Position numbers and translations under genes: made by a program. Shown here in pieces: positions 1 to 64,000 of a stretch of DNA of 64,000 nt. Position 1 is the stretch's first letter, and the number at the start of each line of letters is the position of its first letter. The notes beneath the pieces were generated by a model. The model had not been told where the DNA came from. It made no database searches and saw nothing but the letters and a program-made list of their open reading frames with translations. Source of the stretch: Cellulomonas sp. P24 (GTDB lineage Bacteria > Actinomycetota > Actinomycetes > Actinomycetales > Cellulomonadaceae); assembly GCF_024704385.1 (NCBI RefSeq), contig NZ_JAJDFX010000002.1, forward strand, positions 2,480,001 through 2,544,000, written 5' to 3'.

Positions 1-723
1 CTGTGGTGGTTCGAGCAGGTCGCGGACCTCGTCCCCAACCACGTGGTGACGGCGGAGGCCGGAGAGCACGGTGTGCCCGCCGCGGTGCTGGGGCGCGCCA
101 TGATCTGCCGTCGGCTCGAGATGTACCCGGTGGAGTGCGTCGCACGCGGCTATCTCACCGGATCGGGCCTCGTCGAGTACCGCGCAGGCCAGCAGGTGTG
201 CGGAGTGCCGCTGCCGGCGGGCCTCGTGGACGGCTCGCGGCTCCCGACGCCCATCTTCACGCCGGCGACCAAGGCCGAGCTCGGCGAGCACGACGAGAAC
301 GTCTCCTTCGACGTCGTCGCGAACCGGATCGGCCTCGAGACCGCGACCCGGCTGCGGGACCTCACGCTCGCGGTGTACTCGCGGGCCGAGAGCATCGCGC
401 GCGAGCGGGGCGTGATCCTCGCCGACACGAAGCTCGAGTTCGGGCGTGCGATCGACGGACCGGACGCCGGTGCCGTCGTGCTCGGTGACGAGGTGCTGAC
501 CCCGGACTCGTCGCGGTTCTGGCCGGCCGACACCTGGGCCCCCGGCGGTGCGCAGCCGAGCTTCGACAAGCAGTACGTCCGGGACTGGCTCACGTCGGAC
601 GCGTCGGGCTGGGACCGCACGGGCGACGCGCCGCCGCCGCCGTTGCCCCCCGAGGTGGTCGAGCGCACCCGCGCGCGCTACCTCGAGGCGTTCGAGCGGC
701 TGACCGGCCGAGCCGCGCTCTGA
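1..723 (+). CDS. purC: SAICAR synthetase (PurC), 5' end cut by window edge
   Basis: Phosphoribosylaminoimidazole-succinocarboxamide synthase, the purine step that joins aspartate to CAIR using ATP in the cytoplasm. The frame is open from base 1 and 240 residues are visible. About 50-60 N-terminal residues carrying the start of the ATP site lie outside the window. Visible family motifs are RGYLTGSGLVEY, SFDVVANRIG, LADTKLEFG (the SAICAR synthetase signature), DEVLTPDSSRFW and KQYVRDWL. The TGA stop overlaps the ATG of the amidohydrolase (TGATG), so the two are probably co-transcribed with purS and purQ. Identification is firm. Confidence 0.97.
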   Translation: MWWFEQVADLVPNHVVTAEAGEHGVPAAVLGRAMICRRLEMYPVECVARGYLTGSGLVEYRAGQQVCGVPLPAGLVDGSRLPTPIFTPATKAELGEHDENVSFDVVANRIGLETATRLRDLTLAVYSRAESIARERGVILADTKLEFGRAIDGPDAGAVVLGDEVLTPDSSRFWPADTWAPGGAQPSFDKQYVRDWLTSDASGWDRTGDAPPPPLPPEVVERTRARYLEAFERLTGRAAL

Positions 724-2269
724 TGCCCGGCGGGATGGTCCTCACCGGCGCTCGCGTCGTCGGCACCGACGTGCCCGGTACCCGTCCGATCGGTACCGGC
801 TCCGGGCTCGTCGACGTCCTCGTGCGCGACGGGCGGATCGTCGCCGTCGCGCCGGACCTCGCCGCCGACCTCCCCCGCAGGTGGCGCGCGTGGACCTCGA
901 CGGCCGCCCCGTCGTGCCCGGCCTGTGGGACAACCACGTGCACTTCACGCAGTGGGCGCTCGCACGGCAGCGGCTCGACGTCTCCGGGACGACGTCCGCA
1001 GCCGAGGTCGTCCGGCTCGTCGTCGAACGGCTCCGCACGCAGCCGCTCCCGGACGGGGCGACGCTCACGGGGCTCGGGTTCCGGGACGCGCTGTGGTCGG
1101 ACACCCCGTCGGCGGTGCTGCTCGACGACGCGATCGCCGCGGCCGGCCTCCCGCCCGTCCCGGTGGTCCTGATGTCCGGCGACCTGCACTGCGGCTGGCT
1201 GAACACGGCGGCCCTGCGGTCCCCGGCGCTCGCTGCGCACGGTCTCGGCGACCATCCGACCGGGGTGCTCCGCGAGGCGGAGTGGTTCGCCGCGAGCGAG
1301 GACGTCAGCGTCGTGGCCCCCGACGTGCTCGAACGCCTCGTCGACGAGGCTGCGCGTGCCGCCGCGGCGCGGGGCGTCGTCGGCGTCATGGACGTCGAGA
1401 TCGCCGACAACCTGTCCGTGTGGTCACGACGCGTGCAGTCCGGGATCACCTCGCTGCGGGTGTCCGCCGGCGTCTGGCCCGAGCACCTGGACCGGGCCAT
1501 CGCCCGGGAGCTGGCCACCGGCGACGTCCTGCCGGGGACCGACGGGCTCGTGACGATGGGCCCGCTGAAGATCATCGCGGACGGGTCGCTGAACACCCGG
1601 ACGGCGTACTGCCACGACCCGTACCCGGGGCTGACCGGTCCCGAGGCCCGCGGCGTCCTCACCTACGACCTGGACCGGCTCGTGCCGCTGATGACGCAGG
1701 CTGCACGCCACGGCATTGCGTGCGCGATCCACGCGATCGGCGACCGCGCGAACACCGTCGTGCTCGACGCGTTCGAGAAGAGCGGGGCACGCGGTTCCGT
1801 CGAGCACGCGCAGCTCGTCTCCCCCGAGGACGTCCCGCGCTTCGCCGCCCTCGGTGTCGTCGCGTCGGTGCAGCCCGAGCACGCGATGGACGACCGCGAC
1901 GTCGTCGATCGGTACTGGGCGGACCGGGTGGACCGGGCCTACCCGTACCGGGACCTGCTCGAGTCGGGGGCGCAGCTGGCCCTCGGCTCCGACGCACCGG
2001 TGGCCCCGCTGGACCCGTGGATCTCGATCGCGGCGGCCGTCACCCGTGCGCGCGACGACCGCACGCCGTGGCACCTCGAGCAGGCCCTGCCGATCGGGGC
2101 GGCGCTCGCGGCGTCGGTGCGCAGCAGCGTCGCGCCTGGTCAGCTCGCCGATCTCGCGATCCTCGACGCCGACCCGACCACAACCGACGCCGCGACCCTG
2201 CGGACGATGCCCGTCGCGGCGACCCTGCTCGGCGGACGCGTCACCTGGGGCACCCTCGGAAGTCGGTAG
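723..2269 (+). CDS. YtcJ-type metal-dependent amidohydrolase, frameshifted at 872-876
   Basis: Amidohydrolase-superfamily enzyme, probably hydrolysing an amide or ester substrate that cannot be named from sequence. The reading frame is broken: 723 to about 871 encodes the N-terminal beta-sandwich (LVDVLVRDGRIVAVAPDL) and the frame from about 877 to 2269 encodes the barrel. One extra C in the C5 run at 872-876 joins them into a 515-residue protein, the usual size of YtcJ-like enzymes. Barrel motifs seen are the metal site HVHF, LKIIADGSLNTRT, HAIGDRANT, VEHAQL and GSDAPVAPLDPW. An internal GTG at 881 would give a protein lacking the N-terminal domain. It overlaps purC by one base. The break is more likely a sequence error than decay because no other damage is visible. 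Confidence 0.85.
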
Positions 2270-2318
2270 TCTGAGCACCGCACCCCTCCACCTCCGCCCC
2301 GTGAAACAGGAGCCACCC

Positions 2319-2597
2319 GTGGGACGAGTCGTCGTCAACGTGATGCCGAAGCCCGAGATCCTCGACCCGCAGGGCAAGGCCGTCAACGGCGCCCTCCCGC
2401 GGCTCGGGTTCAGCCAGTTCGTGAGCGTCCGTCAGGGCAAGCGGTTCGAGCTCGAGGTCGACGGTGAGGTCACCGACGAGGTCCTCGCGGCGGCCCGTCG
2501 TGCCGGTGAGACGGTGCTCTCGAACCCGGTCATCGAGGACGTCGTGGACGTCTACGCCGAGACTGCGCACGCCGCGTCCGCCGAGGCGGGCCGCTGA
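2319..2597 (+). CDS. purS: FGAM synthase small subunit PurS
   Basis: PurS, 92 residues, the small structural subunit that bridges PurQ and the short-type PurL in the formylglycinamidine ribonucleotide synthase complex. The start is GTG 2319, chosen because AGGAG lies at 2308-2312 with good spacing and the first residues ([20 protein letters not shown]) match the family N-terminus. GLGFSQ-type core is present as [16 protein letters not shown]. The stop shares a base with the ATG of purQ (TGATG), indicating translational coupling. The partner purL lies 23 kb downstream. Confidence 0.96.
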
Positions 2598-3301
2598 TGC
2601 TCGCAGGAGCCCGCATCGGGGTCGTCACCTTCCCGGGGACCCTCGACGACCGCGACGCCGCGCGCGCCGTCCGGCTCGCGGGCGGCGAGGCCGTATCGCT
2701 GTGGCACGCGGATGCCGACCTGCACGCCGTGGACGCCGTGGTGCTGCCCGGTGGGTTCTCGTACGGCGACTACCTGCGCGCCGGGGCCATCTCGCGGTTC
2801 GCGCCCGTCATGGGGTCGATCATCGACGCGGCGAACGGCGGGATGCCCGTCCTCGGCATCTGCAACGGCTTCCAGGTCCTCACCGAGGCGCACCTGCTGC
2901 CCGGGTCGATGATCAAGAACGACCACCTGCACTTCGTCTGCCGTGAGCAGGTGCTCTCCGTCGAGAACACCGATACCGCATGGACCCGGCTGTACTCCGT
3001 CGGCGAGCGGATCACGATCCCGCTGAAGAACCAGGACGGTCAGTACGTCGCCGACGAGCACACGCTCGACGAGCTCGAGGGCGAGGGGCGCGTCGTCGTC
3101 CGGTACCGCGACGGCAACCCGAACGGGTCGCGTCGCGACATCGCCGGGATCACCAACGCCGCAGGGAACGTCGTCGGCCTCATGCCCCACCCCGAGCACG
3201 CGGTCGAGCCCGGGTTCGGTCCGGACGGGCCGAACGGGCCGCGGACCGGCACCGACGGGCTGCGGTTCTTCGCCTCGGTCATCGGGGCCCTGGTCGGTTG
3301 A
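2597..3301 (+). CDS. purQ: FGAM synthase glutamine amidotransferase subunit PurQ
   Basis: PurQ, 234 residues, the class I glutaminase that supplies ammonia to PurL. The nucleophile cysteine is in [17 protein letters not shown] and the His-Glu pair is in [10 protein letters not shown]. The length is typical for actinobacterial PurQ, which carries a slightly extended region before the final helix. The start ATG overlaps the purS stop. The PurS/PurQ pair shows that the organism uses the three-component enzyme and not the fused large PurL. Confidence 0.97.
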
Positions 3302-3339
3302 GCGAGAGCGCCCGTGCGGCGTCCGCTGCAGGGTCCCGG

Positions 3340-4400
3340 GTGACGATCGAGTCGGTTCCGTGGGCGGACGCCGACGCGGACCGGCTCCGCACCGAGCAGC
3401 AGGAGGAGCTCAAGTCCCGGTACGACGGTGTGGCGGACCTCGAGCCGCACATCCCGCCCGAGGGTGTCGTCGCGATGCTGCTCGTCCGGGTCGACGGCGT
3501 CGCAGCGGCGTGCGGGGCGCTGCGGGCGCGCGGTGAGGGCATCGGTGAGCTCAAGCGCATGTACGTGTCGCCCGAGTTCCGCGGGCGCGGGCTGTCGCGT
3601 CTCGTGCTCGTCGAGCTCGAACGGCGGGCCGTCGTCCTCGGCTGGGAACGCCTGATCCTGGAGACCGGCGTGCTGCAGCCGGAGGCGATCGGGCTCTACC
3701 TCTCCGAGGGGTACCTGTCGATCCCGAACTACCCGCCGTACGACGTCGAGGCGGACTCCCGGTGCTTCACGAAGCTCGTGGCCGCTCCCGGTGCGACGGC
3801 GCAGACCGGCACGGAGCGAACCGGCGCGGGGCGGACCGGCACCGGGCGGAGGGGGCTGCCGCGTCGACGACCGGCAGATCGGCTTCGGCCGTCCGCGTCG
3901 CTCGCGCGGAACGGCCCGTGGTCGAGATCGTGGACGTCCCGTTCGACGACCCTCGAGCGTTCGAGCTTCGGCGCGAGATGTACGACGAGCTCGCGCCGGT
4001 GTATCCCGAGTTCGACGTCTTCGACGACGGGTTCGCGGCGATGGAGGCGGACGTCGGGGGCGACGTGCACGTCACGCTGCTTGCGATGGTCGGCGGCCGT
4101 GCGATGGGCACGGCGATCCTCCGTCCGGCAGGCGGCAGGTTCGGACCGTCGGCCGGTGAGGTCAAGAAGGTGTTCGTCCGGCCGGAGGCCCGCGGACTCG
4201 GGGTGGCGCGTGCGCTGATGGCGGCCGTCGAGGACGCGGCCCGTGCGGTCGGCTTGAACGCAGTGATCCTGCAGACCGGGTCGCGCCAGCCGGAGGCGAT
4301 CGCGCTCTACGTGAGTCACGGCTACCGTCCGATCGCGCCGTACGGTCCGTACGTCGGTGACACCGTCTCCCTCTGCTTCCAGAAGTCCCTCACCGCCTGA
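3340..4400 (+). CDS. two-domain GNAT acetyltransferase, frameshifted at 3851-3855
   Basis: Two GNAT folds in tandem. Domain 1 (about residues 1-150 from GTG 3340) has the acetyl-CoA loop as ELKRMYVSPEFRGRGLSRLV. Domain 2 (ending at 4400) has EVKKVFVRPEARGLGVARAL. In the sequence as given they are in different frames, and the first frame runs on without a stop to 4218. Adding one G to the G5 run at 3851-3855 joins them through a Thr/Gly/Arg-rich linker into one 353-residue protein. The alternative is two separate genes with the first lacking its stop. Substrate unknown. TTG 3298 is another possible start. Lies 38 bases after purQ. Confidence 0.8.
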
Positions 4401-4410
4401 CCCGTCTCTC

Positions 4411-4471
4411 GTCAAGTGGAGCGATGTGCGCGGACACGCCCGCGTGCCGCGCGCACATCGCTCCACTTGAC
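4411..4471. repeat. hairpin repeat copy A (REP-like family)
   Basis: 61-bp palindrome between the GNAT gene and the lipoprotein gene. Left arm 4411-4432 begins GTCAAGTGGAGCGATGTG and pairs perfectly over 22 bases with 4450-4471. The loop region holds ACACGCCCGCGTG, a second short palindrome with one mismatch in this copy. Five related copies are at 6247, 6796, 24108, 25296 and 54199. Open frames crossing it are spurious. Confidence 0.92.
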
Positions 4472-4597
4472 GGGCGTCGTGGGTCTCGGTGCAGTGGCGT
4501 TGGGCATCGGTTGTCCACAGGGAGGCCCAAGGGCCTGTGAAGGTTCGGTCGTGGCTTGGTACGGTCGCGCCGGACATTTCGGGCACCGGGGGGTGAC

Positions 4598-5299
4598 GTG
4601 CGACGACGTGAGCATGGCGGGGCTGGTGCGGGCGCGGGTTGTGGTGCGAGTGGTGGGCCGGCCGCGCTGGCGTCCGTGATCGCCGGGGGTGATGACCTCA
4701 GGCGCCGGAGCAGGGCGTCCAGCTGGGGCGGCATCGGAGTCGTCGTGCTGGCGGCAAGCCTGGCCGGATGCACGGGTTCCAGTACGCCGGACCCTGAGGT
4801 CAGCTCGAGCAGTGTCGCCTCGGCGTCTGTCGCACCGAGCCCGACGCCGAGCCCGACTGGACCGGTAGCGCCGGTTCGCCCGGCACAGATCGACCAGATG
4901 ACGCCGACGGGTGCGGCCGCCGCGGCGACGTACTTCATCGAGCTCTACGGGTACGTGCTGCAGACCGGCGACCTGACCGCGTGGGACGCGATGAGCTACC
5001 GGACATGCCAGTTCTGCAATGCGACGCACGAGTTCGTCGCCTCGACCTTCCGCGACGGAGGCTCGTTCGTTGGGGGCACGACGACCGCGGAAGTGCTGGC
5101 CGTTCATGCGCTCGCCGAGCTCGAGGGTGGATACCCGGTCGACCTCCGCGTCACGCAGGGCCCGACCGGGAGGCTCGACGCTGCGGGAGCCCAAGTGACG
5201 AGCACCGAGGGTTCGGTGTCCACGGCGCGCTTCCACACGTCCTTCATCAACGGCGCGTGGCGGATTCTGGGCGTTGAGGGTGGGCGTGAGTCGGAGTGA
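4598..5299 (+). CDS. DUF6318-like secreted lipoprotein
   Basis: Predicted lipoprotein: a basic N-terminus, hydrophobic stretch GIGVVVLAASLAGC with a lipobox cysteine, then a Ser/Pro/Thr-rich spacer and a globular C-terminal half. The core (MTPTGAAAAATYFIELYGYV followed by a CQFCNATHE motif) resembles the DUF6318 family of actinobacterial lipoproteins; this is a recognition from memory and the function is unknown. The start is uncertain: GTG 4598 is preceded by a G-rich stretch, GTG 4676 would give a compact signal peptide, and TTG 4556 is also open. It overlaps the next gene by four bases (GTGA), so the two are one operon. Confidence 0.75.
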   Translation: MRRREHGGAGAGAGCGASGGPAALASVIAGGDDLRRRSRASSWGGIGVVVLAASLAGCTGSSTPDPEVSSSSVASASVAPSPTPSPTGPVAPVRPAQIDQMTPTGAAAAATYFIELYGYVLQTGDLTAWDAMSYRTCQFCNATHEFVASTFRDGGSFVGGTTTAEVLAVHALAELEGGYPVDLRVTQGPTGRLDAAGAQVTSTEGSVSTARFHTSFINGAWRILGVEGGRESE

Positions 5300-6183
5300 A
5301 GTGGGTTACTCGCATCTTCGTCGTCAGTCTCCTGGCGAGCGCGTCGTCGCTGCCAACGAGCGTGCGCACCGACAATCAGGACGTCGACTGGAAGAGTCGT
5401 TGGAGCGGGAACGAGGTTGAGGTCTCCGGCCAGACCGAGTCGACCCACAGCATCGCGGTGGCGCCGGATGCGAACGTGCGGTACCAGCAGTCGCCGTGGG
5501 CGGTGTGCATGGACGATGCGTCGATGAACGTGCCGGTGCTGGGGCCCGGGGTGTCCTGCCCGGACACGGCGTTCGAGGCTCTGGCGCTGATCTGCCCGGA
5601 GGGTCAGCATGTGGTCGATCCGGTGTTCGTGTCGGAGCGTGATGCGAGCAGCCCGACGGGGTGGGGTCCGTGGACGTTGTCGACGCCGGGAAGGTGCGTA
5701 GCGTCGGCAGACCTGGCTGCTGAGGTGTCGCGGGAGCTGGCGCGGTTGCCTCTGGCGGCCTCACCGGTGTCGGTGCCACCGAACGGGTGGGTGATGGTGA
5801 ACATGGACACGGTGGTGTTCACGAGCCCCGACGCGCAGGTGTTCGACCTGGTGGTGCTCGGGACGCCGGTGCGGGTCAGTGCGCGCCCGGCGTCGTTCTC
5901 GTGGGACTTCGCTGACGGGACGGACCCGTTGGTGACGTCCGATCCGGGACGCGCGTATCCCCACCAGACGGTGGCGCACACCTACACGCGCGGTGGGTCG
6001 TACGTGGTGGGCCTGACCACGACCTGGGTCGCAGACTTCCAGGTGAACGGTTCTGGGGGGTGGATCCCGGTGCCAGGAACGGCGACCACGACATCGCCGG
6101 GTGCGCCGTTGCAGGTGTACGAGGCCCGCGCGCACCTGGTCGACGGCCCGTGCCCGTCGACCGGGCCGTGCACCCTGACCTGA
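5296..6183 (+). CDS. secreted PKD-type protein
   Basis: 295-residue exported protein with a short signal peptide (MKWVTRIFVVSLLASASS). The C-terminal third contains a PKD/Ig-like unit with FSWDFADGTDPL and HTYTRGGSYVVGL, the usual signature of these extracellular beta-sandwich domains. Four or more cysteines suggest disulfides outside the cell. GTG 5296 overlaps the stop of the lipoprotein gene, so production of the pair is coupled and they may act together at the cell surface. Function unknown. It ends just before hairpin copy B. Confidence 0.8.
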   Translation: MKWVTRIFVVSLLASASSLPTSVRTDNQDVDWKSRWSGNEVEVSGQTESTHSIAVAPDANVRYQQSPWAVCMDDASMNVPVLGPGVSCPDTAFEALALICPEGQHVVDPVFVSERDASSPTGWGPWTLSTPGRCVASADLAAEVSRELARLPLAASPVSVPPNGWVMVNMDTVVFTSPDAQVFDLVVLGTPVRVSARPASFSWDFADGTDPLVTSDPGRAYPHQTVAHTYTRGGSYVVGLTTTWVADFQVNGSGGWIPVPGTATTTSPGAPLQVYEARAHLVDGPCPSTGPCTLT

Positions 6184-6246
6184 ACCGCCTACCCGATCGA
6201 CCGCGCGGCCGGGCGTCGCGCCGGTGCGCACCCAAGTCGGCGCTCG

Positions 6247-6307
6247 GTCAAGTGGAGCGATGTGCGCGGACACGCCCGCGTGTCGCGCGCACATCGCTCC
6301 ACTTGAC
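6247..6307. repeat. hairpin repeat copy B (REP-like family)
   Basis: 61-bp palindrome between two convergent genes (ends at 6183 on plus and 6320 on minus). The arms are identical to copy A, and the loop palindrome ACACGCCCGCGTGT is complete here. It could act as a bidirectional terminator, although there is no T-tract. Confidence 0.93.
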
Positions 6308-6319
6308 GGGGTGCGGGGG

Positions 6320-6715
6320 TCAGGGGGCGGCGTGCATCTCGGTGCCCTGGTGGAAGAGGATGCGCCAGCCGGTCGTCGCGCGGTGCCAGATGGTCGCGCG
6401 GCGGGTCGTGCGCTCGCCCTGACGCAGGACGTACGTGAGCAGATAGGTGTCGGGCGCGAGCTCGCGGCAGTGGAAGTGGTCCGTCTCCCACGGATCCGGT
6501 TCGGCCGCCGCGTAGCGTCGCGCCAAGGTCGCCCAGACGAACTCGCGGCTGTACGCGCGACCTGACGCGCCGATCTCCCAGAAGTCGGGTGCGGTCTGGG
6601 CCTCGAAGTCCTCGCGGGTGGTCCCGAGCTCGAGACGGTGGAAGATCGGTTCTCGCCGTACGAGCTCGGCGAGGATCGGCGCGAGCCGAGGTTCCGTGGT
6701 CAGGTCGGGGCTCAT
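6320..6715 (-). CDS. SnoaL/DUF4440-like (NTF2 fold) protein
   Basis: 131-residue protein starting at ATG 6715 (MSPDLTTEPRL). The pattern of an N-terminal helix LAELVRREPIFHRLELG, a central TAPDFWEIGASGRAYSRE segment and closing beta strands (ATIWHRATTGWRILFHQGT) is typical of DUF4440/SnoaL-like NTF2-fold proteins, which bind small ligands or catalyse simple isomerisations. No catalytic assignment is possible. Longer open sequence upstream runs into hairpin copy C and is not coding. Isolated gene flanked by hairpin copies B and C. Confidence 0.75.
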   Translation of the reverse strand: MSPDLTTEPRLAPILAELVRREPIFHRLELGTTREDFEAQTAPDFWEIGASGRAYSREFVWATLARRYAAAEPDPWETDHFHCRELAPDTYLLTYVLRQGERTTRRATIWHRATTGWRILFHQGTEMHAAP

Positions 6716-6795
6716 CGACAGCTCATCGGGCACAGCTACGACTCTGCCACGACGCGTCAACGCCGAGGAGAGGTGCCGCACCCACACCCACCCCC

Positions 6796-6860
6796 GTGTC
6801 GAGTGGAGCGATGTGCGCGGACACGCCCGCGTGTCTCGCGCACATCGCTCCACTCGACAC
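6796..6860. repeat. hairpin repeat copy C with compensatory change
   Basis: 65-bp palindrome upstream of the SnoaL-like gene. Relative to copies A and B the outer arm reads GTGTCGAGTGGAGCG, and the opposite arm reads CGCTCCACTCGACAC. The A-to-G change in one arm is matched by T-to-C in the other, so pairing is kept. Confidence 0.92.
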
Positions 6861-6894
6861 GGGACGTGCGGCGGTCGACGCGGAAGCAGCAGCT

Positions 6895-7209
6895 CTACGC
6901 GGAGGCGAGGGGACGGCCGAGCGCGGTCTCGCAGGCTTCGACGAGGCCGCCGTCGAGGCCGTACTTGCCTCGGAAGATCGCATCGAGGGTCTCGAAGTGC
7001 ACCATCACCTGCGGGCGGACCATGCCGCAGCCGAGCAGGGCCCCGAGCGCGGCCCGCTGCCGGCGGGTCATGTCGGAGAGTCGGCAGCCACCGGCCAGGT
7101 CGAGGCCAGTGCGCTCGAGCTCGTCCGCAGCGGTGCGCAGCGCCAGGTCGAGCTCCCCGTCGGGGTTCCAGCGGGGGAACGGCGTGGCTGCGGTCTCAGG
7201 TGTGCTCAT
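6895..7209 (-). CDS. small protein of unknown function
   Basis: 104 residues from ATG 7209 (MSTPETAATPFPRWNPDGEL). I do not recognise it with confidence. The segment TRRQRAALGALLG followed by VMVHFETLDAIFRG and GLVEACETALGRPL faintly resembles the N-terminal part of the TIGR02679/DUF2399-type proteins, so this could be a remnant of a longer gene or a small stand-alone relative. It has no signal peptide or membrane segment. The 5' side is the 20-bp tandem repeat and the 3' side is hairpin copy C. Confidence 0.55.
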   Translation of the reverse strand: MSTPETAATPFPRWNPDGELDLALRTAADELERTGLDLAGGCRLSDMTRRQRAALGALLGCGMVRPQVMVHFETLDAIFRGKYGLDGGLVEACETALGRPLASA

Positions 7210-7300
7210 GGGGATCGCAGCGACCGTAGCAGCCCGACCCGCGCGACCGCAGGGACCGAGGGCCTCAGGCACCGCGGCGCCCCGTCGCCATCGCCGCGGT

Positions 7301-7388
7301 GCCCGTGCCGAGCCACCGGTGCCCGTGCCGAGCCACCGGTGCCCGCGCCGAGCCATCAGTGCCCGTGCCGAGCCATCAGTGCCCGCGC
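7301..7388. repeat. 20-bp tandem repeat, 4.4 copies
   Basis: Units GCCCGTGCCGAGCCACCGGT at 7301 and 7321, then two diverged units at 7341 and 7361 with ATCAGT endings, then a partial unit to 7388. It lies just beyond the 3' end of metZ (minus strand), between metZ and the 6895-7209 gene. Period 20 is not a codon multiple, so it is not coding. Confidence 0.9.
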
Positions 7389-7401
7389 ACCGTCAGCGCC
7401 G

Positions 7402-8675
7402 TCAGCGCCGGCTCGCGCCCAGTGCCTGCGTGAGGTCGTCCAGGAGGTCCAGCGGGTCCTCGAGACCGATGCTGAGCCGGACGGTCGACTCCGAGATCCC
7501 CACCGCCGCGCGCCCGGCCGGTCCTAGCTTGCGGTGCGTCGTGGTGGCGGGGTGGGTGACGAGCGACTTGGCGTCGCCGAGGTTGTTCGAGATCGCGACG
7601 ACGCGGAGCGCGTCGAGGAACGCGAACGTGGACCGCTTCGCCACGTCGGGGTCGGCCCCGGGAACGGCGAGGTCGAACGTCACGATCGTGCCACCGCCGC
7701 TCATCTGGCTGGTCGCGAGCGCATGCTGCGGGTGCGACGCCAGGAACGGGTACCGCACCGTGGCGATGCCGGGCTGCCCCTCGAGCCACGTCGCGACCTG
7801 CAGCGCCGCCGCCGTCTGGGCACGGACCCGCAGCGAGAGCGTCTCGAGCCCCTTGAGCAGCACCCAGGCGTTGAACGGGCTGAGGCTCGGCCCGGTGTTG
7901 CGGATCAGCGTCTGGACCGGGCCGTCGATGTACTCGCGCGACCCGAGGATCGCGCCACCGAGCACGCGCCCCTGCCCGTCGATGTGCTTGGTCGCCGAGT
8001 AGACCGTGACGTCGGCGCCCTGCGTGAGTGGTCGCTGGAGCACGGGTGTCGCGAACACGTTGTCGACGACGACCACGGCCCCGGCGGCGTGGGCGAGCTC
8101 GCTCACGCGTGCGACGTCGACGAGGTCCTGCATGGGGTTCGACGGCGTCTCGAAGAACACGACGTCGGCGGGCGTCGCGAGCGCCGCCTCCCACTGGGAG
8201 AGCTCGTGGCCGTCGACGTAGTCGGTGCGGACCCCCAGGACGCGAAGATCTCGTCGAAGATCACGAGGGTCGAGCCGAACAGGGCCCGCGCGGCCACGAT
8301 CCGGCTCCCGGAGCGGACCAGCGCGGCCAACGACGTGAACACGGCGGACATCCCGGTCGCGGTCGCGTAGCAGGCCTCGGCGCCGTCCAGCAGCCGTAGC
8401 CGTTCCTCGAAGGTCGAGACGGTCGGGTTGCCGTACCGCGAGTAGATGAAGCGGTCGGCGTCACCGGCGAACGCGGCCTCGGCGTCGGCCGCGCGGGAGT
8501 AGACGTAGCCCTGGGTGAGGAACAGCGGCTCGGCGGTCTCCTGGAAACCGGTCCGCACCTGCCCGCCGTGGACGGCGAGCGTGTCGGCGCGCAGGCCGGT
8601 CGGCGGGAGCGTGCCGTCGTTCCAGTTCCCGGGGCCCGGCGTTTGCGGGGCGGTCGGGACCGATCCGGTGCTCAT
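7402..8675 (-). CDS. metZ: O-succinylhomoserine sulfhydrylase (MetZ type), frameshifted at 8232-8236
   Basis: Cys/Met metabolism PLP enzyme, 424 residues when repaired. It most likely makes homocysteine from O-succinylhomoserine and sulfide. The PLP lysine is in VYSATKHIDGQGRVLGGAI, which is characteristic of MetZ, and the ring-stacking region is YSRYGNPTVSTFEERL. The N-terminal part (from ATG 8675) and C-terminal part are in different frames. One added base in the C5 run at 8232-8236 (G5 in sense) restores DEIFASWGVRTDYVDG. ATG overlaps the rhodanese stop (ATGA). Control by the SAM-I riboswitch upstream fits a methionine-pathway role. Cystathionine gamma-synthase is the main alternative. Confidence 0.88.
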
Positions 8676-9120
8676 GACTGGGTCCAGGGCAGACCGGTGG
8701 CACGCCAGCCGTGGTCGCCGCGATGGCCCTCGAGGTCGAGGTTGCCCTCGAACCCGTCGAGGACGTTGTACGCAGGTCCGAGCCCTGCGGCGGTCGCGGC
8801 GGTCGCGGCGGCGATCGACCGTGCGCCGGACCGGCACAGGAAGACGACGGGGCGCCCAGGGGTCAGCCCGGCCGCGACGGCCTCCTCCACGAACGTCGCG
8901 TTGCGCGCGCCGGTCGGGTACGTGACCCACTCGACGAACACGGTGCTGCGGCCGAGCGTGCTGACGTCGGGCACCCCGACGTAGCGCCACTCCGCCTCGG
9001 TGCGGACGTCCACGAGGACGGCGTCGGGGTCTGCCGCCAGGAGGTCCCAGGCCTGCTGGGGGAGAGGTCGCCGGCGTAGCCGGAGGGTGTCGCCGCGGTC
9101 GGTGAGTCGGACGTGCTCAT
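8672..9120 (-). CDS. rhodanese-like sulfurtransferase, frameshifted at 9058-9062
   Basis: Single rhodanese domain of about 149 residues when repaired. The active loop is VVFLCRSGARSIAA with the catalytic cysteine, followed by NVLDGFEGNLDLEGHRG. The start ATG 9120 (MSTSDSPTAATPSGYAGDLS) is in a different frame from the domain; adding one base to the G5 run at 9058-9062 gives LSPQQAWDLLAADPDAVLVD and a continuous protein. GGAGG at 9126-9130 is the ribosome site. It is the first gene of an operon with metZ and is presumably a sulfur donor or handler for that step. It sits under the SAM-I riboswitch. Confidence 0.87.
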
Positions 9121-9125
9121 GTGCG

Positions 9126-9226
9126 CCTCCATCGGTCCTGGCGGTAGCACCCTCACCCGGGACGTGGGGTCCCAGGGGGTTGCTGCGGCGTCGTCGAGCC
9201 AGATCTCTCGGCCGCTCTGGATGGTG
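9126..9226 (-). promoter_or_regulatory. SAM-I (S-box) riboswitch for rhodanese-metZ
   Basis: Read on the minus strand, CCATCCAGAGCGGCCGAGAG, a TCTGGCTC stretch and GCCGCAGCAACC follow the S-box core order. Near the end come GGGTGCTACCGCC and GATGG, which closes helix P1 with the initial CCATC. The ribosome site GGAGG (9126-9130) overlaps the 3' strand of P1, so SAM binding would hide it and repress translation. Identification is from motif order; a covariance-model search would settle the class. Confidence 0.88.
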
Positions 9227-9232
9227 CCTCGG

Positions 9233-9262
9233 ATGCTACGGCCCCTGTGCGTGGTCCGACAA
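9233..9262 (-). promoter_or_regulatory. promoter of the rhodanese-metZ operon
   Basis: On the minus strand, TTGTCG (9257-9262) is separated by 18 bases from TAGCAT (9233-9238). Transcription would begin about 9226, exactly at the 5' side of SAM-I helix P1. Confidence 0.6.
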
Positions 9263-9315
9263 GCACGAGCGACCCACCGTCCACCATCCAAGATGCGAGA
9301 CCGGTCGTCCACCCG

Positions 9316-9344
9316 TTGACACGGGCCCGCCCGTCGCGCACGCT
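9316..9344 (+). promoter_or_regulatory. promoter of the SAM-IV-controlled gene
   Basis: Consensus -35 TTGACA at 9316-9321, 17-base spacer, weak -10 CACGCT at 9339-9344. The expected start, about 9350, coincides with the first base of the SAM-IV element. Confidence 0.5.
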
Positions 9345-9350
9345 GGACCG

Positions 9351-9477
9351 AGGTCATGAGTGCCAGCGCATGATGATGCACAGCCCCGGCTTGCTGGCCG
9401 GCAACCCTCCTCCGCGGTGGGGTGCCCCGGGTGACGACCTGGCCGTGACCGAGGTGGTCACGGCAAGCGCGGGACCT
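9351..9477 (+). promoter_or_regulatory. SAM-IV riboswitch
   Basis: The sequence follows the actinobacterial SAM-IV pattern closely: GGTCATGAGTGCCAGCG, CCCCGGCTTGCTGGCCGG, CAACCCTCC, GGTGGGGTGCCCCGGGTGA, then a GTGACCGAGGTGGTCAC hairpin and GGCAAGCGCGGGACC. AGGTC at 9351 pairs with GACCT ending at 9477 as helix P1. It precedes the cysteine-desulfurase-like gene by about 70 bases and should repress it when SAM is plentiful. Confidence 0.93.
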
Positions 9478-9546
9478 CCCCTTCGTCGGCATGCGTCGAC
9501 CCGTCGGCGTGCCGGTGGTGGTCCCTCCGGACCTCCTGGAGCTGTC

Positions 9547-10998
9547 GTGCCCTCTTCGTCTGTCGTCTCCCCCTCGCCCGTCGTACCTCACCCGTCTGCG
9601 GTGCCCGACGCGCCTTCAGTGCCCGGTACGGCTGCCGCGCCCGGTACGTCTGCGCTGCCCGATCGGCCTGCCGAGACCCTCGCGCTGCTGCCCGTGGTCG
9701 GCGGTGCGACCCGGGTCCCGCTCGTCGACGGGACGTCGCGCGTCTACGCCAACCTGGACTACGCGGCGAGCGCGCCGGCGCTCGAGGCCGTCGCCGACCG
9801 GGTGAACGAGGTCCTGCCGCTCTACGCGAGCGTCCACCGCGGCGCCGGGTACCTGTCCCAGGTGTCGACGGCTCTCTACGAGTCCGCGCGGACGACGATC
9901 GGGCGGTTCGTCGGCGCCCGCGAGGACGACGTCACGATCGTCACCCGCAACACGACCGACTCCCTCAACCTGCTGGCCGGCTGCGTCCCGGGCGACGTGC
10001 TGGTGCTCGATCTCGAGCACCACGCGAACCTGCTGCCCTGGCAGCGGAGGGGCGCCACGGTCCTCGAGGTCGCGGGTACCGTCGCGGCCACGCTCGACGC
10101 CCTGCGTGCCGCGCTCGCCGCGCACCCGTACGCCCTGGTGGCGGTGTCCGGAGCGTCGAACGTCACGGGCGAGTCCCTGCCGGTCGCGGAGGTCGTCGCG
10201 CTCGCGCACGCGGCCGGCACCCGGGTGGCCGTCGACGGTGCCCAGCTCGTCCCGCACCGGGGATTCTCGCTCGCACGCAGCGGGGCCGACTACGTCGCGT
10301 TCTCCGGGCACAAGACGTATGCACCGTTCGGTGCCGGTGCGCTGGTCGGCCGGCGCGACTGGCTCGACGCGGGCGAGCCGTACCTCGCCGGGGGTGGAGC
10401 GGTGCGCGACGTCCGTCCCGACCGGGTGGTGTGGACGACGGCGCCCGCGCGCCACGAGGCCGGGTCGCCGAACGTGATCGGCGCGATCGCGCTCGCGGCG
10501 GCCTGCGACACCCTCGCCGCTCTTCCCGACGGTGCGCTCGCGGCTCACGAGCGTGCGCTGCGGGACCGGCTGGTCGACGGGCTGCAGGCGATCGACGGGG
10601 TCGAGGTCGTGCGTCTCTGGGCCGACTCCGCGGACCCGGTCGGCGTCGTGACGTTCTCCGTCGCCGGGCACGACCCCGGGCTCGTCGCGGCCTACCTGTC
10701 CGCGGAGCACGGGATCGGGGTCCGGGACGGGCGCTTCTGCGCGCACCCGTTGCTCGCGCGGCTGGGCGTGCCGGCGGGGGCGATCCGCGCGAGCGTGGGG
10801 GTCGGCACCGAGGGGGAGTTCGTGGAGCGCCTGCTGGGCGCTGTTGCCGCGTACCTGGCCGACGGTCCGCGTGCGCGGTACGTGGTCGTCGACGGGTGCT
10901 GGCAGGTCGAGGCCGACTCCCGGCCGTTGATCCAGGTGGGCGGCCTGGCGGCGCTCGCGGCGACGGCCGCGGCCGCGTGCGGACCGGCCCTGGACTGA
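9547..10998 (+). CDS. class V PLP aminotransferase, cysteine-desulfurase-like
   Basis: 483 residues; fold type I PLP enzyme of the SufS/class V group. The PLP lysine is in AFSGHKTYAPFGAGAL, the cofactor aspartate in VAVDGAQLVPH, and a cysteine sits at the expected place in VRDGRFCAHPLL, so cysteine desulfuration is plausible. GTG 9547 is chosen because TGGAG lies six bases upstream. It gives an N-terminal Ser/Pro/Val-rich stretch of about 45 residues; GTG 9601 would remove part of it. Control by SAM-IV ties it to sulfur amino acid metabolism, for example cysteine salvage or a transsulfuration-related step. Exact substrate unknown. Confidence 0.85.
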   Translation: MPSSSVVSPSPVVPHPSAVPDAPSVPGTAAAPGTSALPDRPAETLALLPVVGGATRVPLVDGTSRVYANLDYAASAPALEAVADRVNEVLPLYASVHRGAGYLSQVSTALYESARTTIGRFVGAREDDVTIVTRNTTDSLNLLAGCVPGDVLVLDLEHHANLLPWQRRGATVLEVAGTVAATLDALRAALAAHPYALVAVSGASNVTGESLPVAEVVALAHAAGTRVAVDGAQLVPHRGFSLARSGADYVAFSGHKTYAPFGAGALVGRRDWLDAGEPYLAGGGAVRDVRPDRVVWTTAPARHEAGSPNVIGAIALAAACDTLAALPDGALAAHERALRDRLVDGLQAIDGVEVVRLWADSADPVGVVTFSVAGHDPGLVAAYLSAEHGIGVRDGRFCAHPLLARLGVPAGAIRASVGVGTEGEFVERLLGAVAAYLADGPRARYVVVDGCWQVEADSRPLIQVGGLAALAATAAAACGPALD

Positions 10999-11101
10999 GC
11001 CCGGGCGGCGGTCCAGAACCCCTGATTGCCAGGGTTTTCACAGCAACACCAGGAAACGTCCAGCCACTGGCCCGACGGGGGTCGTCGACCCGTCGCACTC
11101 C

Positions 11102-11131
11102 GTTCACCTTACAGACATCTCCGGGTTTAAT
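11102..11131 (+). promoter_or_regulatory. pstS promoter with PHO-box-like heptamer
   Basis: GTTCACC at 11102-11108 equals the conserved core of the actinobacterial PhoP (PHO) box. TTCACC at 11103-11108 also fits a -35, with a 17-base spacer to TTTAAT at 11126-11131. Overlap of activator site and -35 is usual for PhoP-activated genes. A convincing second heptamer in the adjoining 11-base unit is not visible. Confidence 0.55.
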
Positions 11132-11211
11132 GGGCTCCCTAGCGTGCAGATCGTTGGGTCGTCCCGCGCCATCCGGCCGGGCCCACATCGATGACGAAGG
11201 GACGTGACCAC

Positions 11212-12339
11212 GTGAGGCGTACTCGCCTTCTTGGGACAGCGGCCGCGATCACGCTCGGTGCCATGTCGCTCGCTGCGTGCGGCACGAACAACAACTCGAC
11301 CGGGAGCGCCTCGCCGCTCTCCGCGTCGACCGCAGGCTCGTCGACCCCCGCGAGCAGCATCGCGTGCGCCCAGGGCTCGCTCACCGCCTCGGGTTCGACG
11401 GCACAGTCGAACGCGATGTCGCAGTGGACGAAGACCTACCAGACCGACTGCTCGGGCTCCACGATCAACTACCAGGGTGGCGGCTCGGGCAAGGGCGTCA
11501 CCGACTTCACGTCGGGCACCACCGACTTCGCCGGCTCCGACTTCGCGCTCACCGCGGCGCAGAAGCCCGCGGCCGACGCGCGCTGCGGCACCGGCAACCA
11601 GGCGATCGACCTCCCGATGGTGCCGGGCCCGATCGCGGTGGGCTACAACCTGCCCGGCGTGACCTCGCTCAACCTCTCGGCGACGACGATCGCGAAGATC
11701 TTCTCGGGTGCGATCACGAACTGGGACGACCCGGCGATCAAGGCGGACAACCCCGGCGCGACGCTCCCGTCGCTCGGGATCCAGACCTTCCACCGGTCCG
11801 ACGGCTCGGGCACCACGTTCAACTTCACGAACTACCTGCAGAACGACGCGGGCAGCGCGTGGACCTTCGGCCACGACAAGACCTGGAGCGCCCCGGGCGG
11901 CCAGGGCTCCAAGGGGACCGCGGGCATCGCGCAGGGCGTCAAGACGACCCCCGGCGGGATCGGCTACATGGAGCTGTCGTTCGCGACGCAGAACAGCATC
12001 CCCTACGCCAAGGTCGGCAACGCCCAGGGCAAGTTCGTCGAGCTCACCACGGCGAACGTCGTGAACTTCCTCTCGAAGGCGAAGATCACCGGAACCGGCG
12101 GTGACCTCGCGCTGACGTTCGACTACGCGAACCCCGACACCAGCGCCTACCCGGCCGTCCTGGTCACCTACGAGATCGTCTGCGCGACCGGCAACAAGAG
12201 CGCGACCCTCCCGGTGCTCAAGTCCTTCCTCGGCTACCTGGCGCACTCGGGCCAGGACATCTTGGAGAAGAACGGGTACGTCAAGCTGCCCGAGAACATC
12301 GCCACGAAGGTGCAGGCGGCCGTCACCGCGATGGCCTGA
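11212..12339 (+). CDS. pstS: phosphate ABC transporter substrate-binding lipoprotein PstS
   Basis: PstS, about 375 residues, captures phosphate outside the membrane. Signal sequence GTAAAITLGAMSLAAC ends in a lipobox cysteine and is followed by a Ser/Thr linker. Phosphate-site motifs include LTASGSTAQSNAM, GGSGKGVTDFTSGTTDFAGS and FHRSDGSGTTFNF. GTG 11212 is preferred to ATG 11191 because GAAGGGA lies upstream of it and nothing like a ribosome site precedes the ATG. A hairpin separates it from pstC, as expected when the binding protein is made in excess. Confidence 0.96.
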   Translation: MRRTRLLGTAAAITLGAMSLAACGTNNNSTGSASPLSASTAGSSTPASSIACAQGSLTASGSTAQSNAMSQWTKTYQTDCSGSTINYQGGGSGKGVTDFTSGTTDFAGSDFALTAAQKPAADARCGTGNQAIDLPMVPGPIAVGYNLPGVTSLNLSATTIAKIFSGAITNWDDPAIKADNPGATLPSLGIQTFHRSDGSGTTFNFTNYLQNDAGSAWTFGHDKTWSAPGGQGSKGTAGIAQGVKTTPGGIGYMELSFATQNSIPYAKVGNAQGKFVELTTANVVNFLSKAKITGTGGDLALTFDYANPDTSAYPAVLVTYEIVCATGNKSATLPVLKSFLGYLAHSGQDILEKNGYVKLPENIATKVQAAVTAMA

Positions 12340-12362
12340 TCGCACCACCTCGTGACACCGAT

Positions 12363-12396
12363 GGTGCCTGACCCGCCCCCGGGTGGGTCAGGCACC
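12363..12396 (+). terminator. pstS-pstC intercistronic hairpin
   Basis: Perfect 12-bp stem GGTGCCTGACCC / GGGTCAGGCACC with a 10-base loop. There is no T-tract. It probably acts as a partial terminator or 3' stabiliser that favours pstS mRNA over pstCA. Confidence 0.75.
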
Positions 12397-12427
12397 GTCG
12401 GTACGTCACCGTCCTGACAGGAGGAGC

Positions 12428-13447
12428 ATGGGAGCCCCGAGCAGCGCCGGCGGTTCGACCCTGGCCGAGCCTCGGCCCCGTGATGCGGAGAACGCGCGCG
12501 CCCCGCGCCGTCGGTCCCGCCCGGTCGAGCACCTGGCCGACCGGGTCTTCCGACGGCTGACGATCGGCTCGGCAGGCTTCCTGCTCACCCTCCTGGTCGC
12601 GATCGCGCTGTTCCTCCTCGAGCGTGCGCTTCCGGCGATCAACCAGGACAGCACCAACTTCTTCACCACGCGGACGTGGAACCCCGACGACCAGCCGCCG
12701 GTGTTCGGGATCGCCGCCCTCACCTACGGCACGCTCGTGACGTCGGCCCTCGCGGTCGCGATGGCGTTCCCCGTGGCCGTCGGCGTGGCCCTCGCCGTCA
12801 CGCACTACGTACCTCGCCGCGTCGCCCAGCTGATCGGCTACCTGGTCGACCTGCTCGCCGCGATCCCCAGCGTGGTCTTCGGCCTGTGGGGTCTGATCTT
12901 CCTGGTGCCGGCGATGATCCCGCTGAGCGCGTGGCTCGCCCGCTACTTCGGCTGGATCCCGATCTTCGCGTCGAAGGGCATCTTCGGGAAGTCGATCTTC
13001 ACCGCCTCGGTGGTCCTCGCGATCATGATCCTGCCGATCATCGCCGCGATCTCGCGCGAGGTCCTCGGCCAGGCGCCGCTCGCGCACCAGGAGGCGGCGT
13101 ACGCGCTCGGCGCCACGAAGTGGGAGATGATCCGCACCGCGGTGCTGCCGTACGGCCGGTCCGGGCTCATCAGCGCGACCGTGCTCGGCTTCGGCCGGGC
13201 GATGGGCGAGACCATCGCGGTCGCCCTCGTGCTCTCCGCCAACTACGAGATCAACATCCACCTGCTCGCACCGGGCGGCAACACCATCGCGGCGAACATC
13301 GCCAACACGTACGGCGAGGCCGCAGCGGTCGGACGCGGCGCGCTCATCGCCTCCGGGCTGGTGCTGTTCGTCATCACGCTGATCGTCAACTTCGTGGCAC
13401 GCGCGATCGTCGCTCGCAGCAAGGACTTCCGGGAGACCGGCTCATGA
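12428..13447 (+). CDS. pstC: phosphate ABC transporter permease PstC
   Basis: 339-residue inner-membrane permease with six predicted helices. The EAA-type cytoplasmic loop reads EAAYALGATKWEMIRTAVLP. ATG 12428 follows AGGAGG directly; the open frame extends upstream without a ribosome site. The TM2-TM3 region SVVFGLWGLIFLVPAM is typical of PstC. Its stop overlaps the pstA start by ATGA. Confidence 0.96.
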   Translation: MGAPSSAGGSTLAEPRPRDAENARAPRRRSRPVEHLADRVFRRLTIGSAGFLLTLLVAIALFLLERALPAINQDSTNFFTTRTWNPDDQPPVFGIAALTYGTLVTSALAVAMAFPVAVGVALAVTHYVPRRVAQLIGYLVDLLAAIPSVVFGLWGLIFLVPAMIPLSAWLARYFGWIPIFASKGIFGKSIFTASVVLAIMILPIIAAISREVLGQAPLAHQEAAYALGATKWEMIRTAVLPYGRSGLISATVLGFGRAMGETIAVALVLSANYEINIHLLAPGGNTIAANIANTYGEAAAVGRGALIASGLVLFVITLIVNFVARAIVARSKDFRETGS

Positions 13448-14514
13448 CCACCGCACCGACCGCCCCCGCCCCCGCGCCCGCCGACGTCCTCGTCTCCGTC
13501 TCCGGGGGGAACGCTCTGCCGTGCTGGACGGCCGCCGCCGTCGCCGGTGCCACCCTCGTCGTGAGCGGTGTGCTGTTCGCGCTGACCCCGCTGCAGGGTG
13601 TCGCGGACTTCGTGGTGTTCAGCACGCTCCTGTTCGTCGTCGCGTTCATCACGACGTCCGTGGTCGTCGAGGGCGGGCGGCGTGCCCGGGACCGCCTCGC
13701 GCTGACCCTGACGAGCGCAGCGCTCGTCATGGCGGTCGTGCCGCTCGTCGCGGTCCTCGGCTTCACCCTCAGCCGCGGGCTCGCACGGTTCGACGGGACG
13801 TTCTTCACGCACTCGATGTTCAGCGTCGCGGACAGCGACCCCGGCGGCGGCATCTACCACGCGATCGTCGGCACCATCGAGCAGGTCGGGATCGCGACGG
13901 TGATCTCGGTGCCGTTGGGCCTGATGGTGTCGATCTACCTCGTCGAGTACGCGCGCGGTCGGTTCGGCCGCGTCGTCAGCACGTTCGTCGACGTCATGAC
14001 GGGCCTGCCGTCGATCGTCGCCGGCCTGTTCGTCCTCGCGCTGTGGGTGCTGATCCTCCACCAGGGGTACAGCGGCTTCGCCGGGTCGCTGGCGCTCGTG
14101 ATCCTCATGATCCCGGTGGTCGTGCGCACCACCGAGGAGATGCTGCGCCTGGTCCCGGACTCGTTGCGCGAGGCCAGCTACGCGCTGGGGATCCCCCGCT
14201 GGCAGACCATCCGGTCGATCGTCCTCCCCACCGCGATGCCCGGCATCACGACGGGCATCATGCTGGCCGTCGCGCGCGTCTCGGGCGAGACCGCACCGCT
14301 GCTGCTGACCGTGTTCGGCAGCACCGCGATCAACGTCAACCCGTTCAGCGGTCCGCAGGAGGCGCTCCCGCTCTTCGTCTTCAGCGAGGCCGGTCTGCCG
14401 AACGACACGGCTCTGGCGCGTGCATGGGCGGGTGCCCTCACGCTCATCCTGCTCGTCGTCCTGCTGAACGTGGTCGCCCGGCTCCTGGTCCGACGCTCCG
14501 TCCTGCAGCGCTGA
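13444..14514 (+). CDS. pstA: phosphate ABC transporter permease PstA
   Basis: 356-residue permease partner of PstC. The EAA loop is EASYALGIPRWQTIRSIVLP. Family hallmarks GLPSIVAGLFVLALW and ARVSGETAPLLLT are present. The N-terminus is extended relative to E. coli PstA, with extra helices before the core, as in other actinobacteria. The expected next gene, pstB (ATPase), is absent; a protein of another family follows directly with a one-base overlap. Confidence 0.96.
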   Translation: MTTAPTAPAPAPADVLVSVSGGNALPCWTAAAVAGATLVVSGVLFALTPLQGVADFVVFSTLLFVVAFITTSVVVEGGRRARDRLALTLTSAALVMAVVPLVAVLGFTLSRGLARFDGTFFTHSMFSVADSDPGGGIYHAIVGTIEQVGIATVISVPLGLMVSIYLVEYARGRFGRVVSTFVDVMTGLPSIVAGLFVLALWVLILHQGYSGFAGSLALVILMIPVVVRTTEEMLRLVPDSLREASYALGIPRWQTIRSIVLPTAMPGITTGIMLAVARVSGETAPLLLTVFGSTAINVNPFSGPQEALPLFVFSEAGLPNDTALARAWAGALTLILLVVLLNVVARLLVRRSVLQR

Positions 14515-15521
14515 TGCCACGCGGGACGCGGCCGATGAGGGCCGGCTTCGGACCGCTGCTGCAGGTCCTCGACGACGCCGCCGTGCAGCACGTCGTGGTC
14601 GGGCCGGTCGCGAGGTATGCGCAGGCCGAGCCGGGTGCCCCGACGGTCCGCCCGCCCGAGTCGCTCGACATCGCGCCGTCCTTCGACGAGGTCAACCTGG
14701 CGCGGCTCGCCCGGGTGCTGGACGCCTTCGGCGCGACGTTGCGGATCACCGGGACGGCAGGCGGCATGCGGGTCCCGCTCAGCCCGGCGCTGTTCGTCGA
14801 CCTGCCCGTGCTGCCCCTGTCCACCCGGCTCGGCGACGTGACGGTGCTGCGCCACCCTCTCGACCGACCTGAGGCGTACGCCGAGCTCGTCGACTCGGCG
14901 ATCGCCGCATGGATCGACGGCGTCAGGGTCCTCGTGGTCGGCCCGGTGGTCGGGCCCGACGAGCTGTCCGAGCGGCGTCCTGCACCTGGCGGCGGCGCCG
15001 ACGGGGACGACGCGGGGTCGGCGGGCGGCGATCCTGCGGGGGCTGCGGGCGTCGTCGGGACGACAGGTCTCGCGGGGACGACAGATCTCGCAGGGACCAC
15101 GGGTCTCGCCGGGACCGCGGGTCTGGCGGGTCTGGCGGGTGCGGCTGGTCTCGCGGGGATCGCCGGCCGCACGGGCGACGTGCCTCGGGTGCCGGCGACG
15201 CCGGAGTCGGAGGAGGAGCTCGCCCAGGCGATCCTCGAGGCGGTCGACCGACTGACGCACCCGGTGTCGGTCCGCGAGCTCGTCCTGGCCATGAGCGGGT
15301 CGCGCCGGCTGCCGTACAAGCAGGTCAAGAACGCCGCGGAGATGCTGACCGCGCGCGGGGAGCTGCTGCGGGAGAAGGACGGCTCCGCCTACCGCTACCG
15401 GTCGCCGATCGATCCCGGTGACCGCATCGCCCGCCAGATCGCGGCGCTGCTGCGCACCGCACCGGACTGCGACGCCACGCTCCAGCGGGCACGCGGCTAC
15501 ATCGCCTCGTCGGCGAGCTGA
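14514..15521 (+). CDS. nucleotidyltransferase-like/winged-helix protein with hexapeptide repeat
   Basis: 335 residues, coupled to pstA by TGATG. I do not recognise a named family. The N-terminal part (VVVGPVARYAQAEPG, then PPESLDIAPSFDEVNLARLA) looks like a degenerate MNT-type nucleotidyltransferase core. The middle (about residues 165-217) is Gly/Ala-rich with a GTTGLA-like hexapeptide repeated. The C-terminus (ELAQAILEAVDRLTHPVSVR, then KQVKNAAEMLTARGELLREK) looks like a winged helix. ATG 14535 is an alternative start. It could be a regulator or a fusion of unknown role; position alone does not prove a phosphate function. Confidence 0.65.
   Translation: MPRGTRPMRAGFGPLLQVLDDAAVQHVVVGPVARYAQAEPGAPTVRPPESLDIAPSFDEVNLARLARVLDAFGATLRITGTAGGMRVPLSPALFVDLPVLPLSTRLGDVTVLRHPLDRPEAYAELVDSAIAAWIDGVRVLVVGPVVGPDELSERRPAPGGGADGDDAGSAGGDPAGAAGVVGTTGLAGTTDLAGTTGLAGTAGLAGLAGAAGLAGIAGRTGDVPRVPATPESEEELAQAILEAVDRLTHPVSVRELVLAMSGSRRLPYKQVKNAAEMLTARGELLREKDGSAYRYRSPIDPGDRIARQIAALLRTAPDCDATLQRARGYIASSAS
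15057..15163 (+). repeat. 18-bp in-frame tandem repeat
   Basis: Units of 18 bp beginning at 15057, 15075, 15093 and 15111 (type GGGACGACAGGTCTCGCG), then shortened 9-bp and diverged units. They encode GTTGLA-like hexapeptides inside the preceding gene's linker. Copy number is likely variable between strains. Confidence 0.88.
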
Positions 15522-15538
15522 GGCGCCGACGGAGCCGC

Positions 15539-16147
15539 TCAGGCGACGGTGATCCGCAGGTGGGCTGCCAGCGCCCCGGCGAGGTCGAGGAGCTGCTCCG
15601 GACTGATGGTGGCGCCGGCGAGCCCCGCGAGCCCGTCGAGCCGCGACAGGTCGGCTCTCCGGAGATCGACGTCGGTCAGCTCGGCGCGCGTCAGGTCGAG
15701 CCGGCCGATGCGGCAGTCGTCGATGACGAGGCGTGTCACGCGCGCACCGATGAGGTCGAGATCGCCGATCACGCATCCGTCGAGCCGGACGTCCGTGAGG
15801 TGCGCCTCGCGGAGGTTGAGGTAGTCGATCTTGCCGCCGTGCACCGTCACCCGGGTGAGCGCGCCACCGTAGGCCTGGACCGCCCCGAGTCGGCAGTCGA
15901 CGATCTCGACGTCGCGCCACGTCGCGTCGACGAGGTCGAGCGTGCCGGCGTGGACCTCGCGCAACGTCGTGTCGAGGAGCTGGGCGTGGTCGAGGTCGGT
16001 CGCGTCGAGGGTGCAGCCGTGCAGCACGCAGTCGATGAACCGCGCGTGATCGGCGTGCTGGCCCGACAGGTCGAGACCGTCGAACGCCAGGGCCTCGTAG
16101 TCGCCGTCGGGTTCGAGAGCACCGGTGAATGCGTCGAGATCGATCAC
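15539..16147 (-). CDS. pentapeptide-repeat protein
   Basis: About 202 residues. From residue 30 onward nearly every fifth residue is Leu/Val/Ile in an A(D/N)LXX-like spacing (for example LDLSGQHADHARFIDC, LREAHLTDVRLDGC, LDLTRAELTDVDLRRADLS), giving a right-handed quadrilateral beta-helix. Such proteins include DNA mimics that protect gyrase, but many have unknown roles. GTG 16147 is chosen because GGAGGG lies seven bases upstream; the open frame continues to 16189. It stands convergent to the gene ending at 15521. Confidence 0.85.
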   Translation of the reverse strand: MIDLDAFTGALEPDGDYEALAFDGLDLSGQHADHARFIDCVLHGCTLDATDLDHAQLLDTTLREVHAGTLDLVDATWRDVEIVDCRLGAVQAYGGALTRVTVHGGKIDYLNLREAHLTDVRLDGCVIGDLDLIGARVTRLVIDDCRIGRLDLTRAELTDVDLRRADLSRLDGLAGLAGATISPEQLLDLAGALAAHLRITVA

Positions 16148-16228
16148 GACGTCACCCTCCCACCGACCGCCCACCCGGCGCCCCTGCACGGACAGTCGAG
16201 CGCTCTCACGCCCACCCGGTCGGGGTGC

Positions 16229-16888
16229 TCAGAGACCGAAGCCGGCGAAGCGCAGCCCGACTGCCACGGCCCAGGACAGCGCCGAGAGCACGATGCCCCA
16301 GATCGCCAGCGACCGCCCGACCGCCGGGTAGCCCTGAGCCGCCAGCTTGCGCGAACGGGTCAGTCCGGTGATCGACACCACGACGGCGATGAGCGAACCG
16401 AACCAGTACCCGAACAGCACCCCGATGCTGACGAACACGACGCCGAGGACGAAACCGATCGTGGCCCGGGTGTTCTTCGGTGCCGCGACTCCGGGGAGGT
16501 ACGAGTACGGGAACGCGGCCCCTGACACCGTGCCGTTGGCCTCGTAGCCGACCACGCCGCCGTAGGCCGGCGACGTGCCGTGCCCACCTGATGCTGCGGT
16601 CGGAAGGTAGCCGCCGGGGCTGCGCTGCTGCGCCGTGCTCGCGGTGGCCCCGAGCTCGGCATACGGGTCCTGTCCCAGCGGGTTCGTCGGGCCCGGTGTC
16701 CAGGCGCCGCCTGCTGAGACGGTCGCTTGCGCCGACGCCGGCGCCGGCGAGAGCGGGGCGTCCGTCGGCATCACGTGCGACGTCCACTGGGCGCCGTCCC
16801 ACCACCGCTGGCCGCCGCCGGACGGATCTGCGTACCAGCCGGCGGGCGGCATGCCTGTGATGGCGTTCTGGCCTGGTGCGATCGACAT
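16229..16888 (-). CDS. DUF2510/DUF4190-type membrane protein
   Basis: 219 residues. The N-terminal DUF2510 motif is PPAGWYADPSGGGQRWWDG followed by QWTSH. A Pro/Ala-rich linker of about 80 residues follows, then two C-terminal membrane helices (ATIGFVLGVVFVSIGVLFGY and LAIWGIVLSALSWAVAVGL) as in DUF4190. The start ATG 16888 has GAGGGGG upstream. Such proteins are common in actinobacterial envelopes; the function is not known. Confidence 0.85.
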   Translation of the reverse strand: MSIAPGQNAITGMPPAGWYADPSGGGQRWWDGAQWTSHVMPTDAPLSPAPASAQATVSAGGAWTPGPTNPLGQDPYAELGATASTAQQRSPGGYLPTAASGGHGTSPAYGGVVGYEANGTVSGAAFPYSYLPGVAAPKNTRATIGFVLGVVFVSIGVLFGYWFGSLIAVVVSITGLTRSRKLAAQGYPAVGRSLAIWGIVLSALSWAVAVGLRFAGFGL

Positions 16889-16980
16889 CGGTACCCCCTC
16901 GCGCGCTGCGGCACGACGGTGTCGGGCCCGAGGTGGTGATCGACGCCGCCGATCAGCGGGTTGAGCCGTAATCGGGTGAA

Positions 16981-17955
16981 TCACTCGTCCGAGGGGGTGA
17001 TCTTCCCGGTGAAGTGCACCGCGCCGGACCGGACGTCCCACCCGGTGTATCTGAATCCCCGGCCGGCGAGCGCGGAGTCGGTGCTCGACCCGTCCGCGTC
17101 GGGCACCCGGACGACCTGGAGCGTCACGGTCCCGGGCAGCAGCACGGGCTTCGCGAACTGCACCGTCCAGGTGAACCCCGGGCCGCGCCGCGGGCCGACG
17201 TCGGCGAGAGCCCGTGCGGCGGTGTACATGCCGTGCGCGATGGCGCGGGGGAAGCCGAACGCGCGCGCGGTGAGCGCCGACATGTGGATCGGGTTGCGAT
17301 CCCCGGAGACCTCGGCGTACCGCCGCCCGGTGTCGGCCGCGAGGTGCCAGACGGCGGTCGGGAGCCCGGTCGGCACCGACAGCGCGGGAGGACGCTCGTC
17401 CGGGGCCGCTGCTCCCGTGAGCCGCGCGCCCCGCGAGAGGTAGGTGGACACCCCGCGCCAGGCCGGCGGCTCGCCCGACCCGGCCGCGTCCTCTCGGCTG
17501 ACCTCGACGACGAGGTCGAGCTGCACGCCGGACCGGTGCGGTCGGAGCTGCTCGGTCCACGCCCGGACGTGCAACGCGTCGGTGTGCCGCAGGGGTTCGC
17601 GCTGCTCGACCGCGTTGGCCAGGTGCACCATGCCGACCAACGGCAGCGGGAAGTCGTGGCGCACCATGAGGGCGGTGGCGACGGGGAACGCGAGCACGTG
17701 CACGAACCCGGCCGGCAGCACGTCGCTCGCCGGTTCCCCGATCAGGTGCTGGTAGGCGGTCAGGTGGGCGGTCGAGGCCCGGACGTCGTGCACCGCGTAC
17801 TCGACCGAGGGCAGGGCGTCGGCGTCGAGCGGCCGTGCCCCTGCGGGTGACAGCGAGCGCCTGAGGGCGAGCCGCGCCGCGCCGATCCCCCCGCGGCCGT
17901 AGAGGCCCCCGAGACCGGGGACGGCGTCGAGCTCGACGACCTTCCGGGTGGTCAT
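16981..17955 (-). CDS. htdX: MaoC-like 3-hydroxyacyl thioester dehydratase (HtdX type)
   Basis: 324-residue double-hotdog dehydratase. The hydratase motif is seen as SGDRNPIHMSALTARAFGFP followed by AIAHGMYTA, with the catalytic Asp and His. The N-terminal half is a second, inactive hotdog. It would dehydrate or hydrate 3-hydroxyacyl-CoA/ACP in fatty-acid turnover. ATG 17955 overlaps the stop of the reductase gene by four bases. The trio thiolase-FabG4-dehydratase matches Mycobacterium Rv0243-Rv0242c-Rv0241c. The symbol is by that analogy. Confidence 0.88.
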   Translation of the reverse strand: MTTRKVVELDAVPGLGGLYGRGGIGAARLALRRSLSPAGARPLDADALPSVEYAVHDVRASTAHLTAYQHLIGEPASDVLPAGFVHVLAFPVATALMVRHDFPLPLVGMVHLANAVEQREPLRHTDALHVRAWTEQLRPHRSGVQLDLVVEVSREDAAGSGEPPAWRGVSTYLSRGARLTGAAAPDERPPALSVPTGLPTAVWHLAADTGRRYAEVSGDRNPIHMSALTARAFGFPRAIAHGMYTAARALADVGPRRGPGFTWTVQFAKPVLLPGTVTLQVVRVPDADGSSTDSALAGRGFRYTGWDVRSGAVHFTGKITPSDE

Positions 17956-19373
17956 GCCCCGACCAGGTTCTGCCCGCACACCCGCAGGACCTGCCCGACC
18001 ACGCCACCGGCCGACGGCGAGGCCAGGAACGCCACCGTCTCGGCGACGTCCTCGGGCAGCCCGCCCTGCTGCAAGGAGTTGAGCCGACGCGCGACCTGGC
18101 GGGTCACCGCGGGGATCCGGGCCGTCATCTCCGTCTCGATGAAGCCGGGTGCGACGGCGTTGGCCGTCCCGCCGAAGGCCGTCAGCAGCGGGGCCGTCGC
18201 CCGGACCATCCCGATCACGCCGCCCTTGGACGCCGCGTAGTTGGTCTGGCCGCGGTTCCCGGCGATCCCGCTCGTCGAGGCGAGCGAGACGATCCGCGGC
18301 GCGTCGGTGAAGTCCCCGGACGTGAGGAGCGCCTCGTTGATGCGGAGCTGAGCGGCGATGTTCACCGCCAGGACGGCGTCCCACCGCTCGCGGCCCATGT
18401 TCGCGAGGAGCTTGTCGCGGGTGATGCCGGCGTTGTGGACGACGACGTCCAGGTGCCCGTGCCGACCGAGGGCGTGCTCGAGGAGCCGCTGCCCGGCGTC
18501 CTCGGCCGTGATGTCGAGCTGGAGCGCGGTGCCGCGCACCTCGTTCGCGACGGCGGCCAGCGCCTCGCCGGCGGCAGGGACGTCCACGACGACGACCGTC
18601 GCGCCGTCGCGGGCGAGGGTGCGGGCGATCGCCGCCCCGATCCCGCGAGCGGCACCGGTGACCACGGCGACCCGTCCGGCGAGCGGCGCGTCCCAGTCGG
18701 CCGGGAGCGTGCCCGCGTCCGAGTCGATCTCCAGGAGCTGGCCGTCGACGAACGCCGAGCGCCTCGACAGGAAGAACCGCAGGGCGCCCACCGCCGACGG
18801 GGCGAGCACGTCGACCCCTTCGGCGAGCACGATGCCGTTGGCGGTCGCTCCGCCGCGGAGCTCCTTGGCGAGGGACCGCAGGAGGCCGTCCACACCCTGG
18901 CGTGCTGCGGCGACGGCCGGGGCATCCTCGGGCGTCGCCGGCCGGGAGACCGTCACGACCCGACCACCCGGCGCGAGCCGACGCAGCGTCGCGGCGAGGG
19001 CGGCGACCGGTGCGGCGAGGTCGTCCGGGTGCTCGACGTCGGACAGGACGAGGACGACGGCGGCGACGGTCTCGGTCGTGGCGACGTGGCGGTGCACGTC
19101 GAGGTCCCAGCCCGGAGCGTCGCCGGTGCCGGCTGTGCCGCCGGTGCTGGCGGTGCTGGCACTGCCGGCGAGGAGCTGGGCGATGGCGTCGGCGTCCGGT
19201 TGCGGGGTGCTCGGGCCGTCCTGGCCGCCGAGCCCGATCACCAGCACCGGGCCGGCCACGAGCGGGTCACCCACCCGGTGGCGCCGCAAGGGGGCAGGTC
19301 GGGGCAGACCGAGCTGCTTGGCGAGCTTCTTCGTGAACCCGCTGTTCACGAGCTGCAGGTACGTGTCGGTCAT
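17952..19373 (-). CDS. fabG4: high-molecular-weight 3-oxoacyl reductase (FabG4 type)
   Basis: 473-residue short-chain dehydrogenase with an extra N-terminal domain (about residues 1-210, flavodoxin-like in the M. tuberculosis homologue). The C-terminal SDR has VTGAARGIGAAIA for NAD(P) binding, NAG in VVHNAGITRDK, and the catalytic Ser and YxxxK in LASTSGIAGNRGQTNYAASK. It reduces 3-oxoacyl thioesters, or oxidises the reverse way in beta-oxidation. An Ala/Gly/Ser/Thr run (ASTASTGGTAGTG) interrupts the N-domain. ATG 19373 overlaps the thiolase stop by four bases. Confidence 0.93.
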   Translation of the reverse strand: MTDTYLQLVNSGFTKKLAKQLGLPRPAPLRRHRVGDPLVAGPVLVIGLGGQDGPSTPQPDADAIAQLLAGSASTASTGGTAGTGDAPGWDLDVHRHVATTETVAAVVLVLSDVEHPDDLAAPVAALAATLRRLAPGGRVVTVSRPATPEDAPAVAAARQGVDGLLRSLAKELRGGATANGIVLAEGVDVLAPSAVGALRFFLSRRSAFVDGQLLEIDSDAGTLPADWDAPLAGRVAVVTGAARGIGAAIARTLARDGATVVVVDVPAAGEALAAVANEVRGTALQLDITAEDAGQRLLEHALGRHGHLDVVVHNAGITRDKLLANMGRERWDAVLAVNIAAQLRINEALLTSGDFTDAPRIVSLASTSGIAGNRGQTNYAASKGGVIGMVRATAPLLTAFGGTANAVAPGFIETEMTARIPAVTRQVARRLNSLQQGGLPEDVAETVAFLASPSAGGVVGQVLRVCGQNLVGA

Positions 19374-20707
19374 GCCGTCTCCAGGATCGCGGTGACGCCC
19401 AGCCCGCCGGCTGCGCACACGGAGATGAGGGCGCGGGCCGGCGAGCCGGTCTCGGCGGCACGAGCTGCGAGCAGCTTCGCCGTCGTCGCCACGAGCCTGC
19501 CACCTGTGGCGGCGAACGGGTGACCCGCCGCCAACGAGGACCCGTTGACGTTGAGCCGGTTCCGGTCGACCGTGCCGAACGCGCCGTCGAGCCCCAGGCG
19601 CTCGCGGCCGAACGTCTCGTCCTCCCAGGCGGCGAGGGTCGTCAGCACGGTCGACGCGAAGGCCTCGTGGATCTCGAGGAAGTCCAGGTCCGCGAGCGTC
19701 AGCCCGTGCCGCGCCAGGAGACGTGGCACGGCGAACGCGGGCGCCATCAGCAGGCCGTCCGTCCCGTGCACGAAGTCCACCGCGGCGACCTCGGCGTCGA
19801 CGACGTAGGCGAGGACGGGCAGGTCGTGCGCGTGCGCCCACTCCTCGGAGCCGAGGAGCACCGTCGAGGCGCCGTCGCTGAGCGGCGTGGAGTTGCCCGC
19901 GGTCATCGTCGCCGGGGTCGGCAGGTGCGTGCCGAAGACCGGCTTGAGCGCCGCAAGCTTCTCCGCGGAGGTGTCCGCGCGGAGGTTCTGGTCGCGGACG
20001 AGACCGCGGTAGGGCGTGACGAGGTCGTCGAAGAACCCGGCGTCGTAGGCCGCCGCGAGACGGCGGTGACTCAGCAGTGCGATCTCGTCCTGCGCCTCGC
20101 GGGAGATCCCCCACTGCGCGGTGGTGAGGGCCTGGTGCTCGCCCATCGAGAGCCCGGTGCGGGGCTCCGCCGTCGTCGGGGCCGACGGCGCGAGGTCGGC
20201 GGGCCGGATGCCGGCGAGTGCGGCGAGCTTGTGCCGCGGGGTCCGTGCGCGAGAGAGCGTGAGGAGCGCGCGCCGGAGGCCGTCGCTCACGGCGACCGGG
20301 GCGTCCGACGAGCTGTCGACGCCACCGGCGATCGCAGAGTCGAGCTGACCGAGCCGGATCTTGTTGCTCAGCCCGACGACGGCCTCGAGACCCGTCGCGC
20401 AGGCCTGCTGGAGGTCGTACGCGGGGGTCTCGGCGGAGAGCGCGGAGCCGAGCACGGCCTCGCGGGTCAGGTTGAAGTCGCGCGAGTGCTTGAGGACCGC
20501 GCCCGCGGCGACCTCCCCGATGCGCTCGCCCTGCAGGCCGAACCGCGCCACGAGGCCGTCGAGCGCGGCGGTGAGCATGTCGAGGTTCGACGAGTCGCGG
20601 TACGGGCCGCCGATCTTGGCGAACGGGATGCGGTTGCCGCCGATCACGGCCGCTCGCCGGGTGGGCGTGGCGGTCGGGGTGGCGGGTGCGCGTCGTGCTG
20701 CAGGCAT
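19370..20707 (-). CDS. fadA2: acetyl-CoA C-acyltransferase (FadA2/FadI-type thiolase)
   Basis: 445-residue thiolase. The acyl-accepting cysteine is in DLQQACATGLEAV, the GHP motif in AAGHPFAATGG, the His-Glu motif in EIHEAFAS, and the second cysteine in SVCAAGGLGV. It cleaves 3-ketoacyl-CoA to acetyl-CoA, or condenses in reverse. ATG 20707 has AGAGGACC just upstream. It is the first gene of the minus-strand operon with fabG4 and htdX, and is divergent from a TetR regulator that probably controls it. Confidence 0.93.
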   Translation of the reverse strand: MPAARRAPATPTATPTRRAAVIGGNRIPFAKIGGPYRDSSNLDMLTAALDGLVARFGLQGERIGEVAAGAVLKHSRDFNLTREAVLGSALSAETPAYDLQQACATGLEAVVGLSNKIRLGQLDSAIAGGVDSSSDAPVAVSDGLRRALLTLSRARTPRHKLAALAGIRPADLAPSAPTTAEPRTGLSMGEHQALTTAQWGISREAQDEIALLSHRRLAAAYDAGFFDDLVTPYRGLVRDQNLRADTSAEKLAALKPVFGTHLPTPATMTAGNSTPLSDGASTVLLGSEEWAHAHDLPVLAYVVDAEVAAVDFVHGTDGLLMAPAFAVPRLLARHGLTLADLDFLEIHEAFASTVLTTLAAWEDETFGRERLGLDGAFGTVDRNRLNVNGSSLAAGHPFAATGGRLVATTAKLLAARAAETGSPARALISVCAAGGLGVTAILETA

Positions 20708-20925
20708 GAAGGTCCTCTCGCGTCGTTGCTGAGGTGCGTGCTGCTGGGTGCGGGCGGGTGGAGCTCGGGTGGTGCTGGGTGCTGGTGGTGCGGGGTGATG
20801 CTGAGTGCGGGGTGCTGGTGGTGCGGCTGGACGGGCGGATCGTGCGATCAGGGACCTCGGTCCCAAGAATCTTCGTTGAGTCGATGGTATGTCCGAGACC
20901 CAGAGTACCTGATACCGTCGGTTTC
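20708..20925 (-). promoter_or_regulatory. fadA2/tetR divergent control region with purine-poor leader
   Basis: On the minus strand the fadA2 leader is rich in CACC and GCACC and holds two exact copies of a 15-mer (plus strand GTGCTGGTGGTGCGG at 20779-20793 and 20812-20826). A palindrome GGGACC-TC-GGTCCC sits at 20851-20864, and the AT-richer stretch 20866-20920 probably holds both promoters. The palindrome is a candidate TetR operator. Confidence 0.5.
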
Positions 20926-21747
20926 GTGAGCCAGATCACACCGGCTCCGACGGCGTCGTCGGAACCCGGTCACCCCGATCCGCTGCAGTCGGACGGTCGG
21001 TCCACCCGATGGGCGGATCACCGCGAGGCGCGCCGCGCCGAGCTCGTGCGCGTCGCCCGTCGAGTGGTGCACCACCAGGGGCCGGACGTGTCCATGGACG
21101 AGATCGCGGCGGCCGCGGGGACGTCGAAGTCGATCGTGTACCGGTACTTCTCCGACAAGACCGGGCTGCAGATCGCCCTCGCCGATGCGGTCCTGCTCCA
21201 GATGCAGGGCGCCCTCGAAGGCGCACTCCGCTCCGCCGACACCCCTCGCGACGGGTTGCGGTCGATGGTCGCCGTGTACCTCGAGATGGTCGAGTCCTCG
21301 CCGAACGTCTACTCGTTCGTCACGCGGCAGCCCGAGTCCGGGGCTCCGATGGCGCACTTCCTCGATGAGGTCACCGCCATGGTCGCCACACCGTTCGTGC
21401 GGGCCCTCACCGAGAGCGCCGTCACGGCGCCGGGACCGGTGTCCGCACTCGCGCAGTCGTGGGCGGCCGGAGCCGTGGGGTTCGTGCGCGGCTCGGGCGA
21501 GTGGTGGATGGCACAACGCGGCCGGCCCGGCACGCCGAGCCGCGACGAGCTGACCCGCCAGATCGCCTCCTGGCTCTGGGCCGGACCGGTCGGGTTCCTT
21601 GCGCGTGACCGCAGCAGCCCGGACCGTCGCGCGCCGGACCTGCCCGCCGGGGACCCGCCGGGTGCGGAGCCTGACGGCGCGGTCCCTGACGGCGCGGTCC
21701 CCGACGTTGCGGACACCCGCGCCGCGGATCCGCCTGGAGCGCGGTGA
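20926..21747 (+). CDS. TetR-family regulator of fatty-acid genes
   Basis: 273 residues from GTG 20926. The N-terminal helix-turn-helix is VSMDEIAAAAGTSKSIVYRY followed by FSDKTGLQ. The C-terminal ligand domain has LRSMVAVYLEMVESSPNVYS and GAVGFVRGSGEWWMA. The last 45 residues are a Pro/Asp/Ala-rich tail with repeated DGAVP units. It lies between a divergent beta-oxidation operon and a co-oriented acyl-CoA oxidase, so it probably represses both and is released by acyl-CoA. An upstream in-frame extension crosses the promoter region and is rejected. Confidence 0.88.
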   Translation: MSQITPAPTASSEPGHPDPLQSDGRSTRWADHREARRAELVRVARRVVHHQGPDVSMDEIAAAAGTSKSIVYRYFSDKTGLQIALADAVLLQMQGALEGALRSADTPRDGLRSMVAVYLEMVESSPNVYSFVTRQPESGAPMAHFLDEVTAMVATPFVRALTESAVTAPGPVSALAQSWAAGAVGFVRGSGEWWMAQRGRPGTPSRDELTRQIASWLWAGPVGFLARDRSSPDRRAPDLPAGDPPGAEPDGAVPDGAVPDVADTRAADPPGAR

Positions 21748-21941
21748 GGCAGCGAGGGGTGCTCCCGTCTACCGCCCGTACCGCTGCCCACCTCAGCTCT
21801 GCTCAGCCTCTCCGCGCGCCACTCACCTCGCACCACTCACCGCACACCGCACACCGCACCACTCACCGCACACCGCACCACCACTCACCGCACCGCCGTC
21901 CACCGCTCGACCTCCCACTGCACCGCCGCCGAGGAGACTCC
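21748..21941 (+). other. CACC-rich leader of the acyl-CoA oxidase gene
   Basis: The stretch 21830-21900 is a run of CACTCACCGCACACCGCACC-like short repeats on the plus strand, almost free of G and predicted to be unstructured as RNA. The ribosome site GAGGAG is at 21931-21936. The leader of the divergent fadA2 operon has the same composition in its own sense direction. Confidence 0.6.
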
Positions 21942-23993
21942 ATGACCGCGACCACCGAACGCCCGACCCCTGCCGCCCCCGCCCCTGAGCCCGCTGTCGA
22001 CGTCGCGTCTCTCGCGACCGTCCTGCTCGGCCGCTGGGCCGAGATGCGGCTGGCGGCACGCACCCTTGCCGGCGACCCACGGTTCGCCCGGATCGAGGGC
22101 CTGCCGATGGCCGAGCACCGTGAACGCGTCCTGACCCAGCTGATGACGCTGGCGGCCGAGGGGGACGTGCTGCGCGCGTTCCCGACGGCCCTCGGCGGCT
22201 CGGACCAGCACGGCGCGAGCCTCGCGCGGTTCGAGGAACTCGTCGCCGCCGACCCGTCCCTGCAGATCAAGGCGGGTGTCCAGTGGGGGCTGTTCGCGTC
22301 CGCGATCATGCACCTCGGAACGGCCCCGCACCACGAGCGACTGCTCCCCGATGCGATGTCGGTCGCCGTGCCAGGGGCGTTCGCGATGACGGAGGTCGGC
22401 CACGGTTCTGACGTCGCGTCGATCGCCACGACGGCGACCTACGACGCCGGGACGCACGAGTTCGTGATCCACACGCCGTTCCGCGGGGCGTGGAAGGAGT
22501 TCCTCGGCAACGCCGCCAAGCACGGCACCGCGGCCGTGGTGTTCGCCCAGCTCATCACGCAGGGCGTCAACCACGGGGTCCACGCGCTCTACGTCCCGTT
22601 GCGCGACCCGCAGACCAAGGAGTTCCTGCCGGGGGTGAGCGGCAAGGACGACGGCCTCAAGGGTGGGCTCAACGGCATCGACAACGGTCAGCTGTGCTTC
22701 GACCACGTCCGGGTGCCGCGCGAGAACCTGCTCAACCGGTACGGCGACGTCGCCGAGGACGGCACGTACACCTCGCCGATCGCGAGCCCCGGCCGACGCT
22801 TCTTCACGATGCTCGGCACGTTGGTCCAGGGCCGGGTGTCGCTCGACGGTGCCGCGAACAACGCCGCGAAGATCGCCCTCGTCGCCGCCGTCACCCACGG
22901 CAACCAGCGTCGGCAGTTCGCCGGCAGCTCGGACGCCGAGGAGACCGTGCTGCTCGACTACCAGCAGCACCAGCGCCGGTTGCTCCCGCTCCTCGCGGAG
23001 ACCTACGCCGGCGCCTTCGCGCACGAGCGGCTGCTCGAGCTGTTCGACTCGGTGTTCTCCGGACGGACCGACACCGATGAGGACCGTCAGGACCTCGAGA
23101 CACTCGCCGCGGCCCTCAAGCCGATGTCCACGTGGCATGCGCTCACGACGCTGCAGACCGCACGCGAGGCCTGCGGCGGTGCCGGCTTCATGGTCGAGAA
23201 CCGCCTGACGTCGCTCCGCGCCGACCTCGACGTGTACGTGACGTTCGAGGGCGACAACACGGTGCTCCTCCAGCTCGTGGCCAAGCGTCTGCTCGCCGAC
23301 TACGGGCGTGAGTTCAAGGACGTCGACGCCGGCGGTGTCGCGCGGTACATCGCGACGCGGGCTGCCGATGCCGCGCTGCACCGCACGCCGTTGCAGCGCG
23401 CCCTGCAGATCCTCGCGGACCAGGGGGACGCGCGCCGATCCGTCGGGCAGCTGCGTGGCGCCGAGGCGCAACGTGACCTGCTGACCGATCGGGTGGACTC
23501 GATGGTCGCGGAGCTCGCGGCCGCACTGCGTCCGGCGACCAAGGCCTCGCGCGCGGACGCCGCGGCGCTGTTCAACCGCCACCAGCACCAGCTGATCGAG
23601 ACGGCGCGGGCCCATGCCGAGCTGGTCCAGTGGGAGGCGTTCACGGCCGCTCTCACCACGATCGAGGACCCCGGCACGGCTCGCGTGCTCGGGTGGCTGC
23701 GCGATCTGTTCGGCCTGACCCTCATCGAGCGGAACCTGGCGTGGTACCTCATCCACGGCCGGCTGTCCGTCGGGCGCGCGCGCACGGTGACGTCGTACGT
23801 CGACCGGCTGCTCACGCACCTGCGCCCGCACGCCCAGGACCTCGTGGACGCGTTCGGCTACGCGCCCGAGGCGATCCGCGCCACGATCGCCACCGGTGCC
23901 GAGCGCGAGCGTCAGGACGAGGCCCGCGCCCACTACCGGGCGCAGCGCGCCTCCGGCACCGCCCCCGTCCCGGAGAAGTCCCGCACCTCCTGA
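21942..23993 (+). CDS. acyl-CoA oxidase/dehydrogenase
   Basis: 683-residue flavoenzyme of the acyl-CoA oxidase group, longer than ordinary dehydrogenases. FAD-site motifs are AFAMTEVGHGSDVASIATTA, the loop GLNGIDNGQLCFDHVRVPR, and the catalytic glutamate in YVTFEGDNTVLLQ. It introduces the trans-2 double bond in acyl-CoA. Whether it uses oxygen or an electron-transfer flavoprotein cannot be told from sequence. Its location beside thiolase, FabG4 and HtdX genes is like fadE5 in mycobacteria, so the four genes can carry out a full beta-oxidation round. ATG 21942 follows GAGGAG. Confidence 0.92.
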   Translation: MTATTERPTPAAPAPEPAVDVASLATVLLGRWAEMRLAARTLAGDPRFARIEGLPMAEHRERVLTQLMTLAAEGDVLRAFPTALGGSDQHGASLARFEELVAADPSLQIKAGVQWGLFASAIMHLGTAPHHERLLPDAMSVAVPGAFAMTEVGHGSDVASIATTATYDAGTHEFVIHTPFRGAWKEFLGNAAKHGTAAVVFAQLITQGVNHGVHALYVPLRDPQTKEFLPGVSGKDDGLKGGLNGIDNGQLCFDHVRVPRENLLNRYGDVAEDGTYTSPIASPGRRFFTMLGTLVQGRVSLDGAANNAAKIALVAAVTHGNQRRQFAGSSDAEETVLLDYQQHQRRLLPLLAETYAGAFAHERLLELFDSVFSGRTDTDEDRQDLETLAAALKPMSTWHALTTLQTAREACGGAGFMVENRLTSLRADLDVYVTFEGDNTVLLQLVAKRLLADYGREFKDVDAGGVARYIATRAADAALHRTPLQRALQILADQGDARRSVGQLRGAEAQRDLLTDRVDSMVAELAAALRPATKASRADAAALFNRHQHQLIETARAHAELVQWEAFTAALTTIEDPGTARVLGWLRDLFGLTLIERNLAWYLIHGRLSVGRARTVTSYVDRLLTHLRPHAQDLVDAFGYAPEAIRATIATGAERERQDEARAHYRAQRASGTAPVPEKSRTS

Positions 23994-24107
23994 CCGACCC
24001 AGCTCCCGCACCTTCCCGTCCCGACGGTCTGGTCGACCGGAAGTCCACGCGAGTCGATCCCGCCCGTCGGTCGGTCCCGCCAGTCGGGTGTCCGGGTGGG
24101 TCGTGTG

Positions 24108-24172
24108 CTGTCGAGTGGAGCGTTCTGTCGCGACACGCCCGCGTGTCGCTGACAGAACGCTCCACTCGACAG
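24108..24172. repeat. hairpin repeat copy D
   Basis: 65-bp palindrome between convergent genes. Arms CTGTCGAGTGGAGCGTTC / GAACGCTCCACTCGACAG pair perfectly, with core ACACGCCCGCGTGT. The stem block TTCTGTC replaces ATGTGCG of copies A-C and is matched on the other arm. Confidence 0.93.
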
Positions 24173-24183
24173 AAGGGGGCGGG

Positions 24184-25200
24184 TTACCAGCGGTTGCGGG
24201 CTTCTTCGGCCCAGCCGACGGCGCCGTCGACGTGGACCCGGGTGCCGGTGTCGTCCGTCATCCAGCCCGACCACATGCCGAAGCACTGGTGGGTCTCGCT
24301 CGCCACGACGACGAGGTTCGTCCGTGCGGCGCGCTCGTGGAACGGTGCGAACGTGAGCTCCACGTGGCGACGGTCCACGTCGTGCACGTGCCAGGGGGCC
24401 AGCCACTCGGTGCGGTCGTACTCCCAGACCAGCTCGTCGCTGTTCTTGTGCAGCCGGCCGTCGAGCACCAGGGCGTTCTCGGTCGAGCCGGTGCCGTCCG
24501 TCCACGCCCCACCGACCTGGACCCCGACCGTGCGGCCGTCGACGACCCCGCTGCCCGCCCCCCAGTTCCAGCGCATCGAGTACGGCCACAGCCCGCGCCC
24601 GTGGTCGAGCACGGCCCACGACTCGCCGGCCGGGACCTCGTGGCGCACCCCGTCGACGACGACCGACCCGGCCGCCGGTCGTGCGACGTCCTTGAGCGTG
24701 TACTGGAAGCGCCGGTCGCTCCACGGCACCACGACGCCCAACGACTCGTGCCCCGCGGGCAGCTCGGCGATGACGTCCACCTCGACCCGCGCCGTCCGGG
24801 CCCGCAGCCGGGTGCGTCCGGGGGCGTCGTCGATGGCGATGTCGAGCCCGCGTGCGTGCGCCCGCGACGGGCCGGTCCCGCTGGTGTCGGGCAGCGTGCA
24901 GCCGGCGCCGAACGGCACGACGGCCACCGTGTCGATCTCCTCGGACGTCCGGCGGTCGAGCACCCAGACCTGGTGCTGCGCCGCGTAGTCGAGATCGGCG
25001 ACGGTCAGCGCGATCACGTGGGTGGGCGTGACGACGCCCCAGTACTCCCAGCGCTTGGTCCGGCCCCAGCCGTGCAACGGGGTGCGGGGGAGCCGTGTCC
25101 CGTGCAGCGGTCCGCGCGTCCAGCCGACGGTGTCGGGGTTCAGCCGCCCGTCCGGCAGGCAGAGCTCGACGGCGGTGACGATCTCACGTTCGGTTCTCAC
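24184..25200 (-). CDS. DUF2804 family protein
   Basis: 338 residues resembling DUF2804 proteins: [18 protein letters not shown] at the N-terminus, then [11 protein letters not shown], and the central [18 protein letters not shown] followed by [19 protein letters not shown]. The fold is probably a lipocalin-like double beta-barrel and the biochemical role is unknown. GTG 25200 is chosen because GAGGGAG lies just upstream. No signal peptide. It is divergent from purL with hairpin copy E between. Confidence 0.85.
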
Positions 25201-25295
25201 GGGGCTCCCTCGTCCCGGCGGACGCACCGACGCCCGCCCCGACCCAGCATCCCAGGTCAGCGCCCTGTCGCGGCAGCCCCCGCACATCACCCGTC

Positions 25296-25364
25296 TCCCG
25301 CCGAGTGGAGCGGTCTGCAGCGACACGCCCGCGTGTCGCTCGCAGACCGCTCCACTTGGCGGGA
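25296..25364. repeat. hairpin repeat copy E
   Basis: 69-bp palindrome in the divergent DUF2804/purL region. The arms begin TCCCGCCGAGTGGAGCGG and pair over 23 bases with one G-T wobble. Stem block GTCTGC differs from other copies and is matched on the opposite arm. Core ACACGCCCGCGTGT is kept. Confidence 0.92.
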
Positions 25365-25423
25365 GGGCGTCGGGGCGCCGGTATCCTGGGTGGCGTCTGC
25401 GCTGGCCTCTCGTGAGGGATTCG

Positions 25424-27820
25424 ATGACCACGTCGCCCACCACTCCGTCTCCCGAGACCGTGTCCTTCGACACCGTCGCGAACGCCGAGGCCACTCCCGA
25501 CCAGGAGATGCCGTACGCCGAGCTCGGCCTGACGCCCGGGGAGTACCAGCAGATCCACGACCTCCTCGGTCGTCGCCCGACCGCGGCCGAGCTCGCGATG
25601 TACTCCGTGATGTGGTCCGAGCACTGCTCGTACAAGTCGTCGAAGGCGCACCTGAGCAAGTTCGGCGCGAAGACCACACCGGCGATGAAGGAGCACCTGC
25701 TCGTCGGCATCGGCGAGAACGCGGGCGTCGTCGACATCGGCGACGGCTGGGCCGTCACCTTCAAGGTCGAGTCCCACAACCACCCGAGCTTCGTCGAGCC
25801 GTACCAGGGCGCCGCGACCGGCGTCGGCGGCATCGTCCGCGACATCATCTCGATGGGCGCACGGCCGGTCGCGGTCATGGACCAGCTGCGGTTCGGGGCG
25901 ATCGACCACCCGGACACCGCGCGCGTCGTGCACGGCGTGGTCTCCGGCGTCGGCGGCTACGGCAACTGCCTCGGCCTCCCGAACGTCGGCGGCGAGGTCG
26001 TCTTCGACCCCTCCTACCAGGGCAACCCGCTCGTGAACGCCCTCTGCGTGGGGGTGCTCCGGCACGAGGACATCCACCTCGCGAACGCGACCGGCGTCGG
26101 CAACAAGGTCGTGCTGTTCGGCGCCCGCACCGGCGGCGACGGCATCGGCGGCGCCTCGATCCTCGCGAGCGAGACCTTCGACGACACCAAGCCGTCCAAG
26201 CGGCCGAGCGTCCAGGTCGGCGACCCGTTCATGGAGAAGGTGCTCATCGAGTGCTGCCTCGAGCTCTTCGCGGCTGGCGTCGTCGAGGGCATCCAGGACC
26301 TCGGGGCTGCCGGGATCTCCTGCGCGACGAGCGAGCTCGCGAGCAACGGCGACGGCGGCATGTACGTCGAGCTCGACAAGGTGCTGCTGCGCGACCCGAG
26401 CCTGACGCCCGGCGAGATCCTCATGTCGGAGTCGCAGGAGCGCATGATGGCCGTCGTCACGCCGGCGAAGCTCGACGAGTTCCTCGCGATCACCCGCAAG
26501 TGGGACGTCGAGACGGCGGTGATCGGCGAGGTGACCGACACCGGTCGGCTGGTGATCGACCACCACGGCGTGAAGATCGTCGACGTCCTCCCGCGCACCG
26601 TGGCCCACGAGGGCCCCGTCTACCACCGCCCGTACGCGCGGCCGGCCTGGCAGGACGCCCTCAACGCGGCGACCCTCAGCGGGCCCGACGCGGACCCGCG
26701 GTACGCGCGCCCGTCCACCCCGGAGGAGCTCCGCTCCACGCTGCTGCGACTCCTCGGCTCGCCGAACCTGTCCTCGAAGTCCTGGGTCACCAACCAGTAC
26801 GACCGGTTCGTGCAGGGCAACACGGGCCTCGCGCAGCCCGACGACGGCGGTGTGATCCGCGTGGACGAGACCACCGGCCTCGGCGTCGCGCTGTCGACCG
26901 ACGCGAACGGTCGCTGGACCAAGCTCGACCCGTACACGGGTGCGCAGCTCGCGCTCGCGGAGGCCTACCGCAACGTCGCGACGACGGGCGCCCGCCCGCT
27001 CGCGGTCACCGACTGCCTGAACTTCGGGTCCCCCGAGGACCCGGACTCGATGTGGCAGCTCGTCCAGGCCATCGAGGGGCTCGCGGAGGCATGCCAGACC
27101 CTCGGCGTCCCCGTGACGGGCGGCAACGTCTCGCTCTACAACGGCACCGGTGAGCCCGGTCAGATCGACTCGTCGATCCACCCGACCCCGGTCGTCGGGG
27201 TCCTCGGCGTGATCGACGACGTCGCGCGTGCCACCCGGTCGGGGTGGACCGCACCGGGTCTGTCGATCTACCTGCTCGGCACGACCCGCGGCGAGCTCGA
27301 CGGCTCCGCGTGGGCCGACGTCGTCCACTCCCACCTCGGTGGTCTCCCGCCGAAGGTCGACCTCGCCGCTGAGCGGACCCTCGCCGAGATCCTCGTCAAC
27401 GCCGCGCGCGACCACCTGGTCGACGCCGCCCACGACCTCTCCGAGGGTGGCCTCGCCCAGGCGCTGGTCGAGGCCTGCCTGCGGTTCGGCGTCGGTGCGC
27501 GGGTCTCGCTCGACGCCCTGTGCGCGCGCGACGGCGTCTCGACCTTCGAGGCGTTGTTCTCCGAGTCGACCGGTCGGGTGCTCGTCGCCGTCCCGCGGAG
27601 CGAGGAGGTCCGGTTCGTGGACCTCTGCACCGCGCGGGGCTACCCGTCGCTCCGGATCGGGATCACGGACGACGCGTGCCAGCCCGGCTCCGGTGCGCTC
27701 GGTGCGCCCGACGAGGAGCACGAGAACGAGCCCGCCCTCGAGATCCAGGGCCTGTTCACCCTGCCCCTCGCGGAGGCGCGCACGGTGTTCGAGGCCACCC
27801 TCCCGAGCCACTTCGGCTGA
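25424..27820 (+). CDS. purL: FGAM synthase large subunit PurL
   Basis: 798-residue short-type PurL, the ATP-using catalytic subunit that needs PurS and PurQ. Family motifs include [48 protein letters not shown] and [16 protein letters not shown] 25424 gives the normal N-terminus; longer open sequence upstream crosses hairpin copy E. purL begins a second purine cluster with an SCP-like gene, purF and purM. Confidence 0.97.
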
Positions 27821-27832
27821 CCCCACCGGCCC

Positions 27833-28213
27833 ATGCCCCCGCGCCGTCGCACCGACCCCGCCGACGGGCGTGCTGCCGTCGCGATCTGGCGGGCAGCCCC
27901 CGAGGACGCGCCCCGGAGCGCGGTCCGGGTCGCGGTGCGCTTCACCCTCGAGGAGCTCGCGGAGGTCGCGCCCGGGCACGCCGTCGAGGTCCGGGTCCCG
28001 CCCGACGGCGCGGTGCAGGCCGTCGAGGGGCCGCGGCACACGCGAGGCACACCGCCGAACGTCGTCGAGACCGATCCGCAGACCTGGCTCGCACTCGCCA
28101 CCGGCCTGCTGACCTGGGACGATGCGGTGGCCGCCGGCCGGGTCTCGGCGTCCGGGGAGCGTGCCGACCTGTCCGCCGTCCTCCCGCTCCAGGCCACCCG
28201 CGCGCGTCCATGA
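27833..28213 (+). CDS. sterol-carrier-family protein (Rv0807-like)
   Basis: 126 residues, 12 bases after purL. The segment [20 protein letters not shown] followed by [18 protein letters not shown] and [12 protein letters not shown] fits the bacterial sterol-carrier-like domain found between purL and purF in actinobacteria (M. tuberculosis Rv0807). A hydrophobic-ligand role is assumed from the fold only. Operonic with purL; a hairpin follows. Confidence 0.82.
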
Positions 28214-28310
28214 CGCCCCGCTCCCGGGTGTCGGATGCCGACCGACCCCGCCGCGAACCGCGGCCCCGGCGACCGGCCCGCGGTGACGACGCCAGCGGTG
28301 AGCGGGTCGC

Positions 28311-28340
28311 CGCGGGAGAAGCGTCACCCCGTCTCCCGCG
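28311..28340 (+). terminator. hairpin after purL-SCP
   Basis: 9-bp perfect stem CGCGGGAGA / TCTCCCGCG with a 12-base loop, no T-tract. It sits just before the promoter of the small membrane protein. Confidence 0.5.
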
Positions 28341-28358
28341 CCCGACTACTCTCAAGGG

Positions 28359-28673
28359 GTGACATCCTCACCGTCGCCCGACCCGACGCGCGGCCCGGCC
28401 ACGCCGCCGAGCGAGGCCGAGCTCCGGCGGATCGCGCGACCGGCCACCGTGCGCCGTGCGCCGAGGTTCCGCGCGTTCATCGTGGTCGGCGCCCTCGTCG
28501 GGATCGCGCTCGGCTCGCTCCTCGCCGCCGTCGCGTCGGTGGGGCTGCTGCAGAACCAGACGCCCGCGATCGTGATGAGCGCGATCGGGCTCGGCGGCTT
28601 CGGAGGGCTGGCCGGTGCGGGGATCGCCGTCTGGGTCGACCACCGGAGCTCGGCGCGCCGCCCGAAGGCGTAG
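28359..28673 (+). CDS. small two-helix membrane protein
   Basis: 104 residues from GTG 28359. Two hydrophobic helices (FIVVGALVGIALGSLLAAVA and AIVMSAIGLGGFGGLAGAGI) are joined by a short loop, with a Pro/Arg-rich N-terminus inside. TACTCT at 28347-28352 stands seven bases before the start, suggesting a leaderless or near-leaderless transcript. The family is not recognised beyond the general actinobacterial 'potassium transporter Trk'-like small proteins near purF. Confidence 0.72.
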   Translation: MTSSPSPDPTRGPATPPSEAELRRIARPATVRRAPRFRAFIVVGALVGIALGSLLAAVASVGLLQNQTPAIVMSAIGLGGFGGLAGAGIAVWVDHRSSARRPKA

Positions 28674-28715
28674 CGCCCCTCTCGCGCGCCGCGACCGGTG
28701 TGCGACCATAGTCCC

Positions 28716-30263
28716 GTGGCCTCCCGCGGAGACGGACTTCTGTCGCACGACCTCCTTCCCGGCGAGAAGGGCCCGCAGGACGCCTGCGGGGTCTTCGGCG
28801 TCTGGGCCCCCGGTGAGGAGGTTGCCAAGCTCACCTACTTCGGCCTGTACGCGCTGCAGCACCGCGGCCAGGAGTCGGCCGGCATCGCGACCTCGAACGG
28901 TGAGCAGCTGCTCGTCTACAAGGACATGGGACTCGTCTCGCAGGTGTTCGACGAGACAGCGCTCAACGCCCTGCACGGGCACATCGCGATCGGCCACACG
29001 CGCTACTCGACCACCGGTGGCAGCACGTGGGAGAACGCGCAGCCGACCCTCGGCCCGACGGCGGGCGGCACGGTCGCCCTCGCGCACAACGGGAACCTGA
29101 CGAACACGGCGGACCTCGTCGACCTGGTCGCCGAGCGGCACGGTGCGCAGCGCCGCGGCGAGCTCGCCCGGGGCAACACGACGGACACGGCCCTGATCAC
29201 CGCGCTGTTCGCCGGCGACCCGGACCGCACCCTCGAGGCCACCGCGCTCGAGGTCCTGCCGCGGCTCCGCGGCGCGTTCTGCCTCGTCTTCATGGACGAG
29301 CACACGCTGTACGCCGCGCGTGACGCGCAGGGTGTGCGCCCGCTCGTGCTCGGCCGCCTCGAGCGCGGCTGGGTCGTCGCGAGCGAGACCTCGGCGCTCG
29401 ACATCGTCGGGGCGTCGTTCGTCCGCGAGGTCGAGCCGGGCGAGCTCATCGCGATCGACTCGGACGGCCTGCGGTCGAGCCGGTTCGCGGCCGTCGAGCG
29501 CGCCGGGTGCGTGTTCGAGTACGTGTACCTCGCCCGCCCGGACACGTCGATCGCCGGGCGGTCCGTGCACGCGGCGCGCGTCGACATGGGCCGGCGCCTC
29601 GCGAAGGAGCACCCGGTCGAGGCGGACCTGGTGATCCCGGTCCCCGAGTCGGGGACGCCCGCGGCGGTCGGCTACGCGGCCGAGTCGGGGATCCCGTTCG
29701 GGCAGGGTCTGACGAAGAACGCATACGTCGGCCGGACGTTCATCCAGCCGTCGCAGACGCTGCGGCAGCTCGGGATCCGGCTCAAGCTCAACCCGCTGCG
29801 CGAGGTGATCCGCGGCAAGCGGCTCGTCGTCGTCGACGACTCGATCGTCCGGGGCAACACGCAGCGTGCCCTGATCCGGATGCTCCGGGAGGCCGGGGCC
29901 GCCGAGGTGCACGTGCGCATCAGCTCTCCGCCGGTCAAGTGGCCGTGCTTCTACGGCATCGACTTCGCGTCGCGCGCGGAGCTGATCGCCAACGGTCTCG
30001 ACGCGCAGGCGATCGGCGCCTCCCTCGGTGCGGACACGCTCGGCTACATCTCGCTCGACGGGATGATCGAGGCGACCGAGCAGCCGGCCAGCCAGCTCTG
30101 CGCCGCGTGCTTCACCGGCCGGTACCCGATCGAGCTGCCGCCGTCGGACCGCCTCGGCAAGACGCTGCTCGAGCAGAGCGAGCTCCCGCTCGGTGCCCCC
30201 GAGGACAACCTGCCGACGTTGACCGTCGCGGCCGGTGGCGCGAACGCGCTGGACCACCCGTGA
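28716..30263 (+). CDS. purF: amidophosphoribosyltransferase (PurF)
   Basis: First committed enzyme of purine synthesis: PRPP plus glutamine gives phosphoribosylamine. After a short propeptide the N-terminal nucleophile cysteine appears in DACGVFGVWAP. The glutaminase domain has GIATSNGEQ and GHTRYSTTGG, and the PRPP loop is RLVVVDDSIVRGNTQRALI. C-terminal cysteines CFYGIDF and LCAACFTG fit the Fe-S type. GTG 28716 is preferred (CATAGT a few bases upstream suggests a leaderless start); GTG 28698 is in frame. It overlaps purM by four bases. Confidence 0.96.
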   Translation: MASRGDGLLSHDLLPGEKGPQDACGVFGVWAPGEEVAKLTYFGLYALQHRGQESAGIATSNGEQLLVYKDMGLVSQVFDETALNALHGHIAIGHTRYSTTGGSTWENAQPTLGPTAGGTVALAHNGNLTNTADLVDLVAERHGAQRRGELARGNTTDTALITALFAGDPDRTLEATALEVLPRLRGAFCLVFMDEHTLYAARDAQGVRPLVLGRLERGWVVASETSALDIVGASFVREVEPGELIAIDSDGLRSSRFAAVERAGCVFEYVYLARPDTSIAGRSVHAARVDMGRRLAKEHPVEADLVIPVPESGTPAAVGYAAESGIPFGQGLTKNAYVGRTFIQPSQTLRQLGIRLKLNPLREVIRGKRLVVVDDSIVRGNTQRALIRMLREAGAAEVHVRISSPPVKWPCFYGIDFASRAELIANGLDAQAIGASLGADTLGYISLDGMIEATEQPASQLCAACFTGRYPIELPPSDRLGKTLLEQSELPLGAPEDNLPTLTVAAGGANALDHP

Positions 30264-31387
30264 CGGGCGACCAGCCCGCGGTCACCTACGCCGCGGCGGG
30301 TGTCGACACCGAGGCCGGCGACCGTGCGGTCGAGCTGATGAAGGACGCCGTCCGGGCCACCCACGGTCCGCAGGTGCTCGGCGGGGTGGGCGGGTTCGCC
30401 GGGCTGTACGACGCGAGCGCCCTCACGGCCTACCGCCGTCCGCTGCTCGCGACCTCGACCGACGGTGTCGGCACCAAGGTGGCGATCGCCCAGGCGATGG
30501 ACATCCACGACACGATCGGGTTCGACCTGGTCGGCATGGTCGTCGACGACATCGTCGTGGTCGGCGCGACGCCGCTGTTCATGACGGACTACATCGCGTG
30601 CGGACGGGTGGTCCCGGAGCGCATCGCGGCGATCGTGCGCGGCATCGCACAGGCGTGCGCGGTCGCGGGGACGGCGCTCGTCGGCGGGGAGACGGCCGAG
30701 CACCCGGGCCTCCTCGGCGCCGACGAGTACGACGTCGCCGGTGCGGCGACCGGTGTGGTGGAGGCGGACGCCCTGCTCGGCCCGGAGCGGGTGCGTGCCG
30801 GTGACGTGCTGATCGGTCTCGCGTCCAGCGGGCTGCACTCCAACGGCTTCTCGCTCGTCCGCAAGGTGCTCGAGGTCGCCGGGTGGGGGCTCGAGCGGCA
30901 CGTCGACGAGCTCGGCCGCACGATCGGCGAGGAGATCCTCACCCCGACGCGGGTGTACGCGTCCGACTGCCTCGCGCTCGCGGCGGTGCCGTCAGCGGAC
31001 GTGCGCGTCTTCAGCCACATCACCGGCGGCGGGCTCGCCGCGAACCTCGCGCGCGTGCTCCCGGCCGGGCTGGTGGCCGAGGTCGACCGGTCGAGCTGGG
31101 TCGTCCCGCAGGTGTTCGACGTCGTCCGGTCGCTCGGCGGCGTGCCGTGGCCCGACCTCGCGAACACGCTGAACCTGGGGGTGGGGATGGTCGCCGTCGT
31201 CTCCGCCGAGGGGGTGTCCTCCGCCCTGGCCGAGCTCGAGCGTCTCGGGGTCCCGGCGTGGGTGCTCGGGCACGTCAGGGACGCGTCGGCCGACGACCTC
31301 TCTGCCGCGTCGGGAGACCTGGTGCAGAACACGAAGGGCGTCCACGGCGGCGGGGTCCTGATGACGGGCGCCTACCGGACCGCGTGA
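30260..31387 (+). CDS. purM: phosphoribosylformylglycinamidine cyclo-ligase (PurM)
   Basis: 375 residues, AIR synthetase. Motifs: LATSTDGVGTKVAIAQ for ATP binding, DLVGMVVDDIVVVGATPLF, GGETAEHPG and SHITGGGLAANLAR. GTG 30260 overlaps the purF TGA (GTGA), so the pair is coupled. It ends the purine cluster; a strong hairpin follows at 31444. Confidence 0.97.
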   Translation: MTGDQPAVTYAAAGVDTEAGDRAVELMKDAVRATHGPQVLGGVGGFAGLYDASALTAYRRPLLATSTDGVGTKVAIAQAMDIHDTIGFDLVGMVVDDIVVVGATPLFMTDYIACGRVVPERIAAIVRGIAQACAVAGTALVGGETAEHPGLLGADEYDVAGAATGVVEADALLGPERVRAGDVLIGLASSGLHSNGFSLVRKVLEVAGWGLERHVDELGRTIGEEILTPTRVYASDCLALAAVPSADVRVFSHITGGGLAANLARVLPAGLVAEVDRSSWVVPQVFDVVRSLGGVPWPDLANTLNLGVGMVAVVSAEGVSSALAELERLGVPAWVLGHVRDASADDLSAASGDLVQNTKGVHGGGVLMTGAYRTA

Positions 31388-31443
31388 GCGACGGGCGGCA
31401 GGGGGTCACCGCCGGCGCGCCTGCGTGCAGACCCGGAGAACGA

Positions 31444-31479
31444 CATCGACCGGACTGCGGTCTCGCAGTCCGGTCGATG
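31444..31479. terminator. strong bidirectional hairpin after purM
   Basis: Perfect 15-bp stem CATCGACCGGACTGC / GCAGTCCGGTCGATG with loop GGTCTC, between convergent purM and the DUF3073 gene. It serves as terminator for purM and possibly both directions. Confidence 0.85.
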
Positions 31480-31502
31480 AAGACGATCCGGTCGATCAGG
31501 GG

Positions 31503-31521
31503 CCGGGCGGGGTGCGCCCGG
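31503..31521 (-). terminator. hairpin downstream of DUF3073 gene
   Basis: Stem CCGGGCG / CGCCCGG with a 5-base loop, six bases beyond the stop of the minus-strand gene. Confidence 0.5.
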
Positions 31522-31526
31522 GGGTG

Positions 31527-31721
31527 TCAGCGCTCGTCAGCCCACGGGGACTCGTCGATGTCATCCTCCTCGACAGGCGCACGGCGCGTGTCGGTCACGA
31601 CATCGTTGCGGCGTCCAGACGTGAGCTCCTGCTCGAGGGCCCGATAGTCGGTCTCGGGACTGAAGTACTTCAGTCCCCGAGCGACCTTGGTCTGCTTAGC
31701 CTTCTGACGGCCGCGCCCCAT
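31527..31721 (-). CDS. DUF3073 small basic protein
   Basis: 64 residues, MGRGRQKAKQTKVARGLKYF at the N-terminus, then SPETDYRALEQEL and an acidic tail. This is the DUF3073 family, which stands next to purM in many actinobacteria (Rv0810c in M. tuberculosis). Function unknown; the basic N-terminus suggests nucleic-acid contact. Convergent with purM. Confidence 0.92.
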   Translation of the reverse strand: MGRGRQKAKQTKVARGLKYFSPETDYRALEQELTSGRRNDVVTDTRRAPVEEDDIDESPWADER

Positions 31722-32038
31722 GGCACCGACCCCCTCTAACGTGAAAGCGGGGCAGGCACCTAGTATGTGCGGCCCCGGGGTGCTGAATCATCTGTTCGGC
31801 CATAACGGTACAGGGTCGATCGTTGTTCCGACTACTCCGGTCCGGTCGTCCACACGATCTGCTCAGGACTCCCACGGCCGCCTCCGCTCCGTTCTGCCGA
31901 ACTGACCGTTCCCCAGAACGGGTGATGTGCGGAGAACGTGACGCAAATCTCTGCAGTTCGGGCGTGTCCGTGCCGATACCTCCCCCTGGGAAGCGTTACA
32001 CCCGCGGTTCTCGTCGCACGATGGCACCAGGAGGACGC
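31722..32038. promoter_or_regulatory. DUF3073/bldC divergent intergenic region
   Basis: 317 bases without a gene. Minus-strand CATACTAGGT around 31758-31768 is a possible -10 for the DUF3073 gene. An inverted repeat CCGTTCT (31889-31895) / AGAACGG (31915-31921) lies midway and could be an operator or weak terminator. No clear promoter consensus was found for bldC; AGGAGGA at 32029-32035 is its ribosome site. Confidence 0.45.
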
Positions 32039-32275
32039 ATGACCACGCACATGCAGCAGGCGGAGACCCTGCTCACGCCGTCCGAGGTGGCGACGCTGTT
32101 CCGGGTGGACCCGAAGACCGTCACGCGGTGGGCGAAGGCAGGCAAGATCTCCTCGATCCGCACCCTCGGTGGGCACCGCCGTTACCGTGAGGCCGAGGTG
32201 CGGACGCTGCTGGACGGTGTTCCCCAGCCGCGGGTGGCCGTCGACGTCCCTCAGCCGCGGGTGACCGGCGACTGA
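32039..32275 (+). CDS. bldC: BldC-family MerR-like regulator
   Basis: 78 residues, a single MerR-type winged helix-turn-helix without an effector domain: LLTPSEVATLFRVDPKTVTR, then WAKAGKISSIRTLGGHRRYR. This is the BldC family that binds direct repeats and controls development in Streptomyces; in non-sporulating actinobacteria the regulon is unknown. ATG 32039 follows AGGAGGA. The C-terminal tail has a duplicated QPRVXXDVPQPRV segment. Confidence 0.93.
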   Translation: MTTHMQQAETLLTPSEVATLFRVDPKTVTRWAKAGKISSIRTLGGHRRYREAEVRTLLDGVPQPRVAVDVPQPRVTGD

Positions 32276-32346
32276 CGCGTCCCCGGCCCACTGCATGGTC
32301 CGATTTCCGCCAGTGATCGGTCCGGGCGCGGGAGAGACTGGTCGAC

Positions 32347-34016
32347 GTGACCCTCTCCTCGCCCGTCGACGCCGAGACGGCGTACCGCGCGATCAGCAGC
32401 CGCGACCCGCGGTACGACGGGCGCCTGTACGTCGGCGTCGTCTCGACGGGCATCTACTGCCGACCGTCCTGCCCTGCGCGCACGCCCCGACCCGAGAACT
32501 GCACGTACTTCACGGCAGCGGCGGCCGCGGTGGCGGCGGGCTTCCGCGCGTGCCGGCGGTGCCGTCCTGACGCCCTCCCCGGGTCGCGGGACTGGGACGT
32601 CCGCAGCGATCTCGCGGCGCGCGCGCTGCGGGGGATCGCCGACGGGCTCGTCGACACCGCGGGCGTGCGCGGGCTCGCCGACGCGGTCCACGTGAGCGAA
32701 CGCCACCTGCACCGGGTGCTGGTCGAGCAGGTCGGCGCGTCACCGGTGCAGCTCGCCCGGACCCGACGGTCGCAGCTCGCCCGCATGCTGCTCGACCAGA
32801 CGTCCTTGGGCATGGCCGACATCGCGTTCGCGGCCGGCTTCTCGAGCGTCCGACAGTTCAACGAGGTCATGCGCGAGCAGTTCGGGGCGGCGCCGTCGAC
32901 GCTGCGCCGCACCCCTCGCGAGGCCCGCGTGGAGGCCGAGGGCCGGGTGCCGCCGACCGGCGCGACCGTGACCCTGCGCCTGCGCTGCACCGAGCCGTTC
33001 GACGCCGACAGCTGGTGGGGCCACGTCGCGCACCGGGCCGTGCCCGGCCTCGAGGTCACGGTGGTCGGCGACGACTTCTCCCGGTCCGTGCGCCGCCTGG
33101 TCCGTGCACCCGGCGGCCCCGTCGAGGTCGAGGTCACCCTCGCCGCCGACCGGGCTCCCGGCGCGGTGCCGGTGCGCCTGACCCTCACGTCCCTCGGGGA
33201 CCTCGCCCCGACGGTCGCACGGCTGCGACGGTGGCTCGACCTCGACGCCGATCCGCACGCGATCGACGAGGCGCTGCGCACCGACGTCCTGCTCGCGCCG
33301 CTGGTCGACTCCCGGCCGGGGCTGCGGGTGGCGGGCACGGTCGACCCCTTCGAGCTCGCGGTGAAGGCCGTCCTGGGGCAGCAGGTGTCGACCGTGGGGG
33401 CGCTGACCCTTGCGGCGCGGCTCGTCGCGGCGTGGGGCGAGCCGGGTCTGGGTGGGCTCGCGCTGTTCCCGACCGCGGAGCAGCTCGCCGGCGTCGGCCC
33501 CGACGCACTGCGCACGATTGGTCTGACCGGCGCACGCGCGTCGGCCCTCCACCACGTCGCGACGGCTGTCGCGGACGGCCTCCCCTGCGCCCGGAGGCGG
33601 ACCGCACGGAGGTCAGGTCGGCGCTCCTGGCACTCCCCGGCATCGGGCCGTGGACGGCCGACTACGTCGCCCTGCGCGCCCTCGGCGACCCCGACGTGTT
33701 CCCCGCGGGCGACCTCGTGCTGCGACGGGCGCTCGGTGAGCTCGGCGGCGGGGACCCCCGGACGGTGGACGTGACCTGGGCGACCCACCGCGCGCGGGCC
33801 TGGCAGCCGTGGCGCGGGTACGGCGCGCAGCACCTGTGGTCCGCGGTCGCGGCCGGCGACCTCGCGGCGGGACCGGTGCGGCGTCCGAGCCCCGACGCAC
33901 CGTCCGCCCCGGCGAGGGACGCACCGAAGCGTGGCGCGCCGACCCCCGGCGCCCGGCCGGACCCCGTCGCCCGCACCGCACCGTTGTCCGCACCGCACCC
34001 CGAGGAGAAGGCATGA
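32347..34016 (+). CDS. Ada/AlkA fusion: methyl-adduct sensor plus DNA glycosylase, frameshifted at 33582-33585
   Basis: Order of domains: Ada N-terminal zinc domain with the methyl-accepting region GVVSTGIYCRPSCPARTP and AGFRACRRCRP; AraC-type DNA-binding domain (LADAVHVSERHLHRVLVE, GMADIAFAAGFSSVRQFNEV); AlkA glycosylase (VDPFELAVKAVLGQQVST, LPGIGPWTADYVALRALG with the catalytic Asp further on). The glycosylase is split: 32347 to about 33581 and about 33587 to 34016 are in different frames. One extra C in the run at 33582-33585 restores DGLPLRPEADRTEVRSALLA and a 556-residue protein. It repairs alkylated DNA and likely activates itself and ogt. Overlaps ogt by ATGA. Confidence 0.9.
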
Positions 34017-34546
34017 GCCCCGAGACGATCATCGCCACGACGGTCACGACGGCCGTCGGACCCCTGTCCGTCCTGGTGTCCCCGGACGGCGTCGTGCGCG
34101 CGGCCGGCTTCGCGTCGGTGCCGACGATGGCGGCCCGGCTCGAGCAGGCGAGCGGACCGTTCGAGCTCCGCGAGGTCGGTGCCGACTCGGGCGACCCAGC
34201 CCTGGCCGAGGCGGTCGACGCGCTGCACGCCTACGCCGCGGGCGACCTCGACGCGCTCGGTCGCGTCCGGGTGTCGCAACCCGGGGGACCCTTCATGCAG
34301 GACGTGTGGGTCGCGATGCGGAAGATCGCCCCGGGGAGCACCGCGACGTACGCGGAGCTGGCGGCGGCGGCCGGTCGGCCAACTGCGGTGCGCGCGGCCG
34401 GGAGCGCGTGCGCGCGCAACCTGGTTGCACCGTTCGTCCCCTGCCACCGGGTCGTCCGGACCGGCGGCGGTCTCGGGGGGTACTACTACGGTCTCGACGT
34501 GAAGCGGTCGCTGCTGCAGGTCGAGAAGGGCTCTGCGGTCGAGTAG
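34013..34546 (+). CDS. ogt: methylated-DNA-protein cysteine methyltransferase
   Basis: 177 residues. The methyl-accepting cysteine is in VPCHRVVRTGGGLGGYYYG, and the DNA-binding helix is TYAELAAAAGRPTAVRAAG. It removes methyl groups from O6-methylguanine in a suicide reaction and is coupled to the Ada/AlkA gene by ATGA. The stop codon is a TAG inside an 18-bp tandem repeat (34520-34609) whose other units have AAG/AAA at that place, so the C-terminus may differ between strains. Confidence 0.95.
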   Translation: MSPETIIATTVTTAVGPLSVLVSPDGVVRAAGFASVPTMAARLEQASGPFELREVGADSGDPALAEAVDALHAYAAGDLDALGRVRVSQPGGPFMQDVWVAMRKIAPGSTATYAELAAAAGRPTAVRAAGSACARNLVAPFVPCHRVVRTGGGLGGYYYGLDVKRSLLQVEKGSAVE

Positions 34547-34609
34547 AGCTCTGTGGTCGAGTAGAGCCCTGCGGTCGGGAAGGGTGCTGCGGTCGAGAAA
34601 GGTGCTGCC
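34520..34609 (+). repeat. 18-bp tandem repeat spanning the ogt stop
   Basis: Five units beginning GTCGAG (one GTCGGG) at 34520, 34538, 34556, 34574 and 34592. In frame they read VEKGSA, VE-stop-SSV, VE-stop-SPA, VGKGAA, VEKGAA. Two units have TAG where the others have AAG or AAA. Confidence 0.88.
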
Positions 34610-34681
34610 GAACCCCGACCGAGAGCGTCCGTGGGCCGCCTCCCAGCGCGTGCGGTCCGCGCCACGGGTCCTGGCCGCGTC

Positions 34682-34951
34682 TCAGCGCCTGCGGGCCGCC
34701 CCGGCGATCACGGTGGCCAGGACTCCGGCCGCGGTGCCGAGCACGATCCGGGCGTGGGTCTTCTCCTCGGGGTCGGCCTCCGGCCCGGAGCCGACCGCGT
34801 CGCGGGCGAGCTTCTTGGCGGAGTCCACCGCGTGGGTGGCCTGCGTGCGCGGGTCGAGGCGGGTGGCGAGCTCGTCGACCGTGGCGGCGAGCTCGGCGCG
34901 GGTCTTGGCGAGCTCGGCCTCGAGAGCGGCGAGCTTCGGGTCGGTGGTCAT
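34682..34951 (-). CDS. DUF3618 family protein
   Basis: 89 residues: a long amphipathic helix (LAALEAELAKTRAELAATVD, then ELATRLDPRTQA) and one C-terminal hydrophobic helix (IVLGTAAGVLATVIAGA). This pattern is DUF3618, usually next to a holin-like protein, as here. Probably membrane attached; role unknown. ATG 34951 overlaps the upstream stop by four bases. Confidence 0.85.
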   Translation of the reverse strand: MTTDPKLAALEAELAKTRAELAATVDELATRLDPRTQATHAVDSAKKLARDAVGSGPEADPEEKTHARIVLGTAAGVLATVIAGAARRR

Positions 34952-35385
34952 GAGCGGAGCCCTTCCTTCACGGCCTCGATGTCGAGCTTGACGTTCTCGG
35001 TCGCGCGTTCGGGCGTCGGCGGCATCCCCCGGGAGAGGGCGCGCTTGCCGAGGAGGGCGAGGGTCGCCGTGAGCGCGAGGAGGACGACACCGACGATCAG
35101 TGCGGCGAGCCAGGCAGGCATGACGTTCGCGAGCCCGAGGGCTGCGCTGTTGAGGAGCCAGCCCAGGCCGTAGAGCGACAGGACACCGGCGACGACGAAC
35201 ATGCCGATCCCGATCGCCGCGTTCTGCGCTCGGAGCTGGAGCTCGGCCTTCGCGAGGTCGATCTCGGCGCGGACGAGCCGCGCCGCCTGCTCGGTGAGGC
35301 GGCTCACGAGCTGGCCGATCGACAGGTGCTCGGGGTCGGGCGGGGTGGGCGGTGCGGGCTCCGACGGGCCCTCGCTGCTGGTCAC
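34948..35385 (-). CDS. phage-holin-superfamily (YqjE-like) membrane protein
   Basis: 145 residues from GTG 35385 with AAGGA upstream. A helical N-terminal part (LVSRLTEQAARLVRAEIDLA) precedes two hydrophobic helices (IGIGMFVVAGVLSLYGLGWL and WLAALIVGVVLLALTATLAL). This is the Phage_holin_3_6/YqjE group, found in many non-phage loci with DUF3618 and thought to be an envelope component. It does not indicate a prophage. Confidence 0.82.
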   Translation of the reverse strand: MTSSEGPSEPAPPTPPDPEHLSIGQLVSRLTEQAARLVRAEIDLAKAELQLRAQNAAIGIGMFVVAGVLSLYGLGWLLNSAALGLANVMPAWLAALIVGVVLLALTATLALLGKRALSRGMPPTPERATENVKLDIEAVKEGLRS

Positions 35386-35553
35386 ACGATCACGTCCTTC
35401 GCCTTGCCGGGTGCCTCGGGTCGGCCGTCGTCCGGTCGCCCGTCGCGGGTCCGGACGACGCCGGGCGAGGCGCCGCGCTGACCTGCGTGTACAGCATCGC
35501 GCACTCGGTGCCGTGATGCGACGTGGTCGCTCGATCGGGTGCTGCACGGAATC

Positions 35554-35590
35554 CCACGGCGCCGTGAGCCGGTGGATCACGGCGCCGTGG
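35554..35590 (-). terminator. hairpin at 3' end of the SDR gene
   Basis: Perfect 13-bp stem CCACGGCGCCGTG / CACGGCGCCGTGG with an 11-base loop, 14 bases beyond the SDR stop on the minus strand. Confidence 0.75.
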
Positions 35591-35603
35591 GGTCAGCGGC
35601 CGG

Positions 35604-36335
35604 TCAGCTGCCCTGGCCCATGCTCCACAGGGTCCAGATGGCGGTGCGGAGCGAGCGCGGCTGGTGCAGGGTCGTCACGATCGCAGTGGCGACGTCGACC
35701 GGGGACAGCCACTCCGCGAAGCGCGGGTCGTCGGACGTCCGGCCCGCACCGACGGCGAACTCGGTCCCGGTGCCCGCGGGGCAGATGAGGGTCACCCGCA
35801 CGCCCTTCTCACGGAGCTCCCGGTCGAGGCTCCCGGCGAGGCCGACCTGTGCATGCTTCGTGCCGGCGTATACGGCCTCGTCCGCCCCGCCGCGGAACCC
35901 GGCGACGCTGGAGACGATCACCACGTCACCGGCGCCGGCCTCGAGCATCGCCGGCAGTGCGGACCGCACGGTCCAGACGGTGCCCGCGTAGTTCGTGTCC
36001 ATCATCGTGGCGAGCTCCTCGTCGGTGTGGTCGAGGATGCCGCCGTACATGCCGATGCCGGCGTTCGCGACCACGGAGTCGAGGCGTCCCCAGCGGTCGA
36101 TGGCAGCGGCGACGAGCCGCGCGTTGTCGGCGGGCGAGCGGACGTCCATCGTCACGCCGACGGCGTTGTCCGCCCCGAGCTCGGCGACGAGCTCCTCGAG
36201 GCGCTCGGTGCGGCGCCCGCCGAGCGCGACCTTCGCCCCTTCGGCGACGAGCAGGCGGGCGGTCTCACGGCCGATCCCGGCGGTGGCACCGGTGAGGGCG
36301 ACGACAGTTCCGGTCAGGTCACGAACGGCGATCAC
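35604..36335 (-). CDS. short-chain dehydrogenase/reductase
   Basis: 243 residues, classical SDR. The cofactor loop is VALTGATAGIGRETARLL, the NAG motif is VVANAGIGMYGG, the catalytic Ser is in VIVSSVAGFRGG and YxxxK is AVYAGTKHAQVG. Arg residues after beta 2 (LGGRRTERLEEL) suggest NADP. GTG 36335 has AGGAG upstream. Substrate unknown. It lies downstream of the GH127 operon on the same strand but a hairpin separates them. Confidence 0.9.
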   Translation of the reverse strand: MIAVRDLTGTVVALTGATAGIGRETARLLVAEGAKVALGGRRTERLEELVAELGADNAVGVTMDVRSPADNARLVAAAIDRWGRLDSVVANAGIGMYGGILDHTDEELATMMDTNYAGTVWTVRSALPAMLEAGAGDVVIVSSVAGFRGGADEAVYAGTKHAQVGLAGSLDRELREKGVRVTLICPAGTGTEFAVGAGRTSDDPRFAEWLSPVDVATAIVTTLHQPRSLRTAIWTLWSMGQGS

Positions 36336-36398
36336 GGGGGACTCCTGGGGTGTGGACGTGGTGGTGCGGATCTGGGCTGTGGACGGGTGCGGGGCGAC

Positions 36399-36425
36399 GG
36401 GTACGGCCGCACACGTCGACCGTAC
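36399..36425 (-). terminator. possible terminator after the GH127 gene
   Basis: Stem GGTACGG / CCGTACC with a 13-base loop, 27 bases beyond the GH127 stop on the minus strand. Confidence 0.4.
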
Positions 36426-36451
36426 CGGTCGTGCCGGGTGCGTTCCTGCGG

Positions 36452-38404
36452 TCAGTCGGCGGTGGGCATCCAGACCCGCATCGTCGACGGGCCACGGTTG
36501 GCCCAGTGGTGGTAGGGGACGAGGGGGACGAGCCCGGCGTCGACCTCGCCGGTGACGGCGCCCGTCCCGTCGGTCGCGTCGTGGGACCCGTAGGGCCATC
36601 CCGGCTCGTCGAGCGCGAGCCGGGTCGCGTGCACGCGCACCACACCGCCCTCGTCGACCGGCGGCTCGTCGGTGCGGACCCGCACGACGTTCACGCTGCC
36701 CCCGAGGTCGGTCGACTCGAGGCACATCACGAGCGGCCCGCGCTCGACCGCGACCTGACCCCGTACCGCGTCGACACGCGCGTCCGGCCAGGTCCACCGG
36801 GCGGACATCGGAAGGACGAGCTCGACCACGTCCCCGACAGCGAACCTCCGCGCGAGGGTCGCGAAGCCGGGCTCGACGGCGCGGTGCGTCGCCCCGTGGG
36901 TGAGCGTCGCGCCCGTGGCCCAGGACGGGACCCGCAGGGTGAGCGTCCAGGACTCGTCGGGGGTCTCCGTGACGACGACGCGGATCGTGCCGTCCGTCGG
37001 GTACGCGGTCTCGATGCGCAGGCCGACCTCGCGGCCGCTGCCGATCGTGGCGCGGACCGTCGCTCCGGCGTACTGGTGGAGCTGCACGCCGTCGTCGTCC
37101 GCGGTGGCCACGTAGGCGCCGAGCGTGGCGATCGTGCGGGTGAGGTTCGTGGGGCAGCAGGAGACCTCGAACCACGGGGCGCGCAGGCTCGAGGACGCCC
37201 GGGGGCTCGCGACGTCGACCTCGGGAACGGCGCCGGGGACACGCTGGTGGAGCGTGTTGGTGTAGTAGAACGACCGGCCGTCCTCGGCGGGGGACGCCGC
37301 GACGACGTTGTACAGCGTGCGCTCGACGGCGTCCGCGTGGCGCGGGTCACCGGTGGCGAGCAGGAGACGGTGGTTGAGCATGACGGAGGCCACGCCTGCG
37401 CACGTCTCGGAGTACGCGCGGTCCGGCGGGAGCTCGTGGTCCTGGCCGAACGACTCGCCCTCGTGGTGCGCGCCCATCCCACCGGTGAGGTACGTGCGAC
37501 GCGCGAGGGTCGTGACGGTCTGGATCGCGACGGCGGCGAGGAGGTCGTCGTCGCCGTCCTCGGTCGCGACGTCCGCCGCGCCGGCCGCGAGGTACAGCGC
37601 GCGGACGGCGTGACCGTCCATGACGGTGGTCTCGCGGACCGGGCGGTCGTCCTGGAAGTACTGGCGACCGAGCTCGATGTCGCCGAGGGCGCCGTGGCCG
37701 CGTCGGTCGACGAACGCGCGCGCCTGGTCCAGGTAGCGTCGCTCGCCCGTGACGCGGTACAGCTCGACGAGGGCCACCTCGATCTCCGGGTGCCCCCCGA
37801 CCCGCTGGTCGCCCTCGTCGCCGAAGACGTCGCACACGTGGTCGGCCGCCCGGGTCGCGATCCGCACGAGGTCGTCCTCACCGTGCGTCCGGGACCGGGC
37901 GACCCCCGCCTGGATGAGGTGCCCGTAGCAGTAGAGCTCGTGGCCCCACTGCAGGTCGGAGTAGCGCGGCGCCTGGCCGGGACGGCCGAACTTGGTGTTG
38001 AGGTACCCGTCGGCCTCCTGCACGGGGGCGACCCGGGCGACCAGCGCCTGCAGCCGGGCCTCGAGCGCGGCGTCGCCGGTGCGCCCGACCTCCCAGGACA
38101 TCGCCTCGAGGAGCTTGTAGATCTCGGAGTCGGAGAACTCGCGCCCGCGACGGTCGGCGGGAAGCCGCCCCTCGACCGCGGCGTCGAAGTTCCCGATCCA
38201 CCCCATGGTCTCGACCCACTGCTCGCAGTGGGCGATCATCGCGGTCGAGTTGAGCCGCTGGAGGTCCGCCCAGAACCCGCTGTCGATCGTCACGTCGGCG
38301 AGGCCGAGAGGGCGCCAGCGACCGGTCGACGGTGCGACGGGGCGGCCACGGTCGGGCCGGTCCGCAGGCACGGTGAGGTGGTCGTGACGGGCGTCGGTAG
38401 GCAT
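36452..38404 (-). CDS. GH127 beta-L-arabinofuranosidase-type glycoside hydrolase
   Basis: 650 residues, (alpha/alpha)6 barrel plus beta-sandwich. The metal/catalytic cysteines of GH127 are visible: SETCAGVASVMLNHRLL (Glu and Cys of the Zn site) and SCCPTNLTRTIATLG (the adjacent Cys pair, one being the nucleophile in the characterised Bifidobacterium enzyme). No signal peptide, so it acts on imported arabino-oligosaccharides. The upstream genes on the same strand are two permeases and a sugar-binding protein under a LacI regulator, which supports arabinoside use. Start ATG 38404 has GGAGAACCCC before it. Confidence 0.93.
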   Translation of the reverse strand: MPTDARHDHLTVPADRPDRGRPVAPSTGRWRPLGLADVTIDSGFWADLQRLNSTAMIAHCEQWVETMGWIGNFDAAVEGRLPADRRGREFSDSEIYKLLEAMSWEVGRTGDAALEARLQALVARVAPVQEADGYLNTKFGRPGQAPRYSDLQWGHELYCYGHLIQAGVARSRTHGEDDLVRIATRAADHVCDVFGDEGDQRVGGHPEIEVALVELYRVTGERRYLDQARAFVDRRGHGALGDIELGRQYFQDDRPVRETTVMDGHAVRALYLAAGAADVATEDGDDDLLAAVAIQTVTTLARRTYLTGGMGAHHEGESFGQDHELPPDRAYSETCAGVASVMLNHRLLLATGDPRHADAVERTLYNVVAASPAEDGRSFYYTNTLHQRVPGAVPEVDVASPRASSSLRAPWFEVSCCPTNLTRTIATLGAYVATADDDGVQLHQYAGATVRATIGSGREVGLRIETAYPTDGTIRVVVTETPDESWTLTLRVPSWATGATLTHGATHRAVEPGFATLARRFAVGDVVELVLPMSARWTWPDARVDAVRGQVAVERGPLVMCLESTDLGGSVNVVRVRTDEPPVDEGGVVRVHATRLALDEPGWPYGSHDATDGTGAVTGEVDAGLVPLVPYHHWANRGPSTMRVWMPTAD

Positions 38405-38505
38405 GGGGTTCTCCAGGTCGGGCGAGGGGGGATCGGGGCAGGAGGCGAGGGGCTTGCGCCACGGTGCGGTGCGAGTGGGGGGCCGCGGGCGCGGCTGTGC
38501 GACGG

Positions 38506-39321
38506 CTACTTCACGGCGCCGACCGACAGGCCGTCGCGCAGCAGCCGGTAGGTGGCGGTGAAGACGATGAGGATCGGGATCGAGGTGAGCACGGCCAGCG
38601 CCATCAGGCCGGGCCAGTTGATGCCGAAGGCCGAGACCTGCTGCGCGAGGAGTGCGCTGAGGGGGTAGCTGCCCGGCGCGAGGAAGAAGTTCACCGCGTA
38701 CAGGAACTCGCCCCACGAGAGCAGGAACACCAGGGTCCCGACGGTGTAGACGCCGTTGCGTGCCACGGGGAGGACGATCGAGAAGAACGTCCGGAGCACC
38801 GAGGCTCCGTCGATCGATGCGGCCTCCTCGAGCTGCGGTGGCACGGATCGGAAGAACGGCCGCAGCAGCAGCGTCGCGAACGGGATCAGCAGGGCGGTGT
38901 CGGCGAGCACGACGCCGAGCGTCTTGTCGAGCAGCGCCCAGTTGCCGAAGATCTGGAACAACGGGATGACCGTGGCGGTCTGCGGCATCATCTGCAGCAC
39001 GATCAGCAGACCGAGCCCGAGGGTCGGCAGGTGCCCGGTGGTGCGCGCGAGTCCGTACGCGGCGGGGATCGCGACGAGGAGGACGAGCAGCGTGGTCCCG
39101 GTCGCGATGAGCACCGACTGGCGCAGCGCCGTGACCAGGGCGCCGTCGAAGGCCTCGACGTAGGCGGTCGTCACCGGTCGGAACAGGAACGACGCCTGGG
39201 TCGTGAACACGTCGGAGGGGCTCTTGAACGACGTGAGGACGATCCACAGGATCGGCACGGCGTACATGAGCGTGAGCAGGCTCTTGACGGTGAGCGCGAT
39301 GGGGCCGTTGGTCTGCTTCAC
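38506..39321 (-). CDS. carbohydrate ABC transporter permease (MalG type)
   Basis: 271 residues, six helices, EAA loop LEEAASIDGASVLRTFFSIV. N-terminal helix LLTLMYAVPILWIVLTSFKS is typical of the second permease of CUT1 importers. GTG 39321 overlaps the stop of the partner permease; AGGAG lies upstream. No ATPase gene is present in the operon, so a shared MsiK-like ATPase is expected. Confidence 0.93.
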   Translation of the reverse strand: MKQTNGPIALTVKSLLTLMYAVPILWIVLTSFKSPSDVFTTQASFLFRPVTTAYVEAFDGALVTALRQSVLIATGTTLLVLLVAIPAAYGLARTTGHLPTLGLGLLIVLQMMPQTATVIPLFQIFGNWALLDKTLGVVLADTALLIPFATLLLRPFFRSVPPQLEEAASIDGASVLRTFFSIVLPVARNGVYTVGTLVFLLSWGEFLYAVNFFLAPGSYPLSALLAQQVSAFGINWPGLMALAVLTSIPILIVFTATYRLLRDGLSVGAVK

Positions 39322-40274
39322 GACTCCGACTCCTCTCGGCGGATGCTGCGCGCGTAGACCGCGGCGAGCACGAGGACCCCGAGGACGGTGACCACCGAGG
39401 TGGCCGAGCCGAGCCCGAAGTCGTAGCGGACGAAGGCCTGCAGGTAGCCGAGGAACGGCAGCGTGTTGGTCGCGGTCCCGGGTCCGCCGTAGGTCATGAC
39501 GTAGATGAAGTCGAAGCTGCGGAACCCGTAGACGATCGTCAGGACGAGCAGCACGAGCGTGGTCGGGCGGACCGACGGGAGCATGATGTGGCGGATCTCC
39601 TGCCACTTGTTCGCACCGTCGAGGGCGGCGGCCTCGAAGCTCTCGGGAGGGATCCCGAGCAGGGCGGCGCGGAAGACCAGGGCGTTGAACGGGATCACCG
39701 CGAACGCGTTGACGAACGCGACCGACATGAGCGCCCAGTACTGGTCGTAGAGGAACGGGATCGGGGTGTCGCGGAGGCCGGTCGACGTGAGGATCGTGTT
39801 GAACAGGCCCGAGTCCCCGAGCAGGAACTTCCAGACGCTGCCGTTGACGACCGGGGGAAGTGCCCAGACGAACACCATGAGGGCCATCAGGAACCCGGAC
39901 CACCGGCCCTGGATCCGCAGCACGATCGCTGCGGCGAGCCCGCCGACCATCCCGAGCAGCGTGACGACCAGGACGAACACCCCGGTGCGCGTGAGCGCCT
40001 GGGTGGTCTCGCCGGTGGAGAAGCCCTTGGTGAAGTTCTCGAGGCCGGTGAACACCCACTCGCGGTTGAGCGTGGCGGCGCTGACGGCGCTGACGCTCAT
40101 CCGGATCAGCTGGAGGAGCGGGTAGAAGCTGAAGAGTGCGAGGAAGACGCCTGCCGGGAGCAGGAAGAGCATCCGGACCTGCGGCTTCCGCCGGGTCCCG
40201 GACCGCCGGGGGGCGGTCCGGGTCCCGGACGGTGCCGACGGGACGCCGGTCGCCGGTGCCAGTGGAGCTGTCAT
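39318..40274 (-). CDS. carbohydrate ABC transporter permease (MalF type)
   Basis: 318 residues with a basic, Pro-rich N-terminus and six helices. The EAA loop is FEAAALDGANKWQEIRHIML and MTYGGPGTATNTLPF is the usual C-terminal motif. It pairs with the 38506-39321 permease and the binding protein upstream to form a CUT1 sugar importer. Confidence 0.93.
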   Translation of the reverse strand: MTAPLAPATGVPSAPSGTRTAPRRSGTRRKPQVRMLFLLPAGVFLALFSFYPLLQLIRMSVSAVSAATLNREWVFTGLENFTKGFSTGETTQALTRTGVFVLVVTLLGMVGGLAAAIVLRIQGRWSGFLMALMVFVWALPPVVNGSVWKFLLGDSGLFNTILTSTGLRDTPIPFLYDQYWALMSVAFVNAFAVIPFNALVFRAALLGIPPESFEAAALDGANKWQEIRHIMLPSVRPTTLVLLVLTIVYGFRSFDFIYVMTYGGPGTATNTLPFLGYLQAFVRYDFGLGSATSVVTVLGVLVLAAVYARSIRREESES

Positions 40275-40351
40275 GTCGAAGATCTCTCTCGTCGAGGTGA
40301 CTCTGGCGCCGGCGGCCGGCGTCCGCGCCGTGGGTCGTGCGGGTGGAGCAT

Positions 40352-41653
40352 CTAGCCGAGCAGGCCGGTCACGGTCGTGACGGCGGTCTTCGCGGCGTCG
40401 GTCGGGGACTTCTGACCGCCGAGCGCGGAGCTCCAGGCCTGGCCGACGGCCAGCTGGATGTCGGCGACGGCTGCCGGCGGGATGTTGCCCGCGGGGTAGT
40501 TGGCGCCGTACTTGGCGATCGTGTCAGCGAACGGCTTGAGCAGCTCGTTCCCGGTCACGGCCGGGTCCTCGGCGGCGTCCGCGCGTGACGGGATGCTGCC
40601 GACGATCGTCACCGGGAGGATCTGCCCGGCCTTGTCGAAGTACGTCTCGGTCAGGTACTGCCAGGCGAGGTCGGGGTTCTTGCTGAACGCACCGATGCCC
40701 TCGCCCTCGCCGCCGAGGTAGACCTTGCCGGTGCTGCCGAGCGGCAGCGGGACGACGCCGTAGCTGAACTTCGCGTCGGACTTGGCCGTGCCCATCTGCC
40801 AGTTGCCGTTCTCCGCGAAGGCGACGCCGCCTGCGGCGAACTTCTGGAACGGCACGGTCTGGTCCCAGGTCACCGACTCCTGCGAGAGCCAGCCCTTGTC
40901 GACCCAGCCCCGTACCCGGGAGAGCCCGGCCGCGAGAGCGGTGGCGTCGGGCGAGGTGTAGCTGAACCCCGAGGCGGAGAGCCACGGGAACGCCTGCCAC
41001 TCGCCCTGGGACTGCGGCAGCCCGCTGAGCGTGATGCCCTGGTAGCCGGCGGCCTTCGCCTTCGCCATGTCGGCCTCGAGCTCGTCCATGGTGGTCGGCG
41101 GCTGGACGCCGAGCTCCTTGAGGATGTCGGCGTTGTACCAGAGGCCCAGCAGGTTGACGTAGCCCTGGACGGCGTACGTCTTGCCGTCGATCTTGTGGAT
41201 CACCGAGTCGGGGAACTGGCTGGCGTCGGCGTAGGACGCCCACCGGTCGTCGAGCGGGGCGAGCGCGCCACCGAGGGCGAGGGTCGCGGCCTCGGCGCCG
41301 TTGAAGACGACGACGTCCGGGCCGGTCTTCGCACCGGCTGCGGCGATGACCTTGGAGTTCATCTGGTCGTAGGGCACGTAGACGTTGTCGACCTTGACGC
41401 CGCTGTGCGCGGACTGGAACTTGGTCGCGTACTCGTCCATCAGCTTGACCTGGTTCGGGTCGCTGAAGTAGTGCCAGACGGTGATCGTGCTGCTCGTGGC
41501 GCCGCCCCCGCTCGAGGTGCTCGACGAGCCGGAGCCGCCGGAGCACGCGGAGAGCGCGAGGGCGCCGGCGACGGTGGCGGCGGCGAGCGTGAGCAGCCGT
41601 CCGCGGCGGCGGGGGGAGCCGGTCGACCGGCCCGTGATGTCGGTGATTCTCAA
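40352..41653 (-). CDS. sugar-binding lipoprotein of the GH127 locus
   Basis: 433 residues. The start TTG 41653 is chosen because CAGAGGAG lies six bases upstream and it gives a compact signal peptide (RLLTLAAATVAGALALSAC with lipobox cysteine). A Ser/Gly-rich linker precedes the mature type 1 solute-binding fold (ITVWHYFSDPNQVKLMDEYA). C-terminal GGEGEGIGAFSKNPDLAW is typical of CUT1 binding proteins. First gene of the operon, directly downstream of a strong promoter with a LacI-type operator. Confidence 0.93.
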   Translation of the reverse strand: MRITDITGRSTGSPRRRGRLLTLAAATVAGALALSACSGGSGSSSTSSGGGATSSTITVWHYFSDPNQVKLMDEYATKFQSAHSGVKVDNVYVPYDQMNSKVIAAAGAKTGPDVVVFNGAEAATLALGGALAPLDDRWASYADASQFPDSVIHKIDGKTYAVQGYVNLLGLWYNADILKELGVQPPTTMDELEADMAKAKAAGYQGITLSGLPQSQGEWQAFPWLSASGFSYTSPDATALAAGLSRVRGWVDKGWLSQESVTWDQTVPFQKFAAGGVAFAENGNWQMGTAKSDAKFSYGVVPLPLGSTGKVYLGGEGEGIGAFSKNPDLAWQYLTETYFDKAGQILPVTIVGSIPSRADAAEDPAVTGNELLKPFADTIAKYGANYPAGNIPPAAVADIQLAVGQAWSSALGGQKSPTDAAKTAVTTVTGLLG

Positions 41654-41818
41654 CGGAACTCCTCTGATGGCGCGTGGCCGAGGCTCTCGTTCCGGCGACG
41701 TCGCCGCCGTGTCTCGATCCTCGTTGATGGAGATGCGTGCTTGCCGTGCCGGTCCTCGCCGCTGGGGGAGCGGTGAGCAGGCGGGCCCTCGGGCACGACC
41801 TCTCGGAGCGAAACCCTC

Positions 41819-41863
41819 CGAAACCGTTTTCGCTAAGTTAGCATCGAGGGTGGGGTCAGTCAA
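41819..41863 (-). promoter_or_regulatory. promoter and LacI operator of the GH127 operon
   Basis: On the minus strand TTGACT (41858-41863), 17-base spacer, TAACTT (41835-41840). Immediately downstream is the near-palindrome CGAAAACGGTTTCG (41819-41832), the usual form of LacI-family operators. The adjacent divergent lacI gene supports the assignment. Confidence 0.85.
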
Positions 41864-41919
41864 CGGCGCTACCATGCGTCATGGATTTCGTGACCGGTCT
41901 GTGACATCAGGGGGTTGAG

Positions 41920-42954
41920 GTGGCTGCGACGGAGGAGAGCGTCCCGCGACCGCGAGCGGCGACGCTCCGGGACGTGGCGGTCCTGGCCGGCGTCTCGGTC
42001 GCGACCGCGTCCAAGGCCCTCAACGGCCGCAGCAACGTGCACCCCGACACCCGTCGCCGGGTGATCGAGGCGGCCGAACGGATCTCGTTCACCCCGAACA
42101 CGCTCGCGCAGGCGATCCTCGCCGGGCAGACCGGCACCGTCGGTCTGCTCACCAACGACCTCGAGGGTCGGTTCAGCCTGCCGATCCTCATGGGCGCGGA
42201 GGACGCGTTCGGCGCCGGCAAGATGTCGGTGTTCCTGTGCGACGCGCGGGACGACGCGATCCGCGAGCAGTACCACCTCAAGGCGCTGCTGGGCCGACGG
42301 GTCGACGGGCTGATCGTCGTCGGGAGCAACACGGACCCACGCGAGTCCCTCGGGCACGACCTGCCGGTGCCGGTCGTCTACGCGTACGCGCCGTCGACCG
42401 ATCCGCTCGACTCGTCGGTCATCCCCGACAACGTCAATGCGGGCACGCTCGCGATCGAGCACCTGGTCGCGACCGGACGCACCCGCATCGCCCACGTGAC
42501 GGGCGACGTCAACTACGCGGCAGCACGCGACCGTGCCGCCGGGGCGCTCGGCGCTCTCGCCGCAGCAGGGCTTGAGCTGGCCGGGGAGCGGGTCCGCTAC
42601 GGGGCGTGGACGGAGGCCTGGGGGCGCGCAGCGACGCACACCCTCCTCAGTCAGGGCGTCGAGTTCGACGCGATCCTGTGCGGCAGCGACCAGATCGCGC
42701 GGGGGGTCATGGACGTCCTCCGCGACCGGGGCTTCGACGTGCCGCGCGAGGTCGCCGTCATGGGGTTCGACAACTGGCAGATCCTGACGTCCGGTGCGCG
42801 CCCCGAGCTCACCAGCGTCGACATGAACTTCGAGATGCTCGGTCGCCGTGCGGCGCAGCGGATGTTCGAGGCGATCGACGGCAAGCAGACGCCCGGGGTC
42901 GAGCGGATGCCGTGCCGGGTCGTGGTCCGCGGCTCGACGACGCTCGACGACTGA
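41920..42954 (+). CDS. LacI-family transcriptional regulator
   Basis: 344 residues. The N-terminal helix-turn-helix is LRDVAVLAGVSVATASKALN followed by the hinge helix NTLAQAILAGQTG. The periplasmic-binding-like domain has GRRVDGLIVVGSN, TRIAHVTGD and AVMGFDNWQI. Divergent from the GH127/ABC operon whose promoter carries a matching operator, so it very likely represses that operon until a sugar ligand binds. The start GTG 41920 has only a weak ribosome site. Confidence 0.93.
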   Translation: MAATEESVPRPRAATLRDVAVLAGVSVATASKALNGRSNVHPDTRRRVIEAAERISFTPNTLAQAILAGQTGTVGLLTNDLEGRFSLPILMGAEDAFGAGKMSVFLCDARDDAIREQYHLKALLGRRVDGLIVVGSNTDPRESLGHDLPVPVVYAYAPSTDPLDSSVIPDNVNAGTLAIEHLVATGRTRIAHVTGDVNYAAARDRAAGALGALAAAGLELAGERVRYGAWTEAWGRAATHTLLSQGVEFDAILCGSDQIARGVMDVLRDRGFDVPREVAVMGFDNWQILTSGARPELTSVDMNFEMLGRRAAQRMFEAIDGKQTPGVERMPCRVVVRGSTTLDD

Positions 42955-43011
42955 GGGCACACGCCCCACGGCTCGCCTGGTGGACCCGGCCGTGCGGGAC
43001 CGGGAACGACG

Positions 43012-43057
43012 ACGGCCCCTCGGCGCCTGCGGAGGTCTCCGCGGGGCCAGGGGCCGT
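43012..43057. terminator. hairpin between lacI and the tRNA cluster
   Basis: Stem ACGGCCCCT / AGGGGCCGT (9 bp) enclosing further GC pairing; it can end both lacI (plus) and the tRNA transcript (minus). Confidence 0.65.
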
Positions 43058-43102
43058 GGTGCGAGCTGTCGAGCAGGAGGTCCCGGAGAGGGACCGCCTC
43101 GG

Positions 43103-43178
43103 TGGTGGCCACTGGCAGGGTCGAACTGCCGACCTTTCGATTTTCAGTCGAACGCTCTACCAACTGAGCTAAGTGGCC
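43103..43178 (-). tRNA. tRNA-Phe (GAA)
   Basis: Cloverleaf on the minus strand: acceptor GGCCACT / AGTGGCC, D-loop AGCTCAGTTGGTAGAGC, anticodon loop CTGAAAA with GAA, T-arm GGCAGTTCGACCCTGCC. The 3' CCA is encoded (43103-43105). Confidence 0.98.
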
Positions 43179-43219
43179 GAAACTCGAACGCCCGGTCTGG
43201 CGACCGGGCGATCGTCGAG

Positions 43220-43293
43220 CGACCCCGACGGGACTTGAACCCGCGACCTCCGCCGTGACAGGGCGGCGCGCTAACCAACTGCGCTACGGGGCC
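43220..43293 (-). tRNA. tRNA-Asp (GTC)
   Basis: Minus-strand cloverleaf: GGCCCCG acceptor, AGCGCAGTTGGTTAGCGC D-arm, anticodon loop CTGTCAC with GTC, T-arm GCGGGTTCAAGTCCCGT. CCA is not encoded. Confidence 0.98.
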
Positions 43294-43336
43294 TTGTGGT
43301 GAGACAAGGCTTCATGCTGTCGTGCTGTCCTGCTCG

Positions 43337-43409
43337 TACCCCCAACGGGATTCGAACCCGTGCTACCGCCGTGAAAGGGCGGGGTCCTAGGCCGCTAGAC
43401 GATGGGGGC
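43337..43409 (-). tRNA. tRNA-Glu (TTC)
   Basis: Minus-strand cloverleaf: GCCCCCA acceptor, D-arm with CTAGCGGCCTAG, anticodon loop CTTTCAC with TTC, T-arm ACGGGTTCGAATCCCGT. CCA is not encoded. It probably starts a Glu-Asp-Phe transcript. Confidence 0.98.
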
Positions 43410-43570
43410 GTGTCACCGCTCCGACGTCTCTCGTCCGTGACGTCCGAGGAGTCGTAAGACCGGGATGAGCATAAGGGTAGAGGACGGTGAACACCAAAGC
43501 GGTGCTCTGACCGGCACGACCGCCGCACCGCGCGGGCGCGCCACGATGCCGATACCGGCAAGATGTCCTC

Positions 43571-43924
43571 GTGGTGCACATGTCGCGTGAGGAGTTCGAG
43601 GAAGCCGTCGAGGACGCCCTCGACGAGATCCCGCCCGAGCTCACCGCCCAGATGGACAACGTCGTCGTGCTCGTCGAGGACGACGCACCGTCCGACGAGC
43701 CCGAGCTGCTCGGGCTCTACGAGGGCACGCCGCTCACCGACCGCGACGGGTGGTGGGCCGCCGGCTCGCTGCCGGACCGCATCACGATCTACCGCAACCC
43801 GACCCTCGCGATGTGCGACTCGCGCGAGGAGGTCGTCGAGGAGGTCGCCGTGACGGTGGTCCACGAGATCGCGCACCACTTCGGCATCGACGACGAGCGG
43901 CTGCACGAGCTGGGGTGGTCCTGA
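43571..43924 (+). CDS. zincin-like metallopeptidase family protein
   Basis: 117 residues. The zinc motif is VVHEIAHHFGIDDERLHELG, the pattern of the small metallopeptidase family PF06262. The N-terminus SREEFEEAVEDALDEIPPEL is also typical. Cytosolic; no proteolytic activity is established for the family. GTG 43571 is used; ATG 43580 is possible. The stop overlaps the next ATG (TGATG). Confidence 0.9.
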   Translation: MVHMSREEFEEAVEDALDEIPPELTAQMDNVVVLVEDDAPSDEPELLGLYEGTPLTDRDGWWAAGSLPDRITIYRNPTLAMCDSREEVVEEVAVTVVHEIAHHFGIDDERLHELGWS

Positions 43925-44865
43925 TGACGCACGACCTGAGGTTCGGCATCGTCCTGCTGCCGCAGGAGCGGTGGGCCCGGGACCGCGCCCGGTGGCAGCG
44001 CGCCGAGGAGTACGGGTTCGACCACGCGTGGACCTACGACCACCTCGCCTGGCGGACGCTCGCCGACGAGCCGTGGCTCGCGACGATCCCGCTGCTCGCC
44101 GCGGCGGCGGTCGTGACCGAACGCATCCGGCTCGGCACGTGGGTCGCGTCGCCGAACTACCGGCACCCGGTCCCGTTCGCCAAGGACGTCATGGGCCTGG
44201 ACGACATCAGCGACGGGCGGCTGATCCTCGGGCTCGGCGCGGGCGGCACCGGGGTCGACGCCGAGGTCCTCGGCGCGCCACTGACCCCCGGCGCGCGCAC
44301 CCGACGCTTCGGCGAGTTCGTCGCGGTGCTGGACCGGCTGCTCACCCAGCCGGTCACCGACCACGACGGCGAGTTCTACCGGGCCAACGGCGCCCGGATG
44401 CGACCGGGCTGCGTGCAGCAGCCCCGGGTGCCGTTCGTCGTCGCCGCGAACGGCCCACGGGCGATGGCGCTCGCGGCACGCTACGGCGAGGGCTGGGGCA
44501 CGTTCGGCCCGAGCCTGCCCGACGAGGTCCGCGACGGCCTCACCGAGGCGCAGGCGCAGGACGAGTGGTGGGCGGGGCTCGAGCGGATGGTCGAGGCGTA
44601 CGAGGCCGCGGCCGACGGCACGCCCGGAGCGACCGCGCGCCGCTACCTCAGCATCGACGGCGCGCCGGTCTTCGCCCTGCGGTCGGCCGACGTGCTCGTC
44701 GAGGGCGTCGAGCGGGCGACCGCGCTCGGCTTCACCGACATCGTGCTGCACTGGCCGCGCGCCGAGGGCATCTACGCCGGGTCCGAGTCCGTGCTCGACG
44801 AGGTCGCGGGACTCCTGCCGGAGCTTCGCCAGAGGTACGTGCCGCGCGAGGTCAGGACGCGCTGA
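43924..44865 (+). CDS. LLM-class flavin-dependent oxidoreductase
   Basis: 313 residues, luciferase-like TIM barrel: RFGIVLLPQERWARDRARW, WTYDHLAWRTLADEPW, RIRLGTWVASPNYRHPVPFA and DDISDGRLILGLGAGGTGVD. Actinobacterial members often use F420; cofactor and substrate are not determined by the sequence. Coupled to the metallopeptidase. Its last 14 bases overlap the 3' end of galE on the other strand. Confidence 0.9.
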   Translation: MTHDLRFGIVLLPQERWARDRARWQRAEEYGFDHAWTYDHLAWRTLADEPWLATIPLLAAAAVVTERIRLGTWVASPNYRHPVPFAKDVMGLDDISDGRLILGLGAGGTGVDAEVLGAPLTPGARTRRFGEFVAVLDRLLTQPVTDHDGEFYRANGARMRPGCVQQPRVPFVVAANGPRAMALAARYGEGWGTFGPSLPDEVRDGLTEAQAQDEWWAGLERMVEAYEAAADGTPGATARRYLSIDGAPVFALRSADVLVEGVERATALGFTDIVLHWPRAEGIYAGSESVLDEVAGLLPELRQRYVPREVRTR

Positions 44866-45832
44866 CGGCCTGTTCCGCCGCCTGACGGGCGGTCCATGCG
44901 CTCGCGACCATCTCGGCGAGGCTGTGCGTCATCCGCCAGTCGAGGTCCCGCGCGGCGCGCTCGCCCGACGCGACGATGCGTGCCGGGTCACCGGCCCGGC
45001 GGGGGGCGATCTCCGGCGTGAAGTCGATGCCGGTGACCTCGGCCACGGCCGTCATGATCTGGCTCACCGAGACCCCGTCGCCCGAGCCCAGGTTGTAGAC
45101 GGGCTCCAGGTCGCGGCCGCCGGCGAGTGCCTGCGCGGCGGCGACGTGCGACGACGCCAGGTCACCGACGTGCACGTAGTCGCGCACGCACGTGCCGTCC
45201 GGGGTCGGGTAGTCGGTGCCGTTGATGCGCGGCGTCCGACCCTCGACGAGGGCCTCGAGCACGAGCGGGAAGAGGTTGTGCGGGGAGGTGTCGTACAGCT
45301 CCGGGGTGTCCGAGCCGACGACGTTGAAGTACCGCAGCGACGTGTGGCGCAGGCCCGTCGCGCGGCCCTGGTCGGCGAGCAGCCACTCGCCGATCAGCTT
45401 CGAACGGCCGTACGGCGACTCGGGCGACGTCGCGGTGTCCTCGGTGACGAGGTCGACGTCGGGCGTCCCGTACACCGCCGCGCTCGACGAGAACACGATC
45501 TGCTCGACGCCCTGCGCGGACATCGCCGCCAGCAGGTGCGCGGTGCCGGTGACGTTCTGCTCGTAGGTGTGGAGCGGTCGGCTCACGGAGACGCCGGCGT
45601 ACTTGAACCCGGCCAGGTGGACGACCCCGGTGACCTGGTGCTCGGCGAGCGCCTGCTCGACGAGCGCCGTGTCCAGGATGCTGCCGACCACGAGCGGGAC
45701 GTCCGCCGGGACGAACTCGCGGTGGCCGCTCGACAGGTCGTCGATGACGACGGTCGCCAGCCCGACCTTCCCGAGCGCCCGCACCACGTGCGATCCGATG
45801 TACCCGGCTCCACCCGTCACCAACCACGTCAT
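44852..45832 (-). CDS. galE: UDP-glucose 4-epimerase
   Basis: 326 residues. NAD loop TWLVTGGAGYIGSHVVRA, catalytic Ser in VFSSSAAVYGTPD and YxxxK in SPYGRSKLIGEWLL. Substrate-site motifs RYFNVVGSD and DYPTPDGTCVRDYVHVGD are as in GalE. Interconverts UDP-glucose and UDP-galactose for sugar catabolism and envelope polymers. Start ATG 45832. Ends overlapping the convergent LLM gene. Confidence 0.95.
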   Translation of the reverse strand: MTWLVTGGAGYIGSHVVRALGKVGLATVVIDDLSSGHREFVPADVPLVVGSILDTALVEQALAEHQVTGVVHLAGFKYAGVSVSRPLHTYEQNVTGTAHLLAAMSAQGVEQIVFSSSAAVYGTPDVDLVTEDTATSPESPYGRSKLIGEWLLADQGRATGLRHTSLRYFNVVGSDTPELYDTSPHNLFPLVLEALVEGRTPRINGTDYPTPDGTCVRDYVHVGDLASSHVAAAQALAGGRDLEPVYNLGSGDGVSVSQIMTAVAEVTGIDFTPEIAPRRAGDPARIVASGERAARDLDWRMTHSLAEMVASAWTARQAAEQAVSAS

Positions 45833-45963
45833 GCGAGCACGGTAGCGCGCCTGGTCACCGCGTTCCTGCACGCCTCCGGTCCGGGCCGGGGACCGGTCGT
45901 GGCCCGCCGTCGCGAGGGGCTGCCTGGGTGCGGCCGTCCGGACCGTCCGGTTAGCCTCGACGG

Positions 45964-47610
45964 ATGCGTACAGAACTGGTCGCTCGGCTCGTGCAGGCAG
46001 ATCAGACGATCACCGAGGTCACCGACGTGGTGAAGCTCGTCGTGGCGATCGTCGTCGGCGTCGTCCTCGCCCTGGCCCTCGCGGAGGTGACCTCCGGTGT
46101 GGTGCGGGCCGTCGGACGGCGCAGCTGGCTGGCCGTGACCCTCGCCGCACGTGCACGTCGGCCCCTGCGCGCGGTGATGCTCGTGGTCGCCGTGTGGATC
46201 GGGCTCCGGGTCGGCACGACGCCACCTCCCGGCGCCACCCGGGCGGGCTGGATCCTGGCCATCGAGCACGGGCTGCGGATCGCCCTCATCGTCTCGGTGG
46301 CGTGGCTGATCGGGGCCCTCGCGTTCGTCGTCGAGGACGCCGCCCTCAAGCGCTTCCGCAGCGAGGTCGCGGACGACCGGCACGCGCGTCGCATCCGCAC
46401 CCAGATCACCGTGCTACGCCGCGTGACGGTCACCGTGCTCGTGCTCTGCACCGTGGCCGCCGTGCTGCTGACGTTCCCGTCGGCCCGTGCGGCCGGTGCG
46501 AGCGTGCTGGCCTCGGCCGGCGTGGTCTCCCTGGTCGCCGGCCTCGCGGCGCAGAGCGTCCTGGGCAACTTCTTCGCCGGGGTGCAGCTCGCGTTCAGCG
46601 ACGCGATCCGGATGGGTGACGTCGTGGTGGTCGACGGCGAGTGGGGGCGGATCGAGGAGATCACCATGACGTACGTCGTGGTGCACGTCTGGGACGACCG
46701 CCGGCTGATCCTGCCGTCGACGCGCTTCACGTCGAGCTCGTTCGAGAACTGGACCCGGAGGTCGTCGGAGCTGCTCGGGACGGTCGAGATCGACCTCGAC
46801 TGGAACGTCCCCATCGAGGCGATGCGCACCGAGCTGCGCCGGCTCCTGGACGCGACCGACCTGTGGGACGGGCGGGTCGGAGTCCTGCAGGTCACCGACG
46901 CGTCGAAGGGCACCGTGCGGACGCGGGCGCTCGCGAGCGCGGCCAACTCCGGAGCCTTGTGGGACCTGCGGTGCTACCTGCGCGAAGGCCTCGTCGGCTG
47001 GCTGCAGCGCGAGATGCCGTCGGCGCTCCCGCGCACCCGGTGGGAGGCGGGCGTACCTCCCGTGCCGACGGTCGCGCCGACGCAGGAGGAGCACCCCGTC
47101 GCCCCGGTGATCGAGGTCCCCGGGGCCGCTGCCGGGGCCACGTCGGCTCCGGGGTCCGGGGCGCACGCCGCGGTGCCGGTCCCGGACCTGGAGGCTGCGG
47201 TCGCGCCCGCTCCGGCCCCGACGACTGTCCTCCCGGTGCCGGGCAGCGAGAGCACCCCCGGAGACGGCGTCCCCGCGCCCGGCGATGCGGAGTCGCCCGC
47301 CCCCGGGTCGGACGGGACGCCGGTCGCCGTGAGTCGTCGATCGGCGCGGCGCTCGACGGAGGACCCCCGCGAGTCAGGTGAGCAGGAGACGATCCGGCTC
47401 GACCTCAGCGCGTCGGACTCTCGCCTCTTCACCGGCAGCATCGACGCGATCGAACGGTCGAAGGCCTTCAGCGGCCCGGGCGAGGACGCGTACGCGGAAC
47501 GCGACGATGCGGCCCGGAAGGCGGAGCGCGCGGAGCGTGCCGAGCAGCAGGCAGCCGAACGTCAGGCGGCAGAAGAGCGACGGCGCGCGGCCGAGCGACC
47601 CGACGACTGA
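45964..47610 (+). CDS. MscS-family mechanosensitive channel with long C-terminal tail
   Basis: 548 residues. Three or more helices (VVKLVVAIVVGVVLALALAE, AVMLVVAVWIGLRVG, VTVLVLCTVAAVLLTF) lead to the pore motif SLVAGLAAQSVLGNFFAGVQ and the MscS beta domain (MGDVVVVDGEWGRIEEITMT). From about residue 360 the protein is a Pro/Ala/Ser-rich tail ending in a charged helix (ERAEQQAAERQAAEERRRAA). It would release solutes on hypo-osmotic shock; the tail may regulate gating. ATG 45964 has TTAGCC a few bases upstream, suggesting a leaderless message. Confidence 0.92.
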   Translation: MRTELVARLVQADQTITEVTDVVKLVVAIVVGVVLALALAEVTSGVVRAVGRRSWLAVTLAARARRPLRAVMLVVAVWIGLRVGTTPPPGATRAGWILAIEHGLRIALIVSVAWLIGALAFVVEDAALKRFRSEVADDRHARRIRTQITVLRRVTVTVLVLCTVAAVLLTFPSARAAGASVLASAGVVSLVAGLAAQSVLGNFFAGVQLAFSDAIRMGDVVVVDGEWGRIEEITMTYVVVHVWDDRRLILPSTRFTSSSFENWTRRSSELLGTVEIDLDWNVPIEAMRTELRRLLDATDLWDGRVGVLQVTDASKGTVRTRALASAANSGALWDLRCYLREGLVGWLQREMPSALPRTRWEAGVPPVPTVAPTQEEHPVAPVIEVPGAAAGATSAPGSGAHAAVPVPDLEAAVAPAPAPTTVLPVPGSESTPGDGVPAPGDAESPAPGSDGTPVAVSRRSARRSTEDPRESGEQETIRLDLSASDSRLFTGSIDAIERSKAFSGPGEDAYAERDDAARKAERAERAEQQAAERQAAEERRRAAERPDD

Positions 47611-47789
47611 GCCCGACGCGGCTCGCGGGGACGGTCTCGCTGGGCGGACGTGCTGTTGCGGTGCTCCGGGATCCTTGTGACGGTGGAGGGGACCGAAGGC
47701 GACGGTCCGGTCGGCAGGGGGGTATGCCTCCGGCTGCCTCCGTGCACGAGCGGATCGATCGTCCTCACCGGCAACGAGAGGAGAGCCTC

Positions 47790-48074
47790 GTGCTCACCCT
47801 GACCGAGAACGCCAGCACCGTCATCCATGACCTCACCTCGCGCGCGGGCCTTCCCGACACGGGCGGTCTGCGCATCGCCGAGTCCGGGGACCAGCAGGGG
47901 AGCTTCGAGCTCGCGCTCGTCGCAGCCCCGCACCCGGAGGACGAGGTGGTGACCGAGGGGACCGCCACCGTGTACCTGGCGCCGGCTGCGGCGGCGACGC
48001 TCAGCAACCAGTGCCTCGACGTCGACTCCGCCGCGTCGCAGCAGGGGGCGGCCTTCACGCTCGCCCCGCAGTGA
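47790..48074 (+). CDS. HesB/IscA-like protein lacking the cysteine triad
   Basis: 94 residues from GTG 47790 (GAGAGGAG upstream). The fold signature LTLTENASTVIHDLTSRAGL, GGLRIAESGDQQGSFELALV and the closing DVDSAASQQGAAFTLA resemble the HesB/IscA family. Only one cysteine remains (LSNQCLDVD), and the Cys of the C-terminal CGC motif is absent, so cluster transfer of the usual kind is unlikely. Related short proteins are common in actinobacteria; function unknown. Confidence 0.8.
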   Translation: MLTLTENASTVIHDLTSRAGLPDTGGLRIAESGDQQGSFELALVAAPHPEDEVVTEGTATVYLAPAAAATLSNQCLDVDSAASQQGAAFTLAPQ

Positions 48075-48103
48075 GCTGCGCCCCGGCGGACGTGAACCCC
48101 TGC

Positions 48104-48146
48104 TGACCTGCACCACCGGCTGACCTGCACCCTGGGTGACCTGCAC
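48104..48146. repeat. three direct copies of TGACCTGCAC
   Basis: Exact decamers at 48104, 48121 and 48137, spaced 17 and 16 bases, downstream of the HesB-like gene. Could be a regulator site or a short degenerate tandem repeat. Confidence 0.7.
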
Positions 48147-48177
48147 GATCACCGGGTCTGCGACGCCGGCTCGACCT

Positions 48178-48213
48178 CCGAGGGTCGATACCTGACCGGG
48201 TATCGGCCCTCGG
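48178..48213. terminator. hairpin after the HesB-like gene
   Basis: Stem CCGAGGG-CGATACC / GGGTATCG-CCCTCGG with one mismatch and a 5-base loop, between the HesB-like gene and the next operon. Confidence 0.75.
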
Positions 48214-48278
48214 TGCGTCCGCGGGTCTTGTCACGGCACGCCCGACCAGGGGAGAACTTCGCCGAGTCGCCGGTTCCC

Positions 48279-48318
48279 GTTCACCCGAGTTCACCGGAGA
48301 CGTCGCCTTGCGTAGGTA
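48279..48318 (+). promoter_or_regulatory. tandem PHO-box-like heptamers and promoter
   Basis: Two exact GTTCACC heptamers in direct repeat at 48279 and 48289 (GTTCACCCGA GTTCACCGGA). The actinobacterial PhoP box is a direct repeat of GTTCACC with 11-base units; here the period is 10. A possible -10 TAGGTA lies at 48313-48318, so the heptamers occupy the -35 region as for PhoP-activated genes. Confidence 0.55.
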
Positions 48319-48372
48319 GACACGGTGACGTGCCGACGTGGTGTCGGCGTCACTTCCTACCGAGGGACATTG

Positions 48373-49524
48373 ATGCGCAAGCTGACCATGCTCGCTCCCC
48401 TGGCCGTCGCGGCCGTCGCGCTGTCCGCGTGCAGCTCCACCGCGGCCGGAACGACGGGCTCCACGTCCTCACCGCAGGCGGCGTCCACCGCTGCCGCCGC
48501 GGACTGCGGGACGACGGTCCCCGAGATCGCTGCTGCCGCGAAGAAGGAAGGCTCGGTCGACCTGATCGCGCTTCCCGACACCTGGGCGAACTACGCCGGG
48601 ATCCTCGACTCGTTCCGCAAGAAGTACGGCATCAAGGCCACCGTCGCGAACCCGGACGCGTCGTCCGCGGACGAGATCACCGCGATCAAGACCCTGCGCG
48701 GCCAGCCCGGCATGCCGGAGGTCGTCGACGTCGGCGCCTCGTTCACCCAGCAGATGATCGACGACGGCTACGCGCAGGCGTACAAGCCGACGACGTGGAA
48801 CGAGATCCCGGACAACCTCAAGGACCCCGCAGGTCACTGGGTCGCCGCGTACTACGGCGTGATGTCGATCGGCGTCAACACCACCCTGGTCAAGGACGTC
48901 CCCAAGACCTTCGCCGACCTCAAGAAGCCCGAGTACAAGGGTCAGATCGCCCTCAACGGCGACCCGCGTGAGGCCGGCGCGGCCTTCGCCGCGGTCATGG
49001 CGGCCTCGCTCGCCAACGGCGGCAGCTTCGACAACATCCTCCCGGGCATCCAGTACTTCTCCGACCTGAAGAAGTCCGGCAACCTCGAGATGGTCAAGGT
49101 CACCAAGGCCACGCTGCTCTCCGGCGAGGTCCCGATCGCGCTCGACTGGACGTACAACTTCCCGGCGCTCAAGCCGCTGATGAAGAACGCCGGCTTCGAC
49201 CTCCAGGTCAACGTCCCGCAGGACGGCGTCTACGGCGGGTACTACGCGCAGTCGGTCGTCACGAAGGCTGCGCACCCGTGCGCCGCTGAGCTCTTCCTCG
49301 AGCACCTGGTGGGCGACGACGGTGCCCTCGGCTACCTGCAGGGCGGGGCCATCCCGGCCCGCTACGCCACGCTGGTCAAGGAGGGCAAGGTCGACGCGAC
49401 GCTCGCCGCGAGCCTCCCGGACGCGAAGACGATCGCCAAGATCGCGTTCCCGACGCAGAAGCAGCTCGACGCCGCGAAGGCCACGCTGGCCGCCCAGTGG
49501 GGCCCGATGGTCGCGGACAAGTGA
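48373..49524 (+). CDS. ABC transporter substrate-binding lipoprotein (Fe3+/phosphonate/polyamine type)
   Basis: 383 residues. Signal peptide LTMLAPLAVAAVALSAC with lipobox. The mature part (VPEIAAAAKKEGSVDLIALP, YYGVMSIGVNTTLVKDVPKT) is a class II periplasmic-binding fold of the family that serves iron, putrescine and 2-aminoethylphosphonate importers. The operon ends with a phosphoesterase, so a phosphorylated organic compound is the favoured ligand, by inference. ATG 48373; no strong ribosome site, though AGGGAC is near. Confidence 0.9.
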   Translation: MRKLTMLAPLAVAAVALSACSSTAAGTTGSTSSPQAASTAAAADCGTTVPEIAAAAKKEGSVDLIALPDTWANYAGILDSFRKKYGIKATVANPDASSADEITAIKTLRGQPGMPEVVDVGASFTQQMIDDGYAQAYKPTTWNEIPDNLKDPAGHWVAAYYGVMSIGVNTTLVKDVPKTFADLKKPEYKGQIALNGDPREAGAAFAAVMAASLANGGSFDNILPGIQYFSDLKKSGNLEMVKVTKATLLSGEVPIALDWTYNFPALKPLMKNAGFDLQVNVPQDGVYGGYYAQSVVTKAAHPCAAELFLEHLVGDDGALGYLQGGAIPARYATLVKEGKVDATLAASLPDAKTIAKIAFPTQKQLDAAKATLAAQWGPMVADK

Positions 49525-50516
49525 CCGGCACGGACCTGGCAGCCGACCCGACGACCCGCGCCACGAGCGCGGGCGTCGGGGCGGCCGCCGCCCGTCCGGG
49601 CACCGTCGTGGTGAACGACACCACCGGCGGGACCGACGGCCTCATGGGGTGGCTCGGGCGCCTGACCGGCGGCCGGAAGCCCAACGCCGCGACGCTCGCG
49701 ATGATCCCGTTCCTGGTGTTCGTCGGGATCTTCCTCGTGTGGCCGATGGCCGCGGTGATCGTCAAGACCTTCACGCCCGGCGGCCGGTTCGGGGTGGGCA
49801 CGCTGATCCGGGCGATCTCCGGCCCGTACCAGTCGGCCTTCGAGAACTCGCTCATGCTCGCGGGCGCCTCGGCCGTCATCGGCGGGGCGCTCGGCCTCGC
49901 GCTGGCCATGGCACTGCGCGGGCTCGACCGCCCGCGGTGGTTGCGGCCCACGATCGACGCCTGGAGCTCGGTCGCCTCCCAGCTCGGCGGCGTGCCGCTC
50001 GCGTTCGCGTTCGTCGCGGCGCTCGGGACCCAGGGTGTGCTGACCAAGGCGCTCGCGGCCGTCGGCATCGACGTCGCGGGCTCGGGCTTCTCGCTCTCGA
50101 CGCTCGCAGGCATGACGTTCGTGTACCTGTACTTCGAGATCCCGCTGATGTTCCTCGTCGTCGTCCCGGCCGTCTCCGGCCTGCGGACCACGTGGCGCGA
50201 GGCCGCGGAGCTCATGGGCGCGAGCCCGCTGCGGTACTGGCTCACGGTCGGCGGACCGATCCTCGCGCCGTCCGTGCTGGGCGGGATGCTGCTGCTGTTC
50301 ATCAACGCGTTCAGCGCCTACGCGACCGCCTACGTGCTCAACTCGAGCGGGCAGCTGGTGCCGCTCGCCATCCGGTTCGTGCTCCAGGGCAACGTCATCA
50401 CCGGAGAGCAGGATCTCGGCTACGCCCTGGTCACCTGGACCGTCGCGCTTCTCGTCGCCGGGCTGGTGCTCATGAACGTCCTGCAGCGTCGCGCCGCACG
50501 GTGGTCCCGCGCATGA
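49521..50516 (+). CDS. ABC transporter permease 1
   Basis: 331 residues. After a soluble N-terminus come six helices from IPFLVFVGIFLVWPMAAVIV. The EAA-like loop is WREAAELMGASPLRYWLTVG. GTG 49521 overlaps the stop of the binding-protein gene (GTGA). Type as in CysT/PotB-like permeases. Confidence 0.92.
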   Translation: MTGTDLAADPTTRATSAGVGAAAARPGTVVVNDTTGGTDGLMGWLGRLTGGRKPNAATLAMIPFLVFVGIFLVWPMAAVIVKTFTPGGRFGVGTLIRAISGPYQSAFENSLMLAGASAVIGGALGLALAMALRGLDRPRWLRPTIDAWSSVASQLGGVPLAFAFVAALGTQGVLTKALAAVGIDVAGSGFSLSTLAGMTFVYLYFEIPLMFLVVVPAVSGLRTTWREAAELMGASPLRYWLTVGGPILAPSVLGGMLLLFINAFSAYATAYVLNSSGQLVPLAIRFVLQGNVITGEQDLGYALVTWTVALLVAGLVLMNVLQRRAARWSRA

Positions 50517-51426
50517 GCGCCGTCACGCCCCCGACCGCGGCACCCCTGACCGCGGCGCCTGTGACTGCGACGTCCGGGACGCCGGCGCCTCGTGCCGCGG
50601 CACGCGTCCGGACCCGGCACCGGGGCCTCCGCGTCGTTCGCTGGACGTTCCTCGCGGTCCTCGGGCTGTACTTCCTGCTGCCGCAGCTCGCGATGGCCCG
50701 GTTCGCGTTCCAGAACGTGCCCGTCGTGCTGCTCGACGCGTCGACCCTGTTCTCGAAGTGGTCGGCGTCGTCGCTGGTCGACGCCCTCACGCAGCCTGCC
50801 CTGTGGGACGCGGCGAAGACCAGTGCGATCCTCGCGGTGCTCGCCGTCCTCCTGGACCTCGCGCTGCTGCTCCCGCTGGCGATCCTCGCCGAGATCCGTG
50901 CCCCGCGGCTGCGCCCGGTGCTCAGCGCGCTGACCCTGCTCCCCTGGGTGATCCCACCGATCGCCCTCGTGGTCGGGGTCGCGGCGACGTTCCGTCCGGT
51001 CGCCCCGTGGTTCCTCACGAGCACGCTCAGCCTGGTGCCGTTCTACGCGATCTGGGCGATGCCGTTCACCTACCGGGCCCTCGACTCCGGCCTGCGGGCG
51101 ATCAACGCCCGCACGCTCGTCGAAGCCGCGCGCAGCCTCGGCGCCTCGGAGCTGACGGTGCTGTTCCGCGTGCTGGTGCCCAACCTGAGCGCCTCGATCG
51201 TCGCCGCGAGCGGGTTGACCGCCGCTCTCGTGCTCGGGGAGTTCGCGTTCGCGTCGTTGCTGCTCAAGGACACGCTCCCGACCTACCTGGTCAACTACCA
51301 GCGCGACTCCCCCAGGCCGGGATGGCGCTCGCGCTCGCCGTCATGGTGCTCACCGCTCTCGCGCTCGGCGCCGTCGTGCACATGCTGCGACGTCGCGGGC
51401 TCGGCATGAGCACGACCGGCTTCTGA
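50513..51426 (+). CDS. ABC transporter permease 2, frameshifted at 51309-51313
   Basis: 304 residues when repaired. Helices include FLAVLGLYFLLPQLAMARFA and LALLLPLAILAEI; the EAA loop is LVEAARSLGASELTVLFRVL. The sequence as given shifts frame after YLVNYQRDSP. Adding one C to the C5 run at 51309-51313 gives SPQAGMALALAVMVLTALAL, a proper sixth helix, and the natural end at 51426. Unrepaired, the protein would lose its last membrane helix. ATG 50513 overlaps permease 1 by four bases. Confidence 0.88.
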
Positions 51427-51442
51427 TCCGAGGAGGATCCTC

Positions 51443-52519
51443 ATGGCCACGATCGAGATGATCGGTGTACGCAAGACCTTCGGGACGACCGTCGCCCTCG
51501 CCGACCTGCACCTGCGGGTCGAGTCGGGGGAGATGGTCTGCCTGCTCGGCCCGTCGGGCTGCGGCAAGACGACCGCGCTGCGCCTGCTCGCCGGTTTCGA
51601 GCAGCCCGATGCGGGGCACATCCTGGTCGACGGCGAGGACGTGACGCGCGTCTCGCCGCGGCACCGTGGGTTCGGGATGGTGTTCCAGGACTACAGCCTG
51701 TTCCCCAACCTGACCGGGCGGCAGAACATCGCGTTCGGTCTCAAGGTGCGCCGCAAGGGTGCCGTGGAGACCGCTGAGACCGTCGATAGGCTGCTCGCCG
51801 TGACCCGGCTGGAGAAGCACGCGGACAAGTACCCGCACCAGATGTCCGGTGGTCAGCGCCAGCGCGTCGCTCTCGCGCGAGCCATCGCGACCGAGCCGCG
51901 GCTGCTGCTCCTCGACGAGCCGTTGTCCGCGCTGGACGCCCAGGTGCGTGAGCACCTGCGGGACGAGATCCGCCGCCTGCAGCAGGAGGTCGGCGTGACG
52001 ACGGTGTTCGTCACGCACGACCAGCACGAGGCGATGGCCGTCGCCGACCGGGTGGCCGTGATGCGCGAGGGGCTGCTCGAGCAGATCGACCCGCCGCGGG
52101 TGCTGTACAGCCGGCCCGCGTCGCAGTTCGTCGCCGGGTTCGTCGGCACCGTCAACCGGTTGTCCGCCGAGCGGACCGTCGACGGCGCCTGGTTCGTCCT
52201 GGGCGAGAAGGTCGAGGCCGTCGGTGACACGGCCGCGGACCGCGGCGCCGGGGAGGGCGCCGCCGTCGACACGGCACCGAAGCATGCCGTGGTGCGGCCC
52301 GAGCAGCTGCACGTCAACCGGGCGGAGTCCGGCGCGGGACCGGTCGCGCGCCTCGTCGCGCTGTCGTTCCTGGGGGCCTTCACGCGGGCGGTGATCGAGC
52401 ACCCGACCGAGGGGCTCGTGACGGCCGACGTGCTGGGTGAGGCCGCGGACGGCCTGACCGTGGGCGACGCGGTCGCGGTGAGCGTCCGTCCGGGAGCCGG
52501 TGCGGTGGTCCTGCAGTGA
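51443..52519 (+). CDS. ABC transporter ATPase with TOBE domain
   Basis: 358 residues. Walker A is LLGPSGCGKTTALRLLAG, Q-loop FGMVFQDYSLFPNLT, signature MSGGQRQRVALARAI, Walker B LLLLDEPLSALDA, and H-loop VFVTHDQHEAMAVAD. The C-terminal part (from about residue 240) is a TOBE domain with HAVVRPEQLHVN. It powers the two permeases above and belongs to the Pot/Fbp/Phn group. GAGGAGG upstream. Confidence 0.95.
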   Translation: MATIEMIGVRKTFGTTVALADLHLRVESGEMVCLLGPSGCGKTTALRLLAGFEQPDAGHILVDGEDVTRVSPRHRGFGMVFQDYSLFPNLTGRQNIAFGLKVRRKGAVETAETVDRLLAVTRLEKHADKYPHQMSGGQRQRVALARAIATEPRLLLLDEPLSALDAQVREHLRDEIRRLQQEVGVTTVFVTHDQHEAMAVADRVAVMREGLLEQIDPPRVLYSRPASQFVAGFVGTVNRLSAERTVDGAWFVLGEKVEAVGDTAADRGAGEGAAVDTAPKHAVVRPEQLHVNRAESGAGPVARLVALSFLGAFTRAVIEHPTEGLVTADVLGEAADGLTVGDAVAVSVRPGAGAVVLQ

Positions 52520-54186
52520 CCGCACGCACGACGCGGGACGGCGGGCAGGTCGGCGGGTCCGTCGGGACCCGCCCCGATGTTCTCGCGAGCGCCTCGACCG
52601 GCACCACGACGGCTGATGCCCTCGCGACGACGGCGGCGCGCACGCTCGTGCGGGGGGAGCCGGGACGGCTCGGCTGGGCGGAGCTCGTCGTCGGTCCCGG
52701 TGAGGCCCATCACGGGGACGCGCCGCACGCCGCGGGTGAGGCGCTCGCCTGCCTGGTGCACCTGTCCGACCTGCACCTGTGCGATGCCGAGTCGCCCGTG
52801 CGGCAGGAGTACCTGGACCGCCACGGTGACCCCGGCGCCCCGTACGCCGGGCGCCTCGGGACGATCGGCACCTACCGTCCGCAGGAGATCCTCACGGTCC
52901 AGGTCGCGGCCGCCGCGCTCGAGGCCGTGCAGCGGCTCGACCGGGCGCCGGTCACGGGTGCCCCGCTCGACGCGGTGATCGTCACGGGTGACATGACCGA
53001 CAACGCGCAGCGCAACGAGCTCGCCTGGTACACGTCGCTGATGGCCGGCGGTGTCCTGGACCCACGCAGCGGCGACCCGCGGCACAGCGGCTGGGTCGGT
53101 GCGGTCGACGCCGTGTGGTCGTCGTCGTACTGGCACCCGGACGGTGCGCCGGTCGGTGAGGAGCCCGATCGTCCGACGGCCCTCTACGGCTACCCCGCGG
53201 TGCCCGGTCTGGTCGAGGCGGCGCGGGCACGCGTCCTGTCTCCCGGTGCCGGTCTGCCCTGGTACAGCGTGCACGGCAACCACGACGCCCTGCTGCAGGG
53301 CACCGTCGCGCCCGACCCGGAGCTGCGCAGGCTCGCCACCGGGGACGAGCGGATCGTCGACCTCGCGGTGGGCCAGACGCCGCTCGTCGTCCTCGAGGGT
53401 GCCGCGCCGATCGGCCCTGCGAGGTACACGCACGACGCCTCGTCACCGCGCGAGACCGTCACCGCCGACCCGGCTCGGGCCCTCGTCCGCCCCGGGGACT
53501 TCGCGGCGGCCCTCGCCGAGACGGACCAGCACGGGGCGAGTCGCGTCGCGGGGCACGGGAACGCCTGGGTGTGCGACATCGGGCAGGTGCGGGTGATCGC
53601 GATCGACACCGTCAACCCGCACGGCGGGTGGCAGGGGTCGGTCGACGCGACGCAGCTCGCCTGGCTGTCCGACCAGCTCGACCGCGCGCAGGGCCGGTAC
53701 GTGGTGATCACGTCGCACCACCCCTCATGGACGCTGACGAACCCCTACGCGCCTGACGGCTCGCCGCGACGGCACCTGGCGGACGACGTCCTCGGGCTCC
53801 TGCTCCGGCACCGAGGCGTGGTCGCGTGGCTCGCCGGTCACGTCCACGCGCACACGCACGTGTGGCACCAGGCGCCGGACCGTGACGGCGGGTTGTGGGA
53901 GATCACGACGTCGTCGCTGGTCGACTGGCCGCAGCAGCTCCGCGTGCTCGAGCTCGTCCGCGAGCCGGGCGGGACCCTGGCCCTCGCGAGCACGGTGGTC
54001 GACCACCTCGGTGGTGCCGCCTGGGACCCGGAGGCCCTGGACGACCCGGTCAACCTGGCCGCGATCTCACGGTCCCTGGCCGTGAACGACTACCGCGCCC
54101 GGAACGTCCCGGCCCTGCTCGCGCGCACCGCCGGCACCCCGTCGGACCGCAACGCCGTCTGGCGCATGCCCGACCCCCACGCCTGA
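52516..54186 (+). CDS. TIGR03767-type calcineurin-like metallophosphoesterase
   Basis: 556 residues. All five metallophosphoesterase blocks are present: LVHLSDLHLCD, VIVTGDMTDNAQRNE, YSVHGNHDALLQG, VVITSHHPSWTL and WLAGHVHAHTHV. The overall form resembles the actinobacterial family TIGR03767 (PPA1498). There is no signal peptide, so it acts inside the cell. GTG 52516 overlaps the ATPase stop, placing it in one operon with the complete importer, which suggests that the imported substrate is a phosphomonoester or phosphodiester. Confidence 0.9.
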   Translation: MTARTTRDGGQVGGSVGTRPDVLASASTGTTTADALATTAARTLVRGEPGRLGWAELVVGPGEAHHGDAPHAAGEALACLVHLSDLHLCDAESPVRQEYLDRHGDPGAPYAGRLGTIGTYRPQEILTVQVAAAALEAVQRLDRAPVTGAPLDAVIVTGDMTDNAQRNELAWYTSLMAGGVLDPRSGDPRHSGWVGAVDAVWSSSYWHPDGAPVGEEPDRPTALYGYPAVPGLVEAARARVLSPGAGLPWYSVHGNHDALLQGTVAPDPELRRLATGDERIVDLAVGQTPLVVLEGAAPIGPARYTHDASSPRETVTADPARALVRPGDFAAALAETDQHGASRVAGHGNAWVCDIGQVRVIAIDTVNPHGGWQGSVDATQLAWLSDQLDRAQGRYVVITSHHPSWTLTNPYAPDGSPRRHLADDVLGLLLRHRGVVAWLAGHVHAHTHVWHQAPDRDGGLWEITTSSLVDWPQQLRVLELVREPGGTLALASTVVDHLGGAAWDPEALDDPVNLAAISRSLAVNDYRARNVPALLARTAGTPSDRNAVWRMPDPHA

Positions 54187-54198
54187 CCCCACCCCTGT

Positions 54199-54265
54199 TC
54201 CGTCAAGTGGAGCGATAGTGCAGCGACACGCGGGCGTGTCGCTGCACTTCGCTCCACTTGACGGA
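54199..54265. repeat. hairpin repeat copy F, inverted orientation
   Basis: 67-bp palindrome after the phosphoesterase gene. Outer arms TCCGTCAAGTGGAGCGA / CGCTCCACTTGACGGA. The core reads ACACGCGGGCGTGT, the reverse complement of the other five copies, so this copy is inserted the other way round. One small bulge in the stem (ATAGTGC against GCACTT). Confidence 0.92.
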
Positions 54266-54333
54266 CCGGGGACCGGACCGGACCGGGGACCGGACCGGAC
54301 CGGGGACCGGACCGGACCGGGGACCGGACCGGG
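54263..54333. repeat. 17-bp tandem repeat, about 4.2 copies
   Basis: Unit GGACCGGACCGGACCGG at 54270, 54287 and 54304, with partial units before and after. The unit is itself built of GGACC pentamers and directly abuts hairpin copy F. Confidence 0.92.
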
Positions 54334-54355
54334 CGGGGTGAGGGGGGGAGGGGGT
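54331..54355 (+). other. G-quadruplex-capable tract
   Basis: GGGCGGGGTGAGGGGGGGAG followed by GGGG gives four G-runs of three or more with loops of 1-3 bases. It lies 27-50 bases before the ATG of the DUF385 gene and would overlap its -35 region if TAGGGT at 54371 is the -10. Confidence 0.7.
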
Positions 54356-54381
54356 TCAGGGGACGCAGCTAGGGTCTGGGC

Positions 54382-54816
54382 ATGGGACTGAGTCGTACGC
54401 AGCTGATGTTCGTCGCCCTCCACAAGGGTGTGTACCGGGCCACGCGTGGGCGTCTGCTCGGGCGGTTCGGTCACCTCGAGCAGGTGCTCCTCAGCACCAC
54501 CGGTCGCGTCAGCGGACAGACGCGCACGACGCCCCTCGCCGCGACGCCCGACGGCGACCGGCTGATCCTCATCGCGTCCAACAACGGCGGCGACGCCCAC
54601 CCCGCCTGGTACCTCAACCTCGTCGCGCACCCCGAGGTGACGGTGCAGCGCGGGGCCCAGGTGCTCGCCATGACGGCCCGCACCGCCGAGGGTGCCGAGC
54701 GTGAACGGCTCTGGGCGCTCGCGGTGAAGAACAACCCGGGATACGCACGGTACGAGTCGCGCACGTCGCGGCGGATCCCGGTCGTCGTGTGCGAGGCGGT
54801 CGCCGCTCGCGAGTAA
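54382..54816 (+). CDS. DUF385/Ddn-family deazaflavin-dependent oxidoreductase
   Basis: 144 residues, split beta-barrel fold: LLSTTGRVSGQTRTTPLAAT, LILIASNNGGDAHPAWYLNL and AVKNNPGYARYESRTSRRIP. This is the nitroreductase/F420H2-dependent (Ddn-like) family. Its presence suggests that the organism makes F420. ATG 54382 follows TAGGGT by six bases, hence a possible leaderless transcript. Substrate unknown. Confidence 0.9.
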   Translation: MGLSRTQLMFVALHKGVYRATRGRLLGRFGHLEQVLLSTTGRVSGQTRTTPLAATPDGDRLILIASNNGGDAHPAWYLNLVAHPEVTVQRGAQVLAMTARTAEGAERERLWALAVKNNPGYARYESRTSRRIPVVVCEAVAARE

Positions 54817-54835
54817 GGGTGGGCGTCCGACGCTC

Positions 54836-55327
54836 ATGCGGGTGGCCGGGCGTGTCGATGACGTCGGGGTGATCACCGGGGGCAGGGGACGTTCGGTCGC
54901 GCATGTCGCGACACTGATAGCGATGCTGGCGCTTCTGGGCGGGTGTCGCGCCGACGCGGGAGCGACGACGCCGACGGCGGTTCTGACGTCGACGTCGCGG
55001 GTGGCGAGTCCGACCGTTGCGGCCCCGGTCCCGACCACCGCACCGCCCGAGCCAACGCCGACCGAGGCGACGCCCACCGAGAGCGCTCCCGCGCCTGAGC
55101 CTCCGGCCGCCGCGCCGGCACCCGCGCCCGCGCCGGCTGCGGCACCCCCGCCCGCACCGGCTCCGGCCGAGGCCCCGGCACCTGCTCCGGCGGTGAACAC
55201 CGACCCCCGGTTCCCGACCTGCAAGGCCGCGATCAAGGCCGGGTACGGCCCGTACCGCCAGGGCATCGATCCCGAGTACGACTGGTACCGCGACGCCGAT
55301 CACGACGGCATCGACTGCGAGCGCTGA
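54836..55327 (+). CDS. Excalibur-domain lipoprotein
   Basis: 163 residues. Hydrophobic stretch VATLIAMLALLGGC with lipobox cysteine, then about 75 residues of Pro/Ala/Thr, then a C-terminal Excalibur calcium-binding domain (FPTCKAAIKAGYGPYRQGID, then DADHDGIDCE) with the DxDxDGxxCE loop. It would be anchored to the outer face of the membrane and span the wall. ATG 54836 is open; the signal region suggests that a later start is also possible. Confidence 0.88.
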   Translation: MRVAGRVDDVGVITGGRGRSVAHVATLIAMLALLGGCRADAGATTPTAVLTSTSRVASPTVAAPVPTTAPPEPTPTEATPTESAPAPEPPAAAPAPAPAPAAAPPPAPAPAEAPAPAPAVNTDPRFPTCKAAIKAGYGPYRQGIDPEYDWYRDADHDGIDCER

Positions 55328-55738
55328 CCGAGCAGAGGCGAGATCAGCCTCCGCTCACGACGGGTGTCGTCGAGCGGTCTCCTCGGCGTGTGGGGACCGG
55401 TCCGCCTGCGGCGAGGAGAGCGGCCTCGGGTGCGTGTCGAGGTGCCGGCGAACGTTGACCCCGACCGACGTCGGTGCAGCAGGGCGACCACGTGCGTGCG
55501 CCGTCCGCGCCCCGTGGTGATCGGGAGGCCGGTCCGTCGTCGCTCGCTGGTTCTCGCGACGGCCGTCCCTGCCCCCGTCGATCCGGGTTACTCCCGGCCC
55601 GCTCGTGCCTATCGGCTCCCGGCTATGTAACTTTTGTATCTCGACCAGCGAAAGACCCTAGAGTTTCGACACGGGCACTGTTACTTTGGCTGGCATCGGC
55701 CCCTACGACGAGGTGGGCCTACTCGAGAGAAGGACGTC
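55328..55738 (+). promoter_or_regulatory. promoter region of the glycoside operon
   Basis: 411 bases without a convincing gene. The last 120 bases are AT-richer than the surroundings. A possible -10 TAGAGT is at 55659-55664. The motif TAACTTTTGTAT (55628-55639) and a relative TTACTTTGGCTG (55681-55692) lie in direct repeat around it; a third copy is at 63482. AGAAGGA before ATG 55739 is the ribosome site. Nothing is seen in 55328-55600. Confidence 0.5.
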
Positions 55739-57142
55739 ATGGCAAACCGCGGAATGGGTCTGCTTCGAACCCGCAAGGCAGCGGTGGTCGCCGCGATCGC
55801 TGGTGCTTCGCTGACGCTGGCGGCATGTTCCGGCAGCGATGCAGGTGGAAGCAGTAGCGGCGAGGCCACCGCCGCCACGTCCGGTGAGGTCAGCTGGTGG
55901 GGCTGGACGCCCGACACGCCGGTGGCCGAGCGGTACATCGCGGAGTTCAACAAGGAGTACCCGGACATCAAGGTCACCTACAAGAACTTCGAGAACGTCG
56001 ACTTCCGCAACGCCCTCACCCCAGCGCTCGACTCCGGTCAGGGCCCGGACGTCTTCGACCTCTCGCCCGCAGGCGGCTCCCCCGACACCTGGGGTCCGTA
56101 CGCTCTCGACCTCGCCCCCGTGGCCGAAGCGACTCTTGGCACGGACTGGAAGTCGCAGTTCGGAGCCAACTACGTCAGCCAGCTGACCGACTCCGACGGC
56201 CGTGTGGTGTCGCTGCCGCTGGGTGGCATGTCCGCCGGCATGGTGTGGATCAACAAGGGCATCTTCGACGAGGCCGGCGCCGAGGTGCCGACCGACTACG
56301 CCTCGTGGCTCGCGGCCTGCGACAAGATCTCGGCCATCGGCAAGAAGTGCTTCACGATGGGCGCCGGCGGAGCGGACACCTTCCCGACCGAGATGTTCCA
56401 CTCGGTCGCCAACTCCGTCGACCCCGAGTTCTTCCTCAAGGCAGCCGTCGGCCAGGCCAAGTGGGACGACCCGCAGGGCATCGAGACCCTCAACATCTTC
56501 AAGAAGATGAAGGACGACGGGATCATCGCCTCCAACGTCCTCGACGCCGGGCAGTACCCGCTGGCCAACGAGGAGTTCATGAAGGGCGACGCGGCGATGG
56601 TGCAGATGGGGTTCTGGTACACCCAGTACGCGGGCAGCGAGTCGTGCGTCAGTGCGATGGAGAGTGCCGGCGTCACCAACCCCACGTGCTTCGTCCAGCT
56701 TCCTGTCGAGTTCCCGGACGTCGCGGGGCACGGCAACGGCTCCGCGTACTTCGGCGAGGCCGACTACGGCCTGGCGATCAATGCTGACTCCAAGAACATC
56801 GGAGCGTCGAAGACCTTCGTCACGTGGATGACGATGTCGAAGACCGGTCAGCAGAACGTCGCGAACGCGCTCGACCTGCTTCCGTCACTCGGCGGGGTCT
56901 CGCCGAGCTGGGACGCCATCAGCCTGGTTGACGAGGCGACGCAGAAGCCTGCGATCGAGAAGCTGATCGCGGCGAGCAACGAGACGACGCAGTCTCGCCA
57001 GTGGCAGACCACCCAGGACACGCTGGACGCGATCGTTCTCGCCATCCAGCAGGTCCTCGACCCGACGATCACCATGTCGATCGACGACATCGCGGCTCAG
57101 CTCCAGAAGTCATCGGTGGCGAGCACCGTCGGCGTCAAGTAG
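55739..57142 (+). CDS. sugar-binding lipoprotein of the beta-glucoside locus
   Basis: 467 residues. Signal peptide AAVVAAIAGASLTLAAC with lipobox, then a CUT1-type solute-binding fold (VSWWGWTPDTPVAERYIAEF, GPDVFDLSPAGGSPDTWGPY). Followed by two permeases, Gfo/Idh/MocA, VOC, aldo/keto reductase and GH1 genes on the same strand, so the ligand is probably a beta-glucoside or derived sugar. ATG 55739 has AGAAGGA upstream. GC content is a little lower than in neighbouring genes. Confidence 0.93.
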   Translation: MANRGMGLLRTRKAAVVAAIAGASLTLAACSGSDAGGSSSGEATAATSGEVSWWGWTPDTPVAERYIAEFNKEYPDIKVTYKNFENVDFRNALTPALDSGQGPDVFDLSPAGGSPDTWGPYALDLAPVAEATLGTDWKSQFGANYVSQLTDSDGRVVSLPLGGMSAGMVWINKGIFDEAGAEVPTDYASWLAACDKISAIGKKCFTMGAGGADTFPTEMFHSVANSVDPEFFLKAAVGQAKWDDPQGIETLNIFKKMKDDGIIASNVLDAGQYPLANEEFMKGDAAMVQMGFWYTQYAGSESCVSAMESAGVTNPTCFVQLPVEFPDVAGHGNGSAYFGEADYGLAINADSKNIGASKTFVTWMTMSKTGQQNVANALDLLPSLGGVSPSWDAISLVDEATQKPAIEKLIAASNETTQSRQWQTTQDTLDAIVLAIQQVLDPTITMSIDDIAAQLQKSSVASTVGVK

Positions 57143-57169
57143 GTCATTCGACAGGACTGGAGTTCATAC

Positions 57170-58162
57170 GTGATGGCGAACCTTGCGAGGTCGGCAGGTT
57201 CACTGAATTCCAAGCCGGGTGGAAAGCGAGGTGGGTGGCTCGGTCAAGGGGCCACCCACCTCGTCCCGGGTGGTCTGAAGTGGATCCTCCCTGGCTTCAT
57301 CTTGTCCGTGGGACTGATCTACTACAGCATCATCTACTCGGGGTATCTCTCCTTCTTCGACTGGCCAGGTGGCCGGGCGAAGATGACGTCGGTGGGTGTC
57401 GCGAACTACCAGGAGGCGCTCTCCGACCCAGTGTTCTGGATCGCCATCCGGAACGTCCTCATCTACTTCGTGGTCATCTTCACCGTCCAGGTGGTCGGCG
57501 GGCTCTCCTTCGCGGCGGCGATGCACTCGAAGGTCTACCTCGCGAACATCTACAAGATCATCATCGTGGTCCCGGTCGTGGTGGCCCCGGCGACGATGGC
57601 GCCGGCGCACATCGAGGTGTGGCAGACCAACGGCACCTTCAATGCGATCTTGCGGGCGATCGGCCTCGACTCCTGGACCCAGGGCTGGATCGGGCAGTCC
57701 ACCACGGCGTTGTTCGTCGTCATCATGGCGGGGTGCTGGGGCGCGATCGGATTCGGTTTCATCCTGTACTTCGCGGCCATGGGGCAGATCGAGCCGGAGA
57801 TGATCGAGGCGGCGCGGATCGACGGCGCGGGGAACATCCGCATGCTGAGGTCGATCGTGCTTCCGAACGTGCGCTCGGTGACGGTGTCGCTCGGCATCCT
57901 CAACTTCATGACGGCGCTCAAGCTCTTCGACACGCCGTGGCTGCTCACCCAGGGTGGCCCCGCTCACTCGTCCGAGTTCCTCGGCACGATGATCTATTCA
58001 GAGACGGCGGGTTCGTCGCGGAACCTCGGGTACGCGGCGGCGCTGTCCATCCTGCTGCTGGTGATGGCGATCGGTATCTCGATCGCGATTCAGCTGCGTT
58101 CCCGCGAGAAGAGCCCGACGGGCGCCCGCAGGTCGAAGAAGAAGGTGGCCGGACATGTTTGA
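57170..58162 (+). CDS. sugar ABC transporter permease (MalF type)
   Basis: 330 residues, six helices starting at KWILPGFILSVGLIYYSIIY. The EAA loop is MIEAARIDGAGNIRMLRSIV and the C-terminal motif is LTQGGPAHSSEFLGTM. GTG 57170 is immediately followed by ATG, either of which could serve. It overlaps the next permease by eight bases. No ATPase is encoded nearby. Confidence 0.93.
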   Translation: MMANLARSAGSLNSKPGGKRGGWLGQGATHLVPGGLKWILPGFILSVGLIYYSIIYSGYLSFFDWPGGRAKMTSVGVANYQEALSDPVFWIAIRNVLIYFVVIFTVQVVGGLSFAAAMHSKVYLANIYKIIIVVPVVVAPATMAPAHIEVWQTNGTFNAILRAIGLDSWTQGWIGQSTTALFVVIMAGCWGAIGFGFILYFAAMGQIEPEMIEAARIDGAGNIRMLRSIVLPNVRSVTVSLGILNFMTALKLFDTPWLLTQGGPAHSSEFLGTMIYSETAGSSRNLGYAAALSILLLVMAIGISIAIQLRSREKSPTGARRSKKKVAGHV

Positions 58163-58943
58163 GACGCGAACCCGATGGGCGCAGGTTCTGCTCCAGGTGC
58201 TCGTCACCATCGCGGTGATCCCGCTCCTCATCCCGCTTGTGACGATGGTGGCCCGATCGCTCGAGGGGCGCGGGTGGGGCAACTACCTGGCCGTGCTCGA
58301 GGTGCCGGGATTCCTCACGTTCTTCCGCAACTCGGCCATCGTCTCGGGTGGTTCCATCGCCATCATCTACCTGGCGACGATGGCCGGCGCCTTCGGTTTC
58401 TCCAAGCTGCGGATCCGGCACAAGGAGGTGTTCTTCTGGATGATGATGGCGGCGCTGACGTTGCCGGAGGTCGTCCTGATCGCCCCGTTGTACGCCACCG
58501 CGGTCAAGCTCGGGATGATGGGCACCTTCTGGTCGGTGATCCTGCCGATCGCCGCGTTGCAGGTGCCGTTCACGGTCCTCCTGACCCGCGGGTACATGGA
58601 CGGCATCCCTGACACGTTGTTCGAGGCCGCCCGGCTCGACGGGGCGAACACGTGGCGGTTCTTCTGGTCGATCCTCGTGCCGCTCGCGCGGCCGATGGCG
58701 ACGGCCATCATCATCCTGGTGCTGATCAACTCGTGGAACTCGTACCTGCTCCCGAAGGTGTTCCTCATCAACGACAACATGGGCGTCGTCACCCTGCTGC
58801 CGGAGTTCTTCCGACGCCAGTACAACGACGACACCCCGAAGGTCCTCGCCGCGGCCGTGATCACGGCGATCCCGACGATCGTCGCGTACATCTCGCTCCA
58901 GAAGCAGTTCGAGCGTGGCATGGCGGCGGGCGCGATCAAGTAG
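58155..58943 (+). CDS. sugar ABC transporter permease (MalG type)
   Basis: 262 residues: LLQVLVTIAVIPLLIPLVTM as first helix and EAA loop LFEAARLDGANTWRFFWSIL. Ends in FERGMAAGAIK, the typical C-terminus of CUT1 MalG-type permeases. Starts inside the previous gene, so translation is coupled. Confidence 0.93.
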   Translation: MFETRTRWAQVLLQVLVTIAVIPLLIPLVTMVARSLEGRGWGNYLAVLEVPGFLTFFRNSAIVSGGSIAIIYLATMAGAFGFSKLRIRHKEVFFWMMMAALTLPEVVLIAPLYATAVKLGMMGTFWSVILPIAALQVPFTVLLTRGYMDGIPDTLFEAARLDGANTWRFFWSILVPLARPMATAIIILVLINSWNSYLLPKVFLINDNMGVVTLLPEFFRRQYNDDTPKVLAAAVITAIPTIVAYISLQKQFERGMAAGAIK

Positions 58944-58989
58944 TGCGGGTTCCGGTGAGTGTGCGCGTGACGACGACGGGAGCGAGATC

Positions 58990-60120
58990 GTGAGTGTGCT
59001 GGGTGGTGCGGCGCCCGAGGGCGCGGGCCGGGAGGCGGCTCGGGAGCCGATCCGCTACGCCGTGGTGGGCAACGGCTGGCGGGCGGGCATCTTCGGACGG
59101 CTCGCCGAGCTCTTCCCCGAGCGGTTGCGGGTCACCGGGGTGGTGACCAGGACCGCCGAGGGAGGCGAGCGGGCCGAGCAGCAGTGGCACACGCCGTCGT
59201 TCCGCACGCTTGCGGACGCGGTGCGGGCCGAGCGGCCGGACTTCGTCGTCGCGGCGGTGCCGTGGTCGGTCGCGCCGCAGATCACTCGCGAGGCCGTGGC
59301 GCTCGACCTGCCGGTGCTCAGCGAGACTCCCCCGGCCCCGGACGTGCCAGGTCTGGTCGAGCTGTGGTCCCAGGTGGGCGCGTCCGGCCTCGTGCAGGTC
59401 GCCGAGCAGTACCCGCTCTACCCCGGGCACGCTGCGCGGCTGCGGCTGATCGATGCAGGGGTGCTCGGTGCGGTGAGCAACGTCCAGGTCTCCTCGACGC
59501 ACCAGTACCACGCGATGGCGCTCATGCGAGCGATGCTCGGCGTCGGTTTCGATGACGCCGCGGTGACGGCGTTCCGGACGGAGTTCGGGCTGGCGAGCCC
59601 GATCGGTCGAGATGGCTGGACGGGCGATCTGACGCCGCAGCCGTCGTGGAACCTGCTCGCGCACTACGACTTCGGCGACGGCCGCAGCGGGCTGTACGAC
59701 TTCACCGACAACCAGTGGCACAACGAGCTGCGGTCCAACCGGATCCTGGTGCGTGGCAGCCACGGCGAGCTGGTCACCGACCACGTGGTGCACGTGACGG
59801 ACACGCAGACGGTCCTGGAGTCCGACCTCGTGCGCCGACAGACGGGGCGGGACATGAACTTCGAGGGATTCGACCTGGACCACATCGCCTTCGAGGGGAA
59901 GGTCGTCTACCGCAACGCGTGGCAGGGCGGTCGGCTGGCCGACGACGAGATCGCCGTCGCCTCGCTGCTGGCCGGGATGGGTGCGTGGGTGCGCGACGGA
60001 GGACCGGCGCCCTACCCGCTCGCCGACGCGTGCCAGGACCATCTGCTCGCGCTGGCGATCGACGAGTCGCTCGCCACGGGCCGGGCGGTGCGGACGACGC
60101 GCCGGCCCTGGGCGTCCTGA
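58990..60120 (+). CDS. Gfo/Idh/MocA-family protein lacking the EKP lysine
   Basis: 376 residues from GTG 58990. The N-terminal Rossmann part is IRYAVVGNGWRAGIFGRLAE, followed by FVVAAVPWSVAPQITREAVA. At the place of the usual catalytic EKP motif the sequence is VLSETPPAPD, without the lysine. The C-terminal domain has LAHYDFGDGRSGLYDFTDNQ. Either it works by a different acid/base or it is a non-classical member; a sugar oxidoreductase or a deglycosylation partner are possibilities. Part of the glycoside operon. Confidence 0.87.
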   Translation: MSVLGGAAPEGAGREAAREPIRYAVVGNGWRAGIFGRLAELFPERLRVTGVVTRTAEGGERAEQQWHTPSFRTLADAVRAERPDFVVAAVPWSVAPQITREAVALDLPVLSETPPAPDVPGLVELWSQVGASGLVQVAEQYPLYPGHAARLRLIDAGVLGAVSNVQVSSTHQYHAMALMRAMLGVGFDDAAVTAFRTEFGLASPIGRDGWTGDLTPQPSWNLLAHYDFGDGRSGLYDFTDNQWHNELRSNRILVRGSHGELVTDHVVHVTDTQTVLESDLVRRQTGRDMNFEGFDLDHIAFEGKVVYRNAWQGGRLADDEIAVASLLAGMGAWVRDGGPAPYPLADACQDHLLALAIDESLATGRAVRTTRRPWAS

Positions 60121-60205
60121 CCGACCTCGCGGCGTGGTCGGCACCCGCCGAGCCCGTCCCATCCGTGCGGTCCGGCGATCGCGCACCGACAGAGAGCAGA
60201 AGGCC

Positions 60206-60976
60206 ATGGCCGTCACGAACCTCGTGCTGAACGTCGCGGACGTCGCGCGCTCGGTGGACTTCTACACCGGGCTGCTCGGCGCGGTGGTCACGGGAGAACC
60301 CACGTCGGAGAGGGCTGTCCTCGACCTGGTCACCGCGACGCTGGAGCTGCGTCTGCTCGCCGACGGCGCCGCGTGCCCGTGGCAGGAGGACGACAGGTCT
60401 CTCGGATTTCGGCACCTCGGGTTCAAGGTCGAGGCCGTCGACCCGCTCGTCGCACAGTTGCGGGCGGCCGGCGTCCGGCTCCGTCTCGAGCCCGTCGATG
60501 CCGTGGGGGAGGTCCGGATCGCGTTCTTCTACGACCCGGACGGCACGGTGCTGGAGGTCGTCGAGGGCCACCTCAGGTATCACGACGTCGTCGACGCCGC
60601 GGCCGTGGCCGCCGAGCGCGCGCTGCCGGTTCCCACCCGTCCTCGCTTCGATCACGTGGGGGTGACGAGCCGTGACCTTGCGACGACCGTCGCGACCTAC
60701 CGGCCGCTGGGGTTCCGGCACAGCGGCACGCTGCACTTCCGGGACGACCCGAGGGGTTTCCGGATCGACTACCTCAAGGGTGGAGACACGGTGATCGAGG
60801 TCTTCACCTTCGACGTCGAGGTCTGGCCGGCACCGCCGCGCACGGACACCTACGGCTTCGCGGCGGCGCAGCTGGACGGCGCCCCGGGCGTCGTGGCCGG
60901 GGCGGAGGTCGGGATCGTCGACGGGCGACGTGTGCTCGTCGCCTCCGACGACTTCCCCGTGATGGTGGGCCGGTGA
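60206..60976 (+). CDS. two-domain VOC (glyoxalase-fold) protein
   Basis: 256 residues. Domain 1 is NLVLNVADVARSVDFYTGLL with FFYDPDGTVLEVVEGH. Domain 2 starts at RFDHVGVTSRDLATTVATYR with FRIDYLKGGDTVIEVFTFDV. Paired VOC units build one metal site. Families include isomerases, dioxygenases and lyases, and the reaction here is unknown. ATG 60206 follows AGAAGG. Its stop overlaps the next start by GTGA. Confidence 0.87.
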   Translation: MAVTNLVLNVADVARSVDFYTGLLGAVVTGEPTSERAVLDLVTATLELRLLADGAACPWQEDDRSLGFRHLGFKVEAVDPLVAQLRAAGVRLRLEPVDAVGEVRIAFFYDPDGTVLEVVEGHLRYHDVVDAAAVAAERALPVPTRPRFDHVGVTSRDLATTVATYRPLGFRHSGTLHFRDDPRGFRIDYLKGGDTVIEVFTFDVEVWPAPPRTDTYGFAAAQLDGAPGVVAGAEVGIVDGRRVLVASDDFPVMVGR

Positions 60977-61938
60977 TCGAGGTGCGGGTCGGTGGGCCCG
61001 GCTGGGTGCGGACACTCGGCGGTACCGGCCTCGAGGTGACGGCGCTGGGCGTCGGTGGCGGACCGCTCGGCAGCATGCCCGAGGCGTTCGGGTACTCCGT
61101 CTCGCAGGATCAGGCGGTCGACCTCGTCGAGGCGGTGCTCGCGAGCCCGATCCGCGTGCTGGACACGTCCAACGGCTACTCCGACGGGGAGAGCGAGCGA
61201 CGCATCGGGGCCGGGATCGCCCGGGCCGGTGGCCTGCCGCCGGACGTGCTCGTCATCACCAAGGTCGATGCGCGAGACGGCGACTACTCGGGCCGCAGGG
61301 TGCGGGAGTCGGTGCGGGAGAGCCGTGAGCGACTCGGCCTCGACACCCTTCCTTTGGTGCACCTGCACGATCCGGAGTTCCACGACTGGGACGACCTCAC
61401 GTCGCGCGGCGGAGCGGTGGAGACCCTCGTGCGGATGCGCGAGGAGGGGACGATCGGGCACATCGGTGTCGCGGGAGGTGACACCCGGGTGCTGTCGCGG
61501 TACCTCGACCTCGGTGTGTTCGACGCGGTGCTGGTGCACAGCCGGCTGACGGTCGTGGACCGCAGCGCCGAGCAGCTCGTCGCGCGTGCCGAGGCCGAGG
61601 GGCTGGGGGTCGTCAATGCGGCCGTGTACGGCGGCGGCATCCTGGCCGACCCGTCGGGCGGCTCCTCCCGGTACGGCTACCAGCAGGCCTCCGTGGCGAC
61701 GCTCGAGGCGGTGCACCGGATGGCGGAGCTGTGCACGCGTTGGGGTACCGACCTGCCCACGGCCGCCCTGCAGTACTCGCTGCGTGACCAACGGGTGCAT
61801 CTCACGGTGGTCGGCATCAGCAAGCGGCGCCGGTTGGACGGTCTGATCGAGGCGGTGGGGGTCGACCTCTCCCCGGAGTTCTGGGACGAGCTCGAGACGC
61901 TCGTCCCGGCCCCGGAGAACTGGCTCGACGCGGGGTAG
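60973..61938 (+). CDS. aldo/keto reductase (D-threo-aldose/L-fucose dehydrogenase type)
   Basis: 321 residues. AKR barrel with LEVTALGVGGGPLGSMPEAF, catalytic Asp/Tyr in VLDTSNGYSDGESERRIGAG, Lys in VLVITKVDARDG, and His in LVHLHDPEF. The form is close to bacterial aldose 1-dehydrogenases that oxidise a free sugar to its lactone, which would fit after glycoside cleavage by the GH1 enzyme downstream. GTG 60973 overlaps the VOC stop. Confidence 0.9.
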   Translation: MIEVRVGGPGWVRTLGGTGLEVTALGVGGGPLGSMPEAFGYSVSQDQAVDLVEAVLASPIRVLDTSNGYSDGESERRIGAGIARAGGLPPDVLVITKVDARDGDYSGRRVRESVRESRERLGLDTLPLVHLHDPEFHDWDDLTSRGGAVETLVRMREEGTIGHIGVAGGDTRVLSRYLDLGVFDAVLVHSRLTVVDRSAEQLVARAEAEGLGVVNAAVYGGGILADPSGGSSRYGYQQASVATLEAVHRMAELCTRWGTDLPTAALQYSLRDQRVHLTVVGISKRRRLDGLIEAVGVDLSPEFWDELETLVPAPENWLDAG

Positions 61939-62023
61939 GCGACCGGCTCGCTGCCACCCCCGCCGCACCGAGGCGACCAGCCCGGCCGCGGTCCTCATCC
62001 CGACGCCAAGGAGGCGCATCTGC

Positions 62024-63412
62024 ATGACAGCCCATCGTGGGGACTTCCCCGCCGACTTCGCCTGGGGCACGGCCACGGCCTCCTACCAGATCGAGGGCGC
62101 CCCCGACGTCGACGGGAAGGGCCCGAGCATCTGGGACACGTTCACCCGGGTGCCCGGCGCCATCGCGGACGGCAGGACGGGGGACGTCGCCGACGACCAC
62201 TACCGCCGCTTCCGTGAGGACGTGGCGATCATGGCCGACCTCGGGGTCAACTCCTACCGGTTCTCGATCGCCTGGTCGCGCATCCAGGCCGACGGCACCG
62301 GCCCGGTCAACCCCGCAGGGATCGCCTTCTACCGAACCTTGGCCGAGGAGCTCCTCGGGCGCGGGATCACGCCCTACGCCACGCTGTACCACTGGGACCT
62401 CCCGCAGGCTCTCGAGGACCGTGGCGGGTGGCTCGAGCGCGACACCGCCGAGCGGTTCGGCGAGTACGCGGGACTCGTGGCGTCCGAGCTCGGTGACGTC
62501 GTCGGTGACTGGATCACGCTGAACGAGCCGTGGTGCTCCTCGTTCCTCTCCTACGCCGGCGGCATCCATGCGCCGGGTCGGACCGTGGGAGCGCACGCGG
62601 CGCGTGCCGCGCATCACCTGCTCCTCGGGCACGGGCGTGCAGTCCCGGCGATCCGTGCCGCGAGCCCGGAGGCGAAGGTCGGCATCACGCTCAACCTGTA
62701 CTCGATGCGGGCGGCCTCGGACAGCGCGGCGGACCGCGATGCCGAGCGTCGCATCGACGGTCTCGTCAACCGGTTCTTCCTGCAGCCCGTGCTGACCGGT
62801 GGCTACCCGCAGGACGTGCTCGCCGACCTGGGCGAGACGGAGTGGTTCGCCGAGCATGCGACGCGCGACGCGGCCGACGTCGCGACGCCGATCGACTTCC
62901 TCGGCATCAACTACTACAGCAGGCACGTCGTCGCCGACCCGCCGATCGGCGCCGAGGTCGTCGGGGAGCCGGCCGGACTCACGTATCCCGGCAGCGAGAG
63001 CGTGCTGTTCGTCGACACGGGGGCACCCCGGACCGCGATGGGCTGGCCGATCCATCCCGAGGGCATGGTCGACGTGCTCGAGATGGCTCACGCCTACCGT
63101 CCGGACCTGCCTCTGTACATCACGGAGAACGGCTCGGCGTATCCCGACACGGTCGTCGACGGCGAGGTCGAGGACGAGGCGCGGCGCCGCTACCTGGAGC
63201 AGCACGTCATGGCGTGCTCGGCGGCACTGCAGCAGGGGCTGCCGCTGAAGGGCTACTTCGCCTGGACGCTCATGGACAACTTCGAATGGGCGTGGGGCTA
63301 CTCGCGGCGGTTCGGCCTCGTGCACGTCGACTACTCGACCCAGAAGCGCACGCTCAAGCGGAGCGGGACGTGGTTCCGCAGCTTCCTGACCGGCTCCGGT
63401 GACGTCCGATGA
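62024..63412 (+). CDS. bglB: GH1 beta-glucosidase
   Basis: 462 residues. The acid/base glutamate is in DWITLNEPWCSSFLSYAGG and the nucleophile in LYITENGSAYPD. The N-terminal signature is FAWGTATASYQIEGAPD; the aglycone wall is FAWTLMDNFEWAWGYSRRFG. No signal peptide, so it is intracellular and hydrolyses imported beta-glucosides such as cellobiose. AAGGAGG upstream. The symbol is by family analogy. Confidence 0.95.
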   Translation: MTAHRGDFPADFAWGTATASYQIEGAPDVDGKGPSIWDTFTRVPGAIADGRTGDVADDHYRRFREDVAIMADLGVNSYRFSIAWSRIQADGTGPVNPAGIAFYRTLAEELLGRGITPYATLYHWDLPQALEDRGGWLERDTAERFGEYAGLVASELGDVVGDWITLNEPWCSSFLSYAGGIHAPGRTVGAHAARAAHHLLLGHGRAVPAIRAASPEAKVGITLNLYSMRAASDSAADRDAERRIDGLVNRFFLQPVLTGGYPQDVLADLGETEWFAEHATRDAADVATPIDFLGINYYSRHVVADPPIGAEVVGEPAGLTYPGSESVLFVDTGAPRTAMGWPIHPEGMVDVLEMAHAYRPDLPLYITENGSAYPDTVVDGEVEDEARRRYLEQHVMACSAALQQGLPLKGYFAWTLMDNFEWAWGYSRRFGLVHVDYSTQKRTLKRSGTWFRSFLTGSGDVR

Positions 63413-63480
63413 GCGACGACGAGTCGGGTGACGGAGAGGCGCGATCCGCGGCAGAGGCTCCGAGATACGCCGACAGAAGT

Positions 63481-63510
63481 TTGACTTTTGCATGGTCGCC
63501 GCGCAAAGAT
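63481..63510 (+). promoter_or_regulatory. promoter before the last gene, with shared motif
   Basis: TTGACT at 63481-63486, 18-base spacer, AAAGAT at 63505-63510. The -35 overlaps TGACTTTTGCAT (63482-63493), which matches the motif before the binding-protein gene at 55628. Confidence 0.5.
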
Positions 63511-63516
63511 GACGTC

Positions 63517-64000
63517 ATGCCTGACTCGCGGTCGACGGCGCCGACCTTCGGCGGCGTTCGCGCGCGCATGACGTCGTCGATGCGCTCAGGCATCATCGGG
63601 CTGGGATTCATCGGCGAGGTCCACGCCCGCGCCGTGCGCGCCGCCGGGGGCACCCTCGTGGCCGTGGCCGACGCGACCGCCGACGGCATCGAGGACTCGG
63701 CACAGCGGCTCGGCGCAGAGCGCGGGGCCGCCTCGGCCGAGGAGCTCGTGACCTCGCCCGACGTCGACGTCGTCCACATCTGCACGCCGAACCACCTGCA
63801 CGCGCCGTTGGCGCGACTGGCGCTCGAAGCCGGGAAGCACGTCATCTGCGAGAAGCCGTTGGCGACCACGGCCGCCGATGCGGCTGAGCTCGTCGAGCTG
63901 GCGCGCGTGGCCGGTGTGGTCGCGGCCGTGCCCTTCATCTACCGGTACTACCCGACGGTGCGCGAGGCCCGGGCGCGGGTGGCGTCGGGTGCAGGCGGCC
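63517..64000 (+). CDS. Gfo/Idh/MocA oxidoreductase, 3' end cut by window edge
   Basis: Open from ATG 63517 to the window end (161 codons visible). Rossmann start GIIGLGFIGEVHARAVRAAG, then VHICTPNHLHAPLARLALEA and the intact catalytic motif KHVICEKPLATTAADAAELV, unlike the lysine-less relative at 58990. The true start may be ATG 63568 or 63580, since the first 17-21 residues are low in family similarity. It is an NAD(P)-dependent sugar or inositol dehydrogenase, probably of the same glycoside pathway. Confidence 0.88.
   Translation, partial: MPDSRSTAPTFGGVRARMTSSMRSGIIGLGFIGEVHARAVRAAGGTLVAVADATADGIEDSAQRLGAERGAASAEELVTSPDVDVVHICTPNHLHAPLARLALEAGKHVICEKPLATTAADAAELVELARVAGVVAAVPFIYRYYPTVREARARVASGAGG

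What the first reader, a model, noticed from the sequence alone, without database searches (positions are those of the whole stretch)
55739..64000. Oxidative glycoside-use locus of unfamiliar composition
Order: binding protein, two permeases, Gfo/Idh/MocA, two-domain VOC, aldo/keto reductase, GH1, Gfo/Idh/MocA, with no kinase or isomerase in view. This suggests oxidation of the sugar, with the VOC protein doing an isomerisation or ring opening, rather than phosphorylation. I do not recognise a described pathway with this set.
Basis: inference. Interest (0 to 1): 0.6.

Follow-up and report, generated by a model that had tools for sequence, protein, structure and literature searches.

The report
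Actinobacterial 3-keto-glycoside utilisation gene cluster
The genes look like a bacterial system for importing glucosides and breaking them down both by ordinary hydrolysis and by a recently described oxidise-eliminate-rehydrate route, together with one extra metal enzyme whose job is not known.

Summary
The listed gene order is real, but the window edge cuts the locus. The same-strand run goes on about 5.2 kb: the rest of the second Gfo/Idh/MocA gene (GfoB), two TIM-barrel "isomerases", a beta-propeller, an AKR and an SDR, then a ROK regulator on the other strand. TIM1 resembles the O-glycoside beta-eliminase AtOGE and keeps seven of the eight metal or catalytic residues named for it (the eighth is outside the alignment). 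TIM2 resembles 8ro4, a 2-hydroxy-3-keto-glucal hydratase. This is the published oxidation, beta-elimination, hydration, reduction route, so "no isomerase" and "no described pathway" are edge effects; it is not the inositol pathway. Unexplained is the upstream module: two-domain VOC, AKR1, GH1, and the odd GfoA. In 7 of 7 loci with a close VOC (window included) AKR1 follows directly; in 6 of 7 GH1 is present. The VOC keeps one His/Glu/His/Glu set in 20 of 20 sequences, which I read as one composite glyoxalase-like metal site of a proton-transfer isomerase or epimerase acting on a keto sugar (inferred). Ten text searches of one open library found no description of this module. The two halves occur apart in other genomes, so that they form one system is inferred.

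The parts
55739..57142 (+). SBP: sugar-type ABC binding protein (lipoprotein-like)
   Evidence: PF01547 E 6e-23
57170..58162 (+). perm1: ABC permease
   Evidence: PF00528 49.9 bits, cut-off 26.4
58155..58943 (+). perm2: ABC permease
   Evidence: PF00528 70.7 bits, cut-off 26.4
58990..60120 (+). GfoA: divergent Gfo/Idh/MocA protein in which the EKP motif reads ETP; start codon uncertain (open frame from 58915)
   Evidence: PF01408 34 bits; ETPPA in 6 of 6 aligned sequences
60206..60976 (+). VOC2: two-domain VOC protein with one predicted composite metal site (H70, E117, H150, E198)
   Evidence: PF00903 E 2e-17; 20 of 20 sequences; model pLDDT 93.5; Z 20.7 to maize glyoxalase I
60973..61938 (+). 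AKR1: aldo/keto reductase; D64, Y69, K97, H132 invariant
   Evidence: PF00248 126.7 bits; 9 aligned sequences; that these four are the AKR tetrad is recalled
62024..63412 (+). GH1 beta-glucosidase
   Evidence: TIGR03356 582.9 bits, cut-off 478.5
63409..64000 (+). GfoB: canonical Gfo/Idh/MocA oxidoreductase, first part; open frame from 63409, homology from about 63574; ends at window-equivalent 64671. The run continues outside the window (L005 position + 53999): TIM1 64773-65555, TIM2 65552-66604, TolB-like propeller 66610-67491, AKR2 67514-68347, SDR 68446-69207, then on the minus strand a single-domain VOC 69274-69732 and a ROK regulator 69900-71084
   Evidence: PF01408 E 6.5e-29 for the whole gene

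Best explanation
It is a glucoside-utilisation gene cluster. A binding protein and two permeases import a beta-glucoside or oligosaccharide. GH1 hydrolyses simple beta-glucosidic bonds. In parallel GfoB oxidises the sugar at C3 with NAD, TIM1 eliminates the aglycone to leave 2-hydroxy-3-keto-glucal, TIM2 adds water to give 3-keto-glucose, and a reductase (GfoB in reverse, or AKR1, AKR2 or the SDR) gives glucose, which a glucokinase encoded elsewhere phosphorylates. VOC2 is a metal-dependent proton-transfer isomerase or epimerase acting on a keto-sugar intermediate or by-product, working with AKR1. Shown here: gene content and order, homology, conserved residues of TIM1, VOC2 and AKR1, and conserved gene neighbourhoods of each half. 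Inferred: every reaction in this organism, one transcript, the substrate, which protein is the reductase, the roles of VOC2 and GfoA, and that both halves serve one substrate.
For: TIM2 matches 8ro4 '2-hydroxy-3-keto-glucal hydratase' E 3.9e-38. TIM1 matches AtOGE 8bvk E 1.4e-13 with seven of eight named residues conserved and the eighth outside the alignment. GfoB is related to levoglucosan dehydrogenase and DgpA. TIM1, a GfoB-like gene and TIM2 lie together in 6 of 20 fetched TIM1 loci, five of them with a divergent ROK gene 56-59% identical to the one here. AKR1 follows VOC2 directly in 7 of 7 close VOC2 loci and GH1 is present in 6 of 7, window counted. VOC2 His/Glu/His/Glu in 20 of 20. 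AKR1- or VOC2-type genes lie near TIM1 in L007 and L093.
Against: The halves are separable: among 20 other VOC2 loci none has TIM2 or GfoB and one has a TIM1 relative; among 20 fetched TIM1 loci none has VOC2, GfoA or GH1 and one has AKR1. The second canonical Gfo gene seen between TIM1 and the GfoB-like gene in L092, and by eye in L098, is missing here, so the reductase is unassigned. The transporters beside the close VOC2 genes are only about 30% identical to the window's permeases. No activity, transcript or substrate was tested.
Confidence: 0.6

Rival explanations
1. Two neighbouring but independent systems: a GH1 operon whose GfoA, VOC2 and AKR1 process the released sugar or its aglycone, and next to it a separate 3-keto-glycoside locus with its own ROK regulator.
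For: Each half occurs without the other in other genomes; the ROK gene goes with the TIM1-TIM2 half in five loci.
Against: Same strand and tight spacing here; TIM1 beside VOC2-AKR1 in L007 and beside AKR1 in L093.
Confidence: 0.3
2. VOC2 and AKR1 act on the aglycone, not the sugar: GH1 releases an aromatic alcohol from an aryl glucoside, AKR1 oxidises or reduces it, and VOC2 cleaves or rearranges it as a dioxygenase-like enzyme.
For: Two-domain VOC architecture is that of extradiol dioxygenases, weakly matched (HpaD 23.7 bits, catechol 2,3-dioxygenase 23.1 bits); 2,6-dichlorohydroquinone dioxygenase is tied with maize glyoxalase I in the structure comparison (Z 19.8 against 20.7); a tautomerase gene lies in two of these operons.
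Against: The conserved ligands are His/Glu from one domain and His/Glu from the other; the C-domain positions where a dioxygenase triad would sit vary (the triad is recalled). The operons are of sugar-import type.
Confidence: 0.2
3. A standard inositol pathway.
For: GfoB matches IolG weakly (111.7 bits), TIM1 and TIM2 match IolE weakly (41.3 and 38.9 bits).
Against: All far below the curated cut-offs of 355 and 290 bits; GH1 would be out of place.
Confidence: 0.03

Closest known systems
Agrobacterium tumefaciens GlycDH - AtOGE - AtHYD - Gfo operon (PMC10628242: abstract, passages and section 8 seen)
   Same: Gfo oxidoreductase with two TIM-barrel proteins related by sequence to AtOGE (8bvk) and to the 2-hydroxy-3-keto-glucal hydratase 8ro4
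   Different: Here an ABC importer, GH1, VOC2, AKRs, an SDR and a TolB-like propeller are added; one canonical Gfo gene instead of two oxidoreductases
Levoglucosan pathway LgdA-LgdB1-LgdB2-LgdC (PMC7676230 and PMC10066097: passages seen)
   Same: Order of chemistry: oxidation, elimination, hydration, reduction; ABC transporter nearby
   Different: GfoB scores 167.2 bits against a cut-off of 650 for levoglucosan dehydrogenase, so the substrate need not be levoglucosan
TIM1 - Gfo - GfoB-like - TIM2 loci with divergent ROK gene in the same order (L091, L092, L095, L098, L099)
   Same: TIM2 76-79%, ROK 56-59%, TIM1 45-48% identical
   Different: No VOC2, GfoA, GH1 or AKR1 in the stretches read
Two-domain glyoxalase I of maize (6bnz, 5d7z)
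   Same: Fold over the whole length (Z 20.7, rmsd 2.9, 222 aligned); two-domain plant glyoxalase I works as a monomer (PMC6240745, passage)
   Different: 20% identity; VOC2 is below the glyoxalase I cut-off (41.3 against 120 bits) and 11 of the 21 VOC2 copies seen lie in sugar-import operons

Membership tests
3-keto-glycoside beta-elimination pathway | Gfo/Idh/MocA-type glycoside 3-dehydrogenase gene | tested here: inconclusive
   GfoB is in the superfamily with an EKP motif and is related to DgpA and levoglucosan dehydrogenase; C3 specificity cannot be read from sequence
3-keto-glycoside beta-elimination pathway | Eliminase with the AtOGE Mn2+ site and catalytic His134 | tested here: met
   E39, H66, H132, H134, E161, D163, H189 face E55, H81, H144, H146, E174, D176, H202 of TIM1 (numbered from L005:10720); E233 lies outside the alignment
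3-keto-glycoside beta-elimination pathway | 2-hydroxy-3-keto-glucal hydratase | tested here: met
   TIM2 to 8ro4, E 3.9e-38 over 313 residues; by homology only
3-keto-glycoside beta-elimination pathway | 3-keto-glucose reductase | tested here: inconclusive
   Candidates GfoB, AKR1, AKR2, SDR; no second canonical Gfo gene in the run
3-keto-glycoside beta-elimination pathway | Enzyme activities on 3-keto-glycosides | not testable with these tools
   needs purified proteins
Levoglucosan (Lgd) pathway | Levoglucosan dehydrogenase over the curated cut-off | tested here: not met
   NF052479 167.2 against 650 bits
Inositol catabolism | IolG and IolE over curated cut-offs | tested here: not met
   111.7 against 355; 41.3 and 38.9 against 290 bits
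GH1 beta-glucosidase | TIGR03356 over cut-off | tested here: met
   582.9 against 478.5 bits
Glyoxalase I (lactoylglutathione lyase) | TIGR00068 over cut-off | tested here: not met
   VOC2 41.3 against 120 bits
Two-domain extradiol dioxygenase | His/His/Glu triad within the C-terminal domain (recalled) | tested here: not met
   C-domain first His and Glu198 are invariant, but the second-half positions vary in 20 sequences; ligand distances could not be measured
Canonical Gfo/Idh/MocA dehydrogenase (for GfoA) | Lysine of the EKP motif (role recalled) | tested here: not met
   Threonine in 6 of 6 aligned sequences and in the paralogue in L054

The most novel reading that the evidence does not exclude
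VOC2 is a new enzyme type of carbohydrate catabolism: a metal-dependent epimerase, or 2-/3-keto isomerase, of keto sugars that works with AKR1 (and with a tautomerase or GfoA in some genomes), so that glycosides of other stereochemistry, or ketosugars that drift from 3-keto to 2-keto, are brought back to glucose. The VOC-AKR-GH1 module would then be a new branch of the 3-keto-glycoside route.
Probability: 0.2. Interest if true: 0.65.

Novelty: new variant of a known kind. Interest (0 to 1): 0.4.

Why it matters
Non-hydrolytic cleavage of glycosides by oxidation and elimination has been described only in recent years, and its gene sets vary. This locus adds a clear actinobacterial-type example beside a classical beta-glucosidase, and singles out one conserved unknown, the two-domain VOC protein with its AKR partner, which can be tested directly with 3-keto sugars. 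It also suggests that the solved structure 2zds, deposited as a putative DNA-binding protein, belongs with the 2-hydroxy-3-keto-glucal hydratases (function inferred).

Tried and rejected
Standard inositol pathway: rejected by curated cut-offs. Levoglucosan pathway proper: rejected for GfoB by cut-off. Phospho-beta-glucosidase route: GH1 is over the beta-glucosidase cut-off and below the 6-phospho cut-offs. Ring-cleaving dioxygenase: disfavoured by ligand pattern but kept as a rival, since a dioxygenase structure is tied with glyoxalase I. Shared operator: no 16-mer with at most one mismatch shared between the eight intergenic stretches compared; one perfect palindrome lies beyond the ROK gene. 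GfoA structure: model too poor to use (pLDDT 60.3). GfoA at phylum scale: 1 of 396 genomes, the own one, but only four candidates per genome were scored, so the count is weak. More VOC2 loci from the genus of G014 (11 genomes) and the family of G241 (5 genomes): nothing new. Six clostridial loci (L009-L014) match only residues 1-120 or less of VOC2 and were not analysed. L033, a partial VOC2 copy on a 4.3 kb contig, was left out of the alignment and of the 20-of-20 count but is in the counts. Of the TIM1 matches, 20 were fetched, from the upper part of the list, so 6 of 20 is not a rate for the order. VOC2 tree: most deep forks near the window's sequence are weakly supported. Papers: ten searches ran; four of them returned no paper because the term sets were narrow; none of the listings showed a VOC-AKR-GH1 sugar module. 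They cover one open library only.
Full report
What is there. The window is G000:C2:2480001-2544000 of a 4.42 Mb genome held in two contigs. The genes overlap or are at most about 90 bases apart if GfoB begins at the ATG overlapping the GH1 stop; its homology begins about 165 bases later. GH1 is a curated-level beta-glucosidase (582.9 bits, cut-off 478.5).

What lies past the edge. The stretch L005 (offset to the window checked) shows that the same-strand run continues for about 5.2 kb: the rest of GfoB, TIM1 and TIM2 (both Xylose isomerase-like TIM barrels, PF01261), a TolB-like beta-propeller, AKR2 (best NCBIfam match DkgA, below its cut-off) and an SDR; then on the other strand a single-domain VOC and a ROK-family regulator. 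So the statement that no isomerase is in view holds for the window and not for the locus. A glucokinase-family protein over its cut-off lies about 1.2 Mb away (285.6 bits, cut-off 260.35).

Why the downstream half is the 3-keto-glycoside route. TIM2 matches 8ro4, deposited as 2-hydroxy-3-keto-glucal hydratase, at E 3.9e-38, and is closer still to 2zds (E 3.8e-162). TIM1 matches 8bvk at E 1.4e-13, and also 8tcd/8tcr and 8tcs. 8bvk is named in the text of PMC10628242, whose AtOGE reaches residue 259, the length of 8bvk. Section 8 of that paper names eight metal or catalytic residues; in the printed alignment seven of them, Glu39, His66, His132, His134, Glu161, Asp163 and His189, face Glu55, His81, His144, His146, Glu174, Asp176 and His202 of TIM1 (numbered from L005:10720, my reading); Glu233 lies beyond the alignment. 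GfoB keeps the EKP motif and is related to levoglucosan dehydrogenase and DgpA, though far below the levoglucosan dehydrogenase cut-off (167.2 against 650 bits). The published pathway is oxidation at C3, beta-elimination, hydration, reduction (PMC7676230 passages; PMC10628242 passages and section 8).

Independent support. A TIM1 relative (E up to 1e-40) is present in 56 of 198 genomes of the order. I fetched 20 of those loci, from the upper part of the list. In 6 of 20 a TIM2 (76-79% identical) and a GfoB-like gene (30-36%) lie within a few kb of TIM1; in five of these six a ROK gene 56-59% identical to the one beside the window locus is divergent from TIM1, and the sixth (L094) is cut near by a contig end. 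A second Gfo gene lies between TIM1 and the GfoB-like gene in L092 (Pfam) and, by eye, in L098. The window's run has no such second canonical Gfo gene, so its reductase is unassigned. The other 14 of 20 TIM1 loci show no TIM2 in the stretch.

The upstream module. VOC2 relatives are rare: 9 of 198 genomes in the order at E up to 1e-20, 9 of 394 in the class at E up to 1e-25, where mostly six candidates per genome were scored, and 2 of 59 near relatives, the own genome counted each time. I examined all 18 other copies listed and two named ones, 20 in all. In the six with 48-55% identity (L007, L008, L025, L026, L043, L044) ABC permeases precede VOC2 and AKR1 follows it directly; GH1 is present in five of the six. 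With the window this is 7 of 7 for AKR1 and 6 of 7 for GH1. GfoA is within the stretch in the window, L043 and L044 (3 of 7). Over all 20 other loci AKR1 is found in 8, GH1 in 8, GfoA in 5, TIM1 in 1, TIM2 and GfoB in none. L027 has binding protein, permeases and GfoA close to the window's (44-65% identical), then VOC2, a protein with PF07005/PF17042, a PdxA-type protein and GH1. L032 has the same transporter type with VOC2 and a cellulase-family gene. L045 and L049 have VOC2 with GH1 and permeases but no AKR1. L026 and L043 have a Tautomerase_2 protein between AKR1 and GH1.

Results that weaken the module. Ten of the 21 VOC2 copies are not in such a sugar operon in the stretch read: L028, L031 and L033 (the last two near contig ends), the five from one genus (L046-L048, L050, L051), and L029 and L030, where GfoA, AKR1 and a permease lie some 7-9 kb away. 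The permeases beside the six close VOC2 genes are only about 30% identical to the window's, while the window's transporter and GfoA go with L027, L032 and the genome's own paralogous operon. The window's arrangement therefore looks like a mixture of two operon types.

What VOC2 probably is. In 20 aligned sequences His70, Glu117, His150 and Glu198 are invariant, while the mirror positions 5, 47 and 220 vary. In VOC pseudo-dimers two ligands of one domain pair with two of the other (recalled), so the N-domain pair 70/117 and the C-domain pair 150/198 can form one complete site while the other site has decayed. The AlphaFold model is confident (pLDDT 93.5). Its best solved match over the full length is two-domain maize glyoxalase I (Z 20.7, rmsd 2.9, 222 aligned, 20% identity); 2,6-dichlorohydroquinone dioxygenase follows at Z 19.8 and counts as tied. 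I could not measure ligand distances, because no model coordinates were available to scripts. His/Glu/His/Glu sites of this kind serve proton-transfer isomerases (recalled), which is why I favour an isomerase or epimerase over a dioxygenase. A 3-keto to 2-keto drift of a keto-glucoside without enzyme is mentioned in PMC10628242 (passage), which would give such an isomerase a purpose; that link is my inference.

GfoA. Five homologues share 50-57% identity with the window protein, and all six sequences have ETPPA where canonical members have EKP. The genome's paralogous operon (L054) carries a GfoA 52% identical with binding protein and permeases 43-56% identical, two SDR genes, and frames that I read by eye as GH3 and GH10. 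GfoA is thus tied to glycoside operons more widely; whether it is still a dehydrogenase is open.

How the halves relate. They are separable. They meet in the window's genome, partly in L007 (a TIM1 relative, 35% identical, near VOC2-AKR1) and partly in L093 (AKR1, 44%, beside TIM1). I give about 0.6 to one joint glucoside system and 0.3 to two neighbouring systems; the aglycone reading of VOC2 (0.2) overlaps with both.

Verdict. Observation confirmed; interpretation partly supported; the downstream half is known chemistry, and the VOC-AKR-GH1 module is a recurrent arrangement for which I found no description in the searches named.

Noticed in passing
L054 (G000:C2:1173000-1192900), about 4300-15600: A paralogous operon in the same genome: binding protein, two permeases, SDR, GfoA with the same ETPPA motif, and by eye a GH3, another SDR, a GH10 and a LacI-type regulator; it looks like a second glycoside (perhaps xylan) system.
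   Followed up: partly
PDB 2zds, against TIM2 (L005:11553-12605): The structure deposited as 'putative DNA-binding protein' is a very close relative of TIM2 (E 3.8e-162) and so is probably a sugar hydratase, not a DNA-binding protein.
   Followed up: partly
L005:17575-17590 (window-equivalent 71574-71589): A perfect 16-base palindrome GTATCCGATCGGATAC between the ROK regulator gene and the next gene; no copy with at most one mismatch in the seven other intergenic stretches compared.
   Followed up: partly
L026:6580-6963 and L043:7982-8365: A Tautomerase_2 gene sits between AKR1 and GH1 in two VOC2 operons and is absent from the window's locus.
   Followed up: partly
L029 and L030: GfoA and AKR1 lie beside an IlvD/Edd-type dehydratase (L029 by Pfam) and an SDR, which suggests an oxidative sugar-acid route there.
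   Followed up: partly
L005:12611-13492; L085, L094, L098: A TolB-like beta-propeller gene recurs beside TIM1 or TIM2 in 3 of 20 TIM1 loci; its role in the pathway is unexplained.
   Followed up: no
window 51443-54186: Upstream of the locus an ABC ATPase gene overlaps the start of a gene that looks, by eye, like a metallophosphoesterase.
   Followed up: no
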